A DNA stretch of 64,000 nucleotides from Halosolutus halophilus (lineage in GTDB: Archaea; Halobacteriota; Halobacteria; Halobacteriales; Natrialbaceae). The translations under genes and the position numbers were made by a program. Under the pieces are notes generated by a model. That model worked only from the letters and a program-made list of their open reading frames with translations, was not told the origin of the DNA and did not search any database. Below, piece by piece: positions 1 to 64,000 of the stretch; positions within the stretch are counted from its first letter, which is position 1; every line of letters begins with the position of its first letter. The stretch covers positions 2,418,001 to 2,482,000 of the forward strand of contig NZ_CP094974.1 of assembly GCF_022869805.1 (NCBI RefSeq), written 5' to 3'.

Positions 1-651
1 GGGACCCTGGGTTCCTTTCCCTTTCGTGACGCCGCTCGCGTCGACGTACTCGCCGGCGCGGAACACGTCGTTCATGACGTGTTCGCCGCCGCCGTCCTCG
101 AGCAGTTCGAGGGCGTAGTCGACGCGCTCCTCGACGGAGCCGCCGCCAACGCGCGTTTCCATCACGTCCGGCTTCTTCTTGGGTACCGAGGGAACGTCCC
201 CGGGAACCGTGTGCGTGATGACTCGCACGTCGTCGACGCGCCCCTCCTCGAGGAGGCCGCGGAGTTCGTCCGCGGCTGCGTCGGTGTCGTAGTCGTCACC
301 GGGGAGGTCGAGGACGCGATCGAGTTCGGCAACGAACTCGTCGGTCCAGACCTCGGTGACCGGCTTCTTGCCGTACGGGGTGTCTTCGTACGCTCGCAGA
401 GCGACCGCGCGCATCGGCGGCGTCTCCACGATCGTCACGGGGACGGTCTGTTCCATCCCCTCGGTCGGCGAATTCGCTTGGTCGTCGACCATGACGACGT
501 GGGTCATGCCGGCTTTGTAGCCCGCGAAACCCTGGAGCGTCGGCTGTCCGTCGTCGTCCGGCCACGAGTTGAAGCGCGGGACCTCGCTGGTCGCACGCTT
601 TCGTGGGCCGAACCCGAGTGAGCCTTTGCGTGGTGCGTTTGATTGTGGCAT
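1..651 (-). CDS. rpl3: 50S ribosomal protein L3 (uL3), C-terminus outside the window
   Basis: Large-subunit ribosomal protein that binds 23S rRNA near the peptidyl transferase centre. The reverse strand reads MPQSNAPRKGSLGFGPRKR at the N-terminus, then FNSWPDDD and GFAGYKAGMTHVV, the conserved archaeal/eukaryotic L3 opening. The last residues visible are about DASGVTKGKGTQGP, the start of the L3 loop that reaches into the ribosome core. About 217 of an expected roughly 335 residues are inside the window. The start ATG lies 4 bases after the stop of the SPOUT methyltransferase, so the two are probably translationally coupled at the head of the S10/L3 ribosomal operon, which would continue leftwards out of the window. 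Confidence 0.97.
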   Translation of the reverse strand, partial: MPQSNAPRKGSLGFGPRKRATSEVPRFNSWPDDDGQPTLQGFAGYKAGMTHVVMVDDQANSPTEGMEQTVPVTIVETPPMRAVALRAYEDTPYGKKPVTEVWTDEFVAELDRVLDLPGDDYDTDAAADELRGLLEEGRVDDVRVITHTVPGDVPSVPKKKPDVMETRVGGGSVEERVDYALELLEDGGGEHVMNDVFRAGEYVDASGVTKGKGTQGP

Positions 652-655
652 TCTA

Positions 656-1531
656 TCACTCTCTCAGTGAGAGGGGAGCGAGGGTCGCGAACAGAGCCTC
701 CTCCGTTCGCACGACCTCGCTTCCCTGATCCGGAACCGTGTTCAGCCAGAGGTCGAACCCCGGATCGGCTGTGGGTTCGACTCCGTCATCCCCGTCGGCC
801 CCTGCGTCGTGTGCAGCAGCGACGGCGGATGCCTCGATTCCGAGGATGTCCGGCAGCCCTCTCTCGGGCGCGCCGAACGCGACGGTCATCCCGTCCCGTT
901 CGACCCGTCCGGCCAGCGTCGCGAGCCGTCCCACGGTGAGGTGCTCACCGTACCGGGACGACGCGATGCGAACGCCGGCGTCCTCACGGCCGAGTGCTGT
1001 CGAAAGGTCCGTCCGCTCGACCGACAGCCCCGGGAGGGGCTCGTCGACGAGTTTCGCCCGGACCGGTCGTCGCGAAGAGATCCTGACGGTCACGCGCTCC
1101 CCCTCGTCGACCTCCATTTTCGGAGGCGTGTTGAGGGAGATCGGGTGTTGCAAGCCGCAATTGACCCGGACGCGCCCTTCAGGTCCGACCTCGGTCACGA
1201 TCCCTTGTCTTGACGACCCCGAACCGTCTGATTCGGAGCCGGTCTGTGACGTGGCGCGGAGCGGCGGCAGTACGCCCGCGTACTCCAGTTCGTCCCGCAT
1301 CCCCCAAACCTCGTTGCGGAGGTACGGGGGCGTCGCGGCGTACCGCAACACTGTGCTTACGAACCCGCCGTCGAACCGCCCGGTTTCGCCCTCCCGATCG
1401 GGGAAGATGATCAGGCGATCGGCCCGGAAGATGGTCGCCGCGCGGGCGACGTATCCGAGTTTGCGAGTCGCCTCGCGTTTGTCCTCGGCCTCCCGGGTGA
1501 GCGACGACGGCACGAGTACGCTGACGGTCAT
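656..1531 (-). CDS. SPOUT-class RNA methyltransferase (DUF171/COG2106 type)
   Basis: About 291 residues. The family has a SPOUT (trefoil-knot) SAM-dependent methyltransferase fold with an OB-fold insertion; relatives are annotated as putative RNA (uridine-N3) methyltransferases. Visible are the N-terminal MTVSVLVPSSLTRE, the strand RADRLIIFPDREGE, the conserved LRYAATPPYLRN segment, a central OB-like part (VNCGLQHPISLNTPP) and a C-terminal knot-type stretch ending DLWLNTVPDQGSEVVRTEEA. An upstream extension of 33 residues is open, but family similarity begins at MTVSVLV, so the ATG at 1531 was chosen. In haloarchaea this gene commonly precedes rpl3, and here its stop sits 4 bases before the rpl3 start, suggesting co-expression with ribosome synthesis. 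The exact rRNA target is not shown by the sequence. Confidence 0.88.
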   Translation of the reverse strand: MTVSVLVPSSLTREAEDKREATRKLGYVARAATIFRADRLIIFPDREGETGRFDGGFVSTVLRYAATPPYLRNEVWGMRDELEYAGVLPPLRATSQTGSESDGSGSSRQGIVTEVGPEGRVRVNCGLQHPISLNTPPKMEVDEGERVTVRISSRRPVRAKLVDEPLPGLSVERTDLSTALGREDAGVRIASSRYGEHLTVGRLATLAGRVERDGMTVAFGAPERGLPDILGIEASAVAAAHDAGADGDDGVEPTADPGFDLWLNTVPDQGSEVVRTEEALFATLAPLSLRE

Positions 1532-1796
1532 GCCGTGACGCTTCGGCGCCGCGTCACTAGACTGTAGCGATGTGTTGCCGACAGGGTCGTAAAAGGATAG
1601 CGGATTCGATCCCGGCTGTGAGCCGTTCACAGGGTTGAATTCGTGAGATACAGGTTCTCAAGAGAATACGTCGATTGCGGTGACGTGTGTGGCCGATCGG
1701 ATGGGGCTCGCGAACGCGCACGCAAATGACGCTCCGATCGGTCGACGGGCGACCTTTGGTACGCCGTCGACACCCACGCCTGATACGATTCGCAAC

Positions 1797-1806
1797 CCTT
1801 ATACAT
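1797..1806 (+). promoter_or_regulatory. TATA box of tRNA-Gly
   Basis: CTTATACAT lies about 30-40 bases upstream of the tRNA 5' end, in an otherwise gene-free stretch between divergent genes. Position and sequence fit an archaeal TATA element with a short 5' leader to be removed by RNase P. This is inferred from pattern and spacing only. Confidence 0.6.
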
Positions 1807-1836
1807 CCATCCCGGATTAGGTGTAAGTGCAACAGG

Positions 1837-1907
1837 GCGCTGGTAGTGTAGTGGTATCACGTGACCTTGCCATGGTCACAACCTGGGTTCAAATCCCAGC
1901 CAGCGCA
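1837..1907 (+). tRNA. tRNA-Gly (anticodon GCC)
   Basis: A complete cloverleaf can be drawn. Acceptor arm GCGCTGG pairs with CCAGCGC (1900-1906), followed by discriminator A1907. The D-arm is in GTGTAGTGGTATCAC. The anticodon arm is TGACC-TTGCCAT-GGTCA with anticodon GCC. The T-arm is CTGGG-TTCAAAT-CCCAG. No intron is present, and CCA is not encoded, as is usual in haloarchaea. It stands alone on the plus strand, divergent from the rpl3 operon. A partial degenerate copy of its 3' end lies about 85 bases downstream and is listed separately. Confidence 0.97.
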
Positions 1908-1912
1908 CTTCT

Positions 1913-1963
1913 CCGAACACAACATCTCGAGCGTTGCATAGCAACGCGAGTATCCGTGTTCGG
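1913..1963 (+). terminator. Nested inverted repeat after tRNA-Gly (possible terminator or processing hairpin)
   Basis: Outer arms CCGAACAC (1913-1920) and GTGTTCGG (1956-1963) are perfectly complementary. They enclose a second perfect stem GCGTTGC (1931-1937) / GCAACGC (1941-1947) with an ATA loop. It starts six bases past the tRNA discriminator, so it could end or shape the tRNA precursor transcript. No T-run follows, so a classical archaeal oligo-T terminator is not supported. Confidence 0.4.
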
Positions 1964-1992
1964 CGAACTCGTTCTCGATTTGAATCGGACGT

Positions 1993-2020
1993 GGTCCAAA
2001 TCTCAGCCACCGCTTCTCCG
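1993..2020 (+). repeat. Degenerate copy of the tRNA-Gly 3' end and its flank
   Basis: The 28 bases here align with 1886-1915 (T-loop, 3' acceptor strand and next 8 bases of tRNA-Gly). They match at about 25 positions, with three substitutions and a two-base deletion. The copy lacks any 5' tRNA half. This is what a decayed attachment site of an element integrated at a tRNA 3' end, or a decayed tRNA duplication, would look like. No integrase gene is visible nearby. Confidence 0.5.
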
Positions 2021-2166
2021 GATTCAATTCGGCGAACGTCTGCCGGCAGGTGTCGCAGCGCGTTCGCCGAACCGACACGGGACTCGTTGCCGACTGAGGA
2101 CTGCGATCTCAGCCGAGAGGTCTCGAAACGGCGATCCGGAACGGGTACGGCGATCGTAGGGACTGA

Positions 2167-2283
2167 CTACTTCGCCTGCTCCCAAGGCGCCGTCTCGACG
2201 GCGACGAACTCGAACTCCTCGGGAAGTCGGTTCTCGACGTACACGCGGTCGCGTCGCCAGGGAGGGAATCGACGACGCACCAT
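2167..2283 (-). CDS. Small hypothetical protein, 38 residues
   Basis: A short reverse-strand frame starting MVRRRFPPWRRDRVYVENR and ending ETAPWEQAK. It has the third-position G/C bias of real genes in this genome, a basic Pro/Arg/Trp-rich front (residues 1-12) and an acidic back half. No domain is recognised, and it is too short for confident gene calling. Open frame upstream of the ATG is closed by a stop 16 codons earlier with no better start. The protein could be a real microprotein of haloarchaea or a chance frame in the otherwise gene-poor stretch between tRNA-Gly and 2516. Confidence 0.4.
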   Translation of the reverse strand: MVRRRFPPWRRDRVYVENRLPEEFEFVAVETAPWEQAK

Positions 2284-2515
2284 CTCGTGCGGTTCGGTCG
2301 TGCGAGTGAACAGGGGCGGGTACGGATGTCATGCTCGTCTGATGTCGAGCAGCAGCGCAAAAACGGTCCCGCGGCGGCCCAGGATTTGGGGCGACGTCGA
2401 TCCGTCCGCCGATCAGCCCGATCACGAGTCGTCGGATATCGATCCGCTGCCGCGAGTCGGGTCGAACTCGAGTTGGAACTCGCCGGCATCGGTGACTTAT
2501 CTCCTGTTCGTGGGA

Positions 2516-2794
2516 ATGGATGGTCGCATCGCCGCGTTTCAGGGCGGGTTGGTCCTCGGCTACTTCCTGCGAGTGTGGGAGAACGTGACCGCCTACGAGC
2601 GGATCCTTGACGAAGAAGCGGCACAGGAGGCCGAAGCGGCGGTCGCGGACGAGATCGAGGACCAGATCCCGGCCGAAGTCGAGGAACAACTCGCCGACGA
2701 CGCCGAGACGGAACTTCTCGATCGATTCGGCGAGATCGACGAGGAACTGGCGGACGAACTCCGTGAGAAACTGGAAGAACAGACCCGATCATAA
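2516..2794 (+). CDS. Hypothetical acidic coiled-coil protein, 92 residues
   Basis: Starts MDGRIAAFQGGLVLGYFLR, a short moderately hydrophobic segment. The remainder is almost entirely charged helix rich in Glu, Asp and Ala (for example EEAAQEAEAAVADEIEDQI), predicted by eye to form a coiled coil. I chose the ATG at 2516 because the frame upstream loses coding character and a TATA-like CTTAT sits about 20-25 bases upstream, fitting leaderless expression. The front segment could anchor it peripherally to the membrane. No family or function is recognised. It stands alone, with about 240 gene-free bases before the next gene. Confidence 0.65.
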   Translation: MDGRIAAFQGGLVLGYFLRVWENVTAYERILDEEAAQEAEAAVADEIEDQIPAEVEEQLADDAETELLDRFGEIDEELADELREKLEEQTRS

Positions 2795-3036
2795 CGCCGT
2801 GACGGCTTCGAGCCCCGTTGACGTGCGAGAACAAAGTACTGTTCGATTTCCTCCCGATTCGACGTAGTAGTCGTAACAAAATAACGACAGATACAGAACG
2901 GATATCGAGACTATTTCGAGAGATAGTGTGTTCTGGCGCCTATTAATTCACGCCTGTTAAAATATATCGGACTGCGATTGGCTTTTATACTCCGAGTTAC
3001 TACAATGCAATCGACGATTGAACGGCATTTCCTCCT

Positions 3037-3375
3037 ATGCGAACAGAACTGACACACGACGACGACGCAGACGAATACCAGTACGATCAGACTAACGGCC
3101 GTTACGTCTTCCATCACGACAGCGACGGCAGTGCGACGATCACCGCGACGATCGTCCACGCGCTCGCGTCGATCGCCGAGACCGACGTCTCGCAGGGGGA
3201 ATTCTCGCTCTACGACAGCGTCGATCCGGACGCCCTGGACCGGATCTTCAGCAAGAAAGCCGACGGTACCGAACGATCCGGTGGTCACGTGGCGTTCACG
3301 GCCCTCGAACACGAGGTGTTTGTCTACGCGAACGGTGACGTCATCATCTATCCGCCGTCACAGACGCGGCGCTAA
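3037..3375 (+). CDS. HalOD1 (halobacterial output domain 1) protein
   Basis: 112 residues. The C-terminal half carries the HalOD1 signature: FSLYDSVDPDALDRIF (about residues 55-70), then GHVAFTALEHEVFVYANGD and a closing IIYPP. HalOD1 is a haloarchaeal output domain often joined to sensor histidine kinases or response regulators; here it stands alone with a short acidic N-terminus (DDDADEYQY). The role is therefore inferred as small-protein signalling or regulation with no ligand or partner visible. A TATA-like TTTTATA lies near 2984, giving a leader of roughly 25 bases. The gene is monocistronic as far as spacing shows. Confidence 0.8.
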   Translation: MRTELTHDDDADEYQYDQTNGRYVFHHDSDGSATITATIVHALASIAETDVSQGEFSLYDSVDPDALDRIFSKKADGTERSGGHVAFTALEHEVFVYANGDVIIYPPSQTRR

Positions 3376-3495
3376 CTCCGAGCGGTTCTGTTTTCGCGGG
3401 TCGATCGACGAGTAGCCGCGGCCGGATCCGATAACCAGATACCCGATAGCTGGCAGGGAGCGGATTTACGACCCCTGCGATCGTCACGAACGGGT

Positions 3496-3807
3496 ATGAC
3501 GGTCGTTGCACTGTTGAGCGTCGCACCGGTGATCGAGGACAGCATGGCAGGAGAGGTCGCGAAGGCCGTCGCGGCGCTCGAGGAGTACGACGTGGAGTAC
3601 GAGACGAATCCGATGGGAACCGTGATCGAGGCCGACAACACGGACGAACTGTTCGCGGCCGCGCAGGCCGCCCACGACGCCGTCGACGGTGATCGGGTGA
3701 GCACCGTGCTCAAGATCGACGACAAACGATCGCGTGAGACGTCCGCCCAGGACAAAGTCGACGCCGTCGCCGAGGAACTCGGTCGCCGGCCGACCAGCAC
3801 CGAGTAG
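3496..3807 (+). CDS. MTH1187/YqgV-family thiamine-binding-like protein
   Basis: 103 residues matching the small ferredoxin-like-fold family typified by MTH1187 and YqgV, whose members form tetramers and in some cases bind thiamine. Seen are the N-terminal VVALLSVAPVIEDSMAGEVAK, the central motif YETNPMGTVIEAD and the helix DELFAAAQAAHDAV, followed by VSTVLKIDDKRS. The conserved NPMGT stretch and the length match the family well. The starting ATG is about 14 bases past a TATA-like element region, so the mRNA leader is short. No thiamine biosynthesis gene is adjacent, so ligand and role remain inferred from family only. Confidence 0.85.
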   Translation: MTVVALLSVAPVIEDSMAGEVAKAVAALEEYDVEYETNPMGTVIEADNTDELFAAAQAAHDAVDGDRVSTVLKIDDKRSRETSAQDKVDAVAEELGRRPTSTE

Positions 3808-3911
3808 CGTCGGACGGGCGGTTGTCGGGTCGACGATGCCCGGGCTCCACCGAGACTGGACCGTTTTCCGAGAACGGAACGCTCAACTCAGCCCAGTGAA
3901 TACTCGCGCCC

Positions 3912-4121
3912 ATGGACCAGACCACACTCGACGTCACCGGTATGGCCTGTGATGGCTGCGAACAGAACGTCACCGAGGCGCTCGAAGCGCTCGAGGGGAT
4001 CTCGTCGGTTACAGCGAACCACGAAGCCGACCAGGTGCGCGTCGAACACGACGAGGAGGCCGTCGACGAGGAGACGATCGCCACGACGATCGAGGACGCG
4101 GGATACGAGGTCACCGCGTAG
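3912..4121 (+). CDS. Heavy-metal-associated (HMA) domain metallochaperone
   Basis: 69 residues forming a single HMA domain. The metal-binding loop is GMACDGCEQNV (residues 10-20) with the two cysteines of GMxCxxC, and the end IEDAGYEV is the classic beta-strand of this fold. Such proteins carry Cu(I) and hand it to CopA-type P1B ATPases. No copper ATPase is in the window, so the partner would be elsewhere. The acidic surface (many Asp/Glu) is haloadaptation. It is a monocistronic gene between the thiamine-binding-like gene and mch. Confidence 0.92.
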   Translation: MDQTTLDVTGMACDGCEQNVTEALEALEGISSVTANHEADQVRVEHDEEAVDEETIATTIEDAGYEVTA

Positions 4122-4249
4122 CGATCGACGGCGGGCCCGCGGCGGACCGGTCGGAACGTCGACGGCGGCCGATCGGCCGACTGGACGGACGGTCGTCGAA
4201 CCACGACGAACTGACAAACTGTTTTAGGACGGCGGCTGAAGGCTGTGAC

Positions 4250-5182
4250 ATGGAGAGTCTCAATCGGATGGCGATCGAACTGGTCGACGAAGCCCTCGAG
4301 TACGCCGAGGAGTTGAACGTCGGGGGGTACGATCTCGAGAACGAGGCGACGGTGCTCGACTTCGGGGTCGAGTTCGACGGCGGCGTCGAGGCGGGGCTCC
4401 TGCTGACCGAGATCCAGACGGCGGGGATGGCGACGCCGAGCCACGCCCTCGGCGAGATCGCCGGCACGCCGATCCCGTTCGTCGAGTTGACGACCGACCA
4501 GCCGGCGCTGTCGCTGCTGTGCTCCCAGAAGGCGGGCTGGGAGCTGACGACGACGGACTTCGAGGGACTCGGAAGCGGTCCGGCCCGGGCGCTGGTCGCC
4601 GAGGAGGAGGAGTTTCGCCGGATCGGCTACACGGACGCGTTCGACCTGACCGCACTCGCGATCGAAACCGACGAATTGCCGCCCGAATCCGCCGCCGAAC
4701 AGGTCGCCGACCTCGCGGAAGTCGAGCCCAGTAGCGTGTTCCTGCTGGCCTACCGGACTGCGAGCCTCGTCGGCTCGATCACGAACGCCGCGCGTGCGGC
4801 CGAACTCGCCACCTTCCGACTCTCCGAACTCGGGTACGATCCCCTCGATATCGTCTCCGCGACGGGGCGTGCGCCGGTCGCACCGGTTGCGGAAGACGAA
4901 CAGACGGCGATCGCCCGCACGAACGACGCGATCGCGTACGGCGGGACGGCCCACCTGACGGTTCGCGAGGACGCGGATTTCTTCGCCGACGCCCCGTCGA
5001 CGGTCGCCGACGACCACGGCCGCCCGTTCGGCGACATCTTCGACGAACTCGACTGGGACTTCTCGGAGGTCCCCGCGGACCTGTTCGCGCCCGCGACGGT
5101 GACGATCGACGTCCTCGGCGGCCCGACCTACGCCCACGGCGAGACCGACGAGGAACTGCTCGCCGACTCGTTCGACCTCTAA
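4250..5182 (+). CDS. mch: Methenyltetrahydromethanopterin cyclohydrolase
   Basis: 310 residues, the usual Mch length. Mch hydrolyses N5,N10-methenyl-tetrahydromethanopterin to the N5-formyl form (reversible) in C1-carrier metabolism. Conserved stretches seen are MESLNRMAIELVDEALEYAE, GGVEAGLLLTEIQTAGM, the central segment GSGPARALVAEEEEF, then SSVFLLAYRTASLVGSIT and SATGRAPVAPV, and the C-terminal GGPTYAHGE. Haloarchaea are not methanogens; in them Mch is thought to work in C1-unit interconversion with folate- or pterin-type carriers. The start is set by the conserved MESLN opening. A TATA-like TTTTA lies about 27 bases before the ATG. No other C1 gene adjoins it. Confidence 0.95.
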   Translation: MESLNRMAIELVDEALEYAEELNVGGYDLENEATVLDFGVEFDGGVEAGLLLTEIQTAGMATPSHALGEIAGTPIPFVELTTDQPALSLLCSQKAGWELTTTDFEGLGSGPARALVAEEEEFRRIGYTDAFDLTALAIETDELPPESAAEQVADLAEVEPSSVFLLAYRTASLVGSITNAARAAELATFRLSELGYDPLDIVSATGRAPVAPVAEDEQTAIARTNDAIAYGGTAHLTVREDADFFADAPSTVADDHGRPFGDIFDELDWDFSEVPADLFAPATVTIDVLGGPTYAHGETDEELLADSFDL

Positions 5183-5279
5183 CGGTGCGGTTTCCACCGG
5201 TCTTCAGATCCGCGATCGGCCCCGCTCGTCCCCGTCCCGGCGGGATGGTTTTTTGTCCCTTCCGCGCGAGTCCCCGACC

Positions 5280-5960
5280 GTGACCGGGGACGTCGACGCG
5301 ATCTGTTTCGATCTCGACGACACGCTCTGTACGTATCGGCGGTCGGGTGCGGACGTTCTCACGCGGGCGTTCGACCGCGCCGGCGTTGCCCGGCTGTGGG
5401 CAGTCGAGGAGTACCACGATCTGTACAGTGACTATCTCGCCGAGAGCACGGACGCCGACGATCTTCGCCGGCGGTGCTTCGCGGAACTCGCAGTTGACGC
5501 CGGCCACGACCGCGAGACCGGTCGGGTCGTCGCCGACGAGTTCGCCGCCGTCCGCGACCAGGAAGCCGTCGATCCCCTTCCCGGTGCGCGCGAGGCCGTC
5601 GAGGCCCTGTCCGATCGGTACCGACTGGGGCTCGTCACCAACGGCGCACCCGAGATGCAACGGACCAAACTCGAGGCGATCGGCCTGGCGGACTCGTTCG
5701 AGACGGTCGTCTACGCAGGGTACGATACGCCGGCGAAACCGGCCGCCGAGCCGTTCACGACCGCGCTGGACGCGCTCGAATCGACGCCCGGTCGGGCGGT
5801 CCACGTCGGAAACTCCCTCTCGTCGGACGTCGCCGGTGCGCGGGCCGCCGGGCTCCGATCGGTGTGGGTCCCGTTCGAAAACCGGTCGACCGGGACTCCC
5901 GATCCGACGCCGGACTACACGCTCGAAACGCTCGCCGACCTCGCGACGCCGCCGTGGTGA
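5280..5960 (+). CDS. HAD-superfamily hydrolase
   Basis: 226 residues from the GTG at 5280. HAD motif I is CFDLDDTLCTY near the N-terminus, motif II is LVTNGAPEMQRTKLE, motif III is the lysine in TPAKPAAEPF, and motif IV is VHVGNSLSSDVAGARAAG. This is a Rossmannoid phosphatase of the phosphoglycolate-phosphatase/YjjG-like group with a helical cap (residues about 20-90). The substrate cannot be read. A TTG nine codons upstream is also open, but GTG gives the normal distance of a few residues before motif I. A T-rich run at 5249-5255 could serve as the TATA region for a leaderless message. A second, distinct HAD gene lies at 14063. Confidence 0.88.
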   Translation: MTGDVDAICFDLDDTLCTYRRSGADVLTRAFDRAGVARLWAVEEYHDLYSDYLAESTDADDLRRRCFAELAVDAGHDRETGRVVADEFAAVRDQEAVDPLPGAREAVEALSDRYRLGLVTNGAPEMQRTKLEAIGLADSFETVVYAGYDTPAKPAAEPFTTALDALESTPGRAVHVGNSLSSDVAGARAAGLRSVWVPFENRSTGTPDPTPDYTLETLADLATPPW

Positions 5961-6006
5961 GCGCCGATCGGCCGATTTTTGGCCACGTAATGAGAGGCGG
6001 GAGTCG

Positions 6007-6405
6007 ATGACCGATCGCGCGATCAACTTCCAGGAGATCGTCGAACACGTGCGAGCGGGGCCCGCCGACGGAGCCGCGATCGTGACCGTCGACGGCGACG
6101 GGCCGATCGACGTCTGTCAGCGCCTCTTCGAAGGGGTGCGTGAGCGAACCGACCCGACGGCGTGTGAGTTCTACACGAGTCCGAACGTCCGCCGCGAGAT
6201 GGAGCGGCGGCTGATCGGCGACGACGTCGCCGTCGAGTCCGAGGCGTTCCTCGAGCGCCGGATCCGGACGGACGTTTCGATGCCAGACGACGCGATCCTG
6301 TTCATGCACCCCGACGCCGTCACCCTCGGCGGGACGATCACCGGTGTCCACCCCGTCGGAGTGGGGACGCTCTCGATACCGGACGACGACCAGCCGCGAA
6401 TTTGA
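6007..6405 (+). CDS. Conserved hypothetical haloarchaeal protein, 132 residues
   Basis: Starts MTDRAINFQEIVEHVRAGP and ends PVGVGTLSIPDDDQP. The pattern AAIVTVDGDGPIDVCQRLF followed by CEFYTSPNVRREMERRL suggests a compact alpha/beta protein, and AILFMHPDAVTLGG could be a buried strand-turn. No cysteine pair, signal peptide or membrane segment is seen. I recognise no functional family. The frame shows normal codon bias and is preceded by a 46-base gap after the HAD gene, so it may be co-transcribed with it. Confidence 0.7.
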   Translation: MTDRAINFQEIVEHVRAGPADGAAIVTVDGDGPIDVCQRLFEGVRERTDPTACEFYTSPNVRREMERRLIGDDVAVESEAFLERRIRTDVSMPDDAILFMHPDAVTLGGTITGVHPVGVGTLSIPDDDQPRI

Positions 6406-6502
6406 ACGCGGGCGCGGGAGCTGTCGATGTCGGTGACGCGTCGATCGCAGGGATACCGTAGCGAACGGAGAGAACGGCGGATCGAAACGTCGGGAGGATG
6501 GA

Positions 6503-8104
6503 TCAGTCGACGGGAGTGACGCCGGTCACGGTCCCGACGCCCTTGCTACGGCCCTCGCGGAAGACGAACTTCTGGCCTTCCTCGACGAGATACGGCCGGA
6601 ATTTGAACCGGACGGTGGCCTTGCCCGTATCACCCGGCAGCAGGCGGCCGTCTTCGGGATAGAAGGCCGCCGCTTCGCCGATCGTCTCGAGGTGGACGAC
6701 TGGTTCGTAGCCGTCGCCGATCCGGGTGGGATGGTTGAGCACCATGACTTCGGCCTCGAACTCCCGGATCGGCTCCGGGTCGGCGTCTGCCGGGAGCAAC
6801 ACCATGCCGCGCTCGACGGCGCTCTCCTTGATCCCCTTGAGGGCGATGCCGACGATCCGGCCCGCTTGCGCCCTGTCGACCTGGTGATAGTGCATCTCGA
6901 TCGATCGGACCTCGACGTCCTGGAAGCGGCCGTCCGGCATCGGGCCGATGAGGAGTTCGTCGCCGGCCTCGACCTCGCCCGACATGACGGTCCCCGAGGC
7001 GACCGCCCCGACGCCGGTGACCGAGTAGCTTCGATCGACGTACATCCGGAACTCGCCGGTGTCCCGGGACGTCTTGGGGAGTCGATCGAACAGTTCGTCC
7101 AGGATGTCGAGGCCGTCCTTCGTGATGGCGCTGGTCGCGACGATCGGGACGACCCGTTCGTTGACCTCTTCGACGGCGGCGTCGACGCCGTGGCGTGCGA
7201 CTCGTAGCGGCGACTTGTCGACCTCTCGGAGGAGGCGTTCGACCTCTCGCTCGACCTCCTGGACGCGCTCGTCGTCGACGACGTCGGTCTTCGTGATCGC
7301 GACGATCGTCGGCAGATCGGTCGCCAGCAGGACGCCGAGGTGTTCCCGCGTCGTCCGTGTGGGACCGTCGTCGGCGGCGACGACCAGCAGTCCGTAATCG
7401 AGTTTCTGCCCGACGAGGCCGCGGATCGTCGTCCGGAGCCACGGCTCGTGACCGACGGTGTCGACGAACGACACGAGGCGATCGGCCTCCTCGACCACTT
7501 CGGCCCGATCGGCCTTGCGGTTCGGGTTTCGGACGCGAACGGGACCGTCGTCGTCGAAGCCGTAGACGGCGTAGGAGAGGTCCGCCGAGAGGCCGCGCTC
7601 GACCTCGTGAGGCTGGACGTCGAGATACGTGCGCGTGGCCCCGTCGCCGTCGTCCGCCTTTCCGGTGACGAGCGAGCCCACCAGCGTACTCTTCCCGTGA
7701 TCGACGTGGCCGGCCGTCCCGACGACGACGTGTTCGTCGTCGGTCTCGAGGACGGCCCCGTCGTGGATCGTCGCGACGCCGACCAGTCCGTCTTTCACGC
7801 CCCACGTCTGCACGTCGTCGATGTGTGCGTCGGCTTCCTCCGCGAGGAGCGAGAGCACGTCCATCGACTCGGAGAAGTCGTCGGGATCGATGCCGGCGAG
7901 GCCGCCGTCGTCCGTCACCCCGACGACGTACGTCGCCTCGCCGTCTCCGGACAGGAGCCGGTGTCGCAACTGGGCAGCCAGACTCTCCCGTCGTCCACCC
8001 TCGAGGTGGACGTCCCGTAAAAGGCGTTCCTTGAACTCGACGTTGCCACCGTCCTGTTCGCCACGGTCCAGGGCTCGCTCGAGGAGAGCCCGGTCACGGC
8101 TCAT
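6503..8104 (-). CDS. GTPBP1-family translational GTPase (EF-Tu-like)
   Basis: 533 residues from ATG 8104. The N-terminal domain (1-120, NVEFKERLLRDVHL and ATYVVGVTDDGGLAGI) is typical of archaeal GTPBP1/GTPBP2-like proteins. The GTPase domain has G1 GTAGHVDHGKST (130-141), G3 in FVDTVGHEPW and G4 ITKTDVV. Domain II (RSYSVTGVGAVASGTV) and domain III (ATVRFKFRPYLVEEGQKFV) follow EF-Tu/SelB-like folds. Eukaryotic relatives help rescue stalled ribosomes; the archaeal function is inferred to concern translation or RNA quality control. Frame open further upstream lacks similarity, so the start at MSRDRALLERAL is preferred. It is transcribed divergently from the zinc-finger gene at 8346. Confidence 0.92.
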   Translation of the reverse strand: MSRDRALLERALDRGEQDGGNVEFKERLLRDVHLEGGRRESLAAQLRHRLLSGDGEATYVVGVTDDGGLAGIDPDDFSESMDVLSLLAEEADAHIDDVQTWGVKDGLVGVATIHDGAVLETDDEHVVVGTAGHVDHGKSTLVGSLVTGKADDGDGATRTYLDVQPHEVERGLSADLSYAVYGFDDDGPVRVRNPNRKADRAEVVEEADRLVSFVDTVGHEPWLRTTIRGLVGQKLDYGLLVVAADDGPTRTTREHLGVLLATDLPTIVAITKTDVVDDERVQEVEREVERLLREVDKSPLRVARHGVDAAVEEVNERVVPIVATSAITKDGLDILDELFDRLPKTSRDTGEFRMYVDRSYSVTGVGAVASGTVMSGEVEAGDELLIGPMPDGRFQDVEVRSIEMHYHQVDRAQAGRIVGIALKGIKESAVERGMVLLPADADPEPIREFEAEVMVLNHPTRIGDGYEPVVHLETIGEAAAFYPEDGRLLPGDTGKATVRFKFRPYLVEEGQKFVFREGRSKGVGTVTGVTPVD

Positions 8105-8236
8105 ATCGCCCGGTAGTCGCTCACATGGCAAAAGCCTTCTCGTGCGATGGTAACATATGGCAAGATAGTGGGTCGTGAGACGGGACCGCGATCGAAGCCA
8201 CCGTCGGTCACCGCACGCTCGATCGGACGTCTCGAT

Positions 8237-8300
8237 CCGGAATTCGTCGCCACCGGAGTTCGCCGTCGCCACCGGAATTCGTCGTCGCCACCGGGATCGG
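8237..8300. repeat. Short imperfect tandem repeat in a divergent intergenic region
   Basis: Three-plus units built on CCGGAATTCGTCGTCGCCA (19 bases) occur head to tail. One unit is shortened to 16 bases and one carries two substitutions, followed by a partial CCGGGATCGGAA. The repeat lies between the GTPase gene and the zinc-finger gene and is not coding in any convincing frame. It may be slippage-prone DNA or tandem regulator sites. Confidence 0.7.
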
Positions 8301-8345
8301 AATGCCGGGCCCGCTTTCAAGCCTCTCGAGACCGTAGCCGATGCT

Positions 8346-8522
8346 ATGAGTATCAGCGGGCTCTGTCAGATCTGCGAATCCCGCCCCGCCGAACAGCGGT
8401 GTCGCAACTGCGGGACTCTCGTCTGTGAGGCCCACTACGAGCAAGGGAAGGGGCTGTGTGCCGACTGTGCCGCACAGGCCCAGCCCGATCAGAACGAGGA
8501 CGTCGACGTACACCGGTTCTGA
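8346..8522 (+). CDS. Small zinc-finger protein (HIT-type/B-box-like), 58 residues
   Basis: MSISGLCQICESRPAEQRC opens a cysteine-rich microprotein. Metal ligands are probably C7xxC10, C19xxC22, C27 with H30, and C38xxC41 in LCADCAAQ. The CxxC-x8-CxxC-x4-C-x2-H-x7-CxxC spacing resembles HIT-type or B-box zinc fingers binding two zinc ions. The tail DQNEDVDVHRF is acidic. This is a recurrent haloarchaeal small protein type; function is probably protein or nucleic-acid binding but is not shown. The stop lies 41 bases before the next start, so the two may share a message. Confidence 0.82.
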   Translation: MSISGLCQICESRPAEQRCRNCGTLVCEAHYEQGKGLCADCAAQAQPDQNEDVDVHRF

Positions 8523-8563
8523 GCCGTGGCTCCGCGAGTGAACAGTCACGAGGGGGCCCTCCC

Positions 8564-8833
8564 GTGACGTCGATCCGGGATTTGCTCGGCGAGTCGCTGG
8601 CCGTCGGCGAGACGTTCTGTCTCGTCCTCGAGGAGCGTGACGATCGGCTCGTCGCCACGCATCCCCACGACGCCAGCCCGCTCGACATCGCCGTCGTCGA
8701 GGGGCTGGACCTGCTCGAAGAACGACCGCCGACCGATCCCGTCGAGGTCGAGATCGTCGGCCGACTCGTCGGCGATCGGATCGCGGGGCGAGTCGTCGGG
8801 CTCGACTGTTCGAATCCCGAAAACGAGGCGTGA
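8564..8833 (+). CDS. Hypothetical protein, 89 residues
   Basis: From GTG 8564 the frame reads VTSIRDLLGESLAVGETFC, then VLEERDDRLVATHPHD, DIAVVEGLDLLEERPPTD and VEIVGRLVGDRIAGRVV. The alternation suggests a small beta-barrel (OB- or TRAM-like) domain, but this is inference from strand pattern. Upstream frame to 8456 is open but covers the end of the zinc-finger gene and looks non-coding, so the GTG start is preferred. It is probably co-transcribed with the zinc-finger gene. No family name is claimed. Confidence 0.65.
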   Translation: MTSIRDLLGESLAVGETFCLVLEERDDRLVATHPHDASPLDIAVVEGLDLLEERPPTDPVEVEIVGRLVGDRIAGRVVGLDCSNPENEA

Positions 8834-8861
8834 TCGATCCGTCGTTCGCGACGGTTACACA

Positions 8862-8896
8862 AATTCGAGGAGAAAGCCCACGACTGCAGTCGTGGG
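8862..8896. mobile_element. Palindrome resembling the right end of a haloarchaeal IS200/IS605 (TnpB) element
   Basis: A perfect 20-base palindrome, CCCACGACTG/CAGTCGTGGG (8877-8896), is preceded by AATTCGAGGAGAAAG. From memory of haloarchaeal IS200/IS605 and IS1341-type elements, their right ends carry AGAAAGCCCACGAC followed by a TCGTGGG palindrome. No tnpA or tnpB is present here, so it would be a solo end or relic. The same structure may also end the converging transcripts of 8564-8833 and pyrF. Confidence 0.5.
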
Positions 8897-8901
8897 AGTA
8901 G

Positions 8902-9702
8902 TCACTCGCGGTACTGGTTCAGGCGTCGTTTCAACCGTTTCGCCGCCTGGCCGCTCGCCGCGGCGAACCCCTCGCCCTCGTCTTCGCCCGCGAAGATGAT
9001 CCCCCGCGAGGAGTTGACGAGGCCGATACCGTCGGCCAGACCGTACTCGACCGCCGCTTCGGCGTCGCCACCCTGTGCGCCGACGCCGGGGACGAGGAAG
9101 GGCAGGTCGGGAACCCGTTCACGGATCGCCTCGAGCTCGTCGGGGGTCGTCGCGCCGACGACGAGGCCCACGTTGTCGTTCTCGTTCCACAGGTCAGCCA
9201 GCGCGGCGACCCGTTCGTAGACGGCTTCGCCGCTCGCGAGTTCGAGGTCCTGCAGGTCTTCGCCACCCGGATTGGAGGTGCGACAGAGGACGAACACGCC
9301 GGACTCCTCGTCCGCCAGGAACGGCTGCAGGGAGTCCCGGCCCATGTACGGGTTGACCGTGATGGCGTCGACCGTCTCGAGCATCTGGGCGTACTGGCGG
9401 GTCGTGTTCCCGATGTCGGCCCGTTTGGCGTCCAGGAGGACGGGGACGTCCTTCCCGTGGGCGTACGCGATCGTCTCCTCGAGGGCGCGCCAGCCGTCCG
9501 GATCCTCGTAGAAGGCCGCGTTGGGTTTGTACACCGCAGCGTGGTCGTGGGTCGCGTCGATGATCCGACGGTTGAACGCCCACCGGGGAAGATCGTACTC
9601 TCGCAGGTGGTCCGGGATGCGCGACGGATCCGGGTCGAGTCCGACGCTCACGACGCTGTCGACCGTGTGGATCCGGTCGTGCAGTCGATCGAAGAAGTTC
9701 AT
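8902..9702 (-). CDS. pyrF: Orotidine 5'-phosphate decarboxylase
   Basis: 266 residues from MNFFDRLHDRIHTVDSVV. It decarboxylates OMP to UMP, the last step of de novo pyrimidine synthesis. Seen are the first-strand SVVSVGLDPDPSRIP, substrate loop AVYKPNAAFYEDP, the catalytic lysine region LLDAKRADIGNTT, TVNPYMGRDSLQPF, and the phosphate-binding FLVPGVGAQGGD with GLVNSSRGI near the C-terminus. The layout matches the longer (type 2) PyrF group. The open frame extends 17 codons further, but similarity begins at MNFF. It is monocistronic, and the IS605-like palindrome sits five bases past its stop. Confidence 0.95.
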   Translation of the reverse strand: MNFFDRLHDRIHTVDSVVSVGLDPDPSRIPDHLREYDLPRWAFNRRIIDATHDHAAVYKPNAAFYEDPDGWRALEETIAYAHGKDVPVLLDAKRADIGNTTRQYAQMLETVDAITVNPYMGRDSLQPFLADEESGVFVLCRTSNPGGEDLQDLELASGEAVYERVAALADLWNENDNVGLVVGATTPDELEAIRERVPDLPFLVPGVGAQGGDAEAAVEYGLADGIGLVNSSRGIIFAGEDEGEGFAAASGQAAKRLKRRLNQYRE

Positions 9703-9863
9703 GGACGCGAGTGGCCGCCCGACGGTCGAAAAGGTTGCCATACGGTCTGACACCTGCCGGATCGGTCGTCACTCGAAGCGACCGATTCCTGTGAGTGAAT
9801 CACTCTCTAACTCCAAATTCTTTAGACAGTACCTACTTCGTGACCATTGTCGACGATCACGGT

Positions 9864-10142
9864 ATGCAACTACAACGGCAGATGACGTCGTTTACACGAC
9901 TCGGTCGGCTCCGGGATCGCGTTCGATCGACGCTCTCCCCGGAAACTGACGGGGCCGCGAGTACGGCGGACGCCGACCGACGGGATGAGGGATCGGAGCC
10001 GACGGATTCGTCCGCACGCTCCGTCGGGAACCTCTTCCATTGCTCGACCTGCGCCGTCGTCTACATCGCCGCCGAAAAACAGGTCTGCTCGGAGTGTGAG
10101 TGCGAGGTCGAACAGGTTCGATCGACGCTCGCGTGCCGGTAA
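9864..10142 (+). CDS. Zinc-ribbon haloarchaeal protein, about 92 residues
   Basis: From ATG 9864 it begins MQLQRQMTSFTRLGRLRDR. A low-complexity middle rich in Asp, Ser and Thr follows. The C-terminal zinc ribbon is FHCSTCAVVYIAAEK then VCSECECEVEQV, i.e. CxxC-x12-CxxC plus an extra Cys. The variable linker and C-terminal ribbon are typical of small haloarchaeal proteins of unknown role. An earlier ATG at 9795 would add 23 residues without similarity, and the MTSF methionine could also be the start. No operon partner is visible. Confidence 0.7.
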   Translation: MQLQRQMTSFTRLGRLRDRVRSTLSPETDGAASTADADRRDEGSEPTDSSARSVGNLFHCSTCAVVYIAAEKQVCSECECEVEQVRSTLACR

Positions 10143-10203
10143 GGGCGACGATCCCGCGTATCAGCACGATCGACCTCGCGTGTGTCAGCAATCCGATCGC
10201 CGC

Positions 10204-10623
10204 TCAGGCCTCGAGCACTTCGACCAGGTTGTCCTCGGGATCGCGGAGGAACAGGATCGAGGTGCCGGTCCCGGTGGTTCGCGGCTCGCTGATCGTCGGA
10301 ACGTCGTCGGGGAGGTCGTCGTAGAACTCGTCGAGGTCGTCGACCTCGAAGCCGACGTGTGTCGCGCCCGGTTGGTTGAGCCCGGCGGCCGGTGATTCGC
10401 GCGCTACCGGTTCGTACTCGACGAGTTCGAGTCGCACCCCGTCGGCAGCGAGGTGAACGAACCGGGCACTCGCTCCGTCGACGCCGACGGCGTCGGCGAA
10501 CGCCTCGCCGTCGACGCTGAACCTGTCGGTGACGTCGAGTCCGAGGACGTCCCGGTAGAACGGCAGGGTCGCTTCGAGATCGTTGACGGTGATACCGACG
10601 TGATGGGCGCCGAGAGCTGTCAT
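10204..10623 (-). CDS. VOC-superfamily (glyoxalase-like) protein
   Basis: 139 residues with the paired beta-alpha-beta-beta-beta modules of the vicinal oxygen chelate fold. The first module is LGAHHVGITVNDLEATLPFYRD with metal-type His in HHVGI and Glu in RLELVEYE. The second is ATHVGFEVDDLDEFYDDL ending ILFLRDPEDNLVEVLEA. His and Glu positions match metal ligands in lactoylglutathione lyase and methylmalonyl-CoA epimerase relatives, so a metal-dependent lyase, epimerase or dioxygenase is likely. The methylglyoxal synthase gene at 11674 makes a detoxification link tempting but unproven. The start is well placed just before the first module. Confidence 0.88.
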   Translation of the reverse strand: MTALGAHHVGITVNDLEATLPFYRDVLGLDVTDRFSVDGEAFADAVGVDGASARFVHLAADGVRLELVEYEPVARESPAAGLNQPGATHVGFEVDDLDEFYDDLPDDVPTISEPRTTGTGTSILFLRDPEDNLVEVLEA

Positions 10624-10913
10624 CGGATGGACCGTACGACCCTGCAGGAAAAACGCTTCCGTCTGATCGGTCAGACGCGTCGGGAAGAGAATCGATCCGA
10701 ACGGGGTCGGCCCAGACGACGACTCTCGGGACGCGACACCGGCAGCCGGGGCCCTGGGTCGCCGTCACGATCGGTCCGGGGCCGAGTCCGTCGCCCCGTC
10801 CGAGAGCGAATCGGTAACGGCTGACGGTGGCGGTGGAGCCGTCTCCGAGCGTTCCGTCGACGGATCGTCGTCCCCCGAACAACGTTTTGAGGAACGTGAT
10901 CGTTTCTCATTCC

Positions 10914-11615
10914 ATGGCGCACACAGCTGTGATCGCCGGCGTCGGTCCCGGACTCGGAGAATCGCTCGCCCGCAAATTCGTCGACGAGGGCTGTCGAGTC
11001 GGCCTGTTTGCCCGCTCGACGGACTACCTCGAGGAGCTTGCGACCGACCTCGGTGACGACGCGGTCGCCGTGCCGACGGACATCACGGATCCGGAAGCGG
11101 TCGAGGCGGGCTTTCGGGAAGTTCGCGACGCGTTCGGCCCCGTCGATATCCTCGTCAATCACGCGAGCGGCGGATCGTGGAAGGGAGTTCGGGACGTTTC
11201 CCCGGACGAGTTCGAACGAGCGTGGCGCGTCTCCGCGTACGGCGCCCTGCTGTGCACACGGGAGGCCGTCGACGACATGCTCGCCGAGGACGGTGGCACC
11301 GTCGTCTTCACCGGCGCGACCTCGGCGGTTCGCGGTCGCGGCGGCGCGCTCGGTTTCAGCGCGGCCAAGTTCGCAGTCCGGGGGATGGCCGAATCGTTGG
11401 CCCGCGAGCTCGGCCCCGACGGGGTTCACGTCGCCCACGTCGTGATCGACGGCCAGATCGAACCCCCGGCAGTCCGGGAGTCACAACCCGATCGTGAGGG
11501 GGCGGAGTTCCTCGATCCGGACGCGATCGCGGATTCGTACTGGCACCTCGTCACGCAGGATCGATCGGCGTGGACGCTCGAACTCGATCTCCGGCCGCAC
11601 GTGGAGGAGTTTTGA
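10914..11615 (+). CDS. SDR-family oxidoreductase with altered active-site tyrosine
   Basis: 233 residues from MAHTAVIAGVGPGLGESLA, the Rossmann nucleotide-binding turn in its GxGPGLG variant. Asp of the second strand region appears in VPTDITDPEAV, and NNAG is replaced by NHASGG. The catalytic block reads FTGATSAVRGRGGALG then FSAAKFAVRGMAESLAREL. The Lys of YxxxK is present but the Tyr position is Phe. A known SDR subgroup with GPGLG and this change exists, so it may be a reductase with another proton donor or a non-classical enzyme. C-terminal HVAHVVIDGQI fits that subgroup. ATG 10914 is used; the upstream extension is not conserved. Confidence 0.88.
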   Translation: MAHTAVIAGVGPGLGESLARKFVDEGCRVGLFARSTDYLEELATDLGDDAVAVPTDITDPEAVEAGFREVRDAFGPVDILVNHASGGSWKGVRDVSPDEFERAWRVSAYGALLCTREAVDDMLAEDGGTVVFTGATSAVRGRGGALGFSAAKFAVRGMAESLARELGPDGVHVAHVVIDGQIEPPAVRESQPDREGAEFLDPDAIADSYWHLVTQDRSAWTLELDLRPHVEEF

Positions 11616-11673
11616 GGGGACGGCTCACTCGGCGTTGGGCTAGCATTATTTTCGCGGCGGCCAACCGCTCGGT

Positions 11674-12042
11674 ATGACGCGCGTTGCGCTCATCGCTCAC
11701 GACGAGAAGAAACCGGATCTGATCGAGTTCGCGCTGAATCACGAAGCGCAGTTGCGGGAATACGACCTGCTCGCGACCGGCACGACCGGGCAGCGACTGA
11801 TAGAAGCGACGGACCTCGACATCGAACGCAAGGAGTCGGGACCGCTCGGCGGAGACCTCCAGATCGGGGCGGAAGTCGCGGCCGATCTGCTCGACGGGAT
11901 CGTCTTCCTGCGCGATCCGCTACGGGCCCAGCCGCACGAACCGGACATCTCGGCGCTGTTGCGGATCTGCGACGTCCACGACACCGCGCTGGCGACGAAC
12001 CTCGCGTCCGCGGAGTTCCTGATCGAGGGACTGGCCGAGTAG
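11674..12042 (+). CDS. mgsA: Methylglyoxal synthase
   Basis: 122 residues, a near-complete MgsA. It converts dihydroxyacetone phosphate to methylglyoxal and phosphate. Seen are MTRVALIAHDEKKPDLIEF, the phosphate-binding LLATGTTGQRL, the active-site stretch ESGPLGGDLQIGAEVA with the conserved GGDxQ, FLRDPLRAQPHEPDISALLR, and the end VHDTALATNLASAEFLIEG. All family signatures are intact. It is preceded by a TATA-like TTATTTTC about 25 bases upstream. In haloarchaea it offers a glycolytic bypass from DHAP. It lies alone between the SDR and the antiporter pair. Confidence 0.96.
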   Translation: MTRVALIAHDEKKPDLIEFALNHEAQLREYDLLATGTTGQRLIEATDLDIERKESGPLGGDLQIGAEVAADLLDGIVFLRDPLRAQPHEPDISALLRICDVHDTALATNLASAEFLIEGLAE

Positions 12043-12142
12043 TCGCCGACCGATCCCTACCCGGGTGATCACCGCCACCGATCCTGTCGCCCCACTCACC
12101 AGTGTCACGTCCTTTATTATCGCACAGTCCGCTCATTCGTGT

Positions 12143-12637
12143 ATGACCATTTACGAGAGCGACCTCCCCGGCGTCGGGAAGAAATTCGAGGTCGAACTCG
12201 ACGACGGCAGTCGTCTCGTCATCGTGACCCACAATACGGGGAAACGGGAGGTCTACATGAAGGCGAGCGCGGACGCCGACGGCGACAAACTGTTCGAGGC
12301 GTCCGATCGGCTCGCCCGCAAGATCGGCACGATCCTCGAGGGGGCGTACTTCCAGCCGGTCCAGACCGAGCAAGTGGAGACGATGCTCTCCGACGAGACC
12401 TACCTCGAGTGGTACGGCGTCACCGAGAACGCCGAAATCGCCGGACAGAGTCTCGCCAAAGCGCGGGTGCGCGAGCGTACGGGCGTCTCCATCGTCGCCA
12501 TTCAGCGCGGGGACGAGCTGATCTCGCCGCCGACGCCGGAGACGGTACTCGAGGTCGGCGACACGCTCGTCGTCATCGGCGACCGCGAGGATTGCCTCGA
12601 GTTCGAGGCGTTACTCGGCGACGATCACAGGGCCTGA
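12143..12637 (+). CDS. KhtT-like regulatory subunit of a cation:proton antiporter
   Basis: 164 residues. The N-terminal part MTIYESDLPGVGKKFEVEL is the KhtT/YhaT opening. The C-terminal RCK_C (TrkA-C) domain spans about residues 80-160, with GQSLAKARVRERTGVSIVAI, SPPTPETVLEVGDTLVVIG and the ending DREDCLEFEALL. Such subunits gate K+/H+ or Na+/H+ antiporters in response to pH or nucleotide. The stop lies 35 bases before the antiporter GTG, so the two form a transcription unit. A TATA-like TTTATTAT at 12113-12120 is placed for leaderless expression from the ATG at 12143. Confidence 0.9.
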   Translation: MTIYESDLPGVGKKFEVELDDGSRLVIVTHNTGKREVYMKASADADGDKLFEASDRLARKIGTILEGAYFQPVQTEQVETMLSDETYLEWYGVTENAEIAGQSLAKARVRERTGVSIVAIQRGDELISPPTPETVLEVGDTLVVIGDREDCLEFEALLGDDHRA

Positions 12638-12672
12638 ACAACCGATGCTGGCAACGTCGGAGGTGAGACCCA

Positions 12673-13953
12673 GTGGCAGCTGAATCGACCGCACTGATCG
12701 ACCTCGGCGTCCTGTTCGCCGCCGTGGCGATCGCGGGCCTCGTCGCACAGCGGATCAACCAGTCCGTGATTCCCTTCTACATCCTCGTCGGGATGGTGCT
12801 TGGCGAGTACGTGCTCGGACGGCTCGACTTCCCGGCGCTTCTGGGTACGGAACTCGTTCCGCACGGCTCCGAACTCGCGCTCCTCGAGACCGAGTTCATC
12901 TACCTCGGTGCGGAGATCGGGATCGTCCTCCTGCTCTTCTTCCTCGGACTGGAGTTCAACCTCGATCGACTGATCGCCGCCAGAGACCGGATCGGAAAGG
13001 CCGGAACCTGGGACCTCGGGATCAACTTCGGACTCGGGTTCGTTCTCGGCTGGGCGATCTTCGGCTCGTTCCTGCCCGCGTTCCTCACCGGGGGGATCGT
13101 CTACATCTCCTCGAGTGCGATCATCACGAAGTCGCTGATCGACCTCGGCTGGATCGCGAACGACGAGGCGGAACCGATGCTGGGGACGCTCGTCTACGAG
13201 GACCTCTTTATCGCGGTGTACCTGTCGATCGCGACGGCGCTCGTCTTCGGCGGCGGCGACGTCGTCGAGGCCGTCGGCCAGATCGGAGTCGCGATCGGGT
13301 TCATCCTCGTCCTGCTCCTGCTGGTCTACCTCGGGACCGAGTGGTTCCAGCGCGCGCTCGAGACCGATTCGCACGAGTTCACGACCCTGCGAGTGCTCGG
13401 GATCACGGTGCTCATCTCGGGCGCTGCACTCTCGATCGGCGTCAGCGAGGCCGTGGCCGCGTTCTTCGTCGGCATGGCCTTCTCCGCGACGGAGCACGTC
13501 CACGACCTCGAGAACCTGCTCGAGCCGCTCCGTGACACCTTCGCCGCGATCTTCTTCTTCTGGATCGGCCTCGTGACCGATCCGTCGCTGTTCCCCGGCG
13601 TCGCAGGACTCATCGTGGCCGCCGTCGCGGTGACGACCCCGACGAAACTGGTAAGCGGCTACCTCGGCGGCCGGATCTACGACCTCGACGAGCGCCGATC
13701 GGTTCGGGTCGGACTCGGAATGACCGTTCGCGGCGAGTTCTCGCTGATCATCGCGAGTGTCGCGCTCGCCGGGGCGGGGGCCGGACTCGCACAGGGCACA
13801 GCGGAGGAGATTTACGCCTTCGCCGTCGGCTACGTGCTGTTCATGAGCCTCCTCGGGACGACGCTCATGCAGTACTCGGATCGGATCGAGTCCGTCGTCG
13901 TTCCGAAACTCGAGCGCGTATCCGCGCCGACGCCACAACCGATCGACGACTGA
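12673..13953 (+). CDS. Cation:proton antiporter, CPA2 (KhtU/KefB-like) family
   Basis: 426 residues from GTG 12673, with about 12 membrane segments. Landmarks are LIDLGVLFAAVAIAGLVAQ (TM1), VLLLFFLGLEFNLDRL (typical CPA2 TM3-4 LFLxGLE motif), AIITKSLIDLG and GTLVYEDLFIAVYL (the ion-binding unwound helix with conserved Glu/Asp), SEAVAAFFVGMAFSAT and LVSGYLGGRIYDLDERR. No C-terminal RCK domain is fused, fitting the separate KhtT-like subunit just upstream. It probably exports K+ or Na+ for H+ under osmotic or pH stress. The chosen start gives a normal TM1 N-terminus. Confidence 0.92.
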   Translation: MAAESTALIDLGVLFAAVAIAGLVAQRINQSVIPFYILVGMVLGEYVLGRLDFPALLGTELVPHGSELALLETEFIYLGAEIGIVLLLFFLGLEFNLDRLIAARDRIGKAGTWDLGINFGLGFVLGWAIFGSFLPAFLTGGIVYISSSAIITKSLIDLGWIANDEAEPMLGTLVYEDLFIAVYLSIATALVFGGGDVVEAVGQIGVAIGFILVLLLLVYLGTEWFQRALETDSHEFTTLRVLGITVLISGAALSIGVSEAVAAFFVGMAFSATEHVHDLENLLEPLRDTFAAIFFFWIGLVTDPSLFPGVAGLIVAAVAVTTPTKLVSGYLGGRIYDLDERRSVRVGLGMTVRGEFSLIIASVALAGAGAGLAQGTAEEIYAFAVGYVLFMSLLGTTLMQYSDRIESVVVPKLERVSAPTPQPIDD

Positions 13954-14062
13954 TCGACCGGATCCGTGGACGGTCGCGCGGTTCGCGGTCGCTCACGGCG
14001 TCACTGTTGCCCGGTCGTGCAGAAGGGATAGCTTCAACCGCTTCGAGGCCCCCGTAACGTCT

Positions 14063-14731
14063 ATGCCACGGGCGGTCGTCTTCGACCTCGATTACACGCT
14101 CGCCGTCCCGCAGCGGGATCGGGCCGCGATCCTCTCGGAGGCGACCGAGGCCGCCGACGCGCCCGACCTCTCCCGGGACGACTACCTCGCGGCTCACCGC
14201 CGGAACCTCACCCGGGAGACCAGGGAACCCATTTTCGAGGACCTCCTCGCCGACCGGGACAGCGACGCCGATCCGGGGGAACTCGCACGCGCCTACCGCG
14301 AGACGATCGCGTCGGCACTCGAACCGCTCCCCGGCGTCGAGGGAATGCTCGATCGGCTTCGCGAGGCATATTGCGTCGGGCTTCTGACTAACGGTCCCGT
14401 CCGCGCCCAGCGGGACAAACTATCGACGCTGGACTGGGAGGACGCGTTCGACGCCGCGCTCGTCACCGGCGAACTCGAGGCCGGCAAACCGGACCCGCGG
14501 GCGTTCCAGGCGATCGCGGCGGAGTTGGGCGTCGATCCTGCGGACGCGGTCTACGTCGGCGACGAGATCGAAGCGGACGTCTACGGGGCGACCAACGCCG
14601 ACATGGCGGTCATCCAGGTGCTCCGACCGAACGGTCCCGAGTCCGACCCGCGGGCGATCGGTCACGTCGAGCAAGCCGAGGTTGCGACGGCCGTGCCCCG
14701 AATTCTCGACTCGATGGAGGACGCGGGGTAG
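14063..14731 (+). CDS. HAD-superfamily hydrolase
   Basis: 222 residues with motif I VVFDLDYTLAVP at the N-terminus, a helical cap (residues about 15-90), motif II GLLTNGPVRAQRDKL, motif III ELEAGKPDPRAF and motif IV AVYVGDEIEADVYGATNA. All four HAD motifs are intact. The group is a phosphatase similar to phosphoglycolate phosphatase or haloacid dehalogenase-like enzymes; the substrate is unknown. ATG 14063 is directly before motif I. The gene follows the antiporter by about 110 bases but has its own likely promoter. Confidence 0.9.
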   Translation: MPRAVVFDLDYTLAVPQRDRAAILSEATEAADAPDLSRDDYLAAHRRNLTRETREPIFEDLLADRDSDADPGELARAYRETIASALEPLPGVEGMLDRLREAYCVGLLTNGPVRAQRDKLSTLDWEDAFDAALVTGELEAGKPDPRAFQAIAAELGVDPADAVYVGDEIEADVYGATNADMAVIQVLRPNGPESDPRAIGHVEQAEVATAVPRILDSMEDAG

Positions 14732-14809
14732 CAGTTCCCCGGGATCGCCAGCCGCTCGTGACCGCCGCCCACGAAACGCATATACGCGTCCCCGGTCTCC
14801 GGTCGGGTG

Positions 14810-14923
14810 ATGACGGCAGATTACTACAACTGTAGTGAATGCGGGGCGCCACTGCACTACCGGACGACGAAGCACAACGGGTGTCCGAACTGCGATTTCA
14901 TGCCGCTTCACGGCGCCGACTGA
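14810..14923 (+). CDS. Zinc-ribbon microprotein, 37 residues
   Basis: MTADYYNCSECGAPLHY is followed by NGCPNCDFMPLHGAD. Two CxxC pairs (C8/C11 and C25/C28) form a one-zinc ribbon. A TATA-like CATATACG at about 14779-14786 lies roughly 25 bases before the ATG, matching a leaderless transcript. Gene predictors would easily miss it, but the cysteine spacing, promoter placement and codon bias support a real gene. Function is unknown. Confidence 0.75.
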   Translation: MTADYYNCSECGAPLHYRTTKHNGCPNCDFMPLHGAD

Positions 14924-15013
14924 CCGTTCCGGCCGATCGTCCTGCGATCGCGCGCCCCGATCGACCGGAATTTTCTCGGTCCCACAGCGACGCCATCGGG
15001 TCCGCTGGCCACG

Positions 15014-15433
15014 CTATTCGCGACCGTCGATCGATCGCGTCACCGTCTGAACGACGTCGCTCGCACGTTTGACCGCCGCTCCGCTCTCGACGAACACCAG
15101 CGTCTTCGGCGGTTCGGTCGCCTTCGGCCTGACGCGCAGGTCGACCGCCTCGGCCGCCTCGACCGCGACGTCCTGGCCGGCCTCGAATTCGAGGTGTGTC
15201 CGATCGTCGTGGACGAACACGCGTGCAAGTCGCTCCTCGGTCTCCGTGTCGGGTTCGTCTTCGACTCTCGTCACGGCCACGTCGTAGGCCCGCGCCCCGT
15301 CGACCGTCGGTTCGACGTCCCGATCGGCGTTCACGACCGCGATCCGATCGAGGACGCCGTCGTCGCGCCCGTCGAGTTCCGATGCGAGCAGTTCCCCGAT
15401 CCGTCGGCCGTCGGTGACTCGATCCTCGACCAT
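15014..15433 (-). CDS. Conserved hypothetical protein, 139 residues
   Basis: Starts MVEDRVTDGRRIGELLASEL and ends DVVQTVTRSIDGRE. The middle reads as beta strands (AYDVAVTRVEDEP, ARVFVHDDRTHLEFEAG, VDLRVRPKATEPPKTLVFV). No cysteine clusters, signal or membrane segment is seen. It lies 24 bases after the DUF2240-like gene on the same strand, so the two are probably co-transcribed. The last part (VFVESGAAVKRASDVV) resembles a short alpha-beta module, but I recognise no family. Confidence 0.75.
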   Translation of the reverse strand: MVEDRVTDGRRIGELLASELDGRDDGVLDRIAVVNADRDVEPTVDGARAYDVAVTRVEDEPDTETEERLARVFVHDDRTHLEFEAGQDVAVEAAEAVDLRVRPKATEPPKTLVFVESGAAVKRASDVVQTVTRSIDGRE

Positions 15434-15457
15434 GTCGACCGATCGGTGCGGGAGTGC

Positions 15458-15910
15458 TTAACCGTCTTCGGTCAGGGCCGAGCGGGCGATCGGGGCGAGG
15501 TCGTCCACGTCGACCCCCTCGCGGTGTGCGTAAACGACGGCGGCGGCCTCGATGGTCAGTCCGAGTTCCTGCTGGAGGGTGTTGATCGCGCCGACGGCCA
15601 CCTGTTTCTCGATTCCCTCCGCGACGAGCGCGTCGAGGACTCGTTCGAAGGCCGATCGTTCCTGCAGGAGGTCCTCGTCGGGGACGAAGTCGTCGGGGAC
15701 CGTCACCGCCGCCGGGTCGAACGCGAGTTCCAGGTCGTCGCCGTCGCGGTCGAGCAACGACTCCCGGGTCGCGATGTCGATCAGCCGCTGTGCCTGGTCG
15801 GGCGAGAACCAGTCCCGATCGAGCGAGAGCGCGACGACGAACTCGTTCTCCCGGAGGCGTCGGCTACCGTTCTGGACGAACGGCGCGGCCACGGCGACGC
15901 GAAGACTCAT
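15458..15910 (-). CDS. DUF2240-type protein
   Basis: 150 residues. The order is MSLRVAVAAPFVQNGSRRL, SLDRDWFSPDQAQRLIDIA and FDPAAVTVPDDFVPD, then FERVLDALVAEGIEKQVAV and the closing LTIEAAAVVYAHREGVD. This matches my memory of the archaeal DUF2240 family, which has a winged-helix-like front half (about residues 20-65) and a helical back. The biochemical role is unknown; an RNA- or DNA-linked role is guessed from the fold. It is the upstream member of a two-gene unit with the hypothetical at 15014. Confidence 0.78.
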   Translation of the reverse strand: MSLRVAVAAPFVQNGSRRLRENEFVVALSLDRDWFSPDQAQRLIDIATRESLLDRDGDDLELAFDPAAVTVPDDFVPDEDLLQERSAFERVLDALVAEGIEKQVAVGAINTLQQELGLTIEAAAVVYAHREGVDVDDLAPIARSALTEDG

Positions 15911-15991
15911 CGAGGACGACTCTCTGGAGCGACGAAATAACGATAGCGGTTCCGGTCGAGTCAGACCGGTCCGCGGGTGACGGCCCCGCGG

Positions 15992-16639
15992 CTAATCGGA
16001 CGCCCGACCGCCACCGTTGCCACCGTTCCGATCGGCGCGGGACGGCGGCGGGAACTCCGTCACACCGGTCGGTTCCGGCGGTTCGGGAAGGACACAGCGG
16101 TCCGGTTCGCGATTGACGTGTTCGTACTGGGTCGGTGCGTTCGCCAGCGGGTGTGCGGGATTCTGGTCGCTGTCGATCCGGGCGGCGCGGACCTCCTCGA
16201 AGGTGCTGAGCCGCGCCTGGACGCCTCTCCAGTGGTTCCGCGTCGCAGCGGGGACCGAGACCCGCTGTGGCGGGTTTCGATCCGGGTGGCTCGCCGCGAG
16301 GACGACGTTGTTGACGTTGCTCGCGAGCGCGTCGTGGTCGACGAGGACGCCGACGCTGGCGTCTCGCGGTGCACGGGCGGCGAGCACGTCGAGTCCGAGG
16401 TGGAGTGCCCGGTACTCGGCCACGTTGTTGTCCGGCGGCGTGTCCGTGGTCGCGACGCGAGCGACACGGGTACCGTCGCGCGTTTCGATGACGGCGCCCA
16501 GCCCACCGCCCGACTCCCGGAAGGACCCGTCGGTAGCGACGTAGAAGTCACGGTGATGGGTGCGAGGGGGGTGGGCAATGTGCGGCGTGGGCGACTCGTC
16601 GAACAGGTCCCGCAAAGCGGACCGGCCGTGAGCGGCCAT
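15992..16639 (-). CDS. rnhA: Ribonuclease HI
   Basis: 215 residues from MAAHGRSALRDLFDESPTP. The RNase H fold begins at FYVATDGSFRESGGGLGAV (first Asp), followed by NNVAEYRALHLGLDVL (Glu) and VGVLVDHDALASNVNN (second Asp). The usual final metal-binding Asp falls in SDQNPAHPLANAP, where the expected NxxAD reads NPAH. It cleaves the RNA strand of RNA/DNA hybrids. The N-terminal 30 residues and the Pro/Glu-rich C-terminal tail are extensions outside the fold. The frame extends upstream, but MAAHG is the best start. It is transcribed alone, with a 150-base gap to the next gene. Confidence 0.88.
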   Translation of the reverse strand: MAAHGRSALRDLFDESPTPHIAHPPRTHHRDFYVATDGSFRESGGGLGAVIETRDGTRVARVATTDTPPDNNVAEYRALHLGLDVLAARAPRDASVGVLVDHDALASNVNNVVLAASHPDRNPPQRVSVPAATRNHWRGVQARLSTFEEVRAARIDSDQNPAHPLANAPTQYEHVNREPDRCVLPEPPEPTGVTEFPPPSRADRNGGNGGGRASD

Positions 16640-16789
16640 GAATAGCCGTAAGTCACTCCGTAACTTAATTGTTCTGTCTACGATAACATATCTCAAACTG
16701 CGTCGGCTATCGACCGAGGAAATTTCCGTCTCGGTCGGCCTCGCACGCCGGCCACCGGTGACGCGTGCCGGCCGTTCGGCGCGTATCGC

Positions 16790-17302
16790 TCAGGGGTCGG
16801 TCGGAACGAACGGAGATGGATCGGCCTGCGCGAACGTGAGCACCCGGTGCTGGTCGAGCGGCCGCACGTGTAGGCGGAGTTCCCCCTCGCGTTCGACCGT
16901 CTCCAGGAACGCCCGGGAACTCCGGACGTCGTAGTACCCGGGAACGAGGATGGCGGTTTCGGCGACGTCGTTCTCCAGCGCGGCGACGAAGAAGACGACG
17001 CCGTTTCGTTCGGCCCGGAACACGTCGACCTCGTCGAACTCGCCCGGCCCGTCGACGGCCGCGGCCGCGCGCTCGAACTCGTCGTCGGGAACGAGGACGT
17101 CGACGCCGGTACGGGCGTCGTCGCGTTGGACGTCCTGGTCGCCGACGGCGGTAACGTCTCCGGGGTGGCACTCGACCGCGTCCCAGCCGTCCTCCCGGTA
17201 CGCGTCGGCGGTCACCTCCATGTCTTCGACGACCCGATCCCACGCGGGCGTGACCCGGTTCGCGACGGTTTCGACCGTTTCGGCGTCCTCGAACTCGTCC
17301 AT
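16790..17302 (-). CDS. Conserved haloarchaeal hypothetical protein, 170 residues
   Basis: From ATG 17302 it begins MDEFEDAETVETVANRVTP and ends LTFAQADPSPFVPTDP. Two regions look structured: a helical front (RVVEDMEVTADAYREDGWDA) and an alpha/beta back with GVVFFVAALENDVAETAILV and GYYDVRSSRAFLETVER. The Trp- and Asp-rich motif DGWDAVECHPGDV is distinctive of a haloarchaea-only family as I recall it. No enzyme motif is seen. It is divergent from the ABC importer operon. The frame is open 9 codons further, but ATG at 17302 leaves room for the promoter. Confidence 0.75.
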   Translation of the reverse strand: MDEFEDAETVETVANRVTPAWDRVVEDMEVTADAYREDGWDAVECHPGDVTAVGDQDVQRDDARTGVDVLVPDDEFERAAAAVDGPGEFDEVDVFRAERNGVVFFVAALENDVAETAILVPGYYDVRSSRAFLETVEREGELRLHVRPLDQHRVLTFAQADPSPFVPTDP

Positions 17303-17399
17303 ACTCTCGGCCGGGGAAGCCACCGACAAAAAGTCTTCTGCTCGGGAACCGGCACGGCGGACGGCCGCCGGTTGTGTGTGAATTGTGACATACGAAAAG

Positions 17400-17406
17400 T
17401 TATAAT
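17400..17406 (+). promoter_or_regulatory. TATA box of the ABC importer operon
   Basis: TTATAAT is centred about 27 bases before the GTG at 17430 in an A/T-rich pocket. This spacing puts transcription start at or next to the GTG, so the ATPase message is probably leaderless. Confidence 0.65.
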
Positions 17407-17429
17407 CCGTCAGTACACCTCACCATATA

Positions 17430-20120
17430 GTGACTGATCTCCTGTCGATTTCCGACCTTCGGACGCAGTTTCGCACGGAACGCGGCGTGGTAAAAGCGGT
17501 CGATGGGATCGACCTCACCATCGAGCGGGGCGAGACCGTCGGTCTGGTGGGCGAGAGCGGGTCGGGCAAGAGCGTGACCGCTCTCTCGGCGATGCAACTC
17601 GTCGACGATCCGGGTGAGGTCGTCGACGGCGAGGTGTTGCTCCGGGATCCCGACCTCGCCGATCGTCTCGGCGAGAAGTACCCCGAGTACGCGAACCAGT
17701 TCGTCACCGACGGTGCCGTCGATCTCGCGAAGGCACCCGAAACGGTGATGCGCGACATCCGGGGCGGGGAGATGAGCATGATCTTCCAGGACCCGATGAC
17801 GTCGCTCAACCCCGCGATGACCGTCGGCGAACAGGTCGCCGAGAGCCTGCAGTTGCACCGGTACGGTGGCAAGCGGAAGGATTCGTGGCTCAACGCGGTC
17901 CGTGAGGCGTTCCCGGGCAGGGACATCTCGGACGAGGTGATCGACGACATCGTCGAGATACTCGACGCGGTCGGCATCCCCGAACCCGAGGCCCGCCTGG
18001 AAGAGTATCCCCACGAGTTCTCCGGGGGAATGCGCCAGCGCGTGCTCATCGCCATCGCGCTCGCGTGCCGGCCCCAGTTGCTCGTCGCCGACGAGCCGAC
18101 GACCGCGCTCGACGTCACCATCCAGGCCCAGATCCTCGACCTCATCAACGAGTTACAGGAGGATCTGGGCATGTCCGTGCTGTTCATCACGCACGACCTC
18201 GGCGTCGTCGCGGAGACCTGCGATCGGGTCGCCGTCATGTACGCCGGGGAAATCGTCGAGGAGGGGCCGGTCGAGGAAATCTTCCACAATCCCTCGCACC
18301 CGTACACGTACGCGCTACTGGAGTCGATTCCCAGGGAGGACACGGATCGTCTCTACCCCATCGAGGGGAACGTCCCGGACCTCATCGACATGCCCGACGG
18401 GTGTCACTTCGCCCCGCGGTGTCCGTGGGCGACGGAGGAGTGCACCGCCGGGGAGATACCGAACCTCCAGCACGGGCCGGACGACGTCGATCACACCGCC
18501 AAGTGCGTCCTCGAATCGTTCGACGAGAGCGAGTACGGGGCCGACGCGCCGCAGGTGTCGGCCGAGTCGAAGACGTTCGACGGGGAGCCGCTGATGCACG
18601 TCGACGGCCTCCGCAAGCACTTTTCGCGGGCGGACGACTTGCTCGACGAGTGGTTCGCGACGGAGCCACAGACGGTCAAAGCCGTCGACGACGTTTCGTT
18701 CGACATCTACGAGGGCGAGACCCTGGGGCTCGTCGGCGAGTCCGGTTGCGGAAAATCGACGACGGGACGGTCAATCCTCCGATTGCTCGAACCGACCGAC
18801 GGTACCGTCGTCTTCTCCGGCGACGACCTGACTGCGCTCGACGGCGACGACCTCCGCGCGAAGCGTCGTGACCTCCAGATGATCTTTCAGGACCCGCTGT
18901 CGTCGCTGGACCCGCGGATGACCGTCGGGCAGACGATAACCGAGCCGCTGAAGATACACGGTCTCCCCGAGTCCGACCCGGACGTCGAACCCGTCGCCGA
19001 CGTCACGAACGAAACCGGCCGCAACGTGACCGTGCACCTGGCCGACGACGTGGACGTGATCGTCGACGCAGAGGCGGGTACCGCCCGCGTTCCGGTGACG
19101 GTGCGTCGGGCGGAGTCGGACGACGGCGATCGGACGGTCGAGGTCGACCTCCCGGCCGGACTCGAGGCGTCCGTCACGGAACGGAACGCGGAAGTCGAGG
19201 TATCCGTGTCGGTCGCCTGGTCGCGAAACCGGATCCGACGGGAACGCGTCTTCGAACTCGTCGACGCCGTCGGACTCTCGGGGGACCAGATCGATCGCTA
19301 TCCCCACGAACTTTCCGGCGGCCAGCGACAGCGCGTCGGCATCGCACGGGCACTCGCGGTGGATCCCGACTTCATCGTCGCCGACGAACCGGTGTCGGCG
19401 CTCGACGTGTCCGTCCAGGCACAGATCCTGAACCTCCTGGAGGATCTCCAAGAGGAGTTCGGCCTGACGTACCTGTTCATCGCACACGATCTGAGCGTCG
19501 TCCGGCACATCTGCGACCGCGTCGCGGTCATGTATCTGGGGAAGATCGTCGAGGCCGCGACGACGACCGAACTCTTCGAGGATCCACAACACCCCTACAC
19601 GCAGGCACTGCTGTCGTCGATCCCACGACCGGATCCGCTGGCCGAGACCGAAGGGCGGATCATCCTCAAAGGGGACGTTCCAAGCCCGATCGACCCTCCG
19701 TCGGGGTGTAGCTTCCGCACCCGCTGTCCGAAGATCATCCCGCCGGCCGACCTGCAGACCGACCAGGAGAGCTACCGGGCGGCGATGGACTTCCGCGAGC
19801 GCGTCGAGAACCGCGATATTCAGGTCGACGTGGCTCGCGAGGCCGCTCCCGACGAGGGCGAACGGGCGACCGTCGCGGCTACCGACGGCGGATCGTCGGA
19901 CGCCGTCGTCGAGAGTCTGCTCGATCGAGAGTTCGAGGAGCGACCGACGGGCGAGGTCGGCGACGTCGTCAGGCGGGCGTGCGAGCACGTCGTCGACGGC
20001 GACTGGGACGCAGCGTCGAACCTACTGCGCGAGCGATTCGAGAGTCCGTGCGAGCGCGAGGAACCCGATCGGGGGGAGGGACGGCATCAGGCGGCATGTC
20101 ACCTCGTCAACAACAACTAA
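17430..20120 (+). CDS. Fused two-NBD ATPase of a dipeptide/oligopeptide/nickel ABC importer
   Basis: 896 residues, equivalent to DppD fused to DppF. NBD1 (1-330) has Walker A GESGSGKS (41-48), signature [13 protein letters not shown] and Walker [13 protein letters not shown], then the oligopeptide-type C-terminal [14 protein letters not shown] motif. NBD2 (from about 389) has Walker [10 protein letters not shown], signature [13 protein letters not shown] and Walker [12 protein letters not shown], then [11 protein letters not shown]. Two oddities are an insertion of about 85 beta-rich residues (about 515-600) between Q-loop and signature of NBD2, and a C-terminal extension of about 130 acidic residues (after 765). 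The gene comes first in the operon, before the binding protein at 20191. GTG start is supported by the TATA box 24 bases upstream. Confidence 0.93.
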
Positions 20121-20155
20121 CGGGCCGGTTTTATAGGCTGAGTCTACCTTTCCGG

Positions 20156-20167
20156 TATATTTATAAT
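20156..20167 (+). promoter_or_regulatory. TATA element before the binding-protein gene
   Basis: TATATTTATAAT lies about 24-35 bases before the ATG at 20191, so the binding protein probably has its own promoter in addition to read-through from the ATPase. A second AT-rich element, TTTTATAGG, occurs about 30 bases further upstream. This fits the usual need for more binding protein than ATPase. Confidence 0.55.
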
Positions 20168-20190
20168 TACGCTACAGCAAACGACGGGGC

Positions 20191-21849
20191 ATGCCACGCG
20201 ATATCGACCGGCGAAGCTTCTTGAAAGCAGCGGGGGGAGCCTCCGTAGCAACCACGATGACGGCAGGATGTATCGACTCGCTGAGCGGCGGCGGTGGTGG
20301 CGACACGCTGGTCTACGCTCGGGGTGACCACCCGGAGAACTACGATCCGCAACAGACGACCAGCGGCGAGGTCGCGAAGGTCACGAACCAGATTTTCGAC
20401 CAACTCATCAAGTTCGAGCCCGGCAGCGGCGGCCAGCTCATAGACGGACTGGCGACGGAGTACGGCCTCGACGGGACGACGGCGTCGATCACGCTCCGCG
20501 AGGGCGTGACCTTCCACAGCGGCGAAGATTTCACCGCGGAGGACGTCCGCGCGACCATTCGCCGGTTCATCGACGAAGACTACGAGTACTACCTGGGTGA
20601 AGAGAGATCCGGGTACGGTCCGTTCACGTTCGGTAACTGGGTCGAAAGCGTCGAGGTCGAGTCAGATTACGAGCTTTCGATCGAACTGACCCAGCAGTAC
20701 GCGCCGTTCCTGCGTAATCTGGCGATGTTCGCGGCGGCCATCCTCTCGAAGGCCCAGATCGAATCGCTGGACGACCAGACGGAACTCGGCACCGATCCGA
20801 AGGGCACCGGCGCATTCGAGTTCGAAGAACTCGACAACGGCAACGAGCGCGTCCGACTCTCCGCCAACGGCGACTTCTGGGGCGAGGGGCCGAACGTCGA
20901 CGGGGTCGTGTTCAAGACCATCGGTCAGAACTCCACGCGCGTGCAGGACGTGGTCAACGGTGACTCCCACATCACCGACAACCTCGACTCCCAGTCCTCC
21001 CAGCAGGCCGACGACGCGGACACGGCGAGTCTGCTCTCGAAGGACGGCATCAACACCGGCTACATGGCGTTCAACATGGCGCGCGTCGAGGAATTCCGCG
21101 ACAAAAACGTTCGCAAGGCCGTCAGCCTTGCGGTCAACACCGAAGCGATCGTCAACGACATCTACGAAGGGTTCGCCGCTCAGTCCAGCCAACCGCTTCC
21201 GCCGGACGTGATGGGGCACAACGGCGACCTCGATCCGTACCCGCAGGACAAGGACGAGGCGGAGTCGCTGCTGGAAGAGGCCGGCGCGACCGATCTCAGT
21301 TTCGAACTCGCCACGTTCTCGAACCCGCGCGGGTACAATCCCAGTCCCGTCGAAACGGCCAACCAGGTCAAGTCCGACCTCGAGGACATCGGGATGAGCG
21401 TCGAGATCAACCAGTTCTCGGACTTCAGTTCGTACCTCGACTACACCGATCAGGGTCGCCACGACGCGTGTTTCCTCGGCTGGTACACCGACAACGCCGA
21501 TCCGGACAACTTCCTGTACGTCTTACTCGACCCGAAGGTCGACCTGGACGCAGTTCCCGACGGTCAGGACTGGGTCAGCTTCGACACGGAGGGGTACAGC
21601 ACTCTCAACGTGTCCGCGTGGGCGAACACCGAGTACATGGAGACGGTCCGAGAGGCCCAGTCCACCTACGACGAGGCCACTCGCCAGGAACTCTACCAGG
21701 AGGCGAGCGCACTTGCCAACGAGGAGGCGCCGTGGGTGTTCATCGACTACGCACAGACCCTGCGGGCCGCGAACGAGGCGGTCGCCGAGGACTCGTATAC
21801 CATCAGTTCCGTCGGCGGCCCGTTCCTCAATCGGGTCTCGCTGAACTGA
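20191..21849 (+). CDS. Extracellular solute-binding protein, family 5 (DppA/OppA-like), Tat lipoprotein
   Basis: 552 residues. The N-terminus has the twin-arginine motif DRRSFLKAAGG and a lipobox TAGC with Cys27, so it is exported folded by Tat and anchored by a lipid. Mature protein features are LVYARGDHPENYDPQQTTSG, the SBP5 signature TFHSGEDFTAEDVRATIRR (about 110-128), KDGINTGYMAFNMA and KNVRKAVSLAVNTEAIV. These bind peptides or, in some members, nickel or other solutes. The ligand cannot be read from sequence. Its own TATA element and a stem-loop after the gene suggest higher expression than the permeases. Confidence 0.94.
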   Translation: MPRDIDRRSFLKAAGGASVATTMTAGCIDSLSGGGGGDTLVYARGDHPENYDPQQTTSGEVAKVTNQIFDQLIKFEPGSGGQLIDGLATEYGLDGTTASITLREGVTFHSGEDFTAEDVRATIRRFIDEDYEYYLGEERSGYGPFTFGNWVESVEVESDYELSIELTQQYAPFLRNLAMFAAAILSKAQIESLDDQTELGTDPKGTGAFEFEELDNGNERVRLSANGDFWGEGPNVDGVVFKTIGQNSTRVQDVVNGDSHITDNLDSQSSQQADDADTASLLSKDGINTGYMAFNMARVEEFRDKNVRKAVSLAVNTEAIVNDIYEGFAAQSSQPLPPDVMGHNGDLDPYPQDKDEAESLLEEAGATDLSFELATFSNPRGYNPSPVETANQVKSDLEDIGMSVEINQFSDFSSYLDYTDQGRHDACFLGWYTDNADPDNFLYVLLDPKVDLDAVPDGQDWVSFDTEGYSTLNVSAWANTEYMETVREAQSTYDEATRQELYQEASALANEEAPWVFIDYAQTLRAANEAVAEDSYTISSVGGPFLNRVSLN

Positions 21850-21860
21850 TTCGGTGATGC

Positions 21861-21894
21861 CCGGTCCGGATAACAAGCATTTTATCCGGTCCGG
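21861..21894 (+). terminator. Stem-loop between binding protein and permease (attenuator candidate)
   Basis: Left arm CCGGTCCGGATAA (21861-21873) and right arm TTATCCGGTCCGG (21882-21894) are complementary at 12 of 13 positions around an 8-base loop. It sits 12 bases past the binding-protein stop and 25 bases before the permease start. Such hairpins commonly lower expression of downstream membrane genes or protect the upstream 3' end. Confidence 0.55.
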
Positions 21895-21918
21895 AATACG
21901 TATACGTCGTCTCATAAC

Positions 21919-22962
21919 ATGGTCTCGAAGCGGTACGTCCTGAAGCGGCTGTTGTTGCTCGTCCCGGTGTTGTTCGGGGTGGCGTCGCTAGTGTTCGCCA
22001 TCCTCCACCTCTCGCCGGGCGATCCGGCCCGCCTCATCGTCGGGCAACGGGCACCGGCGTCACAGGTCGAAGCCGTGCGTGAGAGCCTCGGGCTGAACGA
22101 TCCGCTGTACGTTCAGTACGTGCGGTTCCTGCTCGACGCCGCCCAGTTCCAGTTCGGCGAATCGTACAAGGTGTCCCAGGGGAACCCGGTACGACAGGTC
22201 ATCGCCACGCGCTTCCCGGTCACCATCGAACTGGCGCTGTACGGCCAGGCGATCGGGATCATGCTCGGCATTCCGCTGGGCGTGCTCTCGGCGGTAAAGC
22301 AGGACTCGCTCACGGACCACCTCACCCGCATCGGCGCACTCACCGGTATCTCGGTTCCGATCTACTGGTCCGGGCCGCTGCTCATCCTGTTTTTCTCCGC
22401 GTACCTCGGTCTCTTCCCGGCCGGGAGCCGCATCGGTTCGACGATCTTCCTCCCGGACACGTGGACGCTGTTCGGGAAGGAACTCCCGCTGACGGGGATA
22501 ATCCTCCTCGATACGTTGTTGCTCGGGCGACTGGACGCGTGGCTGTCCGCCGTACACCACATGTTCCTGCCGTCGGTAACGATCGGCGTCTATTCGATGG
22601 CGCTCATCTCCCGGATGATGCGCTCGTCGATGCTCGAGGTCGTCAGGCAGGACTACATTCGGACGGCCCGCGCGAAGGGACAGGGCGCGAGGATAACCGT
22701 GCTGAAACATGGATTCCGGAACGCCTTCATTCCGGTCATCACCGTCATCGGGATCCAGTTCGGCACCCTGCTCGGCGGTGCGGTGCTGACCGAGACGGTG
22801 TTCGGAATCGGCGGGGTCGGGACGACCCTCGTCGAGGCCATAAGCGACAGCGATTACCCGGTCGTCCAGGGTATCGTGTTGACGTTCGCGCTGCTTTTCA
22901 CCCTCGTGAACCTCGCGGTCGACCTCACGTACAGCCATCTCGATCCACGTATCCAGCAATAA
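21919..22962 (+). CDS. ABC transporter permease, DppB type
   Basis: 347 residues with about six membrane segments. MVSKRYVLKRLLLLVPVLFG gives TM1. The DppB N-terminal module follows (LSPGDPARLIVGQRAPASQ, SLGLNDPLYVQYVRFLLDA). The cytoplasmic EAA loop that contacts the ATPase is RTARAKGQGARITVLKHGFR (about 250-270), and the end is LVNLAVDLTYSHLDPRIQ, the standard DppB close. It forms the channel with the DppC subunit whose ATG starts two bases after this stop. The family and length are typical; no oddities are seen. Confidence 0.95.
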   Translation: MVSKRYVLKRLLLLVPVLFGVASLVFAILHLSPGDPARLIVGQRAPASQVEAVRESLGLNDPLYVQYVRFLLDAAQFQFGESYKVSQGNPVRQVIATRFPVTIELALYGQAIGIMLGIPLGVLSAVKQDSLTDHLTRIGALTGISVPIYWSGPLLILFFSAYLGLFPAGSRIGSTIFLPDTWTLFGKELPLTGIILLDTLLLGRLDAWLSAVHHMFLPSVTIGVYSMALISRMMRSSMLEVVRQDYIRTARAKGQGARITVLKHGFRNAFIPVITVIGIQFGTLLGGAVLTETVFGIGGVGTTLVEAISDSDYPVVQGIVLTFALLFTLVNLAVDLTYSHLDPRIQQ

Positions 22963-22963
22963 C

Positions 22964-23899
22964 ATGAGTACTGACACAGCGATCACCAGGACCGACACCC
23001 GAAACACGCTCGAGCGGTTGCGCAACTCGCCGTTCCTCTCCCAGCTGCTGTCGAACCGACTCGCCCTCTTCGGGCTCGCGATCATCTTCGGAATGCTCGT
23101 CGTCGCCATCTACGCCCGGTTCTTCTACGACGTCGACACCCTCGCGAGTTCCCGACTCGGCGGCACGATCCCCGACCGTGCGCCGCCGTACTGGACGGGC
23201 AAGGCCAGCTCGGCCGGACTATTCGGGACCGACGCGTCCGCACGAGACATCTTCACGCGGACGCTGTACGGTGCGTGGATCGCGCTGAAATTCGGAACGA
23301 TCACGGTCGCGGTTTCGACGGCCGCCGGTGTCGGGCTGGGGATCATCGCCGCCTACTACGGCGGCTGGGTCGACAACGTCATCATGCGGACGATGGACGT
23401 CCTGTTGGCGTTCCCGTCGCTGTTGCTTGCGCTGGCGCTGGTGGCCATCTTCGGGGCCGGCCTCTGGAAGGCGGTTATCGCGCTGATACTGGTGTACACG
23501 CCCCGGTTCGCGCGCGTCGTCCGCGGGGCGTCCCTGAAGGTGCTCGAGGACGAGTACATCGACGCGACTGTGGCGCTCGGGGCGAAGGACCCTCGGGTAC
23601 TCTTCAGGCACATCCTGCCGAACACGCTCGCCCCCATCACCGTCCAGTCCACGCTGAACTTCGGGCTCGCCATCATCGACCTCGCCGCGCTGTCGTTTCT
23701 CGGCTTCGGTGCCCAGGCTGGCACGCCGTCGTGGGGGCTGATGCTCTCGAACGGCGTCAAGAACGGGCTGCTCACCGGCAAGTGGTGGATGTCCTTCTTC
23801 CCGGGTCTGTTCCTCGCCATCACCGTCCTCGGGTTCAACCTGCTCGGTGACGGGATGCGTGACGCGCTCGACCCGCGGATGCGGGACACGGTCGAGTGA
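22964..23899 (+). CDS. ABC transporter permease, DppC type
   Basis: 311 residues. The soluble N-terminal tail (LERLRNSPFLSQLLSNRLA) leads into TM1 (FGLAIIFGMLVVAIYARFF). The family-specific FGTDASARDIFTRTLYGA occurs at about residues 85-102. The EAA loop is TVALGAKDPRVLFRHILPNT, followed by LAIIDLAALSFLGFGAQ and the closing LLGDGMRDALDPRM. It starts with ATG 22964 overlapping the preceding gene's end by spacing of one base, so the two permeases are co-translated. Partner of the DppB permease and the fused ATPase. Confidence 0.95.
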   Translation: MSTDTAITRTDTRNTLERLRNSPFLSQLLSNRLALFGLAIIFGMLVVAIYARFFYDVDTLASSRLGGTIPDRAPPYWTGKASSAGLFGTDASARDIFTRTLYGAWIALKFGTITVAVSTAAGVGLGIIAAYYGGWVDNVIMRTMDVLLAFPSLLLALALVAIFGAGLWKAVIALILVYTPRFARVVRGASLKVLEDEYIDATVALGAKDPRVLFRHILPNTLAPITVQSTLNFGLAIIDLAALSFLGFGAQAGTPSWGLMLSNGVKNGLLTGKWWMSFFPGLFLAITVLGFNLLGDGMRDALDPRMRDTVE

Positions 23900-24240
23900 C
23901 GGGGCCGATGCGCCGGGTGCGACTCGTCGTCGACGCGCTCGCCGCCGGCGCCGTCGTCGGCGTCCTCGTCGTTGCCGCGCTGATCGTGACCGGCGAGACG
24001 ACCGCCCGCGCGTCGGAACTCGCCTTCGCGATCGGGGCGCTCGCGCTCGGCGTCGGCCTGCTCGGCTGGTCGGGAGCGGTAATGGCGGGTCGGGGTATCG
24101 AAACCATGCAGGATCACCTCGACGCGAGCACGAACTGGACGGAAGCGAAGTCCCGGCGAGCGATGGCGAGAGTCGGCGGGTTCGGCGGCGGGCTGATGGT
24201 CGGAAGCGCGCTCGTCGAGGTGATCGCGTACGGGCCGTGA
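23896..24240 (+). CDS. Small membrane protein of unknown function (2-3 TM)
   Basis: 114 residues starting at a GTG that overlaps the DppC stop by four bases (GTGA). Hydrophobic segments are VVGVLVVAALIV (about residues 20-31), FAIGALALGVGLLGWSG (about 43-59) and GGFGGGLMVGSALVEVIAYG (95-114). A hydrophilic loop EAKSRRAMAR lies before the last segment. The overlap implies co-translation with the importer, but related genes also occur elsewhere in haloarchaea as I recall, so a transport role is only inferred. An internal ATG five codons later is an alternative start. Confidence 0.78.
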   Translation: MTGPMRRVRLVVDALAAGAVVGVLVVAALIVTGETTARASELAFAIGALALGVGLLGWSGAVMAGRGIETMQDHLDASTNWTEAKSRRAMARVGGFGGGLMVGSALVEVIAYGP

Positions 24241-24370
24241 CCCGTCGAACGGCGGTACAGTCGGGCTTCGACGCGAAAACCGTCGTTCACCCGGGTGAGA
24301 TCGGTATCTCCGGATCGAAGCCTATCTCTTTAGGCAGTGGGTGTATTAGCTGTGGGCCCCTGAAAGCGGT

Positions 24371-24736
24371 ATGAGCCAGACAAAGGCCTCGCGAATGGAG
24401 GCCGCGTGTTCCTTACTCGCGGAGTCCGAGCGCCGATATCTCCTGTATCAGCTGGCCGAAACCGATCGAGCGAACCTCGATCACCTCATGACGCAGATCG
24501 CCGCCTGGAAACTGGACATCCCGCCGGCGCAGGTCGACGAGGATCTCAGACAGCGGGTCTACGTCTCGATGGTCCACAACCACCTGCCGCGCCTCGCGGA
24601 CTACGACATCATCGAGTACGACCTGCGCAGCGGTGACATCGTCCTCGCGGAGGGATTTGACGACATCAAACCCCTGCTGGACCAGTTCAGACAGACCGAA
24701 GAAGAGGTCGAGATCCGTCAGCTACCGCCCCTCTAG
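24371..24736 (+). CDS. Winged-helix DNA-binding protein (haloarchaeal type)
   Basis: 121 residues. MEAACSLLAESERRYLLYQL leads a helix-turn-helix with LAETDRANLDHLMTQIAAWK, an insertion LDIPPAQVDEDLRQRVYVSM, and the recognition segment VHNHLPRLADYDIIEYDLRS followed by the beta-wing GDIVLAEGFD. This is the ArsR-like winged-helix layout common in haloarchaeal single-domain regulators. No sensor domain is attached. A TATA-like TTTAGG lies near 24330. Target genes are unknown; the divergent or nearby importer and EamA transporter are candidates only by position. Confidence 0.82.
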   Translation: MSQTKASRMEAACSLLAESERRYLLYQLAETDRANLDHLMTQIAAWKLDIPPAQVDEDLRQRVYVSMVHNHLPRLADYDIIEYDLRSGDIVLAEGFDDIKPLLDQFRQTEEEVEIRQLPPL

Positions 24737-24921
24737 GTCGGTGACGACTCGATCGACGGTCGGATCGCTACCGGGACGGAGTCGACGCCCCCAGTCGGAT
24801 TTTCACAGGTGCGGTTGACGCGCTCGTCGGTCAGTTCTCCGACGGTACTGGACGGACACGATCGCCGGTCGCGAGGTTTTCGAATCGAAATACATAGGTC
24901 GGATCACCGTCGATCACCGGT

Positions 24922-25848
24922 GTGACTCGGTATCGTAATTTCGGGCTCTTCCTGACGCTCGCTGCGGTGTGGGGGACGGCGTTCGTCGCGATCAGTGCCG
25001 GGCTGGAGTACTTCCCGCCGGTCCTGTTCGCGGCGCTGCGTTACGACGTCGCAGGCGTGCTCATGCTCGGGTACGCCGCGTACGCCGTCGACGACTGGCG
25101 ACCGTGCGGTCGCGCCGAGTGGGCCGTCGTCGGCGTCGGCGCTGTACTGCTGATCGCGGCCTACCACGCCTTCCTGTTCGTGGGCCAGCAGCACACGACG
25201 GCGGCCGCCGCGGCGATCCTCGTGAGTCTCTCGCCGGTGCTGACGACGGGATTCGCGCGTGCGCTGGTTCCGAGCGACGCGCTCTCGGTGGTCGGGGTCG
25301 TCGGCGTCTTCCTCGGTCTGGTCGGCGTCGCGGTCATCGCTGAGCCGGATCCGTCGAACCTCCTGGCGACGGACGTCGTGGCGAAGTTCCTGGTCTTCTG
25401 TGCTGCGGGCTCGTTCGCGCTCGGTAGCGTCCTCACCCGGCGGATCGACGCCTCGCTCCCGATCGAGACGATGGAAGCGTGGTCCATGCTCGGCGGCGCC
25501 GCGGTGATGCACCTCGTCAGTCTTGGCCTCGGCGAACCGATCGAGCCGGCGACGTGGACCCATCCGGAGGCGATCGGCGCGCTGGGCTATCTCGCACTCG
25601 TGGCCAGTGCGATCGGCTTTCTGCTGTACTTCGACCTGCTCGAACGACTCGGCGCCGTCGAGATCAACATGGTGTCGTACGTCGCACCCGTCTTCGCGGC
25701 GATCGTCGGCTGGCTCTATCTCGACGAGGTCGTCGACGCGACGACCCTCGCTGGCTTCGTGCTCATCGCGATCGGCTTCGTGCTCGTGAAACGACGGGCA
25801 CTCCGCGAGGAAGTCGGGCACGTCCGGCGTCGACACTCGAGCGAGTGA
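24922..25848 (+). CDS. EamA-family (DMT) transporter
   Basis: 308 residues from GTG 24922 with about ten membrane segments in two EamA repeats. The first starts NFGLFLTLAAVWGTAFVAIS with the typical WGTAF, followed by FAALRYDVAGVLML and AAAAAILVSLSPVLTTGFA. The second repeat starts about residue 155 (VVAKFLVFCAAGSFALGSVL) and ends EVVDATTLAGFVLIAIGFVLV. DMT carriers export or import amino acids, sugars or other metabolites; the substrate cannot be read. A TATA-like AAATACAT about 30 bases upstream supports the GTG start and a near-leaderless message. Confidence 0.9.
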   Translation: MTRYRNFGLFLTLAAVWGTAFVAISAGLEYFPPVLFAALRYDVAGVLMLGYAAYAVDDWRPCGRAEWAVVGVGAVLLIAAYHAFLFVGQQHTTAAAAAILVSLSPVLTTGFARALVPSDALSVVGVVGVFLGLVGVAVIAEPDPSNLLATDVVAKFLVFCAAGSFALGSVLTRRIDASLPIETMEAWSMLGGAAVMHLVSLGLGEPIEPATWTHPEAIGALGYLALVASAIGFLLYFDLLERLGAVEINMVSYVAPVFAAIVGWLYLDEVVDATTLAGFVLIAIGFVLVKRRALREEVGHVRRRHSSE

Positions 25849-25924
25849 GTTGACGGAGTCCCGCCGACGTGGACCCCCCGTACAGCGACCCTCCGCCACC
25901 CCCCAGTGGCAGCGAGCGATACCG

Positions 25925-26197
25925 TTAGCGTCTGTGCGCGTGGCCGACGTAGAGTGCGACGAGGTTCACGACGAGCAGGACGAGAAACGTCATGGTCTCT
26001 CTCGAGGTCGACAGTCCAGTCGCGAGCAGCGGAACGTACAGGAACGGCAGGACGATCGCAGCCCAGAAGCCCGTCTTGCGGATCGATGTCGCCATCGAGG
26101 GAACGATTCGCTCCAGTGCGCCCGTCTCGCCGGTATCGTCGGACGATTCGTCTGACCCGGCCGAACGCTGGTCGTGAGCAGTGGGGGAGTTCGACAT
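25925..26197 (-). CDS. Small haloarchaeal membrane protein, 90 residues, two TM
   Basis: Starts MSNSPTAHDQRSAGSDES, an acidic Ser-rich cytoplasmic-type front of about 35 residues. Two membrane segments follow: FWAAIVLPFLYVPLLATGL (about 45-63) and TMTFLVLLVVNLVALYVGH (about 68-86). The protein ends HAHRR. The ATG at 26197 is preceded by a TATA-like GATATATG about 35 bases away. Family unknown to me. The two-TM hairpin with a basic end resembles small stress or assembly membrane proteins. It converges with the EamA transporter gene. Confidence 0.7.
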   Translation of the reverse strand: MSNSPTAHDQRSAGSDESSDDTGETGALERIVPSMATSIRKTGFWAAIVLPFLYVPLLATGLSTSRETMTFLVLLVVNLVALYVGHAHRR

Positions 26198-26590
26198 GGA
26201 ACGACGTGCACGTAGTATCGTTCCGATCACGGCCACATATATCGGCCCGATCGTTTCAGTTGTTTGGTACTCGTTCACAAAGATAAGGGGGAACTGAACT
26301 GACCGTTGTTCACTACGGGATCGGGTCGACGCGTTCGCGGGGTGATCCGCGGGCACGAACCCTCGACGACCGTTCAGAACGGCCGCACCTACGGACAATC
26401 GCCGGTTACACGATCGATACGGGCTCCGTTCGGTCGCCGCCGTGACCTCGGGATCCTATCGGGGGCCGGAACAGACGGGTCCGGACCGAACGGCGACGAA
26501 CGAGCGTCTCACGCGCTGGAAACCGGTCTCGCTAGTTATCGGCGACGGTGCAGACCGAACGAGAACAGCGGTACCGCCCGAAGTGATCCC
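26198..26590. other. Gene-free stretch of about 390 bases
   Basis: No convincing frame on either strand: short open frames lack start support or codon bias. The left end holds the promoter of the small membrane gene at 25925-26197, and the right end is the 3' flank of the Cdc48 gene. No clear repeats or RNA genes were seen. Confidence 0.5.
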
Positions 26591-28819
26591 CTACTGGAAG
26601 CCGATCCGACTGCCGCGACGACCGGTCGGGTCCGGGCCGCTCGTCCCGCCCTGGAACTCCTCTTCGATCCGTTCGTAGTAGTCGAGGATGTCGTCGGTGA
26701 TCGTCGGACGGACGTTCTCCATGGCCTTGCGGAAGTGGCGCATCTCGACGACCTCGGCCTCGTGGTCCTCGCGCAGGGCCTCGATGGCGGCCTCGCGGGC
26801 GATCGACTCGAGGTCGCTGCCGACGTAGCCGTCGGTGATCTCGGCGATCTCGGTCAGGTTGACGTCGGCCGCCAGCGGCGTGTCCTCGGTGTGGATGTCG
26901 AGGATGCGTTCGCGACCGTCCATGTCGGGTTCGCCGATCATCACGAGTCGATCGAACCGACCGGAGCGCAGGAGTGCGGGATCGATCATGTCCGGGCGGT
27001 TCGTCGCGCCGATGACCATCACGTTCTCCATCTCCTCCAGGCCGTCGAGTTCCGTGAGGAGTTGATTGACGACCCGCTCGGAGACGTTCGAACCGGTTTC
27101 ACCGCCGCGACCGGGCGCGAGCGCGTCGAGTTCGTCGAAGAAGACCACCGTCGGGGAGACCTGCCGGGCCTTGCGGAAGGTCTGGCGGATGGCCTTCTCC
27201 GACTCGCCGACCCACTTCGAGAGCAGTTGCGGCCCGCGGACCGAGATGAAGTTGGCGTTGGTCTCGTTGGCGACCGCTTTCGCCATCAGGGTCTTCCCGG
27301 TCCCCGGCGGGCCGTACAGGAGGACGCCGGCCGGCGGATCGATTCCGAGCCGATCGAACCGTTCGGGGTTATTCAGCGGCCACTCGACCGACTCCTTGAC
27401 CTTGTCTTTGGCCGTGTGGAGCCCCCCGACGTCGTCCCACGAGATCTTGGGCAACTCCACCAGGACCTCCCGCATCGCCGACGGTTCGACTTCGTTCAAC
27501 GCGCCGCGGAAGTCCTCGCGCTTGACGATCATTCGATCGATCAGGCTCGGCGGGATGTCCTCCTCGTCGAGATCGATCTCGGGGAGGTAGCGTCGCAGCG
27601 CCTTCATCGCAGCCTCCTTGGTCAGGCTCTCGATGTCGGCGCCGACGAAGCCGTGGGTCTCGTCGGCGAGGTGGCCGAGGTTGACGTCGTCGGAGAGTGG
27701 CATCCCGCGGGTGTGGATCTGGAGGATTTCCTCGCGACCGACCTCGTCCGGGACGCCGATCTCGATCTCCCGATCGAACCGGCCCGGGCGACGCAGTGCG
27801 GGGTCGACGCTGTCGACGCGGTTGGTCGCCGCGATGACGATCACCTGACCGCGGGCCTCGAGGCCGTCCATCATGGTGAGCAACTGCGCGACGACGCGGC
27901 GCTCGACTTCGCCGGTGACGTCCTCCCGCTTGGGTGCGATCGAGTCGAGTTCGTCGATGAAGATGATCGACGGCGACTCCTCGCTCGCGTCCTCGAAGAT
28001 CTCGCGTAACTGTTGTTCGGACTCGCCGTAGTACTTCGAGATGATCTCCGGGCCCGCGATGGAGAAGAAACTCGCGGAGGTCTCGTTGGCGACCGCTTTC
28101 GCCAGCAGGGTCTTCCCGGTGCCCGGCGGGCCGTGGAGCAGGACGCCCTGTGGCGGCTCGATCCCCAACTTCTTGAAGATCTGCGGGTGTTTCATCGGGA
28201 GTTCGACCATCTCCCGGACCCGCTGGATCTCGCCCTGGAGGCCGCCGATGTCCTCGTAGGTGATCCCGCCCCCGGTCTTCTCGAAGCCGGAGATCGGCTC
28301 CTCGCGGAGTTCGACGTCGGTATCCTCGGTGATGAGGACGACGCCTTCGGGTTCGGTTTCGACGGCGATCAGCGGGATGGCCTGGCCCGGCGATCGCATG
28401 AACGGGTGGTTCGTCGAGGACATCACCGGAACGATGTCGCGCCCGACGACCGGCCGTTTGAGGATCTGTCGTTTGACCATACCGGCGGCGTCGGAGCCGA
28501 ACTGGACCGACGCCTCCTCGGGCGGCGCGAGCACCAGTTTGTCGGCTTTCGTCGCCTCGGCCTTGCGGATCGTCACCCGTTCACCGATTCCCACGTCGGC
28601 GTTCTGTCGGGTGAAGCCGTCGATGCGAACGGTGTCGGTGTTCCAGTCTTGCCGATCCGCACGCCACACCTTGGCGGCGGTGGTGTCTGCACCTTCGATC
28701 TCGATGATGTCGCCCGGGCTCAGCTTCAGATGTAACAGCGTGTCCGGGTCGAGTCGGGCGATACCACGACCCGAGTCGTTCGGGTATGCCTTCGCTACCT
28801 CCAGTTGGACTTCGTTCAT
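26591..28819 (-). CDS. cdc48: CDC48/VCP-type AAA ATPase
   Basis: 742 residues with the full N-D1-D2 layout. The N domain opens [19 protein letters not shown], with the double-psi barrel ([20 protein letters not shown]) and a second subdomain up to about 190. D1 Walker A is GPPGTGKT (about 229-236), with Walker [15 protein letters not shown] and arginine fingers near [14 protein letters not shown]2 Walker A is about 502-509, with Walker [15 protein letters not shown] and [14 protein letters not shown]. It forms hexamers that unfold proteins or complexes, partly for the proteasome. The C-terminal tail is Gly/Arg-rich ([15 protein letters not shown]). Alternative naming as a second VCP paralogue is possible; haloarchaea often have several. 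Confidence 0.96.
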
Positions 28820-29020
28820 GATTCGGGATGGACGGCGATGTCAGTGACTCCGATTCGGTGTCGGATAGGTTTTTTGCTAACGCGGGATTCAGCTTTGCCA
28901 AATGCTACCACATCAGAATGCGGGAGGAGGATACATAGATGTACCGGCCTCGGTTGGTTTTGATGACTCTTCGCGTCGTGAGGGGGTGGCTTTTTCACTT
29001 CCCCTGTCTCCCTGCTATTT

Positions 29021-30433
29021 ATGAGAACGATCGCGTTCGACGGCCGGATGGGGGCGAGCGGTGACATGATCCTCGCAGCGCTCCTCGACGCCGGTGCGGA
29101 CCCGGCCGTCCTGGATCCCGTGACGGCAGCCCTCGACCTCGAGTACCGATCCAGGGAGACGATCAAGAGCGGGATCGCCGCGACCACCGTCGACGTACTG
29201 CTCACCGATACCGATCGATCGGATGGCCACAGCCACGGTCTCGACGGCGACGAGTCCGATCACCCGGCCGATCACGGAGAACACGACCACCAGCACGGAG
29301 AACACGACCACACACACGATCACGACCACCAGCACGGTGACCACGATCACGAACGCGCTCACGAGGAACACGACCACGATCACGCCGACGGCGGCCACGG
29401 CCACGACGAGGGCCACGTTCACGCCGAGGGCCGCGGTCCCCACCGGAGTTACCTCGAGGTCTGCGAGATCGTCGAGGACATGGACCTCCCCACCGAGGTC
29501 GAACGGGACGCGCTCGCGATCTTCGAACTGCTCGGCGAGGCCGAGGCAAGCGTCCACGGCGAGTCGCTCGAGGACATCCACTTCCACGAGGTCGGCGCCG
29601 ACGACGCGATCGCCGACGTCGTCGGGGCCGCCCTGCTGGTCGACGACCTCGAACCCGATCGTATCGTCACGACGCCGCTCGCGACCGGCGGCGGGACGGT
29701 CTCGATGAGCCACGGCGAGTACCCCGTCCCGACGCCAGCGGTGGTCGAGATTGCCCAGCGATCGGACTGGTCGCTGCGCGGTGGCCCCGTCGATGCGGAG
29801 TTGTTGACACCCACCGGTGCGGCGATTCTGGGGCACTACGCCGAGGGGGTGGAGTCGCTTCCCTCGATCGATCTCGAGTCGTCCGGCTACGGTGCCGGCG
29901 GGTATGATCTCGATCCTCATCCGAACGTGCTGCGGGTGCTGGTAGGCGATGGCGGCAGTGAGTTCGTCAAAGACGACATCGCCGTGCTCGAGACCAACCT
30001 CGACGACGCGACGCCGGAGGTGCTCGGTGGACTGCAAGAGTCGCTTTCGGACGTGGGTGCTCGGGACGTCTCGATTTTACCCGCGACGATGAAGAAGTCG
30101 CGGCCAGGACACCTCGTGAAGGTCATCTGCAAGCCCGACGATCGGGAGCGCGTCGCCCGACGGCTGGCCGAGGAGACGGGAACGCTCGGCGTACGAGACG
30201 CGGGCGCGACGCACCGGTGGATCGCCGAGCGGGAGTTCGAGACGGCCGAGATCGAGATCGACGACGAAACGTACGCGGTGACGGTGAAGATCGCCAGCGA
30301 TGCAGCGGATGATGTCTACGACGTGAGTGCGGAGTACGACGACGCGGCTGCGATCGCTCGGGAGACGGACCGGCCCGTTCGCGAGATCGTCCGGCGGGCG
30401 GAACAGGTCGTACTGGACGATCGGGCCGACTGA
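29021..30433 (+). CDS. larC: Nickel-pincer cofactor biosynthesis protein LarC with His-rich insertion
   Basis: 470 residues as a single frame. LarC uses CTP to insert nickel into the dithiocarboxylate pyridinium precursor of the NPN cofactor of lactate racemase and related LarA enzymes. Conserved blocks are MRTIAFDGRMGASGDMILAA (N-terminus), EDIHFHEVGADDAIADVVGA, TTPLATGGGTVSMSHGEYPV, VLETNLDDATPEVLGGLQE and PATMKKSRPGHLVKVICKPD. Residues 70-141 are an inserted His/Asp stretch with 24 histidines, a likely nickel-storage loop. In some lactobacilli LarC needs a ribosomal frameshift; here it is one continuous frame. No larA, larB or larE lies in the window, so the partner genes would be elsewhere. 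Start is fixed by the conserved opening. Confidence 0.95.
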   Translation: MRTIAFDGRMGASGDMILAALLDAGADPAVLDPVTAALDLEYRSRETIKSGIAATTVDVLLTDTDRSDGHSHGLDGDESDHPADHGEHDHQHGEHDHTHDHDHQHGDHDHERAHEEHDHDHADGGHGHDEGHVHAEGRGPHRSYLEVCEIVEDMDLPTEVERDALAIFELLGEAEASVHGESLEDIHFHEVGADDAIADVVGAALLVDDLEPDRIVTTPLATGGGTVSMSHGEYPVPTPAVVEIAQRSDWSLRGGPVDAELLTPTGAAILGHYAEGVESLPSIDLESSGYGAGGYDLDPHPNVLRVLVGDGGSEFVKDDIAVLETNLDDATPEVLGGLQESLSDVGARDVSILPATMKKSRPGHLVKVICKPDDRERVARRLAEETGTLGVRDAGATHRWIAEREFETAEIEIDDETYAVTVKIASDAADDVYDVSAEYDDAAAIARETDRPVREIVRRAEQVVLDDRAD

Positions 30434-30486
30434 AAATCACGGGAATGGTCACTGTCCGGGTGACGAACCGGTTTCGAGCAACTGAT

Positions 30487-31116
30487 TCAGTCGTCCTCCC
30501 TCTCGTCGTCGATCGAGATCGACGTTCCAGACGAGACGGTGGTCGACTGGGAGATACTCACGTTCGCGCCAGCTTCGCCCGGTTCCCCAGCCTCGCCAGC
30601 CTCACCCACGCCACCCGCTTCGCCCGACTCTCCGGCCTCGCCCGCGGCCGTGACGATCGCCGTCGACGTCGATTGCGTCCCGTCCTCGGAGACCGTCGTG
30701 ACGGAAAGCGAAACGTCGTCATCGGCGTCGACCAGGACCTCGATATCCGTCTCACCGGTGTCGGGATCAGTCGAGTGGATCACCGCTCCCCACGGGAACG
30801 TCTCCGTCTCGGCGTCTCGATCGGCGTCGGTCACTTCGTCGGGGCGATCGTGGGTCGCGTCGGATGCCGCCATCGCCGAGATCGAGACGTCGCCCTCGCC
30901 TTCGACGGTCACTTCGACGTGCGTTTCATCGGTTTCGGAATCGGTTTCGTGGGTTACCGTTCCCCAGTCGAATTCGGTGGTCTCCATCGTTGATGCTGTA
31001 TTCTCGGTCGCGTCGCTCGGGGACTCGTCGGGTGTTGCAGTCACCAGCGCGCCCGCGACGACGCCCGTCGTCACTACAATCCCGATCGCGAGTGCGATCG
31101 CGGTTCGGTGGTCCAT
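30487..31116 (-). CDS. Secreted or anchored repeat protein with collagen-like Gly-X-Y triplets
   Basis: 209 residues. An N-terminal hydrophobic segment (AIALAIGIVVTTGVVAGALV, residues 6-25) is a signal or anchor. Two related blocks at about 48-85 and 106-143 share WGxVxHxTDxxTxETxxEV followed by DVSxS. Residues 159-183 are eight consecutive Gly-X-Y triplets (GEA GES GEA GGV GEA GEA GEP GEA). The tail NVSISQSTTVSSGTSISI is Ser/Thr-rich and strand-like. The whole is strongly acidic. No hydroxyproline system is known in archaea, so the triplets may be a low-complexity linker, though collagen-like trimers exist in bacteria. It is adjacent to another small secreted gene on the same strand. Family unknown. 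Confidence 0.75.
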   Translation of the reverse strand: MDHRTAIALAIGIVVTTGVVAGALVTATPDESPSDATENTASTMETTEFDWGTVTHETDSETDETHVEVTVEGEGDVSISAMAASDATHDRPDEVTDADRDAETETFPWGAVIHSTDPDTGETDIEVLVDADDDVSLSVTTVSEDGTQSTSTAIVTAAGEAGESGEAGGVGEAGEAGEPGEAGANVSISQSTTVSSGTSISIDDEREDD

Positions 31117-31446
31117 ATTCGTTGCCTCAACCGGAGAGCCATCGTCCGTCCCCAGTCGGGCCGACAGTCGTTGGGTTCGGCTATTAATCGGTGAAACCGT
31201 TTCGTCAGTAGTCGGCTACTAGCCGATCGAGAGAACCGACTGAAACCGATAGAAGGCGTCTATTGAGCGCGGAACGTACATAACTCAAGAGTTCACGCTA
31301 CGTGTGGTACCAAACTCGCAGGCGTCGTCGATAGTCACAATAGCGATGTGACTCGGATCTACCTGTGCGATGCGTCCGCCGAAAAAATCAGTCGATTACC
31401 GCGTGGCCAGCACCTGTGATTAGTCAGAATTCGTCGCTCATTCCGT
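31117..31446. other. Gene-free stretch of about 330 bases between two secreted-protein genes
   Basis: AT-richer than the flanking genes. It should hold the promoter of the collagen-like gene (reading leftwards). Short frames exist but none shows codon bias or a plausible start. No RNA gene or repeat was recognised. Confidence 0.45.
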
Positions 31447-31812
31447 CTAGGTCGCGAACGGCCTCAGGTCAATGTCGACACCATCGCCGCCGTCACCGCC
31501 GTCACCGCCGATGGCAACTGCCTCAGCATTGGCGTTGTTCACCTGCGTATTGTCCTGATCTTGCACCACGACGCTACTGCTGTACTTCCAGGAACTCGAT
31601 TGGGCAACGCCTACCTGTTCGTTGTTGTTCTCCTGGTTTATTGTCTGCGAAACGGTCGCATCGCCGCCATCTCCTCCGTCACCGCCGTCGATGTCGATAT
31701 CGATTCCGTCTTGGTTGTTATTTGCCTGTGCTGCTGCCGATCCTGCGAACCCGATAAACATGAGGCCACCGAGCATCGCTACCGTCAGCGTGATTGCGAT
31801 TGTACGTTTCAT
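31447..31812 (-). CDS. Small secreted Gly/Asp-rich protein with curlin-like motif
   Basis: 121 residues with a clean Sec signal: MKRTIAITLTVAMLGG then GFAGSAAAQA (cleavage about residue 30). The mature chain has two mirror-like acidic runs, DIDIDGGDGGDGGDA (about 38-52) and IGGDGGDGGDGVDID near the end. Between them is the Asn/Gln-rich core SQTINQENNNEQVGVAQ and DQDNTQVNNANAEAVAI. The Q-x-N and V-x-Q patterning recalls curlin repeats that stack as amyloid strands, and the GGDGGDGGD runs could bind calcium. The large protein at 62726 contains a very similar VNQENNNSQIG. Function is inferred as cell-surface or biofilm matrix component. Confidence 0.72.
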   Translation of the reverse strand: MKRTIAITLTVAMLGGLMFIGFAGSAAAQANNNQDGIDIDIDGGDGGDGGDATVSQTINQENNNEQVGVAQSSSWKYSSSVVVQDQDNTQVNNANAEAVAIGGDGGDGGDGVDIDLRPFAT

Positions 31813-32213
31813 TGTTCTCGTAGGCCACGCATCACACGCAGGACGGAAGACGACCTAATCATCACGTGAATTGATACGTTCACGCTTTCCCCTGCACTTT
31901 CGCTGTGACGCGTTGGCCGGTCGAATCTCATCACAGGTCGTCACTTATACCCAGAGAACGGTTTCGGAGGAATTACCAGATTACAGGAGCGAACGATCCA
32001 TCCTCGACTGTTCTGAATGAATATCCACTTTCTGTGGCTGTCGTTTCATCGCCGTTAGAACGACGCTATCTACCACGCTGAAGGCCGTCTTGCTGGTTCG
32101 ACTTCGCTGCCCCGTCCCCGAAATATCGACTAGTAGGTGCGTGTATGATAGACAACAGCTGGTGAGAGTCCAGAAACGATGGTGAAACTGTCCCGCTTTT
32201 TGTTATTTCGCCG

Positions 32214-32240
32214 ATCGACTGCAAACTACTCACAGTCGAT
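32214..32240. repeat. Perfect inverted repeat, 8-base arms
   Basis: ATCGACTG (32214-32221) and CAGTCGAT (32233-32240) are perfectly complementary around an 11-base loop. It could be a regulator site or hairpin, in gene-poor DNA. Nothing else is known about it. Confidence 0.4.
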
Positions 32241-32588
32241 AAGAGGCCACCCTCGACTAGCACTTCGTCATCGCGGACGAACCAGTGAGCGCGAGGTCAC
32301 ATTCGAGCGGACGAGGGCCAGAATCGACGACTGGGACGACACGGGACGGACGACGCGGACCGGATGGACGATACAGACGGGACAGCGAGAACTCACGAAT
32401 CGGGCTCAGAAACGAACGCCAGTCACCGGCGGGGGCGTCCCGCGACGGAGATCGGTGCCGTCCCGAACGTGCTGGCACGATCGAACAGGCCTGTCTCGAG
32501 ATCGACACTCTGGAACACTGAACAGTTTCTGACACAGTTCGCGAGTGAAACATAGAGAAACGGTCGGAAACGAGGTGATAAGCGGCGA

Positions 32589-32732
32589 TCAGGGCACGTC
32601 CGACCGTCTTTGGGCGGGTTCGATCGCGACGAACGGGCAGTCCAGTTCCACGATCTCGACCCGCCAATCTGGGGGACGGTGTACCGATCGGATGGGGTCG
32701 AAGTCTAACGAGTGAACCGGGACCGATAGGGA
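32589..32732 (-). pseudogene. Possible C-terminal gene remnant (about 47 codons)
   Basis: The reverse-strand frame reads FDPIRSVHRPPDWRVEIVE then LDCPFVAIEPAQRRSDVP and stop. Codon choice is as biased as in real genes, but there is no start codon before the upstream stop. It looks like the 3' end of a truncated gene. I do not recognise the family. Chance is possible at this length. Confidence 0.3.
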
Positions 32733-32929
32733 TCAATCCTGTACATTTGGCTACCGATCACATTCGCCGACGATGAAAGAAACGGGTCGTAGAGTCGTGA
32801 ATTTATTGAGACGAAGAGCACTGATTTCCGCCGGTGAGTTTCACCGACGACGAACCTCGTAGATATATCTACAGTTTCTGCGTGACACTATCGGTGCCAG
32901 GTAAGACGTGCTTCTCGTCGAAGGAAGAT

Positions 32930-34114
32930 ATGATCGGGAACACGGCAATCGTTCTGGCTGCCGGAGAAGGAACACGGTTGCGGCCACTAACGCGGAATCG
33001 GCCGAAGCCGATGCTTCCGGCGGCGACGAAACCGATCCTCACGCACGTCTTCGACCAGCTCGTCGACGCGGGGATCGACGATATCGTCGTTGTCGTCGGC
33101 TACCAGCGTGAACGCGTCCAGTCACATTTCGGCCCGTCGTACCGGAACGTCCCGCTTACGTACGTGACGCAGGAGTCCCAGCTCGGGACGGGCCACGCCC
33201 TGTTAGCGGCCGAGTCCGCTGTGGACGGTACATGTCTGGTAATCAACGGCGATCAAATCGTCGACAGTCGAATCGTGCGTGACGTCGCCGACGCACACGG
33301 GACGGACGCGGCTGCGACGGTCGCCCTGTTACAGCGATCGACCGTCGACCAATACGGCGGCGTCCGCACCAACGACGGGAACGTGACGAGTATCGTCGAG
33401 AATCCACGTGACGATCGCGACTACCATCTCAACGCCGGTGTCTACGTCCTCGAGCCAGCGGCGTTCGACGCCGTTCGCGAGACGGAGCCGACCGCGGGCG
33501 AGCACTCACTCGTCGACGGATTGTCGACTCTTATCGAGCGAGGGGCTACCGTTAGCGGCGTCGTCTCCGAGGGTGTCTGGCTCGACGCGACCTACCCATG
33601 GGACCTGCTCGAGGTTTCCTTCGAGTTGTTCGACGCCGGCGTGGTCGACGGCGAGCGGTTGACGAACGGACTCGACGACGCCACCGTACATGAGTCCGCA
33701 GTGATCCGTCAGCCGGTCGTCGTCGGCCGCGACTGCGTCGTCGAACCGGGAGCCGTCGTCGGTCCGTACGCCTGTCTCGGCGAGAACGCGACCGTCGAAT
33801 CGAACGCGCTCGTCGAACGGAGCATCATCGACACCGACACGCGGATCGGGGCCAACGCGACGGCGATCGATTGTGTTACCGGAACCGGCGTTACGATCGG
33901 AGCGGGATCGACGATTCCCGGTGGCCCAGGCGACGTTCGCGTCGAGGATCGAATCTTCGAGGGCGAAGCCCTCGGCGCGCTACTGGCCGATCGGGTCACC
34001 GATCGCGGCGGGGTCACGTACGCTCCCGGATCCATCGTCGGACCCGACGCCGACATCGAGTCGGGGACCGCGATCAGCGGAACGATCGCGGCAGACACGG
34101 GGGTGCGGTCCTGA
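32930..34114 (+). CDS. GlmU-like sugar-1-phosphate nucleotidylyltransferase / acetyltransferase
   Basis: 394 residues. The N-terminal nucleotidyltransferase domain starts MIGNTAIVLAAGEGTRLRPL (GxGTRxxPxT...PKPM), with LGTGHALLAAESAV and the metal-site GDQIVDSR. The C-terminal left-handed beta-helix (about 240-394) has hexapeptides such as VVVGRDCVVEPGAVVGPYA and VTIGAGSTIPGGPGDV. It is predicted to make UDP-GlcNAc from glucosamine-1-phosphate, or a related dTDP/UDP sugar. ATG 32930 is chosen; the upstream extension is not conserved, and AAGGAAG just before is a possible ribosome-binding site. The stop overlaps the glmS start (TGATG), so both are co-translated. Confidence 0.9.
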   Translation: MIGNTAIVLAAGEGTRLRPLTRNRPKPMLPAATKPILTHVFDQLVDAGIDDIVVVVGYQRERVQSHFGPSYRNVPLTYVTQESQLGTGHALLAAESAVDGTCLVINGDQIVDSRIVRDVADAHGTDAAATVALLQRSTVDQYGGVRTNDGNVTSIVENPRDDRDYHLNAGVYVLEPAAFDAVRETEPTAGEHSLVDGLSTLIERGATVSGVVSEGVWLDATYPWDLLEVSFELFDAGVVDGERLTNGLDDATVHESAVIRQPVVVGRDCVVEPGAVVGPYACLGENATVESNALVERSIIDTDTRIGANATAIDCVTGTGVTIGAGSTIPGGPGDVRVEDRIFEGEALGALLADRVTDRGGVTYAPGSIVGPDADIESGTAISGTIAADTGVRS

Positions 34115-35910
34115 TGTGTGGGATCGTTGGATACGCGGGGGAGCAAACGAGCAAGGACGTCCTCGATGTGCTTCTAGACGGACTCTCGGGACTCGAGTAC
34201 CGGGGGTACGACTCGGCGGGTGTCGCAGTCGCGAACTCGTCACTCGACGTCTACAAACGAGAAGGAGACCTGTCCACGCTCGAAGAGTCGCTTCCGGAGC
34301 AGCCCCCCAACGGATTCGCCGGGATCGGTCACACGCGGTGGAGTACGCACGGCCCGCCGTCAGACGCGAACGCACATCCACATACCGACTGTGACGATCG
34401 GATAGCCGTCGCTCACAACGGGATCATCGACAACGATCAGGAACTCCGTGACGCGCTCGAAGCCGACGGCCACGTGTTCGAGAGCGAGACCGACACCGAG
34501 GTGATCCCGCACCTCGTCGAATCGGCGATCGATCAGGGTGCCGACGTCGAAACGGCGTTTCGCCGCGCGATCGATCGATTGGAGGGAAGTTACGCCGTTA
34601 TCGCGGTCCGCTCCGGAAGCGAAGCGCTTTACGCTGCACGCCATCACTCACCGCTGATCATCGGCATCGATGGTGATGACTACTACCTGGCGAGCGACGT
34701 TTCGGCGTTTCTCGGATACACCGAGGACGTCATCTATCTCGAAGACGGACAGTTCGCGACGGTGCGGCCGGCGGGCGTCGAAGTGACCGACGAACGGGGT
34801 GCACTGGTCGAGACGTCGGTCGAGACCGTCGACTGGGACCCTGAAGACGCGGGGAAAAGCGGTTACGATCATTACATGCTCAAGGAGATTCACGAGCAGC
34901 CCCACGCACTGCGCGAGTGTCTCCGCGGCCGGCCGCAGGGACTGGAAAATGCCGTGTTGCTCGAGGCGGTTGCGGACGTCACAGAACCGAAACGCGTCCA
35001 CTTCGTGGCCTGCGGGACGTCGTATCACGCGTCCCTCTACGGCGCTCGACTCGTTCGCGAGCGGGGGATTCCGGCGACCGCTTTCCTGGCGAGCGAGTAC
35101 GACAGCGACGTGATCCCGATCGACGGCGACACGCTGGTCGTCGGCGTGACCCAGAGCGGCGAGACGGCCGACACCATGAGCGCGCTCCGGGACGCGAACG
35201 GCGCCGGCGGGACGACGCTCACGGTGACGAACGTCGTCGGGAGTTCTGCCGCCCGCGAGAGCGATCACGTGATGTACATTCGTGCCGGCCCGGAGATCGG
35301 CGTTGCTGCGACGAAAACCTTCGCCTCGCAGCAAATCGCGCTGGCGATGCTCTCGAGCGCACTCACCGACGATTGCTCTCAGGAGTTCGTTGATGCACTG
35401 CGGGCGCTCCCGGATCAGGTACAGTCGGTGCTGGACGATTCGCGCGCGCGAGCGATCGCCGGCGAGTACGTGGATTCGGATGCGTACTTTTTCATCGGTC
35501 GTGGCTACTGCGCCCCGGTGGCGCGGGAGGGTGCGCTGAAGATGAAAGAGATAACATACAAACATGCTGAAGGGTTCCCCGCAGGCGAGTTGAAACACGG
35601 CCCACTGGCGCTGGTCACTGACCGAACGCCGGTCTTCGCCGTGGTCAATCGAGAGTCGAACCCGGAGAAGATGATCGGAAACGTCAAAGAAGTCGAATCC
35701 CGGGGCGCTCCGGTGATCGCGGTGACGGACACGCCCGAAGCGGTCAGGAACCACGCCGATCACGTGTTGGGGGTGCCCGACACGCATTGGCGGTTCACGC
35801 CGGTTCTGGCGAACGTGCAACTGCAACTCGCGTCGTACTGGGTCGCGAATCGACTCGGCAGATCGATCGACAAGCCGCGGAATCTGGCGAAGAGCGTGAC
35901 AGTCGAGTAA
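34114..35910 (+). CDS. glmS: Glutamine-fructose-6-phosphate aminotransferase (isomerizing)
   Basis: 598 residues. Makes glucosamine-6-phosphate from fructose-6-phosphate and glutamine, the first step to UDP-GlcNAc. The N-terminal nucleophile is Cys2 in MCGIVGYAGEQTSKDV, and the glutaminase domain has the RGYDSAGVAV and GIGHTRWSTHGPPSDANAHP blocks. Two SIS domains follow: RVHFVACGTSYHASLYGARL (about 290-310) with TLVVGVTQSGETADT, and AYFFIGRGYCAPVAREGALK with GFPAGELKHGPLALV. The C-terminal end NLAKSVTVE is the standard GlmS close. It starts one base inside the stop of the GlmU-like gene, an operon for hexosamine supply to the glycan locus. All key motifs are intact. Confidence 0.96.
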   Translation: MCGIVGYAGEQTSKDVLDVLLDGLSGLEYRGYDSAGVAVANSSLDVYKREGDLSTLEESLPEQPPNGFAGIGHTRWSTHGPPSDANAHPHTDCDDRIAVAHNGIIDNDQELRDALEADGHVFESETDTEVIPHLVESAIDQGADVETAFRRAIDRLEGSYAVIAVRSGSEALYAARHHSPLIIGIDGDDYYLASDVSAFLGYTEDVIYLEDGQFATVRPAGVEVTDERGALVETSVETVDWDPEDAGKSGYDHYMLKEIHEQPHALRECLRGRPQGLENAVLLEAVADVTEPKRVHFVACGTSYHASLYGARLVRERGIPATAFLASEYDSDVIPIDGDTLVVGVTQSGETADTMSALRDANGAGGTTLTVTNVVGSSAARESDHVMYIRAGPEIGVAATKTFASQQIALAMLSSALTDDCSQEFVDALRALPDQVQSVLDDSRARAIAGEYVDSDAYFFIGRGYCAPVAREGALKMKEITYKHAEGFPAGELKHGPLALVTDRTPVFAVVNRESNPEKMIGNVKEVESRGAPVIAVTDTPEAVRNHADHVLGVPDTHWRFTPVLANVQLQLASYWVANRLGRSIDKPRNLAKSVTVE

Positions 35911-36195
35911 CGGGGTACTGCCGTACAGTTCTGGCGGAGCGTCGCTGGCCGTCGAGGAACGATCGATCGATTCTGAGCGGCGGATATTCTCATCGTCTGA
36001 ATCTATCCGGACGAATACGATCGGGATAACGGAGACATTGAGGTATTACACCGAGAGATATGGACGTGCGGCGCTCGCCTGGATCCCTCCCACACGGCTA
36101 AGGCGTACATTTCCCGACTCGAACGGACGACGTGACTTTACGCTGGGCCCTGATACACGTCGAGAGACTATCGTGGTCGGTTCACTCCATCTACC

Positions 36196-38007
36196 ATGTC
36201 AGAGACAGATACGTCCGACTCCGGCCCGACGTGGCGCGACAAGGGACGCGCCCTGTATCGCGTTGCGACGTTTCGACCCAGACTCGCCGTCGCAGTGATC
36301 GCGTTGAGCGTCGTTGCGGCGTTGCTCGAGGGAGTTGGGTTGAGTTTCATCATGCCGATCGTTGAGGTCGCCCAGACCGACGCACCGGCCGAAGAAGCCG
36401 ACGGGCTACTGGAGACGTTTCTGACGATCTACGGGACGCTGGGGATTCCTTTCACACTCGGATATTTGGTGGTCGGCGTCGCGGCCGTGATGACGGTTCG
36501 GTTCACCGCGTCGTTTCTCGTCGGATGGTTACGGGCTGCGATCGAGACGAAGTACGTGAGACACCTGCAAGAAACGGCGTTCGACAACGCGCTCGAGGCG
36601 GACGTTTCCTACTTCGATCGAGAAGGATCCGACGATATTTTGAACGCGATCGTCACGCAGGCAGAATACGCGGGAGGCGTGATCACGCACGCATTGCTGG
36701 TTATCGAACAAGCGTTGCTCGCTAGCATATATCTTGCTATCGCACTCTATCTTGCTCCGCTCTTGACGGTGATCGCTGCGATGTTTCTTGGCGGCATGAC
36801 GATCCTGTTCAAGTACGTGCTCGATACCGGCTATTCTCTCGGAGACAGGGTGGCTGACGCCAAAGAAGGGATTCAGTCTCGAGCACAGGCGGGGACCCAG
36901 GGCGTGAGAGCGGTAAAGCTCTTCGGGATGGTCGACGACCTTCGAAATGGCTTTAGCGAATCGGCGGAGAAGTTCGAAGAGAACTCTATCACGGTCGAGC
37001 GGAACGACTCTGCGATCACGAACTATTACCAGCTCACGACCGCCGTGTCCGTGTTCGGCCTGATCTACCTCGCGTTAACGTTCTCGTCGTTGAACCTCGC
37101 CGAACTCGGTGTCTTCCTGTTCGCAGTGTTCAAGCTCGGCCCGAAGATCAGCAGCCTGAACAAGTACCTGTATCGTGTCGATAGCCAACTCCCGCATCTC
37201 GTTCGAACGCAAGAATTCATCGACGAACTCGAACGAAACCGCGAGCCGTCCGTCGCGTCCCGGCCGGTGCCGACTTCGGTCGATCGAATCGAGTTCGACG
37301 ACGTCCGGTTCAGCTACGATTCGAGCGACGAGACGGTACTTCACGACGTCTCGTTTCGGTTCGATCGGGACGAGTTCGTCGCGTTCGTCGGCCCGTCCGG
37401 CGCGGGGAAGTCGACGGTCGCGTCGTTGCTCGCCAGAATGTACGAACCCGATCGTGGTAACGTTCGAGCCAACGACGTTCCGATCGACGAGTTCGATATT
37501 CGGGAGTGGCGCTCTCGAGTGAGTGTCGTCAGACAGAACCCGCACATCTTCAACGACACACTTCGGTATAACGTGACCGTCGGAAAACGGGACGCGCCAC
37601 AGGCGGAAATCGAACGAGTCTGTGAAATCGCACAGGTAACCGAGTTTCTTCCCGAGTTGCCTGACGGATACGATACCGTACTCGGCGATCAAGGGGTGAA
37701 GCTATCCGGCGGCCAACAACAGCGAGTTGCGATCGCTCGTGCGCTGTTGAAAGAGGCAGACCTGCTGATACTGGACGAAGCGACGAGCGATCTGGACACG
37801 GCCCTCGAACAGCGAGTTCACGACGGGATCGAATCGATGGACCGAGACTACGCGATGCTGGTAATTGCCCACCGGCTCTCGACGGTAACCAACGCCGATC
37901 GGATTTACACGATGGAAGACGGAAAAATCGTAGAGTCCGGACCCCACGAGGATTTGCTGTCGAACTCGAGTACGTACTCGTCGCTGTACTCGTTGCAGTC
38001 CGATTAA
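36196..38007 (+). CDS. MsbA/PglK-type ABC exporter, candidate lipid-linked oligosaccharide flippase
   Basis: 603 residues. The transmembrane domain (about 1-330) has six helices, for example LAVAVIALSVVAALLEGVGL and PFTLGYLVVGVAAVMTVRF, and is followed by one NBD. Walker A is GPSGAGKST (about 399-407), Q-loop VVRQNPHIFND, signature KLSGGQQQRVAIARAL (about 501), Walker B LLILDEATSDLD and H-loop IAHRLSTV. The type IV exporter half-transporter works as a homodimer. In Campylobacter PglK, a relative, flips the undecaprenyl-linked glycan for N-glycosylation, and the setting here (phosphoglycosyl transferase, glycosyltransferases and AglB) suggests the same job on dolichol. No Wzx-type flippase is seen in the locus. 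Confidence 0.9.
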   Translation: MSETDTSDSGPTWRDKGRALYRVATFRPRLAVAVIALSVVAALLEGVGLSFIMPIVEVAQTDAPAEEADGLLETFLTIYGTLGIPFTLGYLVVGVAAVMTVRFTASFLVGWLRAAIETKYVRHLQETAFDNALEADVSYFDREGSDDILNAIVTQAEYAGGVITHALLVIEQALLASIYLAIALYLAPLLTVIAAMFLGGMTILFKYVLDTGYSLGDRVADAKEGIQSRAQAGTQGVRAVKLFGMVDDLRNGFSESAEKFEENSITVERNDSAITNYYQLTTAVSVFGLIYLALTFSSLNLAELGVFLFAVFKLGPKISSLNKYLYRVDSQLPHLVRTQEFIDELERNREPSVASRPVPTSVDRIEFDDVRFSYDSSDETVLHDVSFRFDRDEFVAFVGPSGAGKSTVASLLARMYEPDRGNVRANDVPIDEFDIREWRSRVSVVRQNPHIFNDTLRYNVTVGKRDAPQAEIERVCEIAQVTEFLPELPDGYDTVLGDQGVKLSGGQQQRVAIARALLKEADLLILDEATSDLDTALEQRVHDGIESMDRDYAMLVIAHRLSTVTNADRIYTMEDGKIVESGPHEDLLSNSSTYSSLYSLQSD

Positions 38008-38022
38008 CGATCGGGATCAGGA

Positions 38023-38979
38023 TCAGGTGTCTGTCGAACCGACCGGGATCCGACCGAGCACGGACGGACGCTCGAGGTACCACTCGACCGTTTCTTCGAT
38101 TCCGTTCGAGAACGTGAACCGCGGTTCGTAATCGACAACCCGTCTCGCTCGTTCGATATCTGCGACGTACCGACTCACTTCGCCCGTTCTCGTCGACTCC
38201 ACGGTAACGTCAGAATCGTTCGGCGTCAACTCGTTCACTCGCTCGGCGAGTTTGATCAGGGACGTCCCTCGTCCGGACGCAATATTTAGCGTTAAGTTCG
38301 CTACTTTGTGATGCTGATCGATAATTCTGTACAGCCCATCGACGCAGTCGTCGATGTACGTGAAATCGAGCACCTTGTTCGCCCCGTAGACGGTCAGATC
38401 GAGTTCCTCGTGACATCGAGCGATAAACAACGGGACAACTCGATCCGAAGTATCGTATCGCCCGTAGACGTTCGAAAAACGGACGATCGTCGTCGTCATA
38501 TCGTAACACTGGTTGTACGCGGTGACCATCGACTCGCCGCCGATTTTGCTCGCCGTGTACGGGCTTTCACTCGTGTCGGCGTACGTCGCCGATTCGTCGT
38601 AAACGACCCGACCAGTGTTCCCGTATACTTCCCTCGAACTGGCAAAGAGGAAGTTGGGAACGTCGTTCGCTCGCGCGAATTCGAGGAGATTGAACGTCAT
38701 AGTCATATTTTCCATCGCGAGTTCTGGACGCTCGACGAGTCGGTGAACGCGTGCGTGCGCTCCAAGATGAACGATCACGTCAACGTCCGACGGCAGCCGC
38801 TCGAGATCGCTCTTCTCACGAAGGTCGACCGGTTCCGTTTCGGCGTCGATCTCGTCGGACCAGGAATTGGGCGCGATATCGACCCCGGTTACGTCGTACC
38901 CCTCGGACAGTAACCGTTCGACGAGTGCCGTTCCGATCATCCCGCTACTCCCGGTGACGAGAATGGATTCGAAGGTCAT
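38023..38979 (-). CDS. NAD-dependent epimerase/dehydratase (extended SDR)
   Basis: 318 residues. Nucleotide-binding ILVTGSSGMIGTALVERLL (glycine motif SGSxGMIG variant), VDVIVHLGAHARVHRLVERP and the catalytic FASSREVYGNT then SPYTASKIGGESMV (Ser and YxxxK). The ending VDYEPRFTFSNGIEETVEWY is typical of UDP-sugar epimerases/dehydratases. The substrate is likely a UDP- or dTDP-activated sugar of the glycan; UDP-glucose 4-epimerase-like activity is one option. It converges with the ABC exporter gene across 15 bases. The frame starts at a conserved MTFESILVTG. Confidence 0.88.
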   Translation of the reverse strand: MTFESILVTGSSGMIGTALVERLLSEGYDVTGVDIAPNSWSDEIDAETEPVDLREKSDLERLPSDVDVIVHLGAHARVHRLVERPELAMENMTMTFNLLEFARANDVPNFLFASSREVYGNTGRVVYDESATYADTSESPYTASKIGGESMVTAYNQCYDMTTTIVRFSNVYGRYDTSDRVVPLFIARCHEELDLTVYGANKVLDFTYIDDCVDGLYRIIDQHHKVANLTLNIASGRGTSLIKLAERVNELTPNDSDVTVESTRTGEVSRYVADIERARRVVDYEPRFTFSNGIEETVEWYLERPSVLGRIPVGSTDT

Positions 38980-39043
38980 GGTTCTGTACCCCGTGCCGAG
39001 GTCGTTCGTCGATACGTACGGCGACGTACCGTCTTCGTGAGTC

Positions 39044-40057
39044 TCATTTGCTTTTCTTCGCGTACGGTGCTTTCAAGCGATCGCTGACCGATTCGTCGAT
39101 ACGATCGAGGATCAATTCGTCCAGGTAGCCTCGTAATCGCCATCGGTAGGGGCTATCGTCTTTCATCACGGCATTTTTGAGTTGTCGCCAAACGGGCGTC
39201 CCGAACTCCGGACCGAACAACAGGCGAAAAAGCGAACGATGATACGTCTCGGGGAAATTCTTCCGACGGAATCGAACACTGTTACGTCCGTACCAGTACG
39301 ACACGCGTTCGCTCTGTTTCCGGGAATCGTTTATGTGGTACACAAGTGCGTGCGGATGGTAGACTATCGTTTCGCCCCGATTCCACAACTTCGCCATCAC
39401 GTCCGTTTCCTCGAACTGCGGGTGGCCCTCGTACGACGGATCGAAACCACCGATCTCCTCCAGGACGTCAACTTTGAACGACATGTTGGCACCGACGAGC
39501 GTGTCCGTTTTGACCGGGGCGGGCGGGATCCACTTGTACGCGATCTGTCTGTGTTCACCGAATCGGTTGAAGTGATTCTGGTTCGTCGACGAGTTGTCGA
39601 TGTCGTACTGCAACGAAAGTTCGTCGTCCGTGATTGGTGCAGGACCGCCCACGGCGACCGCAGAGTCGTCCCATTCGTATCCGCGTTCGATCCCTTTCAG
39701 CCACGATTTTCGCGGGACGACGTCGTCGTCTACGAAACAAATGACGTCCCCGTTCGATACCGCGATCGCGGTGTTTCGACCCCGCTGAAGGGTAGTATCG
39801 TCCGATCGTGCGAGGTGGCGGAGGCTGATGGAACGGCGGTCGAACCGCGTCGCGTACGACTCGACGACGGTTCTCGTCTCTTCGTTGGCACCGTTGTTGA
39901 CGACGATCACCTCGTCAGGGGTGGACTGCTGAAAGGGAAGATGCTCCAGCAAGCGATCGACGCGCCCGGGCCGATCGTACGTCACCACCGCAACCGTCGT
40001 AGTTAGTCCGTGCTTGACCATCCATCGACCAATCGAAGGCACTTCGACGACGCCCAT
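39044..40057 (-). CDS. Glycosyltransferase family 2
   Basis: 337 residues. GT-A fold with TTTVAVVTYDRPGRVDRLL, nucleotide site VIVVNNGANEETRTVV, and the metal-binding DDD in ICFVDDDVVPRKSW. Acceptor-side features are NMSFKVDVLEEIGGFDPSY and ETDVMAKLWNRGE, the ED-like base position. The C-terminal 70 residues are basic and may touch the membrane. The ATG at 40057 is used; a second ATG 12 codons later is an alternative. The family is typical of inverting sugar transferases acting on lipid-linked glycans. Same strand as the two genes upstream (41517, 42989), a likely unit. Confidence 0.9.
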   Translation of the reverse strand: MGVVEVPSIGRWMVKHGLTTTVAVVTYDRPGRVDRLLEHLPFQQSTPDEVIVVNNGANEETRTVVESYATRFDRRSISLRHLARSDDTTLQRGRNTAIAVSNGDVICFVDDDVVPRKSWLKGIERGYEWDDSAVAVGGPAPITDDELSLQYDIDNSSTNQNHFNRFGEHRQIAYKWIPPAPVKTDTLVGANMSFKVDVLEEIGGFDPSYEGHPQFEETDVMAKLWNRGETIVYHPHALVYHINDSRKQSERVSYWYGRNSVRFRRKNFPETYHRSLFRLLFGPEFGTPVWRQLKNAVMKDDSPYRWRLRGYLDELILDRIDESVSDRLKAPYAKKSK

Positions 40058-40365
40058 AATAATTATTCACGCATCCGAATAATTGAATAAATACTCAATA
40101 TAAAATGTAAAACAGTGCGATATTTAGCCTCGAATACAGTACACGGAGGCTCGCCTCGTCGATACCGGGTCTCTTGTAATTCCGACCGGGAACGGTCCAC
40201 TGACGACAGTCGAGAAGAGCGATCGGAAGGTACCGCACAGATCGACGAATCCGCGACGGAATGGCCGCCGAACATCGACGTCGACGCACCGAGTGTTCGC
40301 GATACCGATTCCCACGCCGATCTCGACCGACCGACTGAATTCGCCGGGGTTGTCAGACGACTCGA
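40058..40365. other. Gene-free gap of about 310 bases in the glycan locus
   Basis: AT-rich at its left end (AATAATTATT, ATAAATACTCAATATAAAAT), which is probably the promoter region for the GT2 gene reading leftwards from 40057. The remainder has open frames on both strands but no coding signal I trust. Confidence 0.45.
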
Positions 40366-41517
40366 TCACGACGAAATGTTCAGAGAGTCGCCTATCACGG
40401 CATTCAGACCGGATCGATCGGCGATCTCTCGCAAATACCTGGTCGTTCCGTCGACGGTACGCTGCCAATCGTATCCACCTTTCCGGATCACCGATCGCGG
40501 AGAGGTTTCGAGCGTCTCCGTTAATTCGCGTTCGATTGCCATCGCAAACCGGTCCGGTTGTCCTACTTGAACGGTTCGTCCCACGTCCCCGACGAGAGTC
40601 GTGATCTGGTCGAGATCGCTCGTGACGACTGGCGTCCCGGTCGCCATCGCCTCTAACACCGTTCGTGGGACGCCCTCGGACCTGCTCGGAAGGACCAGCA
40701 CGTCCGAACTGCGATACACCTCCGGCATCTCGTCGTAGGGAACCTGCCCGTGAAACCGGACGCTGTCCCGAAGCCCGTGGTCGCGAGCGATCGATTCCAA
40801 CTCACCTCGAAGCGGTCCGTCGCCACAGAAGTGTAATTCGACGTCCGGGAACGTTTCCCGAACCCGAGCGACAGCACGGAGCGCATCGGTCGGCCGTTTT
40901 CCCTCGACAAACCGACCGACGAACAACACCACGGGACCGTCGTGATCGATCGACTCGCTCTCCGGCCCGTCGGGCGTGAATCGGTCCGTATCGATCCCGT
41001 TCGAAACGACCTCGATCCGACTCGAGACGCCGAGTTCCCGGATTCGTTCCTTGTCGGTCTCCGTATAGCAGAACACGACGTCGGCCCGGTTGAACGTCCA
41101 CCTACCGAGCGATCGAAGGTACAGGTCGAACACCCACTCGGGGGCGTTCTGCGAGTAGAGTCCGTGGTTCGTTACTGCGAGCGGAACGTCTCCGATCGCG
41201 GTCTTCAGCGCGGCTAGATTCGTCGAGAAGTACAGGTGAGAATGGGCGTGAACGACATCGAACTTCGCCGCATTCGAGAGATACCGAGCAACGCCGGGGC
41301 TAATGTCGTTCCCGAGCAATTCGAGCGCCGGATCGTACCGCACTACCGTGTATCCGTCGCGCTCCTCGGCTCGGGGCAAGTTCGGATCGTTTCGGACGGT
41401 GAGAACGGTGACGTCATGGCCCATCGCCGCCTGATCGCGGCTCATCGCGTGGACGTGGTACGGTCCGCCACCGTTCACGTCCGGGTGGACTTTCTGGGCG
41501 ACTCGGAGGATTCGCAT
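40366..41517 (-). CDS. Glycosyltransferase family 4 (GT-B)
   Basis: 383 residues from ATG 41517. The N-terminal MRILRVAQKVHPDVNGGGPY has the acceptor-side Gly-rich loop, then DVVHAHSHLYFS and SRIEVVSNGIDTDRFTPDG (the linker between Rossmann domains). The donor-side has VVLFVGRFVEGKRPTDALRA and LHFCGDGPLRGELE. The retaining GT4 E-x7-E motif is EGVPRTVLE in the block LPSRSEGVPRTVLEAMATGT. An in-frame ATG at 41559 overlaps the stop of the sugar transferase gene (ATGA) and could be the true start by coupling. It adds one sugar to the lipid-linked glycan; which sugar is unknown. Confidence 0.9.
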   Translation of the reverse strand: MRILRVAQKVHPDVNGGGPYHVHAMSRDQAAMGHDVTVLTVRNDPNLPRAEERDGYTVVRYDPALELLGNDISPGVARYLSNAAKFDVVHAHSHLYFSTNLAALKTAIGDVPLAVTNHGLYSQNAPEWVFDLYLRSLGRWTFNRADVVFCYTETDKERIRELGVSSRIEVVSNGIDTDRFTPDGPESESIDHDGPVVLFVGRFVEGKRPTDALRAVARVRETFPDVELHFCGDGPLRGELESIARDHGLRDSVRFHGQVPYDEMPEVYRSSDVLVLPSRSEGVPRTVLEAMATGTPVVTSDLDQITTLVGDVGRTVQVGQPDRFAMAIERELTETLETSPRSVIRKGGYDWQRTVDGTTRYLREIADRSGLNAVIGDSLNISS

Positions 41518-41555
41518 CGTCTCTGCTCCGTGCCGCCGATCTCTACTGAATCCTC

Positions 41556-42989
41556 TCATCGGCACACGACCTCATAGATGTCTTCGAACACCTTCCAGAG
41601 TTGTCGAATCACGATCTTGAGGTCGAACCAAATCGACTGCCGCCGGATGTACTCGAGGTCGTAACGGAGCTTCGTGCTCGGATCAGTGCTCTTGGCGTCA
41701 TTGATCTGTGCCAGTCCGGTCAGTCCTGGTTTGACGAACCACCGCTTGCGCCACGTGGGAGTGTCCTGCTCGACCAACTGTTCCTCGTCGACCCATGCGG
41801 CCCGCGGACCGACGACGCTCATTTGTCCAATAAGAATCGACCACAACTGCGGAAGTTCGTCCAGGTGCGTTTTCCGCAACGTGCGACCGACACCGGTGAT
41901 CCGATCGTTTTCGTGGTCCTCGGTCGGGACTGTAGACTCCTCGTCGGGGGCCATCGTACGGAATTTATACACAACGAATGTATCTCCGAACCCTCTGGTA
42001 CGCTCTTGGCTGTACAGCACCGGTCCAGAACTGTTAAGCTTGATCGCGACCGCAACGCCGAGTATCAGTGGAGCGAGTAACGTCACCCCGACAAGGGCAA
42101 AGATCACGTCGAAGGCACGTTTGAATAAGTGATCGACCGGGTCCCACGGCTCGAGATTCACGTCTACCAGTTCGCTAACCTCGTCCGTCGACACCAGAAC
42201 ATCGTCTGTGTACTCCCGATGCACTTTGGCGTCGACGCCGTGTTCGTGACATGCGTTCAGTGCACCGAAGAACTCCGCACGATCTGCTCGCTGAAACGCT
42301 AACACGACGGTGTCGACGTCGTACTTGACGAGCAGGTCTCCGAGCCGCGATAAGCCGCCAATACGAGGGAGTGTGGTCGTGGTTTCCCGGGAGGTGATAT
42401 CGGCGTCGTCGATGGATATTCCGCCGTCCGAAGCAGGTTCGCCGGACGCACGTTCGTCACCCGCACCGATTGAGGGGGAGAGGAAACCGAGGGTGGACGC
42501 CGGGATCGAGGGAGCGATCTGCTCGATCTGTGCCGGATCGTCGCCGACGACCAGCGTCCGTTCGGGGTCGCTGGTTGGCCGACGGCGGATCCAGACGAAC
42601 CACGGCGGAATCACGACGGCCAACAATCCAATGGTCATCACGAGCGTCGCTCGGGGAAGCCGATACGACCATTCGAAATATCCCAGCGTCGCGAGCGCGA
42701 GGCCGCCGACGAGGACGCGCTTTTGCGCGAGAAACACGATATCGAGGACGCGCCGTGGTTGGGGTTTGTACAACGGGACGAGGCTACCCGCGACCGCGAG
42801 GACGCTTAATGTGATCGTCCAGTACAGCGATTCACCGCCCAACACGGTCACGTCGAGACGGTTGAACAGTGGCACGTACGTCGTAAACCACCACTGGGCG
42901 ATCTGGTGGTTTGCGACGAGTACCGCTCCGACGGTTAGCAGAATCGCACCGAGGGTGCTCACTACGCGGTACTTCCATCCCGTTGTCAT
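41556..42989 (-). CDS. Polyprenyl-phosphate sugar phosphotransferase (bacterial sugar transferase family)
   Basis: 477 residues, polytopic WbaP/WcaJ type. The first 130 residues hold about four to five membrane helices (GAILLTVGAVLVANHQIA, WTITLSVLAVAGSLVPLY and others). A central CoA-binding-like soluble domain is about 150-280. The catalytic PF02397-type domain starts FKRAFDVIFALVGVTLLAPL (re-entrant helix). It then has YKFRTMAPDEES, KTHLDELPQLWSILIGQMSV with the conserved DE pair, VGPRAAW and FVKPGLTGLAQIN. It moves sugar-1-phosphate from UDP-sugar to dolichyl phosphate, the priming step for the glycan. A TATA-like GTTATAC at 43015-43021 (read leftwards) suits leaderless expression. Confidence 0.93.
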   Translation of the reverse strand: MTTGWKYRVVSTLGAILLTVGAVLVANHQIAQWWFTTYVPLFNRLDVTVLGGESLYWTITLSVLAVAGSLVPLYKPQPRRVLDIVFLAQKRVLVGGLALATLGYFEWSYRLPRATLVMTIGLLAVVIPPWFVWIRRRPTSDPERTLVVGDDPAQIEQIAPSIPASTLGFLSPSIGAGDERASGEPASDGGISIDDADITSRETTTTLPRIGGLSRLGDLLVKYDVDTVVLAFQRADRAEFFGALNACHEHGVDAKVHREYTDDVLVSTDEVSELVDVNLEPWDPVDHLFKRAFDVIFALVGVTLLAPLILGVAVAIKLNSSGPVLYSQERTRGFGDTFVVYKFRTMAPDEESTVPTEDHENDRITGVGRTLRKTHLDELPQLWSILIGQMSVVGPRAAWVDEEQLVEQDTPTWRKRWFVKPGLTGLAQINDAKSTDPSTKLRYDLEYIRRQSIWFDLKIVIRQLWKVFEDIYEVVCR

Positions 42990-43328
42990 TCATTGATTGA
43001 CACACCCGTGAGTAGTATAACACATTTGATGTTTTCTCGTGATGATTTATTCCAGAAACATAATCTTTGCACCATACGATTAAATACCGTCAATTAGTAT
43101 GTGTCCGCATCATATTATTGGTGACTGCCAACGAGGTCGACGTGGACCGATGAGACTGAATCGAACGCTTTCCGGCTGTTAAGTATGTTTACCCGACTAC
43201 AGGGAAGCATCGTCTCGAGGTTGGTAATACACATATACTCTCTGTTTCACGAAGTAATCGCGAAATTTGACGACACACTTACAACCGTTTCCCCGTTATG
43301 CCTTACCACGTCGCGGTCTACAAGTACG
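42990..43328. other. AT-rich divergent intergenic region, about 340 bases
   Basis: Unusually AT-rich for this genome (TGATTTATTCCAG, TAATCTTTGCACC, TTAAATACCG). It contains the promoter of the sugar phosphotransferase and probably that of the epimerase. A frame open from 43185 joins the epimerase but lacks coding bias and similarity, so it is treated as untranslated. No repeat or RNA gene was recognised. Confidence 0.5.
43015..43021 (-). promoter_or_regulatory. TATA box before the sugar phosphotransferase gene
   Basis: On the reverse strand the bases read GTTATAC, about 26 bases ahead of the ATG at 42989. The surrounding 42990-43328 is AT-rich, gene-free and lies between divergent genes, so it should also hold the promoter for 43329. 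Confidence 0.6.
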
Positions 43329-44261
43329 ATGATGGAAGAGCCACAGCTCACAGACGCGAGTGTCCTCATCACCGGTGGTGCGGGCTTTATCGGCAGTCGG
43401 TTGGCGCACGCACTCGTGGCCGACAACGAGGTCACGATCCTCGATGACTTTTCGAGCGGACGGCCCGATCGGGTCCCCGACGCAGCGGCCGTCGTCGAGA
43501 GCGATATCCGCGACCGAAAAGCCATTGCCGAAGCGGTTCGCAACGTAGACGTCGTCTTCCATCAGGCAGCACTCGTCAGCGTAGCCGAATCGGTCAGAGA
43601 CCCGCTGGTGAGTCACCGTCAAAACGCGACCGGGACGCTCAATCTCCTCGAAGCGGCACGCGAGCAAGATGCTCGCGTCGTGTTCGCCTCAAGTGCCGCA
43701 ATCTACGGACGTCCCACTCGGATTCCCATTGCCGAGGACGACCCGAAAACACCGACCTCCCCGTACGGACTCGAGAAACTCACGGCCGACCACTACGCTC
43801 GCCTCTACAACGAGCTATACGGTCTCGAGACGATTGCATTGCGCTACTTCAATGTCTACGGTTCGGGCCAGCAAACGAACGACTATAGCGGCGTGATCAG
43901 CGTTTTCGTCGAGCGTGCCCGCAACGACGACCCCCTGACTATTTTCGGTGACGGTGAGCAGACCCGAGATTTCGTTCACGTCGACGACGTCGTCCAGGCG
44001 AACCTCCGGGCCGCGACGACCAAACAGGTCGGAAGAGCGTACAACGTGGGAACGGGAACCCGAGTCACGATCACGGAACTCGCGGAGTCAATCGTCGACG
44101 TGACCGACTCCGACAGTGAACTCGTCTACGACGATCCACGCGAAGGTGACGTCCGCCACAGCGAGGCGGACATCACGAAGGCACAGACCGAACTCGGGTA
44201 CGAGCCGACGGTCATGCTCGAAGCGGGCCTCCGGTCCCTGGCCGAGAACACCGAACGCTAA
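43329..44261 (+). CDS. NAD-dependent epimerase, UDP-glucose 4-epimerase-like
   Basis: 310 residues from the ATG at 43329 (a second ATG follows directly). Extended SDR features are ASVLITGGAGFIGSRLAHAL (GxxGxxG), ILDDFSSGRPDRV (Asp selecting NAD), VDVVFHQAALVSV, SSAAIYGRPTRIPI and the catalytic SPYGLEKLTADHYAR (YxxxK). RYFNVYGSGQQTND, TIFGDGEQTRDFVHVDDVV and the ending LGYEPTVMLEAGLRSL are characteristic of GalE-type enzymes. It probably makes UDP-galactose, UDP-GalNAc or an analogue for the glycan. It converges with aglB. Exact substrate is not determined. Confidence 0.92.
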   Translation: MMEEPQLTDASVLITGGAGFIGSRLAHALVADNEVTILDDFSSGRPDRVPDAAAVVESDIRDRKAIAEAVRNVDVVFHQAALVSVAESVRDPLVSHRQNATGTLNLLEAAREQDARVVFASSAAIYGRPTRIPIAEDDPKTPTSPYGLEKLTADHYARLYNELYGLETIALRYFNVYGSGQQTNDYSGVISVFVERARNDDPLTIFGDGEQTRDFVHVDDVVQANLRAATTKQVGRAYNVGTGTRVTITELAESIVDVTDSDSELVYDDPREGDVRHSEADITKAQTELGYEPTVMLEAGLRSLAENTER

Positions 44262-44359
44262 TTCGACGAGTGATCACACCCCTCCAAGATAGGAGCATCC
44301 GAGAGAGCCTGTTTCTTCGTGGAGTCGCTCAAGTCGAGTTGCAGCAGCGACCAACCGCG

Positions 44360-46789
44360 TCAATCCAGTTCCAGCGTCGACCCGTCTTCAACGGCGTCTG
44401 TCGAGACGTCGACTTCCTGATCGCCGATCGTATATTCGCTGGGATACGGTACCGTCGCTTCCAGTGTTCCGTCCTCTCCCACAGTCACGTCCTGCTCGTA
44501 CGTGATCGTCTCGCCCGAGACTGTCACCTCGGTCCCGACCGTCACCGTCTCGCCCGGTTCGCCGGTCGCGGTGATCGTCGCTCCGGGGACCACGGCGAAC
44601 ACCGTCACTTCGTTGTCGATATAGATCGCCTGGTAGTGCTCGAGCGGTTCTCCGTCGTCGCCACCCGTCCCGAGATTATCGTGGAGTTTCGCCTGTGAGA
44701 TGTTTTCGGGGTACGGCTCATCTACATCGGTCATCACGACGTATCCGACCTGACTCCGTTCGAACTCCTCGTACCAGGCGTCCGGATTGTCGTCGACCTG
44801 GAACTCGTAGAAGTGGTTGAAGGCGTACGCGTATCGATCGGCTTCCCCATTGACGAAGTAGTTGTACATGCGGTTGTCCCCCCAGTCGCTCAACACGAAG
44901 TTGTCCGGATACTCTCGGTCGACGCCCGTCGCGTGTTCGTCGATGGCCATCGCTGCTTCGAACTCCGCATCGCTGTAGGTCGTTTGCCCGACTAACGACG
45001 GGAGGAAGAGCAGACTCATTCCGAAGATCAGCAGTCCGATCCAGACGAGCGCGACGAACGTCTTGACGTTCCTCGGGACGACGATACTGGGTTCGCGTTC
45101 CCCACCGTCTGTTGTGGCGGTCTGTGCGTGCGAACTTGCACGTTCGCTCGCGTCTGATCCTCTGAGCGGGACTGGAACTCTGGCTACATTCGCCCACGCC
45201 AACAGGTGCACGAAGCCAAGCCCCCCGAGTACAGCGAACGGGAGGGTCAACTGGCCCGCGAAGCGAGCCTGTATTGCTGCCAGCGCGAGCCAGAAGCCAC
45301 CGTAGACGGAGAGCAGCGTCCAACCGGGCGCATAGCGCCGAGCCGAGGTCCAGCCGGCCCATCCCAGGAACAGAAGCGCGATGTAAAACCAGACTCCGAA
45401 CTGCGACAGGGGCCCGAGGACGATTGCATGCTCTAACGAGAACAACGACGACGTCTCCACGGCACCTCCCCTAAAAAACAGGTCGCCGGCCCGTTCGGAA
45501 AGTCTGGCCCAGTCTTCTGGTCGCAGATATCGGAACGCAACGAGACCGACGCCGGTGAGGCCGCCCTCGAGACCGACGAGTCCCCAGGTGGGCCACTCGA
45601 AGCGACGCCACAGCTTTCCGAGTCCGACGACGGCGACGGCACCGACGACCACGAGTACCGGGATCGCTGCAGTGAACACTTCGTGCCACCCCCAGCCGAA
45701 GTGCAGGAACGCGGCGAGAGCCGCCCCCAGACTCAACCCGACGAGAACCGGCAGGTTCGCCGACGCTGGCGGGATGCCGGCCCGAACGTCGATCGCGATT
45801 TTCAGCCCGACGTACGCTGCAGCGGGAACGAGCAACAGAATCCCACCACCCCAGGCGTGGACCGAGAACGCGACCGCGATACCCAGTGCGACGGCAGCCA
45901 TCCACGTCCACGACTGTCGAAGGTGCTCGTGGATCGCCGCTTGCACCGTCGATGCACCGTTCCGTCGCCGATCGAGGTCGACGGCCAGCCAGGCGAGCGT
46001 CAGCATCGTCACGCCCAGCCAGAAGTACTGGTGCGGTCGATGCTCTAGAAAGCCGATGGTCGAGTATACGGCGTGCAGGGGGGTGATCGCCAGCAATACG
46101 ACAGACGTGACCCCTACGCGAACGTCGTCGCTGACGATAACGGCGAGCCAGTAGACGATGACGCCAAGCGCGAGCGTCGCGACGACGGGCAACCACGCGG
46201 CGACCATGTTCGCTGCCCACTGGTCCCCGCCGAGCAACGTAGCGAAAAGCCAGTTCGCGGCGTGAGTCAGCGGTCTCGTCCCGGCCGCCCCCTCGGGCAT
46301 GTCGGTTATCACGATTCCACCCTCCGCGAGGAGTTCCTCCAGCCAGTACCGGTAGTGGTACGGATCGTTCGACGGCGAGACGACGTGCTCGCCGCGCATT
46401 ACTGACGGATAAATCAGCGTTCGCGTCGCGAACAGCACGCCGAGCGCGGCCGCCAACGCCACCGCAGCGCGTCGATCGATGTCGATCAGGATCGAGCGGA
46501 CGGATCCCGGGCCCGACTCCTCCTCGACCGCGATCGGTTCGCCGGTGAGACCGGCCCGCACCCCCTCTCTACTCGAGATGCGATACTCGCCGTCGACCTT
46601 CGTGACGATGCCGCGAGAGACGAGTTCCCCGAACGTTCCGGAATCGAGCGGGAGGACGTCGAAGGTCCAGGTGTCGTGTTCGGCATCGACCTCGAGAAGC
46701 GTCTCGATCGCACGCTCCCCGTCGGCGTAGTTCTCACAGAACGAGTCGACCGCGTCTGCGACCGTAGCGGGATCGGTGTCGCCGACCAT
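44360..46789 (-). CDS. aglB: Dolichyl-phosphooligosaccharide-protein glycosyltransferase, divergent AglB/STT3
   Basis: 809 residues, somewhat shorter than many haloarchaeal AglB. Residues 1-95 are a soluble winged-helix-like front (SGTFGELVSRGIVTKVDGEY). About 11-13 membrane helices run from about 103 to 560. The first external loop keeps SPSNDPYHYRYWLEELL, the metal/acceptor Asp region. The second expected motif (DHH-like) reads STIGFLEHRPHQYFW. The C-terminal catalytic signature WWDYG is replaced by LSDWGDNRMYNYFVNGEADR. The end is a beta-domain (TITATGEPGETVTVGTE). It is predicted to transfer lipid-linked oligosaccharide to Asn in sequons on the outer face. It could be an AglB paralogue with altered specificity. 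It lies in the centre of the glycan locus. Confidence 0.87.
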   Translation of the reverse strand: MVGDTDPATVADAVDSFCENYADGERAIETLLEVDAEHDTWTFDVLPLDSGTFGELVSRGIVTKVDGEYRISSREGVRAGLTGEPIAVEEESGPGSVRSILIDIDRRAAVALAAALGVLFATRTLIYPSVMRGEHVVSPSNDPYHYRYWLEELLAEGGIVITDMPEGAAGTRPLTHAANWLFATLLGGDQWAANMVAAWLPVVATLALGVIVYWLAVIVSDDVRVGVTSVVLLAITPLHAVYSTIGFLEHRPHQYFWLGVTMLTLAWLAVDLDRRRNGASTVQAAIHEHLRQSWTWMAAVALGIAVAFSVHAWGGGILLLVPAAAYVGLKIAIDVRAGIPPASANLPVLVGLSLGAALAAFLHFGWGWHEVFTAAIPVLVVVGAVAVVGLGKLWRRFEWPTWGLVGLEGGLTGVGLVAFRYLRPEDWARLSERAGDLFFRGGAVETSSLFSLEHAIVLGPLSQFGVWFYIALLFLGWAGWTSARRYAPGWTLLSVYGGFWLALAAIQARFAGQLTLPFAVLGGLGFVHLLAWANVARVPVPLRGSDASERASSHAQTATTDGGEREPSIVVPRNVKTFVALVWIGLLIFGMSLLFLPSLVGQTTYSDAEFEAAMAIDEHATGVDREYPDNFVLSDWGDNRMYNYFVNGEADRYAYAFNHFYEFQVDDNPDAWYEEFERSQVGYVVMTDVDEPYPENISQAKLHDNLGTGGDDGEPLEHYQAIYIDNEVTVFAVVPGATITATGEPGETVTVGTEVTVSGETITYEQDVTVGEDGTLEATVPYPSEYTIGDQEVDVSTDAVEDGSTLELD

Positions 46790-47173
46790 TACCGGCTCCC
46801 CGTTTGGTTCCCGGTTCGGTTCGGATTCCGCCCCGGCCGACGATCGCGACGCGAGCGGATCCGATCGCTACTGCCGGCCGACCTCGGGACCGAGCACTCG
46901 ATCGAAGAACCGACGTGACGGCGGGTGGTGATCCGGTTCGATCCCCTCGACGGCGCTCGAGAACGCGGTTCGAGAGACGCGTTCGCCGTCCGATCGCCGT
47001 CAGCGATCGCTCTCCACGTTACCCGAAGCCGACCGGTCGGATTTCGTGATAGATCTCGAACCCTCATGAACCATCTTTCGGGAGGCGTTCCCGACGAACG
47101 ATTATTGTTTGCGCCCACCTACACGCTCGGGCCCCGAGTTCAGTTCGCCGTTACCACGGCAGGGCGGTCGGAC
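46790..47173. other. Gene-free stretch of about 380 bases
   Basis: Open frames on both strands are Arg-rich shadows without start support. The left end probably carries the promoter of aglB. No repeat or RNA gene was recognised. Confidence 0.45.
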
Positions 47174-48088
47174 TCAGTCGCGTCCGCCGTCGCGCCGTCG
47201 AACCCGCGCGCTGATAGCGGACGGGACGCCGCTCAGTTGCAGTTTACCCTTTTCGAACAGAAAGCGAGACACGTCCCGCGCCCGCCGGGGATCGGCCATT
47301 ACGGATTTGCGAAACTCCAACGCCGCGTTCAGGAACTCTCGCCGCCGGACGTGGGATTTGCCGAGAATGTACCGGTACTGTGCACGGTACGAAGCGGGCA
47401 ACTCGTGGTGGTACGTCTCGAGAAACGTGGTCAACCCCTCGATCTTTTCGGCGTCGTTTCCGGTGAGTTGTCCGTCGTGGCTGTGGTATCTGTACAGCGG
47501 TTCGTCGACACCGACCAGGTAGTACTCTCGGAGGAGTTTCACCCAGAACGCGACGTCGTCCATATACGCGATCCGTTCGTCGAAAGTCCCTACGTCCGCG
47601 AACACCGACGCACGCACCGTCAACCCACCCGTCCTCGCCTCGGTCTCGATCGACGGTCCGAAGTCGGCGGGCGAAGCCATCACCGGCGTCGCCCCGTGGG
47701 TCTCGATGACCTCGCCGTCTCGATAGCGTTCGAGCGCGACGAACGTCCCCGCACACTCGGCGGATTCCGCCCGAAGCGTTTCGATCGATCGCTCCAGAAA
47801 CGTCGGTTTGAGTTCGTCGTCGGAGTCGAGAAACGAGACGTACTTCCCCTCCGCGGCCCGTATACCGGTGTTTCGAGCGGCCGAGGGACCCCGGTTGGTT
47901 TCGTGTGAAACGTATCTGATCCTGTCGTCCGGATACTGATCGACGACGGCGGCGATGTTGTCGGTGGAGCCGTCGTCCACGACGACAATTTCGAACTCCT
48001 GAAACGTCTGCTCGCGGACGCTGTCGAGAGTTCGGGGAAGAACGTCGGCCCGGTTGTACGTCGGAACGACAACGCTTGCGGCTATCAT
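47174..48088 (-). CDS. Glycosyltransferase family 2
   Basis: 304 residues. MIAASVVVPTYNRADVLPRT opens the GT-A domain, with FEIVVVDDGSTDNIAAVVDQ (nucleotide site), GPSAARNTGIRAAEGKYVSF and the DSDDEL metal motif. A further element is GTFDERIAYMDDVAFWVKLL (acceptor side). The C-terminal third (about 220-304) is helical and basic, ending VPSAISARVRRRDGGRD. It is similar in layout to the two GT2 proteins at 53383 and 54324. The start is fixed by the conserved VVVPTYN. It probably adds a sugar to the dolichol-linked glycan; donor and linkage are unknown. Confidence 0.9.
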   Translation of the reverse strand: MIAASVVVPTYNRADVLPRTLDSVREQTFQEFEIVVVDDGSTDNIAAVVDQYPDDRIRYVSHETNRGPSAARNTGIRAAEGKYVSFLDSDDELKPTFLERSIETLRAESAECAGTFVALERYRDGEVIETHGATPVMASPADFGPSIETEARTGGLTVRASVFADVGTFDERIAYMDDVAFWVKLLREYYLVGVDEPLYRYHSHDGQLTGNDAEKIEGLTTFLETYHHELPASYRAQYRYILGKSHVRRREFLNAALEFRKSVMADPRRARDVSRFLFEKGKLQLSGVPSAISARVRRRDGGRD

Positions 48089-48260
48089 ACCGATTGTAGA
48101 CTGGACAGGTGCAAAAACGATGTGACTGGTTAGAACTCGGCACTAACGCTACCGAATGGACACTGTCGACGTCGCTCGTATCGTCACCGGAGCAACCATT
48201 ATTTCCCGTCGTGTTGACGTGATCAATATCTCGAGATGAAGACCGAACTACAGCGAGCTG

Positions 48261-48268
48261 TATAAATA
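48261..48268 (+). promoter_or_regulatory. Strong TATA box before the interrupted ParB-like gene
   Basis: TATAAATA is followed 16 bases later by the GTG at 48285, giving the normal 24-base TATA-to-start distance of a leaderless haloarchaeal gene. Its intactness suggests the gene downstream was recently active. Confidence 0.65.
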
Positions 48269-48284
48269 CCACACCGAAGGGGTC

Positions 48285-49010
48285 GTGGCGCCGCTCGTAG
48301 ACGGGTCGTGGTATGCTCGCTCGCGAAACCGAACCGCGCTGTCGGTCTCACAACCGGTTATCTACGAACTTGCAAGAAGGTACTATCGCCGGAAATGGCT
48401 GAACAGGGAGATTGGAACTTATCCTCGGCCGCCGGATCCGACGACGCTCATCCGGGTCGCACCCGACCGAATAACGTATCGAACGGCCCGTTCAGAACCG
48501 ACGACGTACAAGACGTGAGCGATCGGACGAGTCAGGGACGGCGACTGGGATCGAACCGATCGGCAGTTCGACGACAGCGAGATCTATCGTTCCGTGCGAC
48601 AACGATATCTCCACGACCGGCCGTGGGAGGAAACGCCCGTCGTAACGGAACGGATCCCGCCCTGGGATCTCGACTCTCCGGCCGAGATCCGGCGAAAAGC
48701 CGCAGGGATGGACCGGCTCTGGCGATCGTTACGCAACGATGGCTATCAAAGCCAGCGAGAGTTATGGAAGCGAAATCCAGACCGGTTTCGGGAGCAATTT
48801 TCCCAACGAAACAAATTTTTTCCCTACTTACTCGTCAACGAGATCACCGCCGATATCGGCCGTAATGGCGAGTTGCTCTTCGTCGATTCGTTTCATCGGC
48901 TCTCGATGGCGAAGCTTCTCGACCTGGAGTCGGTGCCCGTATACGTGCTCGTTCGTCACCGGAAGCGGATGACTAATCCCGACAGGGTCGACGGAGACAG
49001 CGCCGATTGA
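48285..49010 (+). pseudogene. ParB-fold glycan-locus protein interrupted by an in-frame TGA
   Basis: One reading frame of 242 codons carries protein similarity on both sides of a single TGA at 48516-48518 (codon 78). Before it are ELARRYYRRKWLNREIGTYP and PPDPTTLIRVAPDRITYRT. After it are AIGRVRDGDWDRTDRQFDDS, the diagnostic GDWD, and RNGELLFVDSFHRLSMAKLL with VPVYVLVRHRKRM, the ParB-like GxxHRLxxA motif in a diverged form. The related gene at 51231 has the same order with no stop. So this is probably a nonsense-mutated gene (TGA could derive from TGG or CGA). An intact TATA box precedes it. Translation restart at the GTG at 48594 would give a 138-residue C-terminal product. It converges with the FkbM gene across 8 bases. 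Confidence 0.78.
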
Positions 49011-49018
49011 GCGGCGAT

Positions 49019-49867
49019 TCAGGCGGATCGCTCCGCGCGAATAAAGTGGCCACTGTCCCACTCCCAGAGGCGGTCGATCTCGAAGCCGCGGTTTCGAAGC
49101 CATCCGTAGATTTCGTTCGCCGACGCGTTGGACCCGTAGTAACTATCCGACGTGACCACGTCGAGGTAGACCAGTCGACACTCCGAGATTGCCCGTTCCA
49201 TCCCCCGCAAAACGCCCATCTCCGCGCCCTCCACGTCGATTTTGAGCACGTCCGGAGCCGGAACGCCTTCCGCCACGAGGTCGTCACCCCTCGCCGTTTC
49301 GACCCGGATGCCGTCCGACGCATCGTCGGAGAGATAGCCGAACTCGCCGGCACCCGCCTTTTCGGTTATCTTGAGCGTTCGTTCGTCGCGTTCGGCCATC
49401 AGTGCCCGCTCGTGGACGTCCGCCGAGAGCCCGTTCAACCGGAGGTTCTCCTCGATCCGATCGACGTTGTTCGGGTTCGGCTCGACGCCGACGACGCGAC
49501 CAGTTGGCAGTTTCGCCGCCGCGAAACAGGTGTAGATACCCGCGTTCGCCCCGACGTCCCAGAAGACGTCGTCCGGTTCGAGGTGCGTCAAGATATCGCC
49601 GAGGACCGGAAACGACCGGTCAGTTTCGGGATAGCGCTGGAACAGCAGGTACTCGTCGACGTTCGCTATTTTGAACCGAATCGTGAGCCCGTGGACCGTG
49701 ATCCGCTCTTCGGAGGGAACGAACGGCGCAAGCGCCCGTCGATACGAGTACGAGAACACTTCTCTAATCCCCTGCTTCCGAAGCGGGTCCTTGATCGGCT
49801 CCGGCACGTAACCGATCCCATGTCTGAGATTCGAGCGCAGTCCGACGAGTAGCTTCGCAAATTCCAT
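49019..49867 (-). CDS. FkbM-family SAM-dependent methyltransferase (copy 1)
   Basis: 282 residues. The N-terminal 80 residues (SNLRHGIGYVPEPIKDPLRK, FVPSEERITVHGLTIRFKIA) precede the methyltransferase core. Motif I is DDVFWDVGANAGIYTCFAA (about 100-118), then VVGVEPNPNNVDRIEENLRL (acidic residue for SAM ribose) and the FkbM hallmark DVLKIDVEGAEMGVLRGME. The C-terminus has WLRNRGFEIDRLWEWDSGHF. FkbM enzymes O-methylate sugars or polyketides, so here methylation of a surface-glycan sugar is likely. It is a close paralogue of 52334-53218, with long identical stretches even at the DNA level, but in opposite orientation. Start MEFAKLL aligns with an internal Met of the copy. Confidence 0.92.
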   Translation of the reverse strand: MEFAKLLVGLRSNLRHGIGYVPEPIKDPLRKQGIREVFSYSYRRALAPFVPSEERITVHGLTIRFKIANVDEYLLFQRYPETDRSFPVLGDILTHLEPDDVFWDVGANAGIYTCFAAAKLPTGRVVGVEPNPNNVDRIEENLRLNGLSADVHERALMAERDERTLKITEKAGAGEFGYLSDDASDGIRVETARGDDLVAEGVPAPDVLKIDVEGAEMGVLRGMERAISECRLVYLDVVTSDSYYGSNASANEIYGWLRNRGFEIDRLWEWDSGHFIRAERSA

Positions 49868-50312
49868 ACCCCCACGTGGCCACGGGACTATTTATTTAAA
49901 TCCAGCATATCGATCGAAGAGCGGCTTCGGCGACGATCGGTGACCGGTAACGGACTCATACCCGAACGATCACGAGCGGCATCCGTCCAGTCACGAGACG
50001 ATACCGAACCGGTTCGCCGATGATCGTCACTGGACGATGAGCGCGATCGGGAGTTACCGAATTCTCGGAGAGAATAGTCAAGTAGCAGGATCCCGTCGGT
50101 GGGCACGGACTGCGCAGCGATGGCCCAACACGTTCGATACGGAGACGCTCGTCCGAACCAACCGGTGTCGCGATCCGCGAAGCCGTCGTCCCGATCGGCC
50201 TCCGCTTCCCGAACGACGATCGTGATCGAATCTCGAAATGCGACCGAATCGCGGATCACCTTTGACTTCCGCGTCGCGGCTGAATCCCATCACGCCGAAC
50301 CTAGCTATTCCT
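49868..50312. other. Gene-free stretch of about 445 bases
   Basis: Starts AT-rich (promoter of the FkbM copy 1, ATTTATTTAAATCC on the plus strand), then moderate GC with no frame showing coding bias. A frame open from 50238 merely extends the deacetylase upstream. Nothing else was recognised. Confidence 0.45.
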
Positions 50313-51077
50313 ATGGTTCCAAAGCAACGCATCTTGCGCCGGGTTAACGCCCGTTGGAAGTTCGTTCACCGCTTCGCAGACCGCCATCCCGTCGTCCTCC
50401 AGTATCACTCGGTGAACGGGACCGGCTGGGACGACATCCCGGATGCGTGGTTTCGAGCACACCTCGAGTGGTTGCAATCGGAGTACGAGATCGTCGATCT
50501 CCCCGACGTGATTTCATCGACGGCCGGTAAAGAAATCGCACTCACGTTCGACGACGGATTACAGAGTTTTCACCACACAGTCCTGCCGATCCTTCGAGAG
50601 TACGACGCGCCGGCAACGGTCTATCTCATCGGCGAGGCGGTTCTCGATCCCGACGGCGAGTACATGCCGGTCAAATCGGACTACATGACCCGGGATCAGC
50701 TGACCGAAATCGTCGACGACTCGCTCGTCACGGTCGGCAATCACACGCGGAGCCATCCGAAGCTCTCGGAGCTCGATCGAGAGGCGATCGAAGCCGAAAT
50801 CGTCGAGGGAAAGGAGATCATCGAGTCTGAACTCGGCGTCGGGGTCGATCGGTTCTGTTACCCGTTCAACGATTACGACGCGACGGCGGTCGACGTCGCC
50901 CGAAGACACCACGCCACGGCCGTTACTAGCGGCGGCGATCAACAGCTAATCACGGCCGAGACCGATCCGCACCGGATTCCGCGGACGAGAGGCGAAAAGA
51001 CGCCGGAAGTCGTTCGGTGGCTCGTACCCGATTTTTCAACTCAACTCGTCGGCGGATACCGTCGATTCTTCGGGTAG
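50313..51077 (+). CDS. Polysaccharide deacetylase (NodB domain)
   Basis: 254 residues from MVPKQRILRRVNARWK. The N-terminal strand has HPVVLQYHSVNGTGWDDIPD. NodB motif 1 is LTFDDGLQSFHHTV (catalytic Asp pair, residues 79-82). Motif 2 is VGNHTRSHPKLSEL (metal His144 and His148), with later motifs VDRFCYPFNDYDATA and AVTSGGDQQ. These metal-dependent enzymes remove N-acetyl groups from sugars such as GlcNAc, or act on carbohydrate esters. In this locus it would modify a HexNAc made from the GlmS/GlmU pathway. No signal peptide is seen, so it may act in the cytoplasm on the lipid-linked intermediate. Upstream in-frame codons show no similarity. Confidence 0.9.
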   Translation: MVPKQRILRRVNARWKFVHRFADRHPVVLQYHSVNGTGWDDIPDAWFRAHLEWLQSEYEIVDLPDVISSTAGKEIALTFDDGLQSFHHTVLPILREYDAPATVYLIGEAVLDPDGEYMPVKSDYMTRDQLTEIVDDSLVTVGNHTRSHPKLSELDREAIEAEIVEGKEIIESELGVGVDRFCYPFNDYDATAVDVARRHHATAVTSGGDQQLITAETDPHRIPRTRGEKTPEVVRWLVPDFSTQLVGGYRRFFG

Positions 51078-51230
51078 GAGGAGGTGCCCTGTAGAGACAT
51101 CTAAGTCCGACACACCGCTGGCCGCTCGGATACGCGTTCGAACTTTCACCGGCGTCTATCTGAGCGGAGAGCGATCCGCGTGATTATTCAGGAGATGTCG
51201 TACGTCCGGGTGGTCTACGTTGCAAATCGA

Positions 51231-51893
51231 TCAGCGGCTGAAACCCGCCGTCGAGACGTTGTATATCTCGTCGCGTATCTCTTGCCACCTCTCGTGGCGG
51301 ACCACGATCCGCACCGGGATTTCGTCGAGGTCAAGTACTTTTGCAATACTTAGCCGATGCCACCCGTTCCCACGGAATATCAGTTGACAGTCGCGTCCGA
51401 TATTGATACAAACGTCGTCCAGAAACGTATCTAAATCGTCAGACGGTGAACCCATCAGTTCTCGCTTAGGTACACCCTTTTTTTGGACGGAGTCGTACGA
51501 CCGATCGATTCTGTTGCAGTACTCCCGTACCTCGTCCACCGCCGTGCATCCTTTCACAGACCCCCGATCAGAAACGATTTCTTTATACTTGTTTAAGAGG
51601 TATTTCTCCTCCCACGGCACTCCCCTCTTGAAATGATGGCAAATCGCCATATGCGTGGGAGAGTCCGAAAATTCATGCGTTTTTTCGTCCCAGTCACCGC
51701 CGTAAACGGCTCCAGCGTCGGTGTATTTGCTAAAGACCGTTTTGTACGACCGTATCGCATCCGGATCGACGTATACGAGTCCGAAGGGATCGATTGGCGC
51801 GTCGTACCCAAAGTTCACTAGCTTCAGGATCTGTTTCTGCTTGAACCTATAATCATCAACGTCGTCGATCAGAGTCGGGAGGAGAGCCCGCAC
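51231..51893 (-). CDS. ParB-fold protein of a glycan locus (copy 2, intact)
   Basis: 220 residues from GTG 51893. Order: LKLVNFGYDAPIDPFGLVYV, the diagnostic GGDWDEKTHEFSDSP (GDWD 66-69), a helical middle (PWEEKYLLNKYKEIVSDRG), then CINIGRDCQLIFRGNGWHRL (170-180) with LSIAKVLDLDEIPVRIVVRH. GxxHRLxIAKxL resembles the ParB/Srx-fold nucleotide-binding motif found in ParB and free-serine kinases (SbnI/SerK). The role is unknown; kinase- or CTPase-like activity on a small metabolite or glycan part is a guess from fold. Lower GC and looser codon bias than neighbours suggest recent transfer. The same family recurs, broken, at 48285. Confidence 0.75.
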   Translation of the reverse strand: MRALLPTLIDDVDDYRFKQKQILKLVNFGYDAPIDPFGLVYVDPDAIRSYKTVFSKYTDAGAVYGGDWDEKTHEFSDSPTHMAICHHFKRGVPWEEKYLLNKYKEIVSDRGSVKGCTAVDEVREYCNRIDRSYDSVQKKGVPKRELMGSPSDDLDTFLDDVCINIGRDCQLIFRGNGWHRLSIAKVLDLDEIPVRIVVRHERWQEIRDEIYNVSTAGFSR

Positions 51894-52333
51894 ACCACAT
51901 ACCCGTTCGAACGTATGGCTTCATCGGGGAAAGTCAATTGATCAAGAAATGTCACCGAGACCCATAACATTTCACTCATGGTATTGCGAATGTCGGTCGT
52001 GAAATCAGCGCACCGCGGAGGTAAGTTAGAATACCGCCGACCAGGGTACGATTGACCGCGTTCCGCAGGCGTGACGGCGAAATAACTCGGGAATGAATCA
52101 CGATCCCTTGGTCAAGACTACCGTCACCAAGACGCTCATATAGCCCTCGAAGGGGGGCGCACGAGGTGGTAAACGTCAATTTCGGGCGCGATAATGACAG
52201 GAACGTCAGTTGCGATCGCACACTTCTCCTCTGAAGCAAATCGCACCGAATAGTACGGAATAACCTGATTTTTGCTATCGCATCGTCAATGTAGGATCCG
52301 GATAACATAATCGATAGAGGGATGAGCGAGCGT
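51894..52333. other. AT-richer gap (about 430 bases) with a coding-like scrap
   Basis: Base composition is lower in GC than flanking genes and most frames contain stops. The right end (GATAACATAATCG near 52300-52312) is the likely promoter of FkbM copy 2. A reverse-strand scrap (51976-52200) is listed separately. Confidence 0.45.
51976..52200 (-). pseudogene. Possible gene remnant, C-terminal end
   Basis: The reverse frame contains LYERLGDGSLDQGIVIHSR, VISPSRLRNAVNRTLVGG and the end YLRGALISRPTFAIP then stop. It reads like the end of a real protein, but the upstream part has no coding bias, so it may be a truncated gene left by rearrangement. Family not recognised. Codon bias is only moderate, so chance remains possible. 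Confidence 0.3.
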
Positions 52334-53218
52334 ATGAACGTCGTGGACCTCGTTAGCGCACTGGTCCCGAAACTCAAAAATAGTGTTCAATATGTTCCGG
52401 AACCGGTCAAGTCGCCACTTCGCCTGCTTGGCGTGAAATCGGCGCTGTCGGACGCTTATCGGTGGATACTCAGTCCGTTTTTTCCGATAGAACAACATAT
52501 TACCGCCCATGGACTCACGATGCGGTTCAAAATCGAGGACGTGGAGGAATACTTCGTCTTTCAAAAGTACCCCGAGAAGGACGAGTCGTTCCCCGTCCAC
52601 GGGGATATCTTGACACACCTGGGACCGAACGACGTCTTCTGGGACGTCGGGGCCAACGTCGGCATCTACACCTGTTTCGCGGCGGCGAAACTCCAGTCGG
52701 GCCACGTCGTTAGCGTCGAACCAAATCCAAACAACGTCGATCGGATCGAGGAGAACCTGCAGTTGAACGGGCTTTCGGCGGACGTCCACGAACGGGCACT
52801 GATGGCAGAAAACGACGAAGGCGTACTACAGATCTACGAGGACGCGGAGGCCGGGGCATTCGGGTTCCTCTCCGAGGACGGGTCCTCGGTCGAGAGCGAG
52901 TCGTTGACGATCGATCCGACCGAGAGTGTTCGCGTCGAAACCACGACCGGAGACGCGCTCGTCGACGACGGCGTCCCCGCCCCGGACGTGCTCAAAATCG
53001 ACGTTGAGGGTGCGGAACTGGAGGTCCTGAAAGGGATGGAACGGACGGTCGAGGAGGACGTCCGGGTACTCTACATCGACGTGATCACGTCGGACGAATT
53101 TTACGACCGGACCGTGGCACCGGACGAGGTGTACGACTGGCTGGACCGGCACGGGTTCGAAACCGAACGGCTGTGGGACTGGGACGGCGGGCACTTCATC
53201 CGCTGTGAGCGGACCTGA
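52334..53218 (+). CDS. FkbM-family SAM-dependent methyltransferase (copy 2)
   Basis: 294 residues from the ATG at 52334; an ATG four codons earlier is also open. The internal start is chosen because it aligns residue for residue with copy 1 and because CATAATC lies about 25 bases upstream. Motif I is NDVFWDVGANVGIYTCFAA, then VVSVEPNPNNVDRIEENLQL and the FkbM signature DVLKIDVEGAELEVLKGME. An acidic insertion (SEDGSSVESESLTIDPTES, about 180-200) is absent from copy 1. It shares with copy 1 a block of nearly identical DNA around 52730-52760 while the flanks are diverged, suggesting gene conversion. Likely methylates a glycan sugar. Confidence 0.92.
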   Translation: MNVVDLVSALVPKLKNSVQYVPEPVKSPLRLLGVKSALSDAYRWILSPFFPIEQHITAHGLTMRFKIEDVEEYFVFQKYPEKDESFPVHGDILTHLGPNDVFWDVGANVGIYTCFAAAKLQSGHVVSVEPNPNNVDRIEENLQLNGLSADVHERALMAENDEGVLQIYEDAEAGAFGFLSEDGSSVESESLTIDPTESVRVETTTGDALVDDGVPAPDVLKIDVEGAELEVLKGMERTVEEDVRVLYIDVITSDEFYDRTVAPDEVYDWLDRHGFETERLWDWDGGHFIRCERT

Positions 53219-53382
53219 TCGCGCCGGGACGGAGGTATCCACGCTCTCACGGTATGGGCGCTGGGGGGACCGAGGAGACGAGTCAAACCAACGAACTGCA
53301 CAGAACCAGTCACACAAGGATATTTTGCCCCCGCAGTAGCGCGCATATAACAATGCGATTTCCCTCCAACGTCCACCGGTGA

Positions 53383-54327
53383 ATGGCTCGCGTCAGCGTG
53401 ATTACTCCCTCGTATAACGACGCTCAATCCGTTTCTCGAGCGATAAACAGCGTCCTTGGTCAGACGTACGACGACTACGAACACGTCGTCGTCGACGACG
53501 CATCTACGGACGATACGTCTCGAATTCTCGACCAGTACGACGATCCGCGGATCAAACGGGTAAAACGGGAAACGAACGGGGGACTGGCCGCTGCTCGAAA
53601 CGACGGGCTTCGAGTCGCGAAGGGGGAGTACGTCGTCTTCCTCGACGCTGACGACGAATTACTCCCGCACACGATCGAAACCCTGATCGAACTCGTCGAA
53701 GCCGGCGACTGGATCGCGGTGTGTCCGTCGCAGTTGTGGATCTGGAAAGACGGAACGACGGAGGTAGACCCCGCCCCACCTCGCAAAATTACGACGGAGG
53801 ACATGCGGACCGATGGAATGCACGTAGTTGGCGGAGTCGGGGGAATGATGGTCGAATCTCGAGCGCTCGAAGCCGCTGGATGGTTCGACGAACGACTCCG
53901 GTATCTTGAGGATTACGACGTCTGTCTCCGACTCGTCGAGGAGGGGGCGCTGTACGGAACGGACGAAATACTGTACCTGTATCACCGAGGGTACGAGGGC
54001 CAGTTGACCACGCACAAAGACGAGTACCTGAGCCAGAGACGCAAGTTTTTGAAGAAGAATCGAGAGCGACTCTCGAAACGACACCGGTCGAAACACTACT
54101 ACCGGATCGCACACTCACACGCGGAGGCCGGTAACATGGACGGAGCAGCGAGAAACCTCGTCGACGCGATCGCTGCGCACCCGTTCCGGCTGCCGTACTA
54201 CTACTATCTGGTCGCCGTGCTGTTCGGCGAGTGGACGTACGACGCGGCGTCGAAACTCCACGAGGAGACTAGGCGACGGGTCGGCTCGACACTCCCACAG
54301 ACCCGTCTCGGGAAACGCGAGTCATGA
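53383..54327 (+). CDS. Glycosyltransferase family 2 (tandem pair, first)
   Basis: 314 residues. MARVSVITPSYNDAQSVSRA opens a GT-A domain, with YEHVVVDDASTDDTSRILDQ (nucleotide site), GLAAARNDGLRVAKGEYVVF and the DADDEL metal motif. Acceptor-side markers are HVVGGVGGMMVESRALEAAG and RYLEDYDVCLRLVEEG (ED-like base). The C-terminal 90 residues are helical, with HPFRLPYYYYLVAVLFGEW as an aromatic hydrophobic segment that may touch the membrane. The stop overlaps the start of the following paralogue (ATGA). A TATA-like CGCATATAAC lies about 35 bases before the ATG. Donor sugar is unknown. Confidence 0.92.
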   Translation: MARVSVITPSYNDAQSVSRAINSVLGQTYDDYEHVVVDDASTDDTSRILDQYDDPRIKRVKRETNGGLAAARNDGLRVAKGEYVVFLDADDELLPHTIETLIELVEAGDWIAVCPSQLWIWKDGTTEVDPAPPRKITTEDMRTDGMHVVGGVGGMMVESRALEAAGWFDERLRYLEDYDVCLRLVEEGALYGTDEILYLYHRGYEGQLTTHKDEYLSQRRKFLKKNRERLSKRHRSKHYYRIAHSHAEAGNMDGAARNLVDAIAAHPFRLPYYYYLVAVLFGEWTYDAASKLHEETRRRVGSTLPQTRLGKRES

Positions 54328-55235
54328 GTACCGTTAGCGTCGTCACCCCCACGTACAACCACGCGGATCTGCTGCCTCGAGCGATCGAAAGCGTCCGCGA
54401 TCAGACGTACGACGATATCGAACACGTCGTGGTCGACGACGCGTCGACCGACGACACGGCCGAGGTGATGGCCAGTTACGACGATCGGGTCCGATACATC
54501 AGGAAAGAAGAAAACGGCGGGCTCAGCGAGACGCGGAACGTCGGAATCAGAAACGCGAGCAGCGACCGAATCGTCTTTCTTGACGCGGACGACGAACTCG
54601 AGCCGAACGCGGTCGAGGTGCTCGTCGACACCATCGATCGGGGCGAGTTCGTCGGCGTGATCCCCTCGAAAACGAAGGTCGAAGCTGACGGGAGCGTCAG
54701 ATACAAAACCCTGCAAGCCGCCGTCGTGACGGCCGAGGATCTCCGCGAAGAGAACGTTCTCGGGGGTATCGGTGGCGGTATTTTCGAACGCGACGCTCTG
54801 GAGGCCGTCGGACTCTTCGATCCGGACCTTAGACACAGCGAAGATTACGACCTGTATCTCCGCCTCGCCGAGCGGTTCCCGTTGTACGCCCTCGATCGGC
54901 CGCTCTACGTCCACTACACCGGCATCGAAGAACAACTCACGTCGGAACGGGGCCACTACGAGCACAGGGACAGTATCAGACGGTTCCTCGACAAACACGA
55001 AGATCGCATGTCGGCGTACCGTCTCGCCGAACGCCACTACAACCTGGCCCACATCTGTGCCCGACGGAACGATACCGAGGAAGCGATCGAGGAGTTCCGG
55101 CGCGCGATCGCAGCCTTTCCGTTCCGACCTCCATACTACTACTACCTCATCGCGACGATGGCTGGGAGGAGACGGTACGACGCGGCACGAACGGTCCACG
55201 AAAGCGCCAGAGAGTTGGCCTCGAAACTCACCTGA
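54324..55235 (+). CDS. Glycosyltransferase family 2 (tandem pair, second)
   Basis: 303 residues starting with ATG inside the preceding stop (ATGA overlap), so the two are co-translated. MSTVSVVTPTYNHADLLPRA, then DIEHVVVDDASTDDTAEV, LSETRNVGIRNASSDRIVF and the DADDEL metal motif. It is a paralogue of its neighbour: both have the C-terminal block FPFRPPYYYYLIATMAGRR/HPFRLPYYYYLVAVLFGEW and a Tyr/Leu-rich acceptor-side region (HSEDYDLYLRLAERFPLYAL). The pair probably adds two successive sugars. No signal or extra domain is present. Confidence 0.92.
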   Translation: MSTVSVVTPTYNHADLLPRAIESVRDQTYDDIEHVVVDDASTDDTAEVMASYDDRVRYIRKEENGGLSETRNVGIRNASSDRIVFLDADDELEPNAVEVLVDTIDRGEFVGVIPSKTKVEADGSVRYKTLQAAVVTAEDLREENVLGGIGGGIFERDALEAVGLFDPDLRHSEDYDLYLRLAERFPLYALDRPLYVHYTGIEEQLTSERGHYEHRDSIRRFLDKHEDRMSAYRLAERHYNLAHICARRNDTEEAIEEFRRAIAAFPFRPPYYYYLIATMAGRRRYDAARTVHESARELASKLT

Positions 55236-55289
55236 AAACCGCGCAGCTATCACCACCCGAGAGAATTACATCGCCCGGTCACCTGAGAG

Positions 55290-56474
55290 TCACGTGACGC
55301 TACGATACTCCCGAAGGATGTGATCCAAGACGTGATCGGGTTCGAACCGTTCGAGTCGGGCCTCGCTCCGTTCACAGAGCACGGCTCTCGTCTCGGGATC
55401 GTCGGAGATGGACGCCAGTTTCGAGCGTAATTCGTCGACGTCACCCGGGTCGAACGTCAGGCCGGCGTCGCCGACCACCCACGGGGGACCGCCGACGTCG
55501 GAAACGATCGCCGGGGTCCCACACTGCATCGATTCGAGCACCGCTCGGCCGAACGGCTCCGGCCACGTCGCCGGGTGGACGAACACGTCTGCTGCGGCGT
55601 AATAGGCCGGAAGCTCCGAGTGGGAGACCCAGCCATGGAACGTGACTCGATCCGCGACGCCGAGCGACGTCGCGTACGATTCGAGCGCCCTCCGGTCAGG
55701 TCCGTCTCCGACGACGTGAACGCGCAGTGGGAGATCGAGTTCCGCAGTCGCATCGAGGAGCGTTCGAAGGCCCTTGTACTCCTCGAGGCGGGCGACTGAG
55801 AGCACGTCCAGGCCTCGCTCGTCGAATCGATCGGGAAGCCGACAGGGCGAGTCCATCCGAGCGAATTCGGGGACGTAAAAATTAGGGACGACCGTGATCT
55901 CGACGTCGAACCCGACGGACGAGTAGACCTCTTTTACGGCCGGACTTTGTGCGAATAGCTTGTCCACCCGACCGACCAGTCGAGGGACGACGGACGTCCG
56001 ACCGACGTACACCGGCGTCTTCAGCAGTTTTCGAATTCCTCCCGCGTCGTCGTGGACCAATTTACTGAAACTGGAGCAGCGCTCGTAACAGTCGGGAGTC
56101 ATCTTCGACTGATTCGTACAGAACAGGGCGTACGAATTGAGCCTCCCGACGACCGGGGTTTCGCCGCTGCTTCGATACAGTCCGGCCGCGGGAAGCAAAA
56201 TCGGCGTAAATACGTGAAAGAGGTCACAGTCGTCGTATCGATCCATGAGTCGTGCGACTTCCCGAATCCAGCGCACCGCGTGCGCTGATCGGTCGATCGA
56301 GTGTTCGGCGACGATGTAGGGTCGCTCCAACGGCAACTCGTTCTGATCCCGATCGATTGTCACGACCCGTACCGAGTGGCCGCGTTCCGAGAGCGACCGG
56401 GCCAGCGCATCGAGACTGACGTTCGATCCGCCGCCGCTTGCGGTCAACTTCTCGCAAACGATCGTGATCTCCAT
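55290..56474 (-). CDS. Glycosyltransferase family 4 (GT-B)
   Basis: 394 residues. The N-terminal MEITIVCEKLTASGGGSNVS has the Gly-rich acceptor loop, then SVRVVTIDRDQNELPLERPY and DLFHVFTPILLPAAGLY. The donor domain has RGLDVLSVARLEEYKGLRTL and LRVHVVGDGPDRRALESYAT. The retaining E-x7-E motif is EPFGRAVLE within HPATWPEPFGRAVLESMQCG, followed by SDVGGPPWVVGDAG. A likely mannosyl- or glucosyl-type transferase of the glycan. It is the downstream member of a three-gene reverse-strand run (58131, 56493, 55290) of GT4 enzymes. Confidence 0.92.
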   Translation of the reverse strand: MEITIVCEKLTASGGGSNVSLDALARSLSERGHSVRVVTIDRDQNELPLERPYIVAEHSIDRSAHAVRWIREVARLMDRYDDCDLFHVFTPILLPAAGLYRSSGETPVVGRLNSYALFCTNQSKMTPDCYERCSSFSKLVHDDAGGIRKLLKTPVYVGRTSVVPRLVGRVDKLFAQSPAVKEVYSSVGFDVEITVVPNFYVPEFARMDSPCRLPDRFDERGLDVLSVARLEEYKGLRTLLDATAELDLPLRVHVVGDGPDRRALESYATSLGVADRVTFHGWVSHSELPAYYAAADVFVHPATWPEPFGRAVLESMQCGTPAIVSDVGGPPWVVGDAGLTFDPGDVDELRSKLASISDDPETRAVLCERSEARLERFEPDHVLDHILREYRSVT

Positions 56475-56492
56475 GTATTTGCTACCCGGTTG

Positions 56493-57740
56493 CTATCGTG
56501 TTTCCGCGTACAGTTCCGCCTCACTTCCATTATCCGCGACAGCGGTGTACAGTTTCAGGATACTCTCGAGGACGCGCTCCCGATCGTACTCCCTCGCTTT
56601 CCGCTTCCCGCCACGCGACAGGGTGCGGAGTCGTTCGTCGCGGACGAGTTGCAGTATCGTTTCCCGGAAGTCGTCGATGGAACCGTCAGTAGTGACGCCG
56701 CCCGGTCCGACGATCGATTCGACGGTCCCGTACTCGCTGGTCACGATCGGAGTCCCCGTTGCGAGCGCCTCTAGGTACACTCGAGCTAACGGTTCCTCCC
56801 AGATACCGGGATAGACGAAGCAATCGTGCTCCGCATACACGGCCGGAAGGTCGCTGTTCGGAACGAATCCCCTGAAATCAACGAGGTCCTCGACGCCGTG
56901 CGCTTCCGCCTGGGTCCACAGCGCAGACTCCAATCCACCGGTTCCGACGATTGTCAGTTCGAACTCGAACTCGCTGTCGTCCAGCGCGCTCAGGATCGGA
57001 ATCAGCTTTCTCACACCTTTCGCTTCGATGAGATACCCTACGTACAGGAGTCTGTAGCGCTCTGTGAACTCGCTCCGGTGGTCGATCCAGAACGTCTCGT
57101 CTACGGGATGGGGAACGACGCGTATCTTGTCGCGATCGTACCCGAACTGAGCGTAGTTCTCTCGGACGTGATCGGAGGGTGCACGAAACGCGTCGACGTG
57201 CTCGAGGCGTCGTTCTCCAGATCGAACCAATCGAAGCGAGAAGAGTTGGCTCGCCGTCCGATAGAGATAGCCGAACTCCTCGTTTTCGAACCCCGTCCGA
57301 GCGATGCAGTGTAGACACTTCGAGAGCGATTTCCGCTCGCACTGCGTCTCGTTCAGGTAGAGCAGATCGTTCTTCGCGCACACGCCCTGGTACGCGTTCA
57401 GCGTGACGACGGTCCCTGCGTCAGTCGCCGCTCCGATCTTCGCGACGGCAGGGATCAACGACATCAGGTAGCTGTGAACGACGTCGTACTCGCCGAACTC
57501 GTCGAGTCGAGCGGTGACCTCCTCGTTTAATCTCGTGTCCGTGTGCGGGTGGCTGCTGTTGCCGGTGAGATACCGGTACTCGACGCCGGCGTACTGGAGT
57601 TCGTCGTCCGGCGTGTCGGTACAGTAGACGCAGACCTCGTGGTCCGTTTCAGCGAGGCCGGTTACGATCTGGGTCGCCGTGTGAGTCGCCCCCGTTCCCT
57701 CTGCCGACGGAAAATGTGGATGGATGAAGGCGATTTGCAT
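56493..57740 (-). CDS. Glycosyltransferase family 4 (GT-B)
   Basis: 415 residues. MQIAFIHPHFPSAEGTGATH shows the acceptor loop, followed by HEVCVYCTDTPDDEL and DVVHSYLMSLIPAVAKIG. A Cys-rich patch ETQCERKSLSKCLHCIART (about 135-153) sits between the domains and may bind metal or form a structural loop. The donor domain is RYRLLYVGYLIEAKGVRKL, with the E-x7-E motif EPLARVYLE in WEEPLARVYLEALATGTP. It is separated from the next gene by 18 bases, so the two share a message. Donor sugar unknown. The Cys patch is unusual for GT4 but I cannot say it is unique. Confidence 0.9.
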   Translation of the reverse strand: MQIAFIHPHFPSAEGTGATHTATQIVTGLAETDHEVCVYCTDTPDDELQYAGVEYRYLTGNSSHPHTDTRLNEEVTARLDEFGEYDVVHSYLMSLIPAVAKIGAATDAGTVVTLNAYQGVCAKNDLLYLNETQCERKSLSKCLHCIARTGFENEEFGYLYRTASQLFSLRLVRSGERRLEHVDAFRAPSDHVRENYAQFGYDRDKIRVVPHPVDETFWIDHRSEFTERYRLLYVGYLIEAKGVRKLIPILSALDDSEFEFELTIVGTGGLESALWTQAEAHGVEDLVDFRGFVPNSDLPAVYAEHDCFVYPGIWEEPLARVYLEALATGTPIVTSEYGTVESIVGPGGVTTDGSIDDFRETILQLVRDERLRTLSRGGKRKAREYDRERVLESILKLYTAVADNGSEAELYAETR

Positions 57741-58130
57741 TACGAACGGGTATCACGCGGCGTTTTATAATAGGTCGTCACTATCGCCGTGAGAGTGTTC
57801 GAAGCTAACGAATCGCCGCGGAAGCATCCGTCTTTGGCTAATACCCACAGTAATACAGTCTGACCGTGATTTTCGGTCTGATTTCATCCATGAACCTCAC
57901 TAAACCGCCGGAGACGCCAATTCTCAGCGTTGTCTGGCGTCTGATTTCACAATGAAGAGCATCTCACCAGCTGGGATCGCCTCTCAAATATCATCAATTA
58001 TGATACTAATTCCTCAGATTACTACCAGTCTGGGCTAAAGACGAACCGCCGCAGAAGACACGCGTCGAGAGCCGACGGTGACGAGTATCACGCGTTGCGC
58101 CCGAAACGGCGACTGTAAACGGTTCCGGAT
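57741..58130. other. AT-rich gap with two hairpins and an 11-base direct repeat
   Basis: The middle (57862-57949) has GACCG...CGGTC and AGACGCCA...TGGCGTCT inverted repeats. Each is followed by GTCTGATTTCA (57876-57886 and 57939-57949). Outside that, no coding frame or RNA gene was recognised. The left end should hold the promoter of the GT4 gene at 56493. Confidence 0.45.
57862..57949. repeat. Two hairpins each followed by GTCTGATTTCA
   Basis: GACCG (57862-57866)/CGGTC (57874-57878) and AGACGCCA (57912-57919)/TGGCGTCT (57935-57942) form stems. Both are followed by the same 11 bases, 63 bases apart. Such paired structures could be regulatory sites, decayed transposon ends or transcript-end signals. 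Nothing further can be said. Confidence 0.4.
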
Positions 58131-59357
58131 TCACACATCGCCGTGAATCGCTCGCTGGAATTCCTCGACGAGCACGTCCTGTGAGTAGTCGGTTTCGACA
58201 AACTCCCGTCCTCGATCGCCGAACTGCTGGCGTTTCGAGGGATCGGCGGCCAGTTTCCGGATCGATCGGCAAAAGCCAGTGACGTCGTCCGGCTCATGGA
58301 GGTAGCCGCACTCGCCGTCGGCCACGCTGTGCTCAATCCCCCCGACAGAACTGCCGACGACCGGAAGTCCGGCTGCCATGGCCTCGATGACGGTGATACA
58401 GAGACCCTCGTACAACGAGGGTTGCGCGTAGATGTCGACGGTGTCGAGGAACTGCGGCAGATCGCGAACCGCTCCGAGAAACTCGACGTTTTCGATGCCG
58501 GCCGACTCGATTCTGGATTCTAGCGCCCGTCGTCTGGGGCCGTCGCCGGCGATTCGAAAGACGATCTCGTCGTCCGAGAGTGCATCCGCGACGGCGAGGA
58601 GCGTTCGATAGTTCTTCTGTTCCGACAATACGCCGACGCTTCCGACGACTACGCAGTCGGTATCCTCGTGCTCTCGCCGTTCGAACTCGTCTAGTGGGAT
58701 GCCAGCGATCGGAACCGTCTTGACGAACTCCTCGCTGAGTCCGAATTCATCTCGTAACATCTCCGCGACGGGTTCGGAATCCGCGAGGAGAACGGTACTC
58801 AAAGAGTTCGTGGTTTCGAAGACTTTCTTTCGAACCGTCGTCTGGAATCGCTCGTTGTGTTGCCACGTGGCAACGACAGCGTCCGGATTGACGACGCCAG
58901 CGAGTCGAGCGACCAAGACGGAGTGAAAGAGCGAGCCGACGATGACGTCTGCGTCAACGACGGCCGACACCAGTCTCGACACATCCCGCGGGGTTCTGAG
59001 GCGTTTGCAGTCGATTATCGATTCGACGTCCGGAACTCGTCGGTCGACGAACGTTTCGTCGTAGCCGTCGAGAGTTGCGATCGTGACGTCGTACCGATCG
59101 TCATTCAGCCCATCCAGCAATCGACACAGGCCGACCTCGGCCCCTCCCGTATCAAGCGTGGTGATCACGTACACCAGGTTGCACACGTCCGTTTCCCGGC
59201 TCGTCAACAGTCCCTGATTCGTCGCCGTCTCACGATTCGACGATGCAGGGACCTGCTGTGAAGGCCGTGTGCTTTCGGTCTCAGTTCGGGTGAACACGCT
59301 CGCGTCGGCCTCGATAGACGGATCGATCAAGATTCGACCACCAATGGCCTGTACCAC
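58131..59357 (-). CDS. Glycosyltransferase family 4 (GT-B)
   Basis: 408 residues from GTG 59357. The first ~58 residues are a polar extension outside the fold. GT4 begins CNLVYVITTLDTGGAEVGLC with the Gly-rich acceptor loop, then DADVIVGSLFHSVLVARLAG. The donor domain is VVVGSVGVLSEQKNYRTLLA and IVFRIAGDGPRRRALESRI, with the E-x7-E motif EGLCITVIE in PSLYEGLCITVIEAMAAGLP. It overlaps the stop of the epimerase at 59327 by 31 bases, so a shorter start inside the frame is possible. Part of the reverse-strand run that ends the glycan cluster. Confidence 0.9.
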   Translation of the reverse strand: MVQAIGGRILIDPSIEADASVFTRTETESTRPSQQVPASSNRETATNQGLLTSRETDVCNLVYVITTLDTGGAEVGLCRLLDGLNDDRYDVTIATLDGYDETFVDRRVPDVESIIDCKRLRTPRDVSRLVSAVVDADVIVGSLFHSVLVARLAGVVNPDAVVATWQHNERFQTTVRKKVFETTNSLSTVLLADSEPVAEMLRDEFGLSEEFVKTVPIAGIPLDEFERREHEDTDCVVVGSVGVLSEQKNYRTLLAVADALSDDEIVFRIAGDGPRRRALESRIESAGIENVEFLGAVRDLPQFLDTVDIYAQPSLYEGLCITVIEAMAAGLPVVGSSVGGIEHSVADGECGYLHEPDDVTGFCRSIRKLAADPSKRQQFGDRGREFVETDYSQDVLVEEFQRAIHGDV

Positions 59358-60313
59358 TCTCGATTTTCCCGGTACCAGTCGACGAACTGAGAGACGCCGT
59401 CGCGAATCTCCGTGCTCGGCTCGTAGTCGAGCAACTCGCGGGCTTTCGTGACGTCGGCGTGCGTGTGACGCGCATCCGCTTCTTTGGGATCGGTATACTC
59501 GGGATCGACATCCGCCCCAGTTTCGGCGATCACGTGCTCGGCGAGTTCCTCGATCGTGATCCTCCGCGTCGAGCCCACGTTCACCACCTCGCCGTCGGCG
59601 GCCGACGTCTCGAGCAGCGCGAGGTTCGCCTCGACGACATCGTCGACGTAGGTGAAATCCCGCGTTTGTTCACCGTCGCCGTAGATGATCGGCGGCTTTC
59701 CGTCGAGACACCGCGAGGTGAAGTTCGTGATCGCCATGTTCGGGCGCATCCGCGGCCCGTAGACGGTGAAGTACCGGAGGCTGACGGTCGGGACGTCGTA
59801 GACGTCCTTCCAGACGCGACAGTAGTGTTCGGCCGTGAGCTTGGTCACGCCGTAGGGACTCTGCGGGACGGTCTGGTGATCCTCGTCGTAGGGCAGATAC
59901 TCCACTTCGCCGTAGACAGAGGACGACGAGGCATTGACGAACCGGCGGACGCCGTACTCGTCGGCCGCGGTCAAGAGAGTGAGCAATCCAGTCGTATTGA
60001 TCTCGTGAGGTTTCTTCGGGTTCTCGACGCTCGTGCGGACGCCCGCCTGGGCGGCCTGGTGATAGACGACGTCGATGTCCTGGCTCGAGAACAGGTCGTC
60101 GACGAGTTCCTCGTCGGTGATCGATCCCTCGACGAACTGGAACCGATCGCCGCCGGCCTCACGGCAACGACCGATATTCTGCTCTTTGATCCGCAGGTCG
60201 TAGTACGGCTCCATGCTGTCGAGGACGGTGACGACGTGGCCCCGTTCGAGCAGTCCGGTGGCGACGTGCGACCCGATGAACCCGGCACCGCCGGTGACGA
60301 GTGCGTGCGTCAT
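59327..60313 (-). CDS. NAD-dependent epimerase (UDP-sugar 4-epimerase-like)
   Basis: 328 residues. HALVTGGAGFIGSHVATGLL (GxxGxxG), TVLDSMEPYYDLRIKEQNIG, VVYHQAAQAGVRTSVENPKK and the catalytic NASSSSVYGEVEYLPYDEDH then SPYGVTKLTAEHYCR (YxxxK). The ending includes KARELLDYEPSTEIRDGVSQ. The opening resembles UDP-glucuronate 4-epimerase or UDP-glucose 4-epimerase rather than a dehydratase. It lies 6 bases after aglF, so it belongs to that transcript and acts on the UDP-sugar that aglF makes. The overlap with the GT4 gene links all three. Exact substrate not shown. Confidence 0.92.
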   Translation of the reverse strand: MTHALVTGGAGFIGSHVATGLLERGHVVTVLDSMEPYYDLRIKEQNIGRCREAGGDRFQFVEGSITDEELVDDLFSSQDIDVVYHQAAQAGVRTSVENPKKPHEINTTGLLTLLTAADEYGVRRFVNASSSSVYGEVEYLPYDEDHQTVPQSPYGVTKLTAEHYCRVWKDVYDVPTVSLRYFTVYGPRMRPNMAITNFTSRCLDGKPPIIYGDGEQTRDFTYVDDVVEANLALLETSAADGEVVNVGSTRRITIEELAEHVIAETGADVDPEYTDPKEADARHTHADVTKARELLDYEPSTEIRDGVSQFVDWYRENREWYRPLVVES

Positions 60314-60319
60314 CGCGGG

Positions 60320-61093
60320 TCAATCGGTCCCGGCTTCCGAGGGCTGGGCGGTCTCCGTTGCTAGCTCGGCGGTTCCCTCCGGCCCACCTTGCAGTCGCTG
60401 CTCCGCACGGTTTCGATCGTCCGGGTAGCCGACGTCGACGCGCCACCCTTCCATGCGGATCGCGTCGATCGTTCGGCCGGACTGGATCAGCAGGTCGATC
60501 GCGTCCGGAAGTTCGTACTCGCCGCGATCGCTCTGCTGGACGAGATGGCAGGCGTGGAAGATCGCCGGCGTGAACGTGTAGAAGCCAGTCATGACGAGGT
60601 TCGACGGCGGATCGTCGGGTTTCTCCATCACCTCGACGATCTCGCCGTACTCGTTCGTGTCGAGCACACCGTACCGGGAGGCTTCGTCGTATGGGACCTG
60701 TTCGACGAGGAAGGCCGCGTCGGCGCGGTCTTCCTGCTGGCGGTTGACGACGTCCGCGAGGTTCGCCCGGAACACGTTGTCGCCGAGCATGAGCATGAAG
60801 TCGTCGTCGATGAACGGCTCGACCTGGAGAATGGCGTGAGCCAGCCCGAGTTGCTCGCGCTGGTGGGCGTAGGTGATCGGAACGTCCTCGTAGGAGTCGC
60901 CGTACCGATCGATGATCTGCTCTTTGAGGTAGCCGACGACGACGATCAGTTCGTCGGCACCGATCTCGATCAGGTTGTCGAAGACGTCCTCGACGATCGG
61001 CCGATCGTCGACCTCGACGAGGACTTTCGGCTTGTCGTCGGTGAGCGGGCGAAGACGTGTTCCTTTTCCTGCAGATAAGACGACAGCTTGCAT
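60320..61093 (-). CDS. aglF: Sugar-1-phosphate nucleotidylyltransferase, AglF-type
   Basis: 257 residues. MQAVVLSAGKGTRLRPLTDD shows the GxGTRLxPLTxxKPK motif. LGLAHAILQVEPFIDDDFML and the metal motif LGDNVFRANL follow, then YGVLDTNEYGEIVEVMEKPD and the active-site-like GFYTFTPAIF. It lacks the long left-handed beta-helix C-terminus of the GlmU-like enzyme at 32930. In Haloferax, AglF makes UDP-glucose from glucose-1-phosphate for N-glycosylation; here UTP or dTTP could be the donor nucleotide. It is first in the reverse-strand unit, ahead of the epimerase and GT4. Confidence 0.9.
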   Translation of the reverse strand: MQAVVLSAGKGTRLRPLTDDKPKVLVEVDDRPIVEDVFDNLIEIGADELIVVVGYLKEQIIDRYGDSYEDVPITYAHQREQLGLAHAILQVEPFIDDDFMLMLGDNVFRANLADVVNRQQEDRADAAFLVEQVPYDEASRYGVLDTNEYGEIVEVMEKPDDPPSNLVMTGFYTFTPAIFHACHLVQQSDRGEYELPDAIDLLIQSGRTIDAIRMEGWRVDVGYPDDRNRAEQRLQGGPEGTAELATETAQPSEAGTD

Positions 61094-61492
61094 GTGCTAC
61101 GACCACTCCAAAATCGGGTAAATAGGTGCGGCCTGTCATTGCCGGTTTTCAACGTAGAACCCATTCAGAGTCGCTCTCGTTCCCGTTACCGGGACAATCA
61201 CCGTTGGAAGTCTTTCCCAACGAGGCACAGACGAACGGGGCGATTACCACACTACTGAGGGCAGATACGACGGGAGAGTTCGGCCAGGTGGTGTCTTCCG
61301 TCTCGGCGGAAGGGAGGTTCGCCGTCGGCGATCGAACGGCCCGCTCGACGATCGTCGCACAGTTCTCGCTCGCCACTGCCGGCTCTCGTCGCCGATTGTA
61401 GCCATTATCCGACTGGACAGTGTACGGGGGACGTGATGCGGCGTCCGTGACGTCGTTGCGGCATCTGCAACATCACCCCGCTGAAACCCGCC
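61094..61492. other. Gene-free stretch of about 400 bases
   Basis: Divergent promoters for aglF (leftwards) and the PAP2 gene (rightwards) should be here. Open frames on both strands (for example one over 61126-61401) lack a start context and resemble no family. No repeat was recognised. Confidence 0.45.
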
Positions 61493-62194
61493 ATGGATCG
61501 AAGCCTCGGCGTGACAGAACTGGTGCGTGCTGCCCTCCCCGAGTGGAGCGTACAACTGTTCGAGTTCGCGTCCGTGCTCGGCAACGAACTCGTGATCGTC
61601 ATCGGGTTGCTGGTGCTCGTGATCGCGGACGTCCGGGGCTCGGTTCGGCGCGGGTCTGATCGGCTCGCGTCCGATCGGACGGGATTCGTCGTCGCCACCG
61701 TTCTCGGAGGGCTCGCGCTCGCACTAGTCCTGAAGACGACGTTCGGATTCTCACGCCCCCCATCGTCTATGCAAGCGATCCCCCGCGAAGGCGGCGGTTT
61801 CCCGAGTGGCCACACGATGGCTGCGACCGTCTTCTGGGGGGCGCTCGCACTCTGGGATGAGCGATTCACGGACCGCAAACGGATGGTTGCGACGGTAGTC
61901 GTAATTGCACTCGTCGGATTCTCTCGCCTCGCACTCGGTGTCCACTACCTCGTCGACGTCCTCGCGTCGGTGGGGTTCGGCATCGCGTATCTCGTGCTCG
62001 CTGCGAAGGTCACCGAACACGAACCCGACAGGGCGTTCGCTGGCACGGCGTTGCTCGGCGGCCTGGCAGTCCTGCTGACTGGAGGGACCGTCGACGGATG
62101 GCTGGCGTTCGTCGGCTGTCTCGGTGGTACCGCAGGATGGTGGGTCATAACCAGACCGTCGATCTGGAAGGTCTGGCGCGGAGTAACGCAGTAA
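61493..62194 (+). CDS. PAP2-family membrane phosphatase
   Basis: 233 residues with about six membrane segments. The three PAP2 motifs are complete: KTTFGFSRP (81-89), PSGH (104-107), and SRLALGVHYLVD with catalytic His151 and Asp155. Such enzymes remove phosphate from lipid diphosphates; in this setting a dolichyl-diphosphate phosphatase that recycles the glycan carrier fits well. The N-terminal ELVIVIGLLVLVIADV gives TM1. The ending RPSIWKVWRGVTQ is basic and cytoplasmic. It stands alone on the plus strand just beyond the aglF unit. Confidence 0.92.
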   Translation: MDRSLGVTELVRAALPEWSVQLFEFASVLGNELVIVIGLLVLVIADVRGSVRRGSDRLASDRTGFVVATVLGGLALALVLKTTFGFSRPPSSMQAIPREGGGFPSGHTMAATVFWGALALWDERFTDRKRMVATVVVIALVGFSRLALGVHYLVDVLASVGFGIAYLVLAAKVTEHEPDRAFAGTALLGGLAVLLTGGTVDGWLAFVGCLGGTAGWWVITRPSIWKVWRGVTQ

Positions 62195-62725
62195 CTCCCC
62201 GGCGTCGTCACCTTGAATGTGAGGCGCTGTTCTCACGGACGGCACGGGGTGCCGCGGTGTGCACCAGAATCGGGACTGATACAACCGTCACGGTGCCGAT
62301 ACCCCGTGTCCAATGGTGAAAGCGCCACTCGATCGAGTAACCACGACTAACGAGCCGTCGACCCGCACGCCGTCCCAGAAATAGTTCCGGAGGATCTCGA
62401 ACTGCCGTTTGTAACACGCTACCCGTCGATTTCTCTGGCAGAAACAGTAGTCTGAATCGATCACTCGATTCAAAAACGCTCCGTTCGACCGTGCGAGACC
62501 GCTTTGAACAGTATTCGATCGATTGTCCCGGTGACAGGAGGTCCGTCTCGTCAGGGATGGTGGAGAAGCACGGGATTTCGCTCGAGTAGTCGACGCATGA
62601 GGTCTCGGTAGCCCCCTTGTTCTCTGCGACAACTGGTAGATAACAAAGCAAGTCTTCGAGATAGGTCGGTTTGCGATGCGCAGATTCAGCAAAAAAGACT
62701 CTCACGGCGAATCGCAGATCGATCC
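62195..62725. other. Gene-poor stretch of about 530 bases before the curlin-like gene
   Basis: A reverse-strand frame over 62288-62692 is open but lacks start support and gene-like bias, so it is not called. The right end should hold the promoter of the gene at 62726. No RNA gene or repeat was recognised. Confidence 0.45.
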
Positions 62726-64000
62726 ATGAAAGTTACGACAGCGAAACGATCACGGTTTACGACGATTTTAGTCGCCTGTATGGTCGTCTTGTCGATGGTA
62801 GCAGCCGCCGGACCGGCCGCTATCGCGGGAGAGGACAACGACGACGGTATGCAGACGATCGAAATGGAGAACGGTGAGGCGCTCTACCTCTCGTTCGGTG
62901 CCGATCTCGGCGACATGTCGTTAGAGGAGTACGTCGAGGAGCACGCGGACGAGAGCGGTACGTCGAACTCGGAGGTCATCCAGTACCAGGACGTTGATCA
63001 GGTAAACATCAACGAACAGGGACAGGCGGTCTCCATCTCCATCGATGGCGGTGAGGCCACTGCCATCCAGGAGGTCAACCAGGAGAACAACAACTCCCAG
63101 ATCGGCCAAGCGGCCGCGGAGAACTTCGCCGGCCACGAGACGATGTTCGAGGACGTCGGCGACGTCTACCTGATCATGGGTGACGGCGACAAGCAGTTCG
63201 ACGGCTGGGGGATCGTCGACGACAACGGCGAGGCGACGGTCACCCAGACCGCCGAGGCGTCCGTCTCCCAGGCCCAGGAGGTCAGTCAGGCGAACGTCAT
63301 CCAGAACACCACCGCGCTCGCGTACGCCGAAGACGAGAGTACGGCGACCGCGGTGCAGGTGACCGAACAGTCGAACCTGAACCTCCAGGAGGGGTCGGCG
63401 AACGCGACGAACGTGTACGGCGATAACTACGACGGAGACAAACACAAGAAGGGCGACGACGGTGACGCCGCGACTGCCGCCCAGGCCGCGAGCGCAACCG
63501 TCGAACAGGCCCAGGAGGTCCAGCAGATAAACGTTCACGAGCGGAACGCCGCCGTCGCCATCGCAGTCGGTGACAACGCGTCCGCGACGGCCGTTCAGAT
63601 CAGCGAGCAGTCGAACATCAACGAACAGATCGGGACCGCAGAAGCCATCAACGTCCTGATGGAATCCGCGGGAATGCACGTCGCGACCGCGAGCACCGAC
63701 GGTACCACCGACGTCGTGAGCCAGGACAGCGCGGACTACCCCGAGCCCAAGGACAAGAAGGGCGACCACGCTGACGACGGCGTCACGCAGGCCGCCGAGG
63801 CCAGCGTCACGCAGTACCAGAGCGTCGAACAGGTGAACTTCAACCTCAACAGTTCGGCCCAGGCGATCGCCACGGGCGGGAGCGAGGCTGAAGCGGTACA
63901 GCTGACCTACCAGCAGAACATCAACGCGCAGGTCGCCTCCGCCGAGGCCCTGAACGTCTTCCTCGAAGACGCCGACGGGGACCACGACAAGAAAGACAAG
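62726..64000 (+). CDS. Large secreted curlin-like repeat protein, C-terminus outside the window
   Basis: 425 residues visible, open at the window end. Sec signal: MKVTTAKRSRFTTILVACMV then LSMVAAAGPAAIAGED (cleavage about residue 35). The mature chain is built of Gln/Asn/Ala/Val-rich repeats on the pattern Q-x5-Q-x-N with alanine-rich strands, for example QVNINEQGQAVSISIDGGEA, VNQENNNSQIG, SVSQAQEVSQANVIQNTTAL and VTEQSNLNLQEGSANATNV. These resemble curlin repeats that stack into amyloid-like beta-helices. Acidic/Lys spacers (DGDKHKKGDDGDA, KDKKGDHADDG) separate blocks. Likely a surface or matrix fibre protein. It has potential N-glycosylation sequons such as NTT and NAT. Shares VNQENNNSQIG-type motif with the gene at 31447. 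Confidence 0.8.
   Translation, partial: MKVTTAKRSRFTTILVACMVVLSMVAAAGPAAIAGEDNDDGMQTIEMENGEALYLSFGADLGDMSLEEYVEEHADESGTSNSEVIQYQDVDQVNINEQGQAVSISIDGGEATAIQEVNQENNNSQIGQAAAENFAGHETMFEDVGDVYLIMGDGDKQFDGWGIVDDNGEATVTQTAEASVSQAQEVSQANVIQNTTALAYAEDESTATAVQVTEQSNLNLQEGSANATNVYGDNYDGDKHKKGDDGDAATAAQAASATVEQAQEVQQINVHERNAAVAIAVGDNASATAVQISEQSNINEQIGTAEAINVLMESAGMHVATASTDGTTDVVSQDSADYPEPKDKKGDHADDGVTQAAEASVTQYQSVEQVNFNLNSSAQAIATGGSEAEAVQLTYQQNINAQVASAEALNVFLEDADGDHDKKDK

Follow-up and report, generated by a model that had tools for sequence, protein, structure and literature searches.

FkbM methyltransferase genes and a predicted ParB/sulfiredoxin-fold family in a haloarchaeal surface-glycan locus

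Do two FkbM methyltransferase genes and two genes for ParB-like proteins, found within 5 kb of each other in an archaeal surface-glycan locus, make up a duplicated working unit, or did they become neighbours independently? The question was raised by a preliminary description of the DNA analysed here, a stretch of 64,000 nucleotides (the window) from a 5.06 Mb Natrialbaceae chromosome, in which the repeated pairing was taken to suggest a kinase-like enzyme and a methyltransferase working together. The answer given below is that the two FkbM genes and the two ParB-fold genes are neighbours through local gene reshuffling and that, with a high degree of confidence, FkbM and ParB-like genes do not form a duplicated unit. 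The pairing is local and of little weight; what matters is the family behind it, which is, as far as found, undescribed and widespread in archaea.

The glycan locus around aglB and its tailoring genes

The features of the window are collected in Table 1. The region is an archaeal glycan locus, as had been proposed, and contains aglB, GT2 and GT4 glycosyltransferase genes, the deacetylase gene and the FkbM genes. It is organized around aglB, whose product has 68% identity with that of the syntenic gene in L116, one of two matching loci from other Natrialbaceae genomes (the second being L117). Both FkbM genes and the deacetylase gene are intact and encode clear family members, in agreement with their first naming. 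The two FkbM proteins exceed the cut-offs of PF05050 and TIGR01444 and show no notable difference from known members, while the deacetylase scores 93.8 bits against PF01522 (cut-off 23.1). Judging from sequence families, the FkbM enzymes probably carry out sugar O-methylation, and the deacetylase probably N- or O-deacetylation.

The ParB-like genes lie at the positions first assigned to them, on the plus strand (copy 1) and on the minus strand (copy 2), but the frame of copy 1 is not open. It is interrupted at residue 78 by a TGA codon, with the family profile matching the same frame on both sides of this stop (E 1e-15 and 1.8e-29), and the part that remains open (48594–49010) is devoid of GDWD. 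The frame of copy 2 ends at a TGA (51231–51233, minus strand) located before a conserved HPDV tail; beyond it, the frame continues with SICNVDHPDVRHLL, and an HPDL-type tail is kept in nearly all relatives. Once this stop is masked, the profile matches positions 51186–51887 with an E value of 1.8e-85. Motif sharing between the two genes, part of the preliminary description, is found in the form of GxWD and GxHRLS.AK. Their GC3 (0.62–0.67) is somewhat lower than that of neighbouring genes (0.69–0.83). Both copies in the window may be inactive. Recoding of TGA is an unlikely origin of the two stops, because stop-bearing copies elsewhere use TAA, TAG or TGA and most copies are free of stops.

Table 1. 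Position of the glycan-locus genes in the window
Feature	Position	Strand	Basis or remark
ABC exporter of glycan locus	36196–38007	+	603-aa ORF, named by sequence
AglB-type oligosaccharyltransferase	44360–46789	-	809-aa ORF; named by sequence and locus context
GT2 glycosyltransferase	47174–48088	-	PF00535 E 4e-40
ParB-like copy 1	48285–49010	+	Family profile; broken by in-frame TGA at 48516–48518
FkbM methyltransferase 1	49019–49867	-	PF05050 E 2.5e-22; TIGR01444 E 7e-30
Polysaccharide deacetylase	50238–51077	+	PF01522 E 9.6e-27
ParB-like copy 2 with C-terminal tail	51186–51893 (open frame 51231–51893; tail 51186–51230)	-	Family profile
FkbM methyltransferase 2	52322–53218	+	PF05050 E 2.3e-24; TIGR01444 E 9e-33
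GT2 glycosyltransferases (n = 2)	53383–55235	+	PF00535 E 2e-37 and 5e-38
GT4 glycosyltransferases (n = 3)	55290–59357	-	Named by sequence families

Pairing of FkbM and ParB-like genes

The idea of a duplicated two-gene unit, consisting of a kinase-like ParB-fold enzyme and an FkbM methyltransferase, draws on the occurrence of both families twice in <5 kb. The genes are indeed located there, but they do not behave as two copies of a pair. The ParB-like proteins have 35% identity and fall in different supported clades (98/92 and 99/95 in a tree of 109 rows), with 0% of bootstrap trees uniting them. Conversely, the FkbM pair exists without them: in L116 and L117, the order FkbM–deacetylase–FkbM is found in the matching glycan locus, which is free of ParB-like genes. 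Identities with the orthologues of L116 and L117 are 76% and 78% for FkbM1, 81% and 84% for FkbM2, and 83–84% for the deacetylase, while the two FkbM proteins of the window have 64% identity with each other, below the identity of each with its own orthologue (76–84%). Since each FkbM is closest to its own orthologue, the pair predates the split of these loci.

Intergenic distances are consistent with this. The gap between the GT2 and FkbM1 genes measures 930 bp in the window versus 70 bp in L116, and that between the deacetylase and FkbM2 genes 1244 bp versus 432 bp; the longer gaps of the window accord with ParB-like genes that are absent from L116. The difference between these loci may reflect gain here or loss in L116 and L117. 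In L116, an HPDV stretch is visible by eye in the deacetylase–FkbM2 gap, where the family profile gives no match.

The survey of 125 Natrialbaceae genomes yielded 149 ParB-like copies outside the source genome among the matches listed (down to about E 5e-17), and the following counts hold for these listed copies. FkbM (PF05050) is found within 1.5 kb of one of the 149, within 5 kb of nine and within 10 kb of 12. Rare co-occurrence outside this locus, which the preliminary description had itself named as the outcome that would speak against its proposal, is thus what was observed, and within Natrialbaceae the duplicated unit is refuted on this ground. The single further genome where FkbM adjoins a ParB-like gene (G117, locus L118) could be counted in favour of a unit, but the FkbM protein encoded there has <30% identity to those of the window. 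With stops in both ParB-like genes of the window as well, the duplicated unit can be considered highly improbable.

The explanation preferred here, held with reasonable confidence as the best overall, is one of independent tailoring genes in a variable aglB locus, the ParB-like gene being an accessory, nucleotide-using glycan modifier. Tailoring genes of two kinds, each independent of the other, would adjoin in this variable haloarchaeal locus for surface glycans. The FkbM1–deacetylase–FkbM2 block would be the older one, its enzymes, to judge from their families, probably serving acetyl removal and sugar O-methylation. Two distantly related members of the ParB/sulfiredoxin-fold family are located in two gaps of this block.

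Fold, relatives and distribution of the ParB-like family

AlphaFold2 models were obtained for the window protein (pLDDT 80.9, pTM 0.76) and for a member from another locus, L036 (pLDDT 86.2, pTM 0.81). For both, the Foldseek lists against the PDB are headed by sulfiredoxin, SbnI, ParB, Noc, KorB, PadC and SerK-type proteins; the top 41 and top 44 matches of the two models all belong to these groups except Atu1540, and ParB/sulfiredoxin names also rank first against a viral library. The best single E values are 0.036 and 0.084, with none <0.001, and the assignment is persuasive because the match lists are consistent and not because of single E values. According to these models, the family belongs to the ParB/sulfiredoxin fold. 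The ParB-like domain of the preliminary description, to be given up if fold prediction did not support it, is thereby upheld.

Conserved stretches are GxWD, DxLYxxIxxxG, RDGxLxFxxGxHRLxIAKxLxxxxIPVxVxxRHxxW and HPDL. The glycine and arginine of GxHR (G177 and R180) are invariant in the 24 aligned members, so that the family possesses the GxxR P motif. Members of the fold bind ATP, CTP or GTP via the arginine of GxxR, a residue tested in PMC12704722.

Comparison with the known proteins of the fold reveals both likenesses and differences. Sulfiredoxin heads the Foldseek list of the window protein with a probability of 0.90 and an E value of 0.036, but the catalytic cysteine of GCHR is missing in 24 of 24 aligned members and a sulfiredoxin function was rejected. 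The ParB, Noc and KorB CTPases have the fold and the GxxR P motif in common with the family, which differs from them in the lack of a helix–turn–helix (HTH), a dimerisation domain and ParA. That the family would consist of partition or DNA-binding ParB proteins, left as remnants of mobile elements, agrees with the fold and with the variable presence among genomes. This reading is nevertheless barely credible: Pfam detects neither HTH nor dimerisation domain, no ParA partner was seen among the neighbours, which are glycan genes, PF02195 detects no family member above its cut-off in the source genome, and viral contigs and phages contain no relative except one 35-residue motif match. The same viral search led to rejection of a phage origin. 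A defence role was also discarded, the sole outcome from PADLOC being a weak match of one member to Cas11b (E 0.008).

Among named sequence families, the nearest are SbnI, a free serine kinase of Staphylococcus, and SerK, an ADP-dependent serine kinase of archaea. Single members match the NCBIfam models of SerK with E 8e-4 (18.6 bits, cut-off 380) and of SbnI with E 3e-3 (17 bits, cut-off 350); these are weak matches over ~30–45 residues, far below equivalog level, and when the family profile is compared with the PDB, the best matches are to SbnI and span DGxHR (E 0.1). Likeness is confined to the ParB/sulfiredoxin fold region with its DGxHR loop, while the family is distinguished by a GxWD-containing insertion before the core, by the HPDL tail and by the glycan-locus context. 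On these matches, the kinase-like direction proposed at the outset is plausible, SerK being a proven small-molecule kinase (PMC5120207).

The family is present in 71 of the 125 Natrialbaceae genomes, with up to 12 copies per genome, and more broadly in 109 of 292 Halobacteria species (37% of those sampled) and 44 of 78 genera. It also occurs in nanohaloarchaea, on plasmids of Halobaculum and other haloarchaea and, rarely, in Asgard archaea (four of 195 genomes of the phylum containing the Lokiarchaeota match) and in Bacillota (4/398). Annotation in PLSDB and RefSeq is 'hypothetical protein', and the window protein is left unassigned by Pfam, NCBIfam and PHROGs. A published survey of the ParB fold used PF02195 as query; since PF02195 does not detect the family, the latter is outside the reach of that survey. 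A search of a set of open papers found no description of the family or of ParB with FkbM, as the preliminary description had said of a function for the pair in archaea, and such absence is no proof of novelty.

Genomic context and possible function

In 82 ParB-like loci, a flippase gene is found within 1.5 kb in 28 and a GT61 gene in 16, the latter always adjacent (median distance 58 bp); within 6 kb, GT2 occurs in 43, GT4 in 35, AglB in 26 and FkbM in four (window counted), all these being raw counts from loci that share ancestry. ABC exporters flank many paired ParB-like copies; in several loci of the Natronorubrum type, such pairs are flanked by homologues of the exporter of the window. A few copies are located outside glycan loci (L033 and L034). 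A protein of ~400 aa, weakly GH88-like, lies near the family in 17 loci.

From this context, a role of the family in assembling surface glycans is likely. The same context is common to many tailoring genes, and so does not specify the reaction. Elsewhere than in the window, the family is accessory to loci for glycan assembly, accompanied by GT61, other glycosyltransferases, flippases and ABC exporters, and it probably modifies surface sugars. A nucleotide-using enzyme is likely because of the fold, the invariant GxHR loop and the SerK/SbnI direction. The GxHR loop would hold the nucleotide used to modify a sugar or a lipid-linked glycan; by analogy with SerK and SbnI the reaction would plausibly be phosphotransfer, and in view of the neighbouring genes the acceptor would likely be a lipid-linked or polymer glycan. 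Designation of the family as phosphotransferase is tentative and falls short of an even chance. If nucleotide-dependent modification of glycans holds true, it would represent a new enzyme class for archaeal glycosylation.

ParB-fold proteins are frequently NTP switches (PMC12704722), and genomes often contain many paralogues, which are frequently neighbours (47 of 151 copies lie within 3 kb of another). Both features would suit a protein that, instead of catalysing a reaction, depends on a nucleotide to act as switch or scaffold and so to control glycosyltransferases, a flippase or chain length. Against this, the nearest sequence families are enzymes, and conservation of WD and of RH..W beyond the P motif suggests an active site, making a switch or scaffold rather unlikely.

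As concerns an enzyme that modifies glycans, a comparison is offered by WbdD of E. coli O9a, a kinase–methyltransferase that phosphorylates the glycan end and then methylates the phosphate, with a kinase of eukaryotic protein-kinase fold (PMC3482155). The family resembles it in its glycan-locus setting and in its Asgard copies, where five of five carry a class I methyltransferase domain C-terminal to the ParB-like one (called by Pfam for L050 and by eye for the other four), in other words the domain pairing of WbdD with another kinase fold. In a WbdD-like capping, the ParB-fold protein would phosphorylate the glycan end and the methyltransferase would methylate the phosphate, so that the chain is stopped or marked; the frequent flippases or ABC exporters nearby would fit. 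However, haloarchaeal members have neither a fused nor a regularly adjacent methyltransferase, the proteins of the window being separate, the kinase activity is putative, and the GxHR arginine is lost in three of the five Asgard copies. Capping of this kind is unlikely. Less probable still is the broader proposal that the family is a kinase of lipid-linked surface glycans in haloarchaea, nanohaloarchaea, Asgard archaea and some Bacillota, with Asgard fusions methylating the phosphate and the logic of WbdD invented independently. The link of the family to methyltransferases is through these fusions, which involve a class other than FkbM and give a direct hint at the chemistry.

Methyltransferase fusions in Asgard archaea

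A C-terminal class I methyltransferase domain, backed by Pfam in L050 and recognized by eye in the remaining copies, is fused to the ParB-like domain in all five Asgard copies found (L050 and L144-L148; L-numbers designate loci of other genomes compared with the window), three of which have lost the arginine of the GxHR loop.

Members in other settings

Two family members (L033, L034) lie without a surrounding glycan locus, one of them adjoining a hydrogenase maturation cluster. Bacillota (L055, L138) carry two copies, divergent or in tandem, and those of Alkalicoccus are located in a polysaccharide locus.

Neighbours in haloarchaeal glycan loci

The ~400-aa unnamed protein exemplified in L073 (weakly similar to GH88, E 0.004) is encoded close to ParB-like genes in 17 loci, and adjacent to them in most. 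A GT61 glycosyltransferase, a flippase and a ParB-like gene form a recurrent grouping, often with AglB close by, and relatives of the window's ABC exporter adjoin ParB-like gene pairs in L040, L042, L043 and L046.

Stops, a possible tail and a histidine-rich protein

Both ParB-like genes of the window genome contain a TGA, which may reflect gene decay or an assembly error. In the syntenic locus L116, the HPDV-bearing stretch between the deacetylase and FkbM2 genes resembles by eye a ParB-like tail and gave no match to the family profile. Elsewhere in the window, a protein presumed to be LarC-like has a stretch very rich in histidine.

Positions of the features discussed
Feature	Locus	Coordinates (strand)
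ParB-like-methyltransferase fusion	L050	9686-11053
Non-glycan members	L033	9989-10804
	L034	10013-10621
Bacillota copies	L055	2844-3728; 9890-10522
Unnamed protein (16 relatives)	L073	10380-11537
GT61/flippase/ParB-like grouping	L056-L059, L061, L062, L070, L071, L079, L082, L092, L101, L113	
ABC exporter	window	36196-38007 (+)
TGA stops	window	48516-48518; 51231-51233
HPDV stretch	L116	11863-12294
Histidine-rich protein	window	29021-30433
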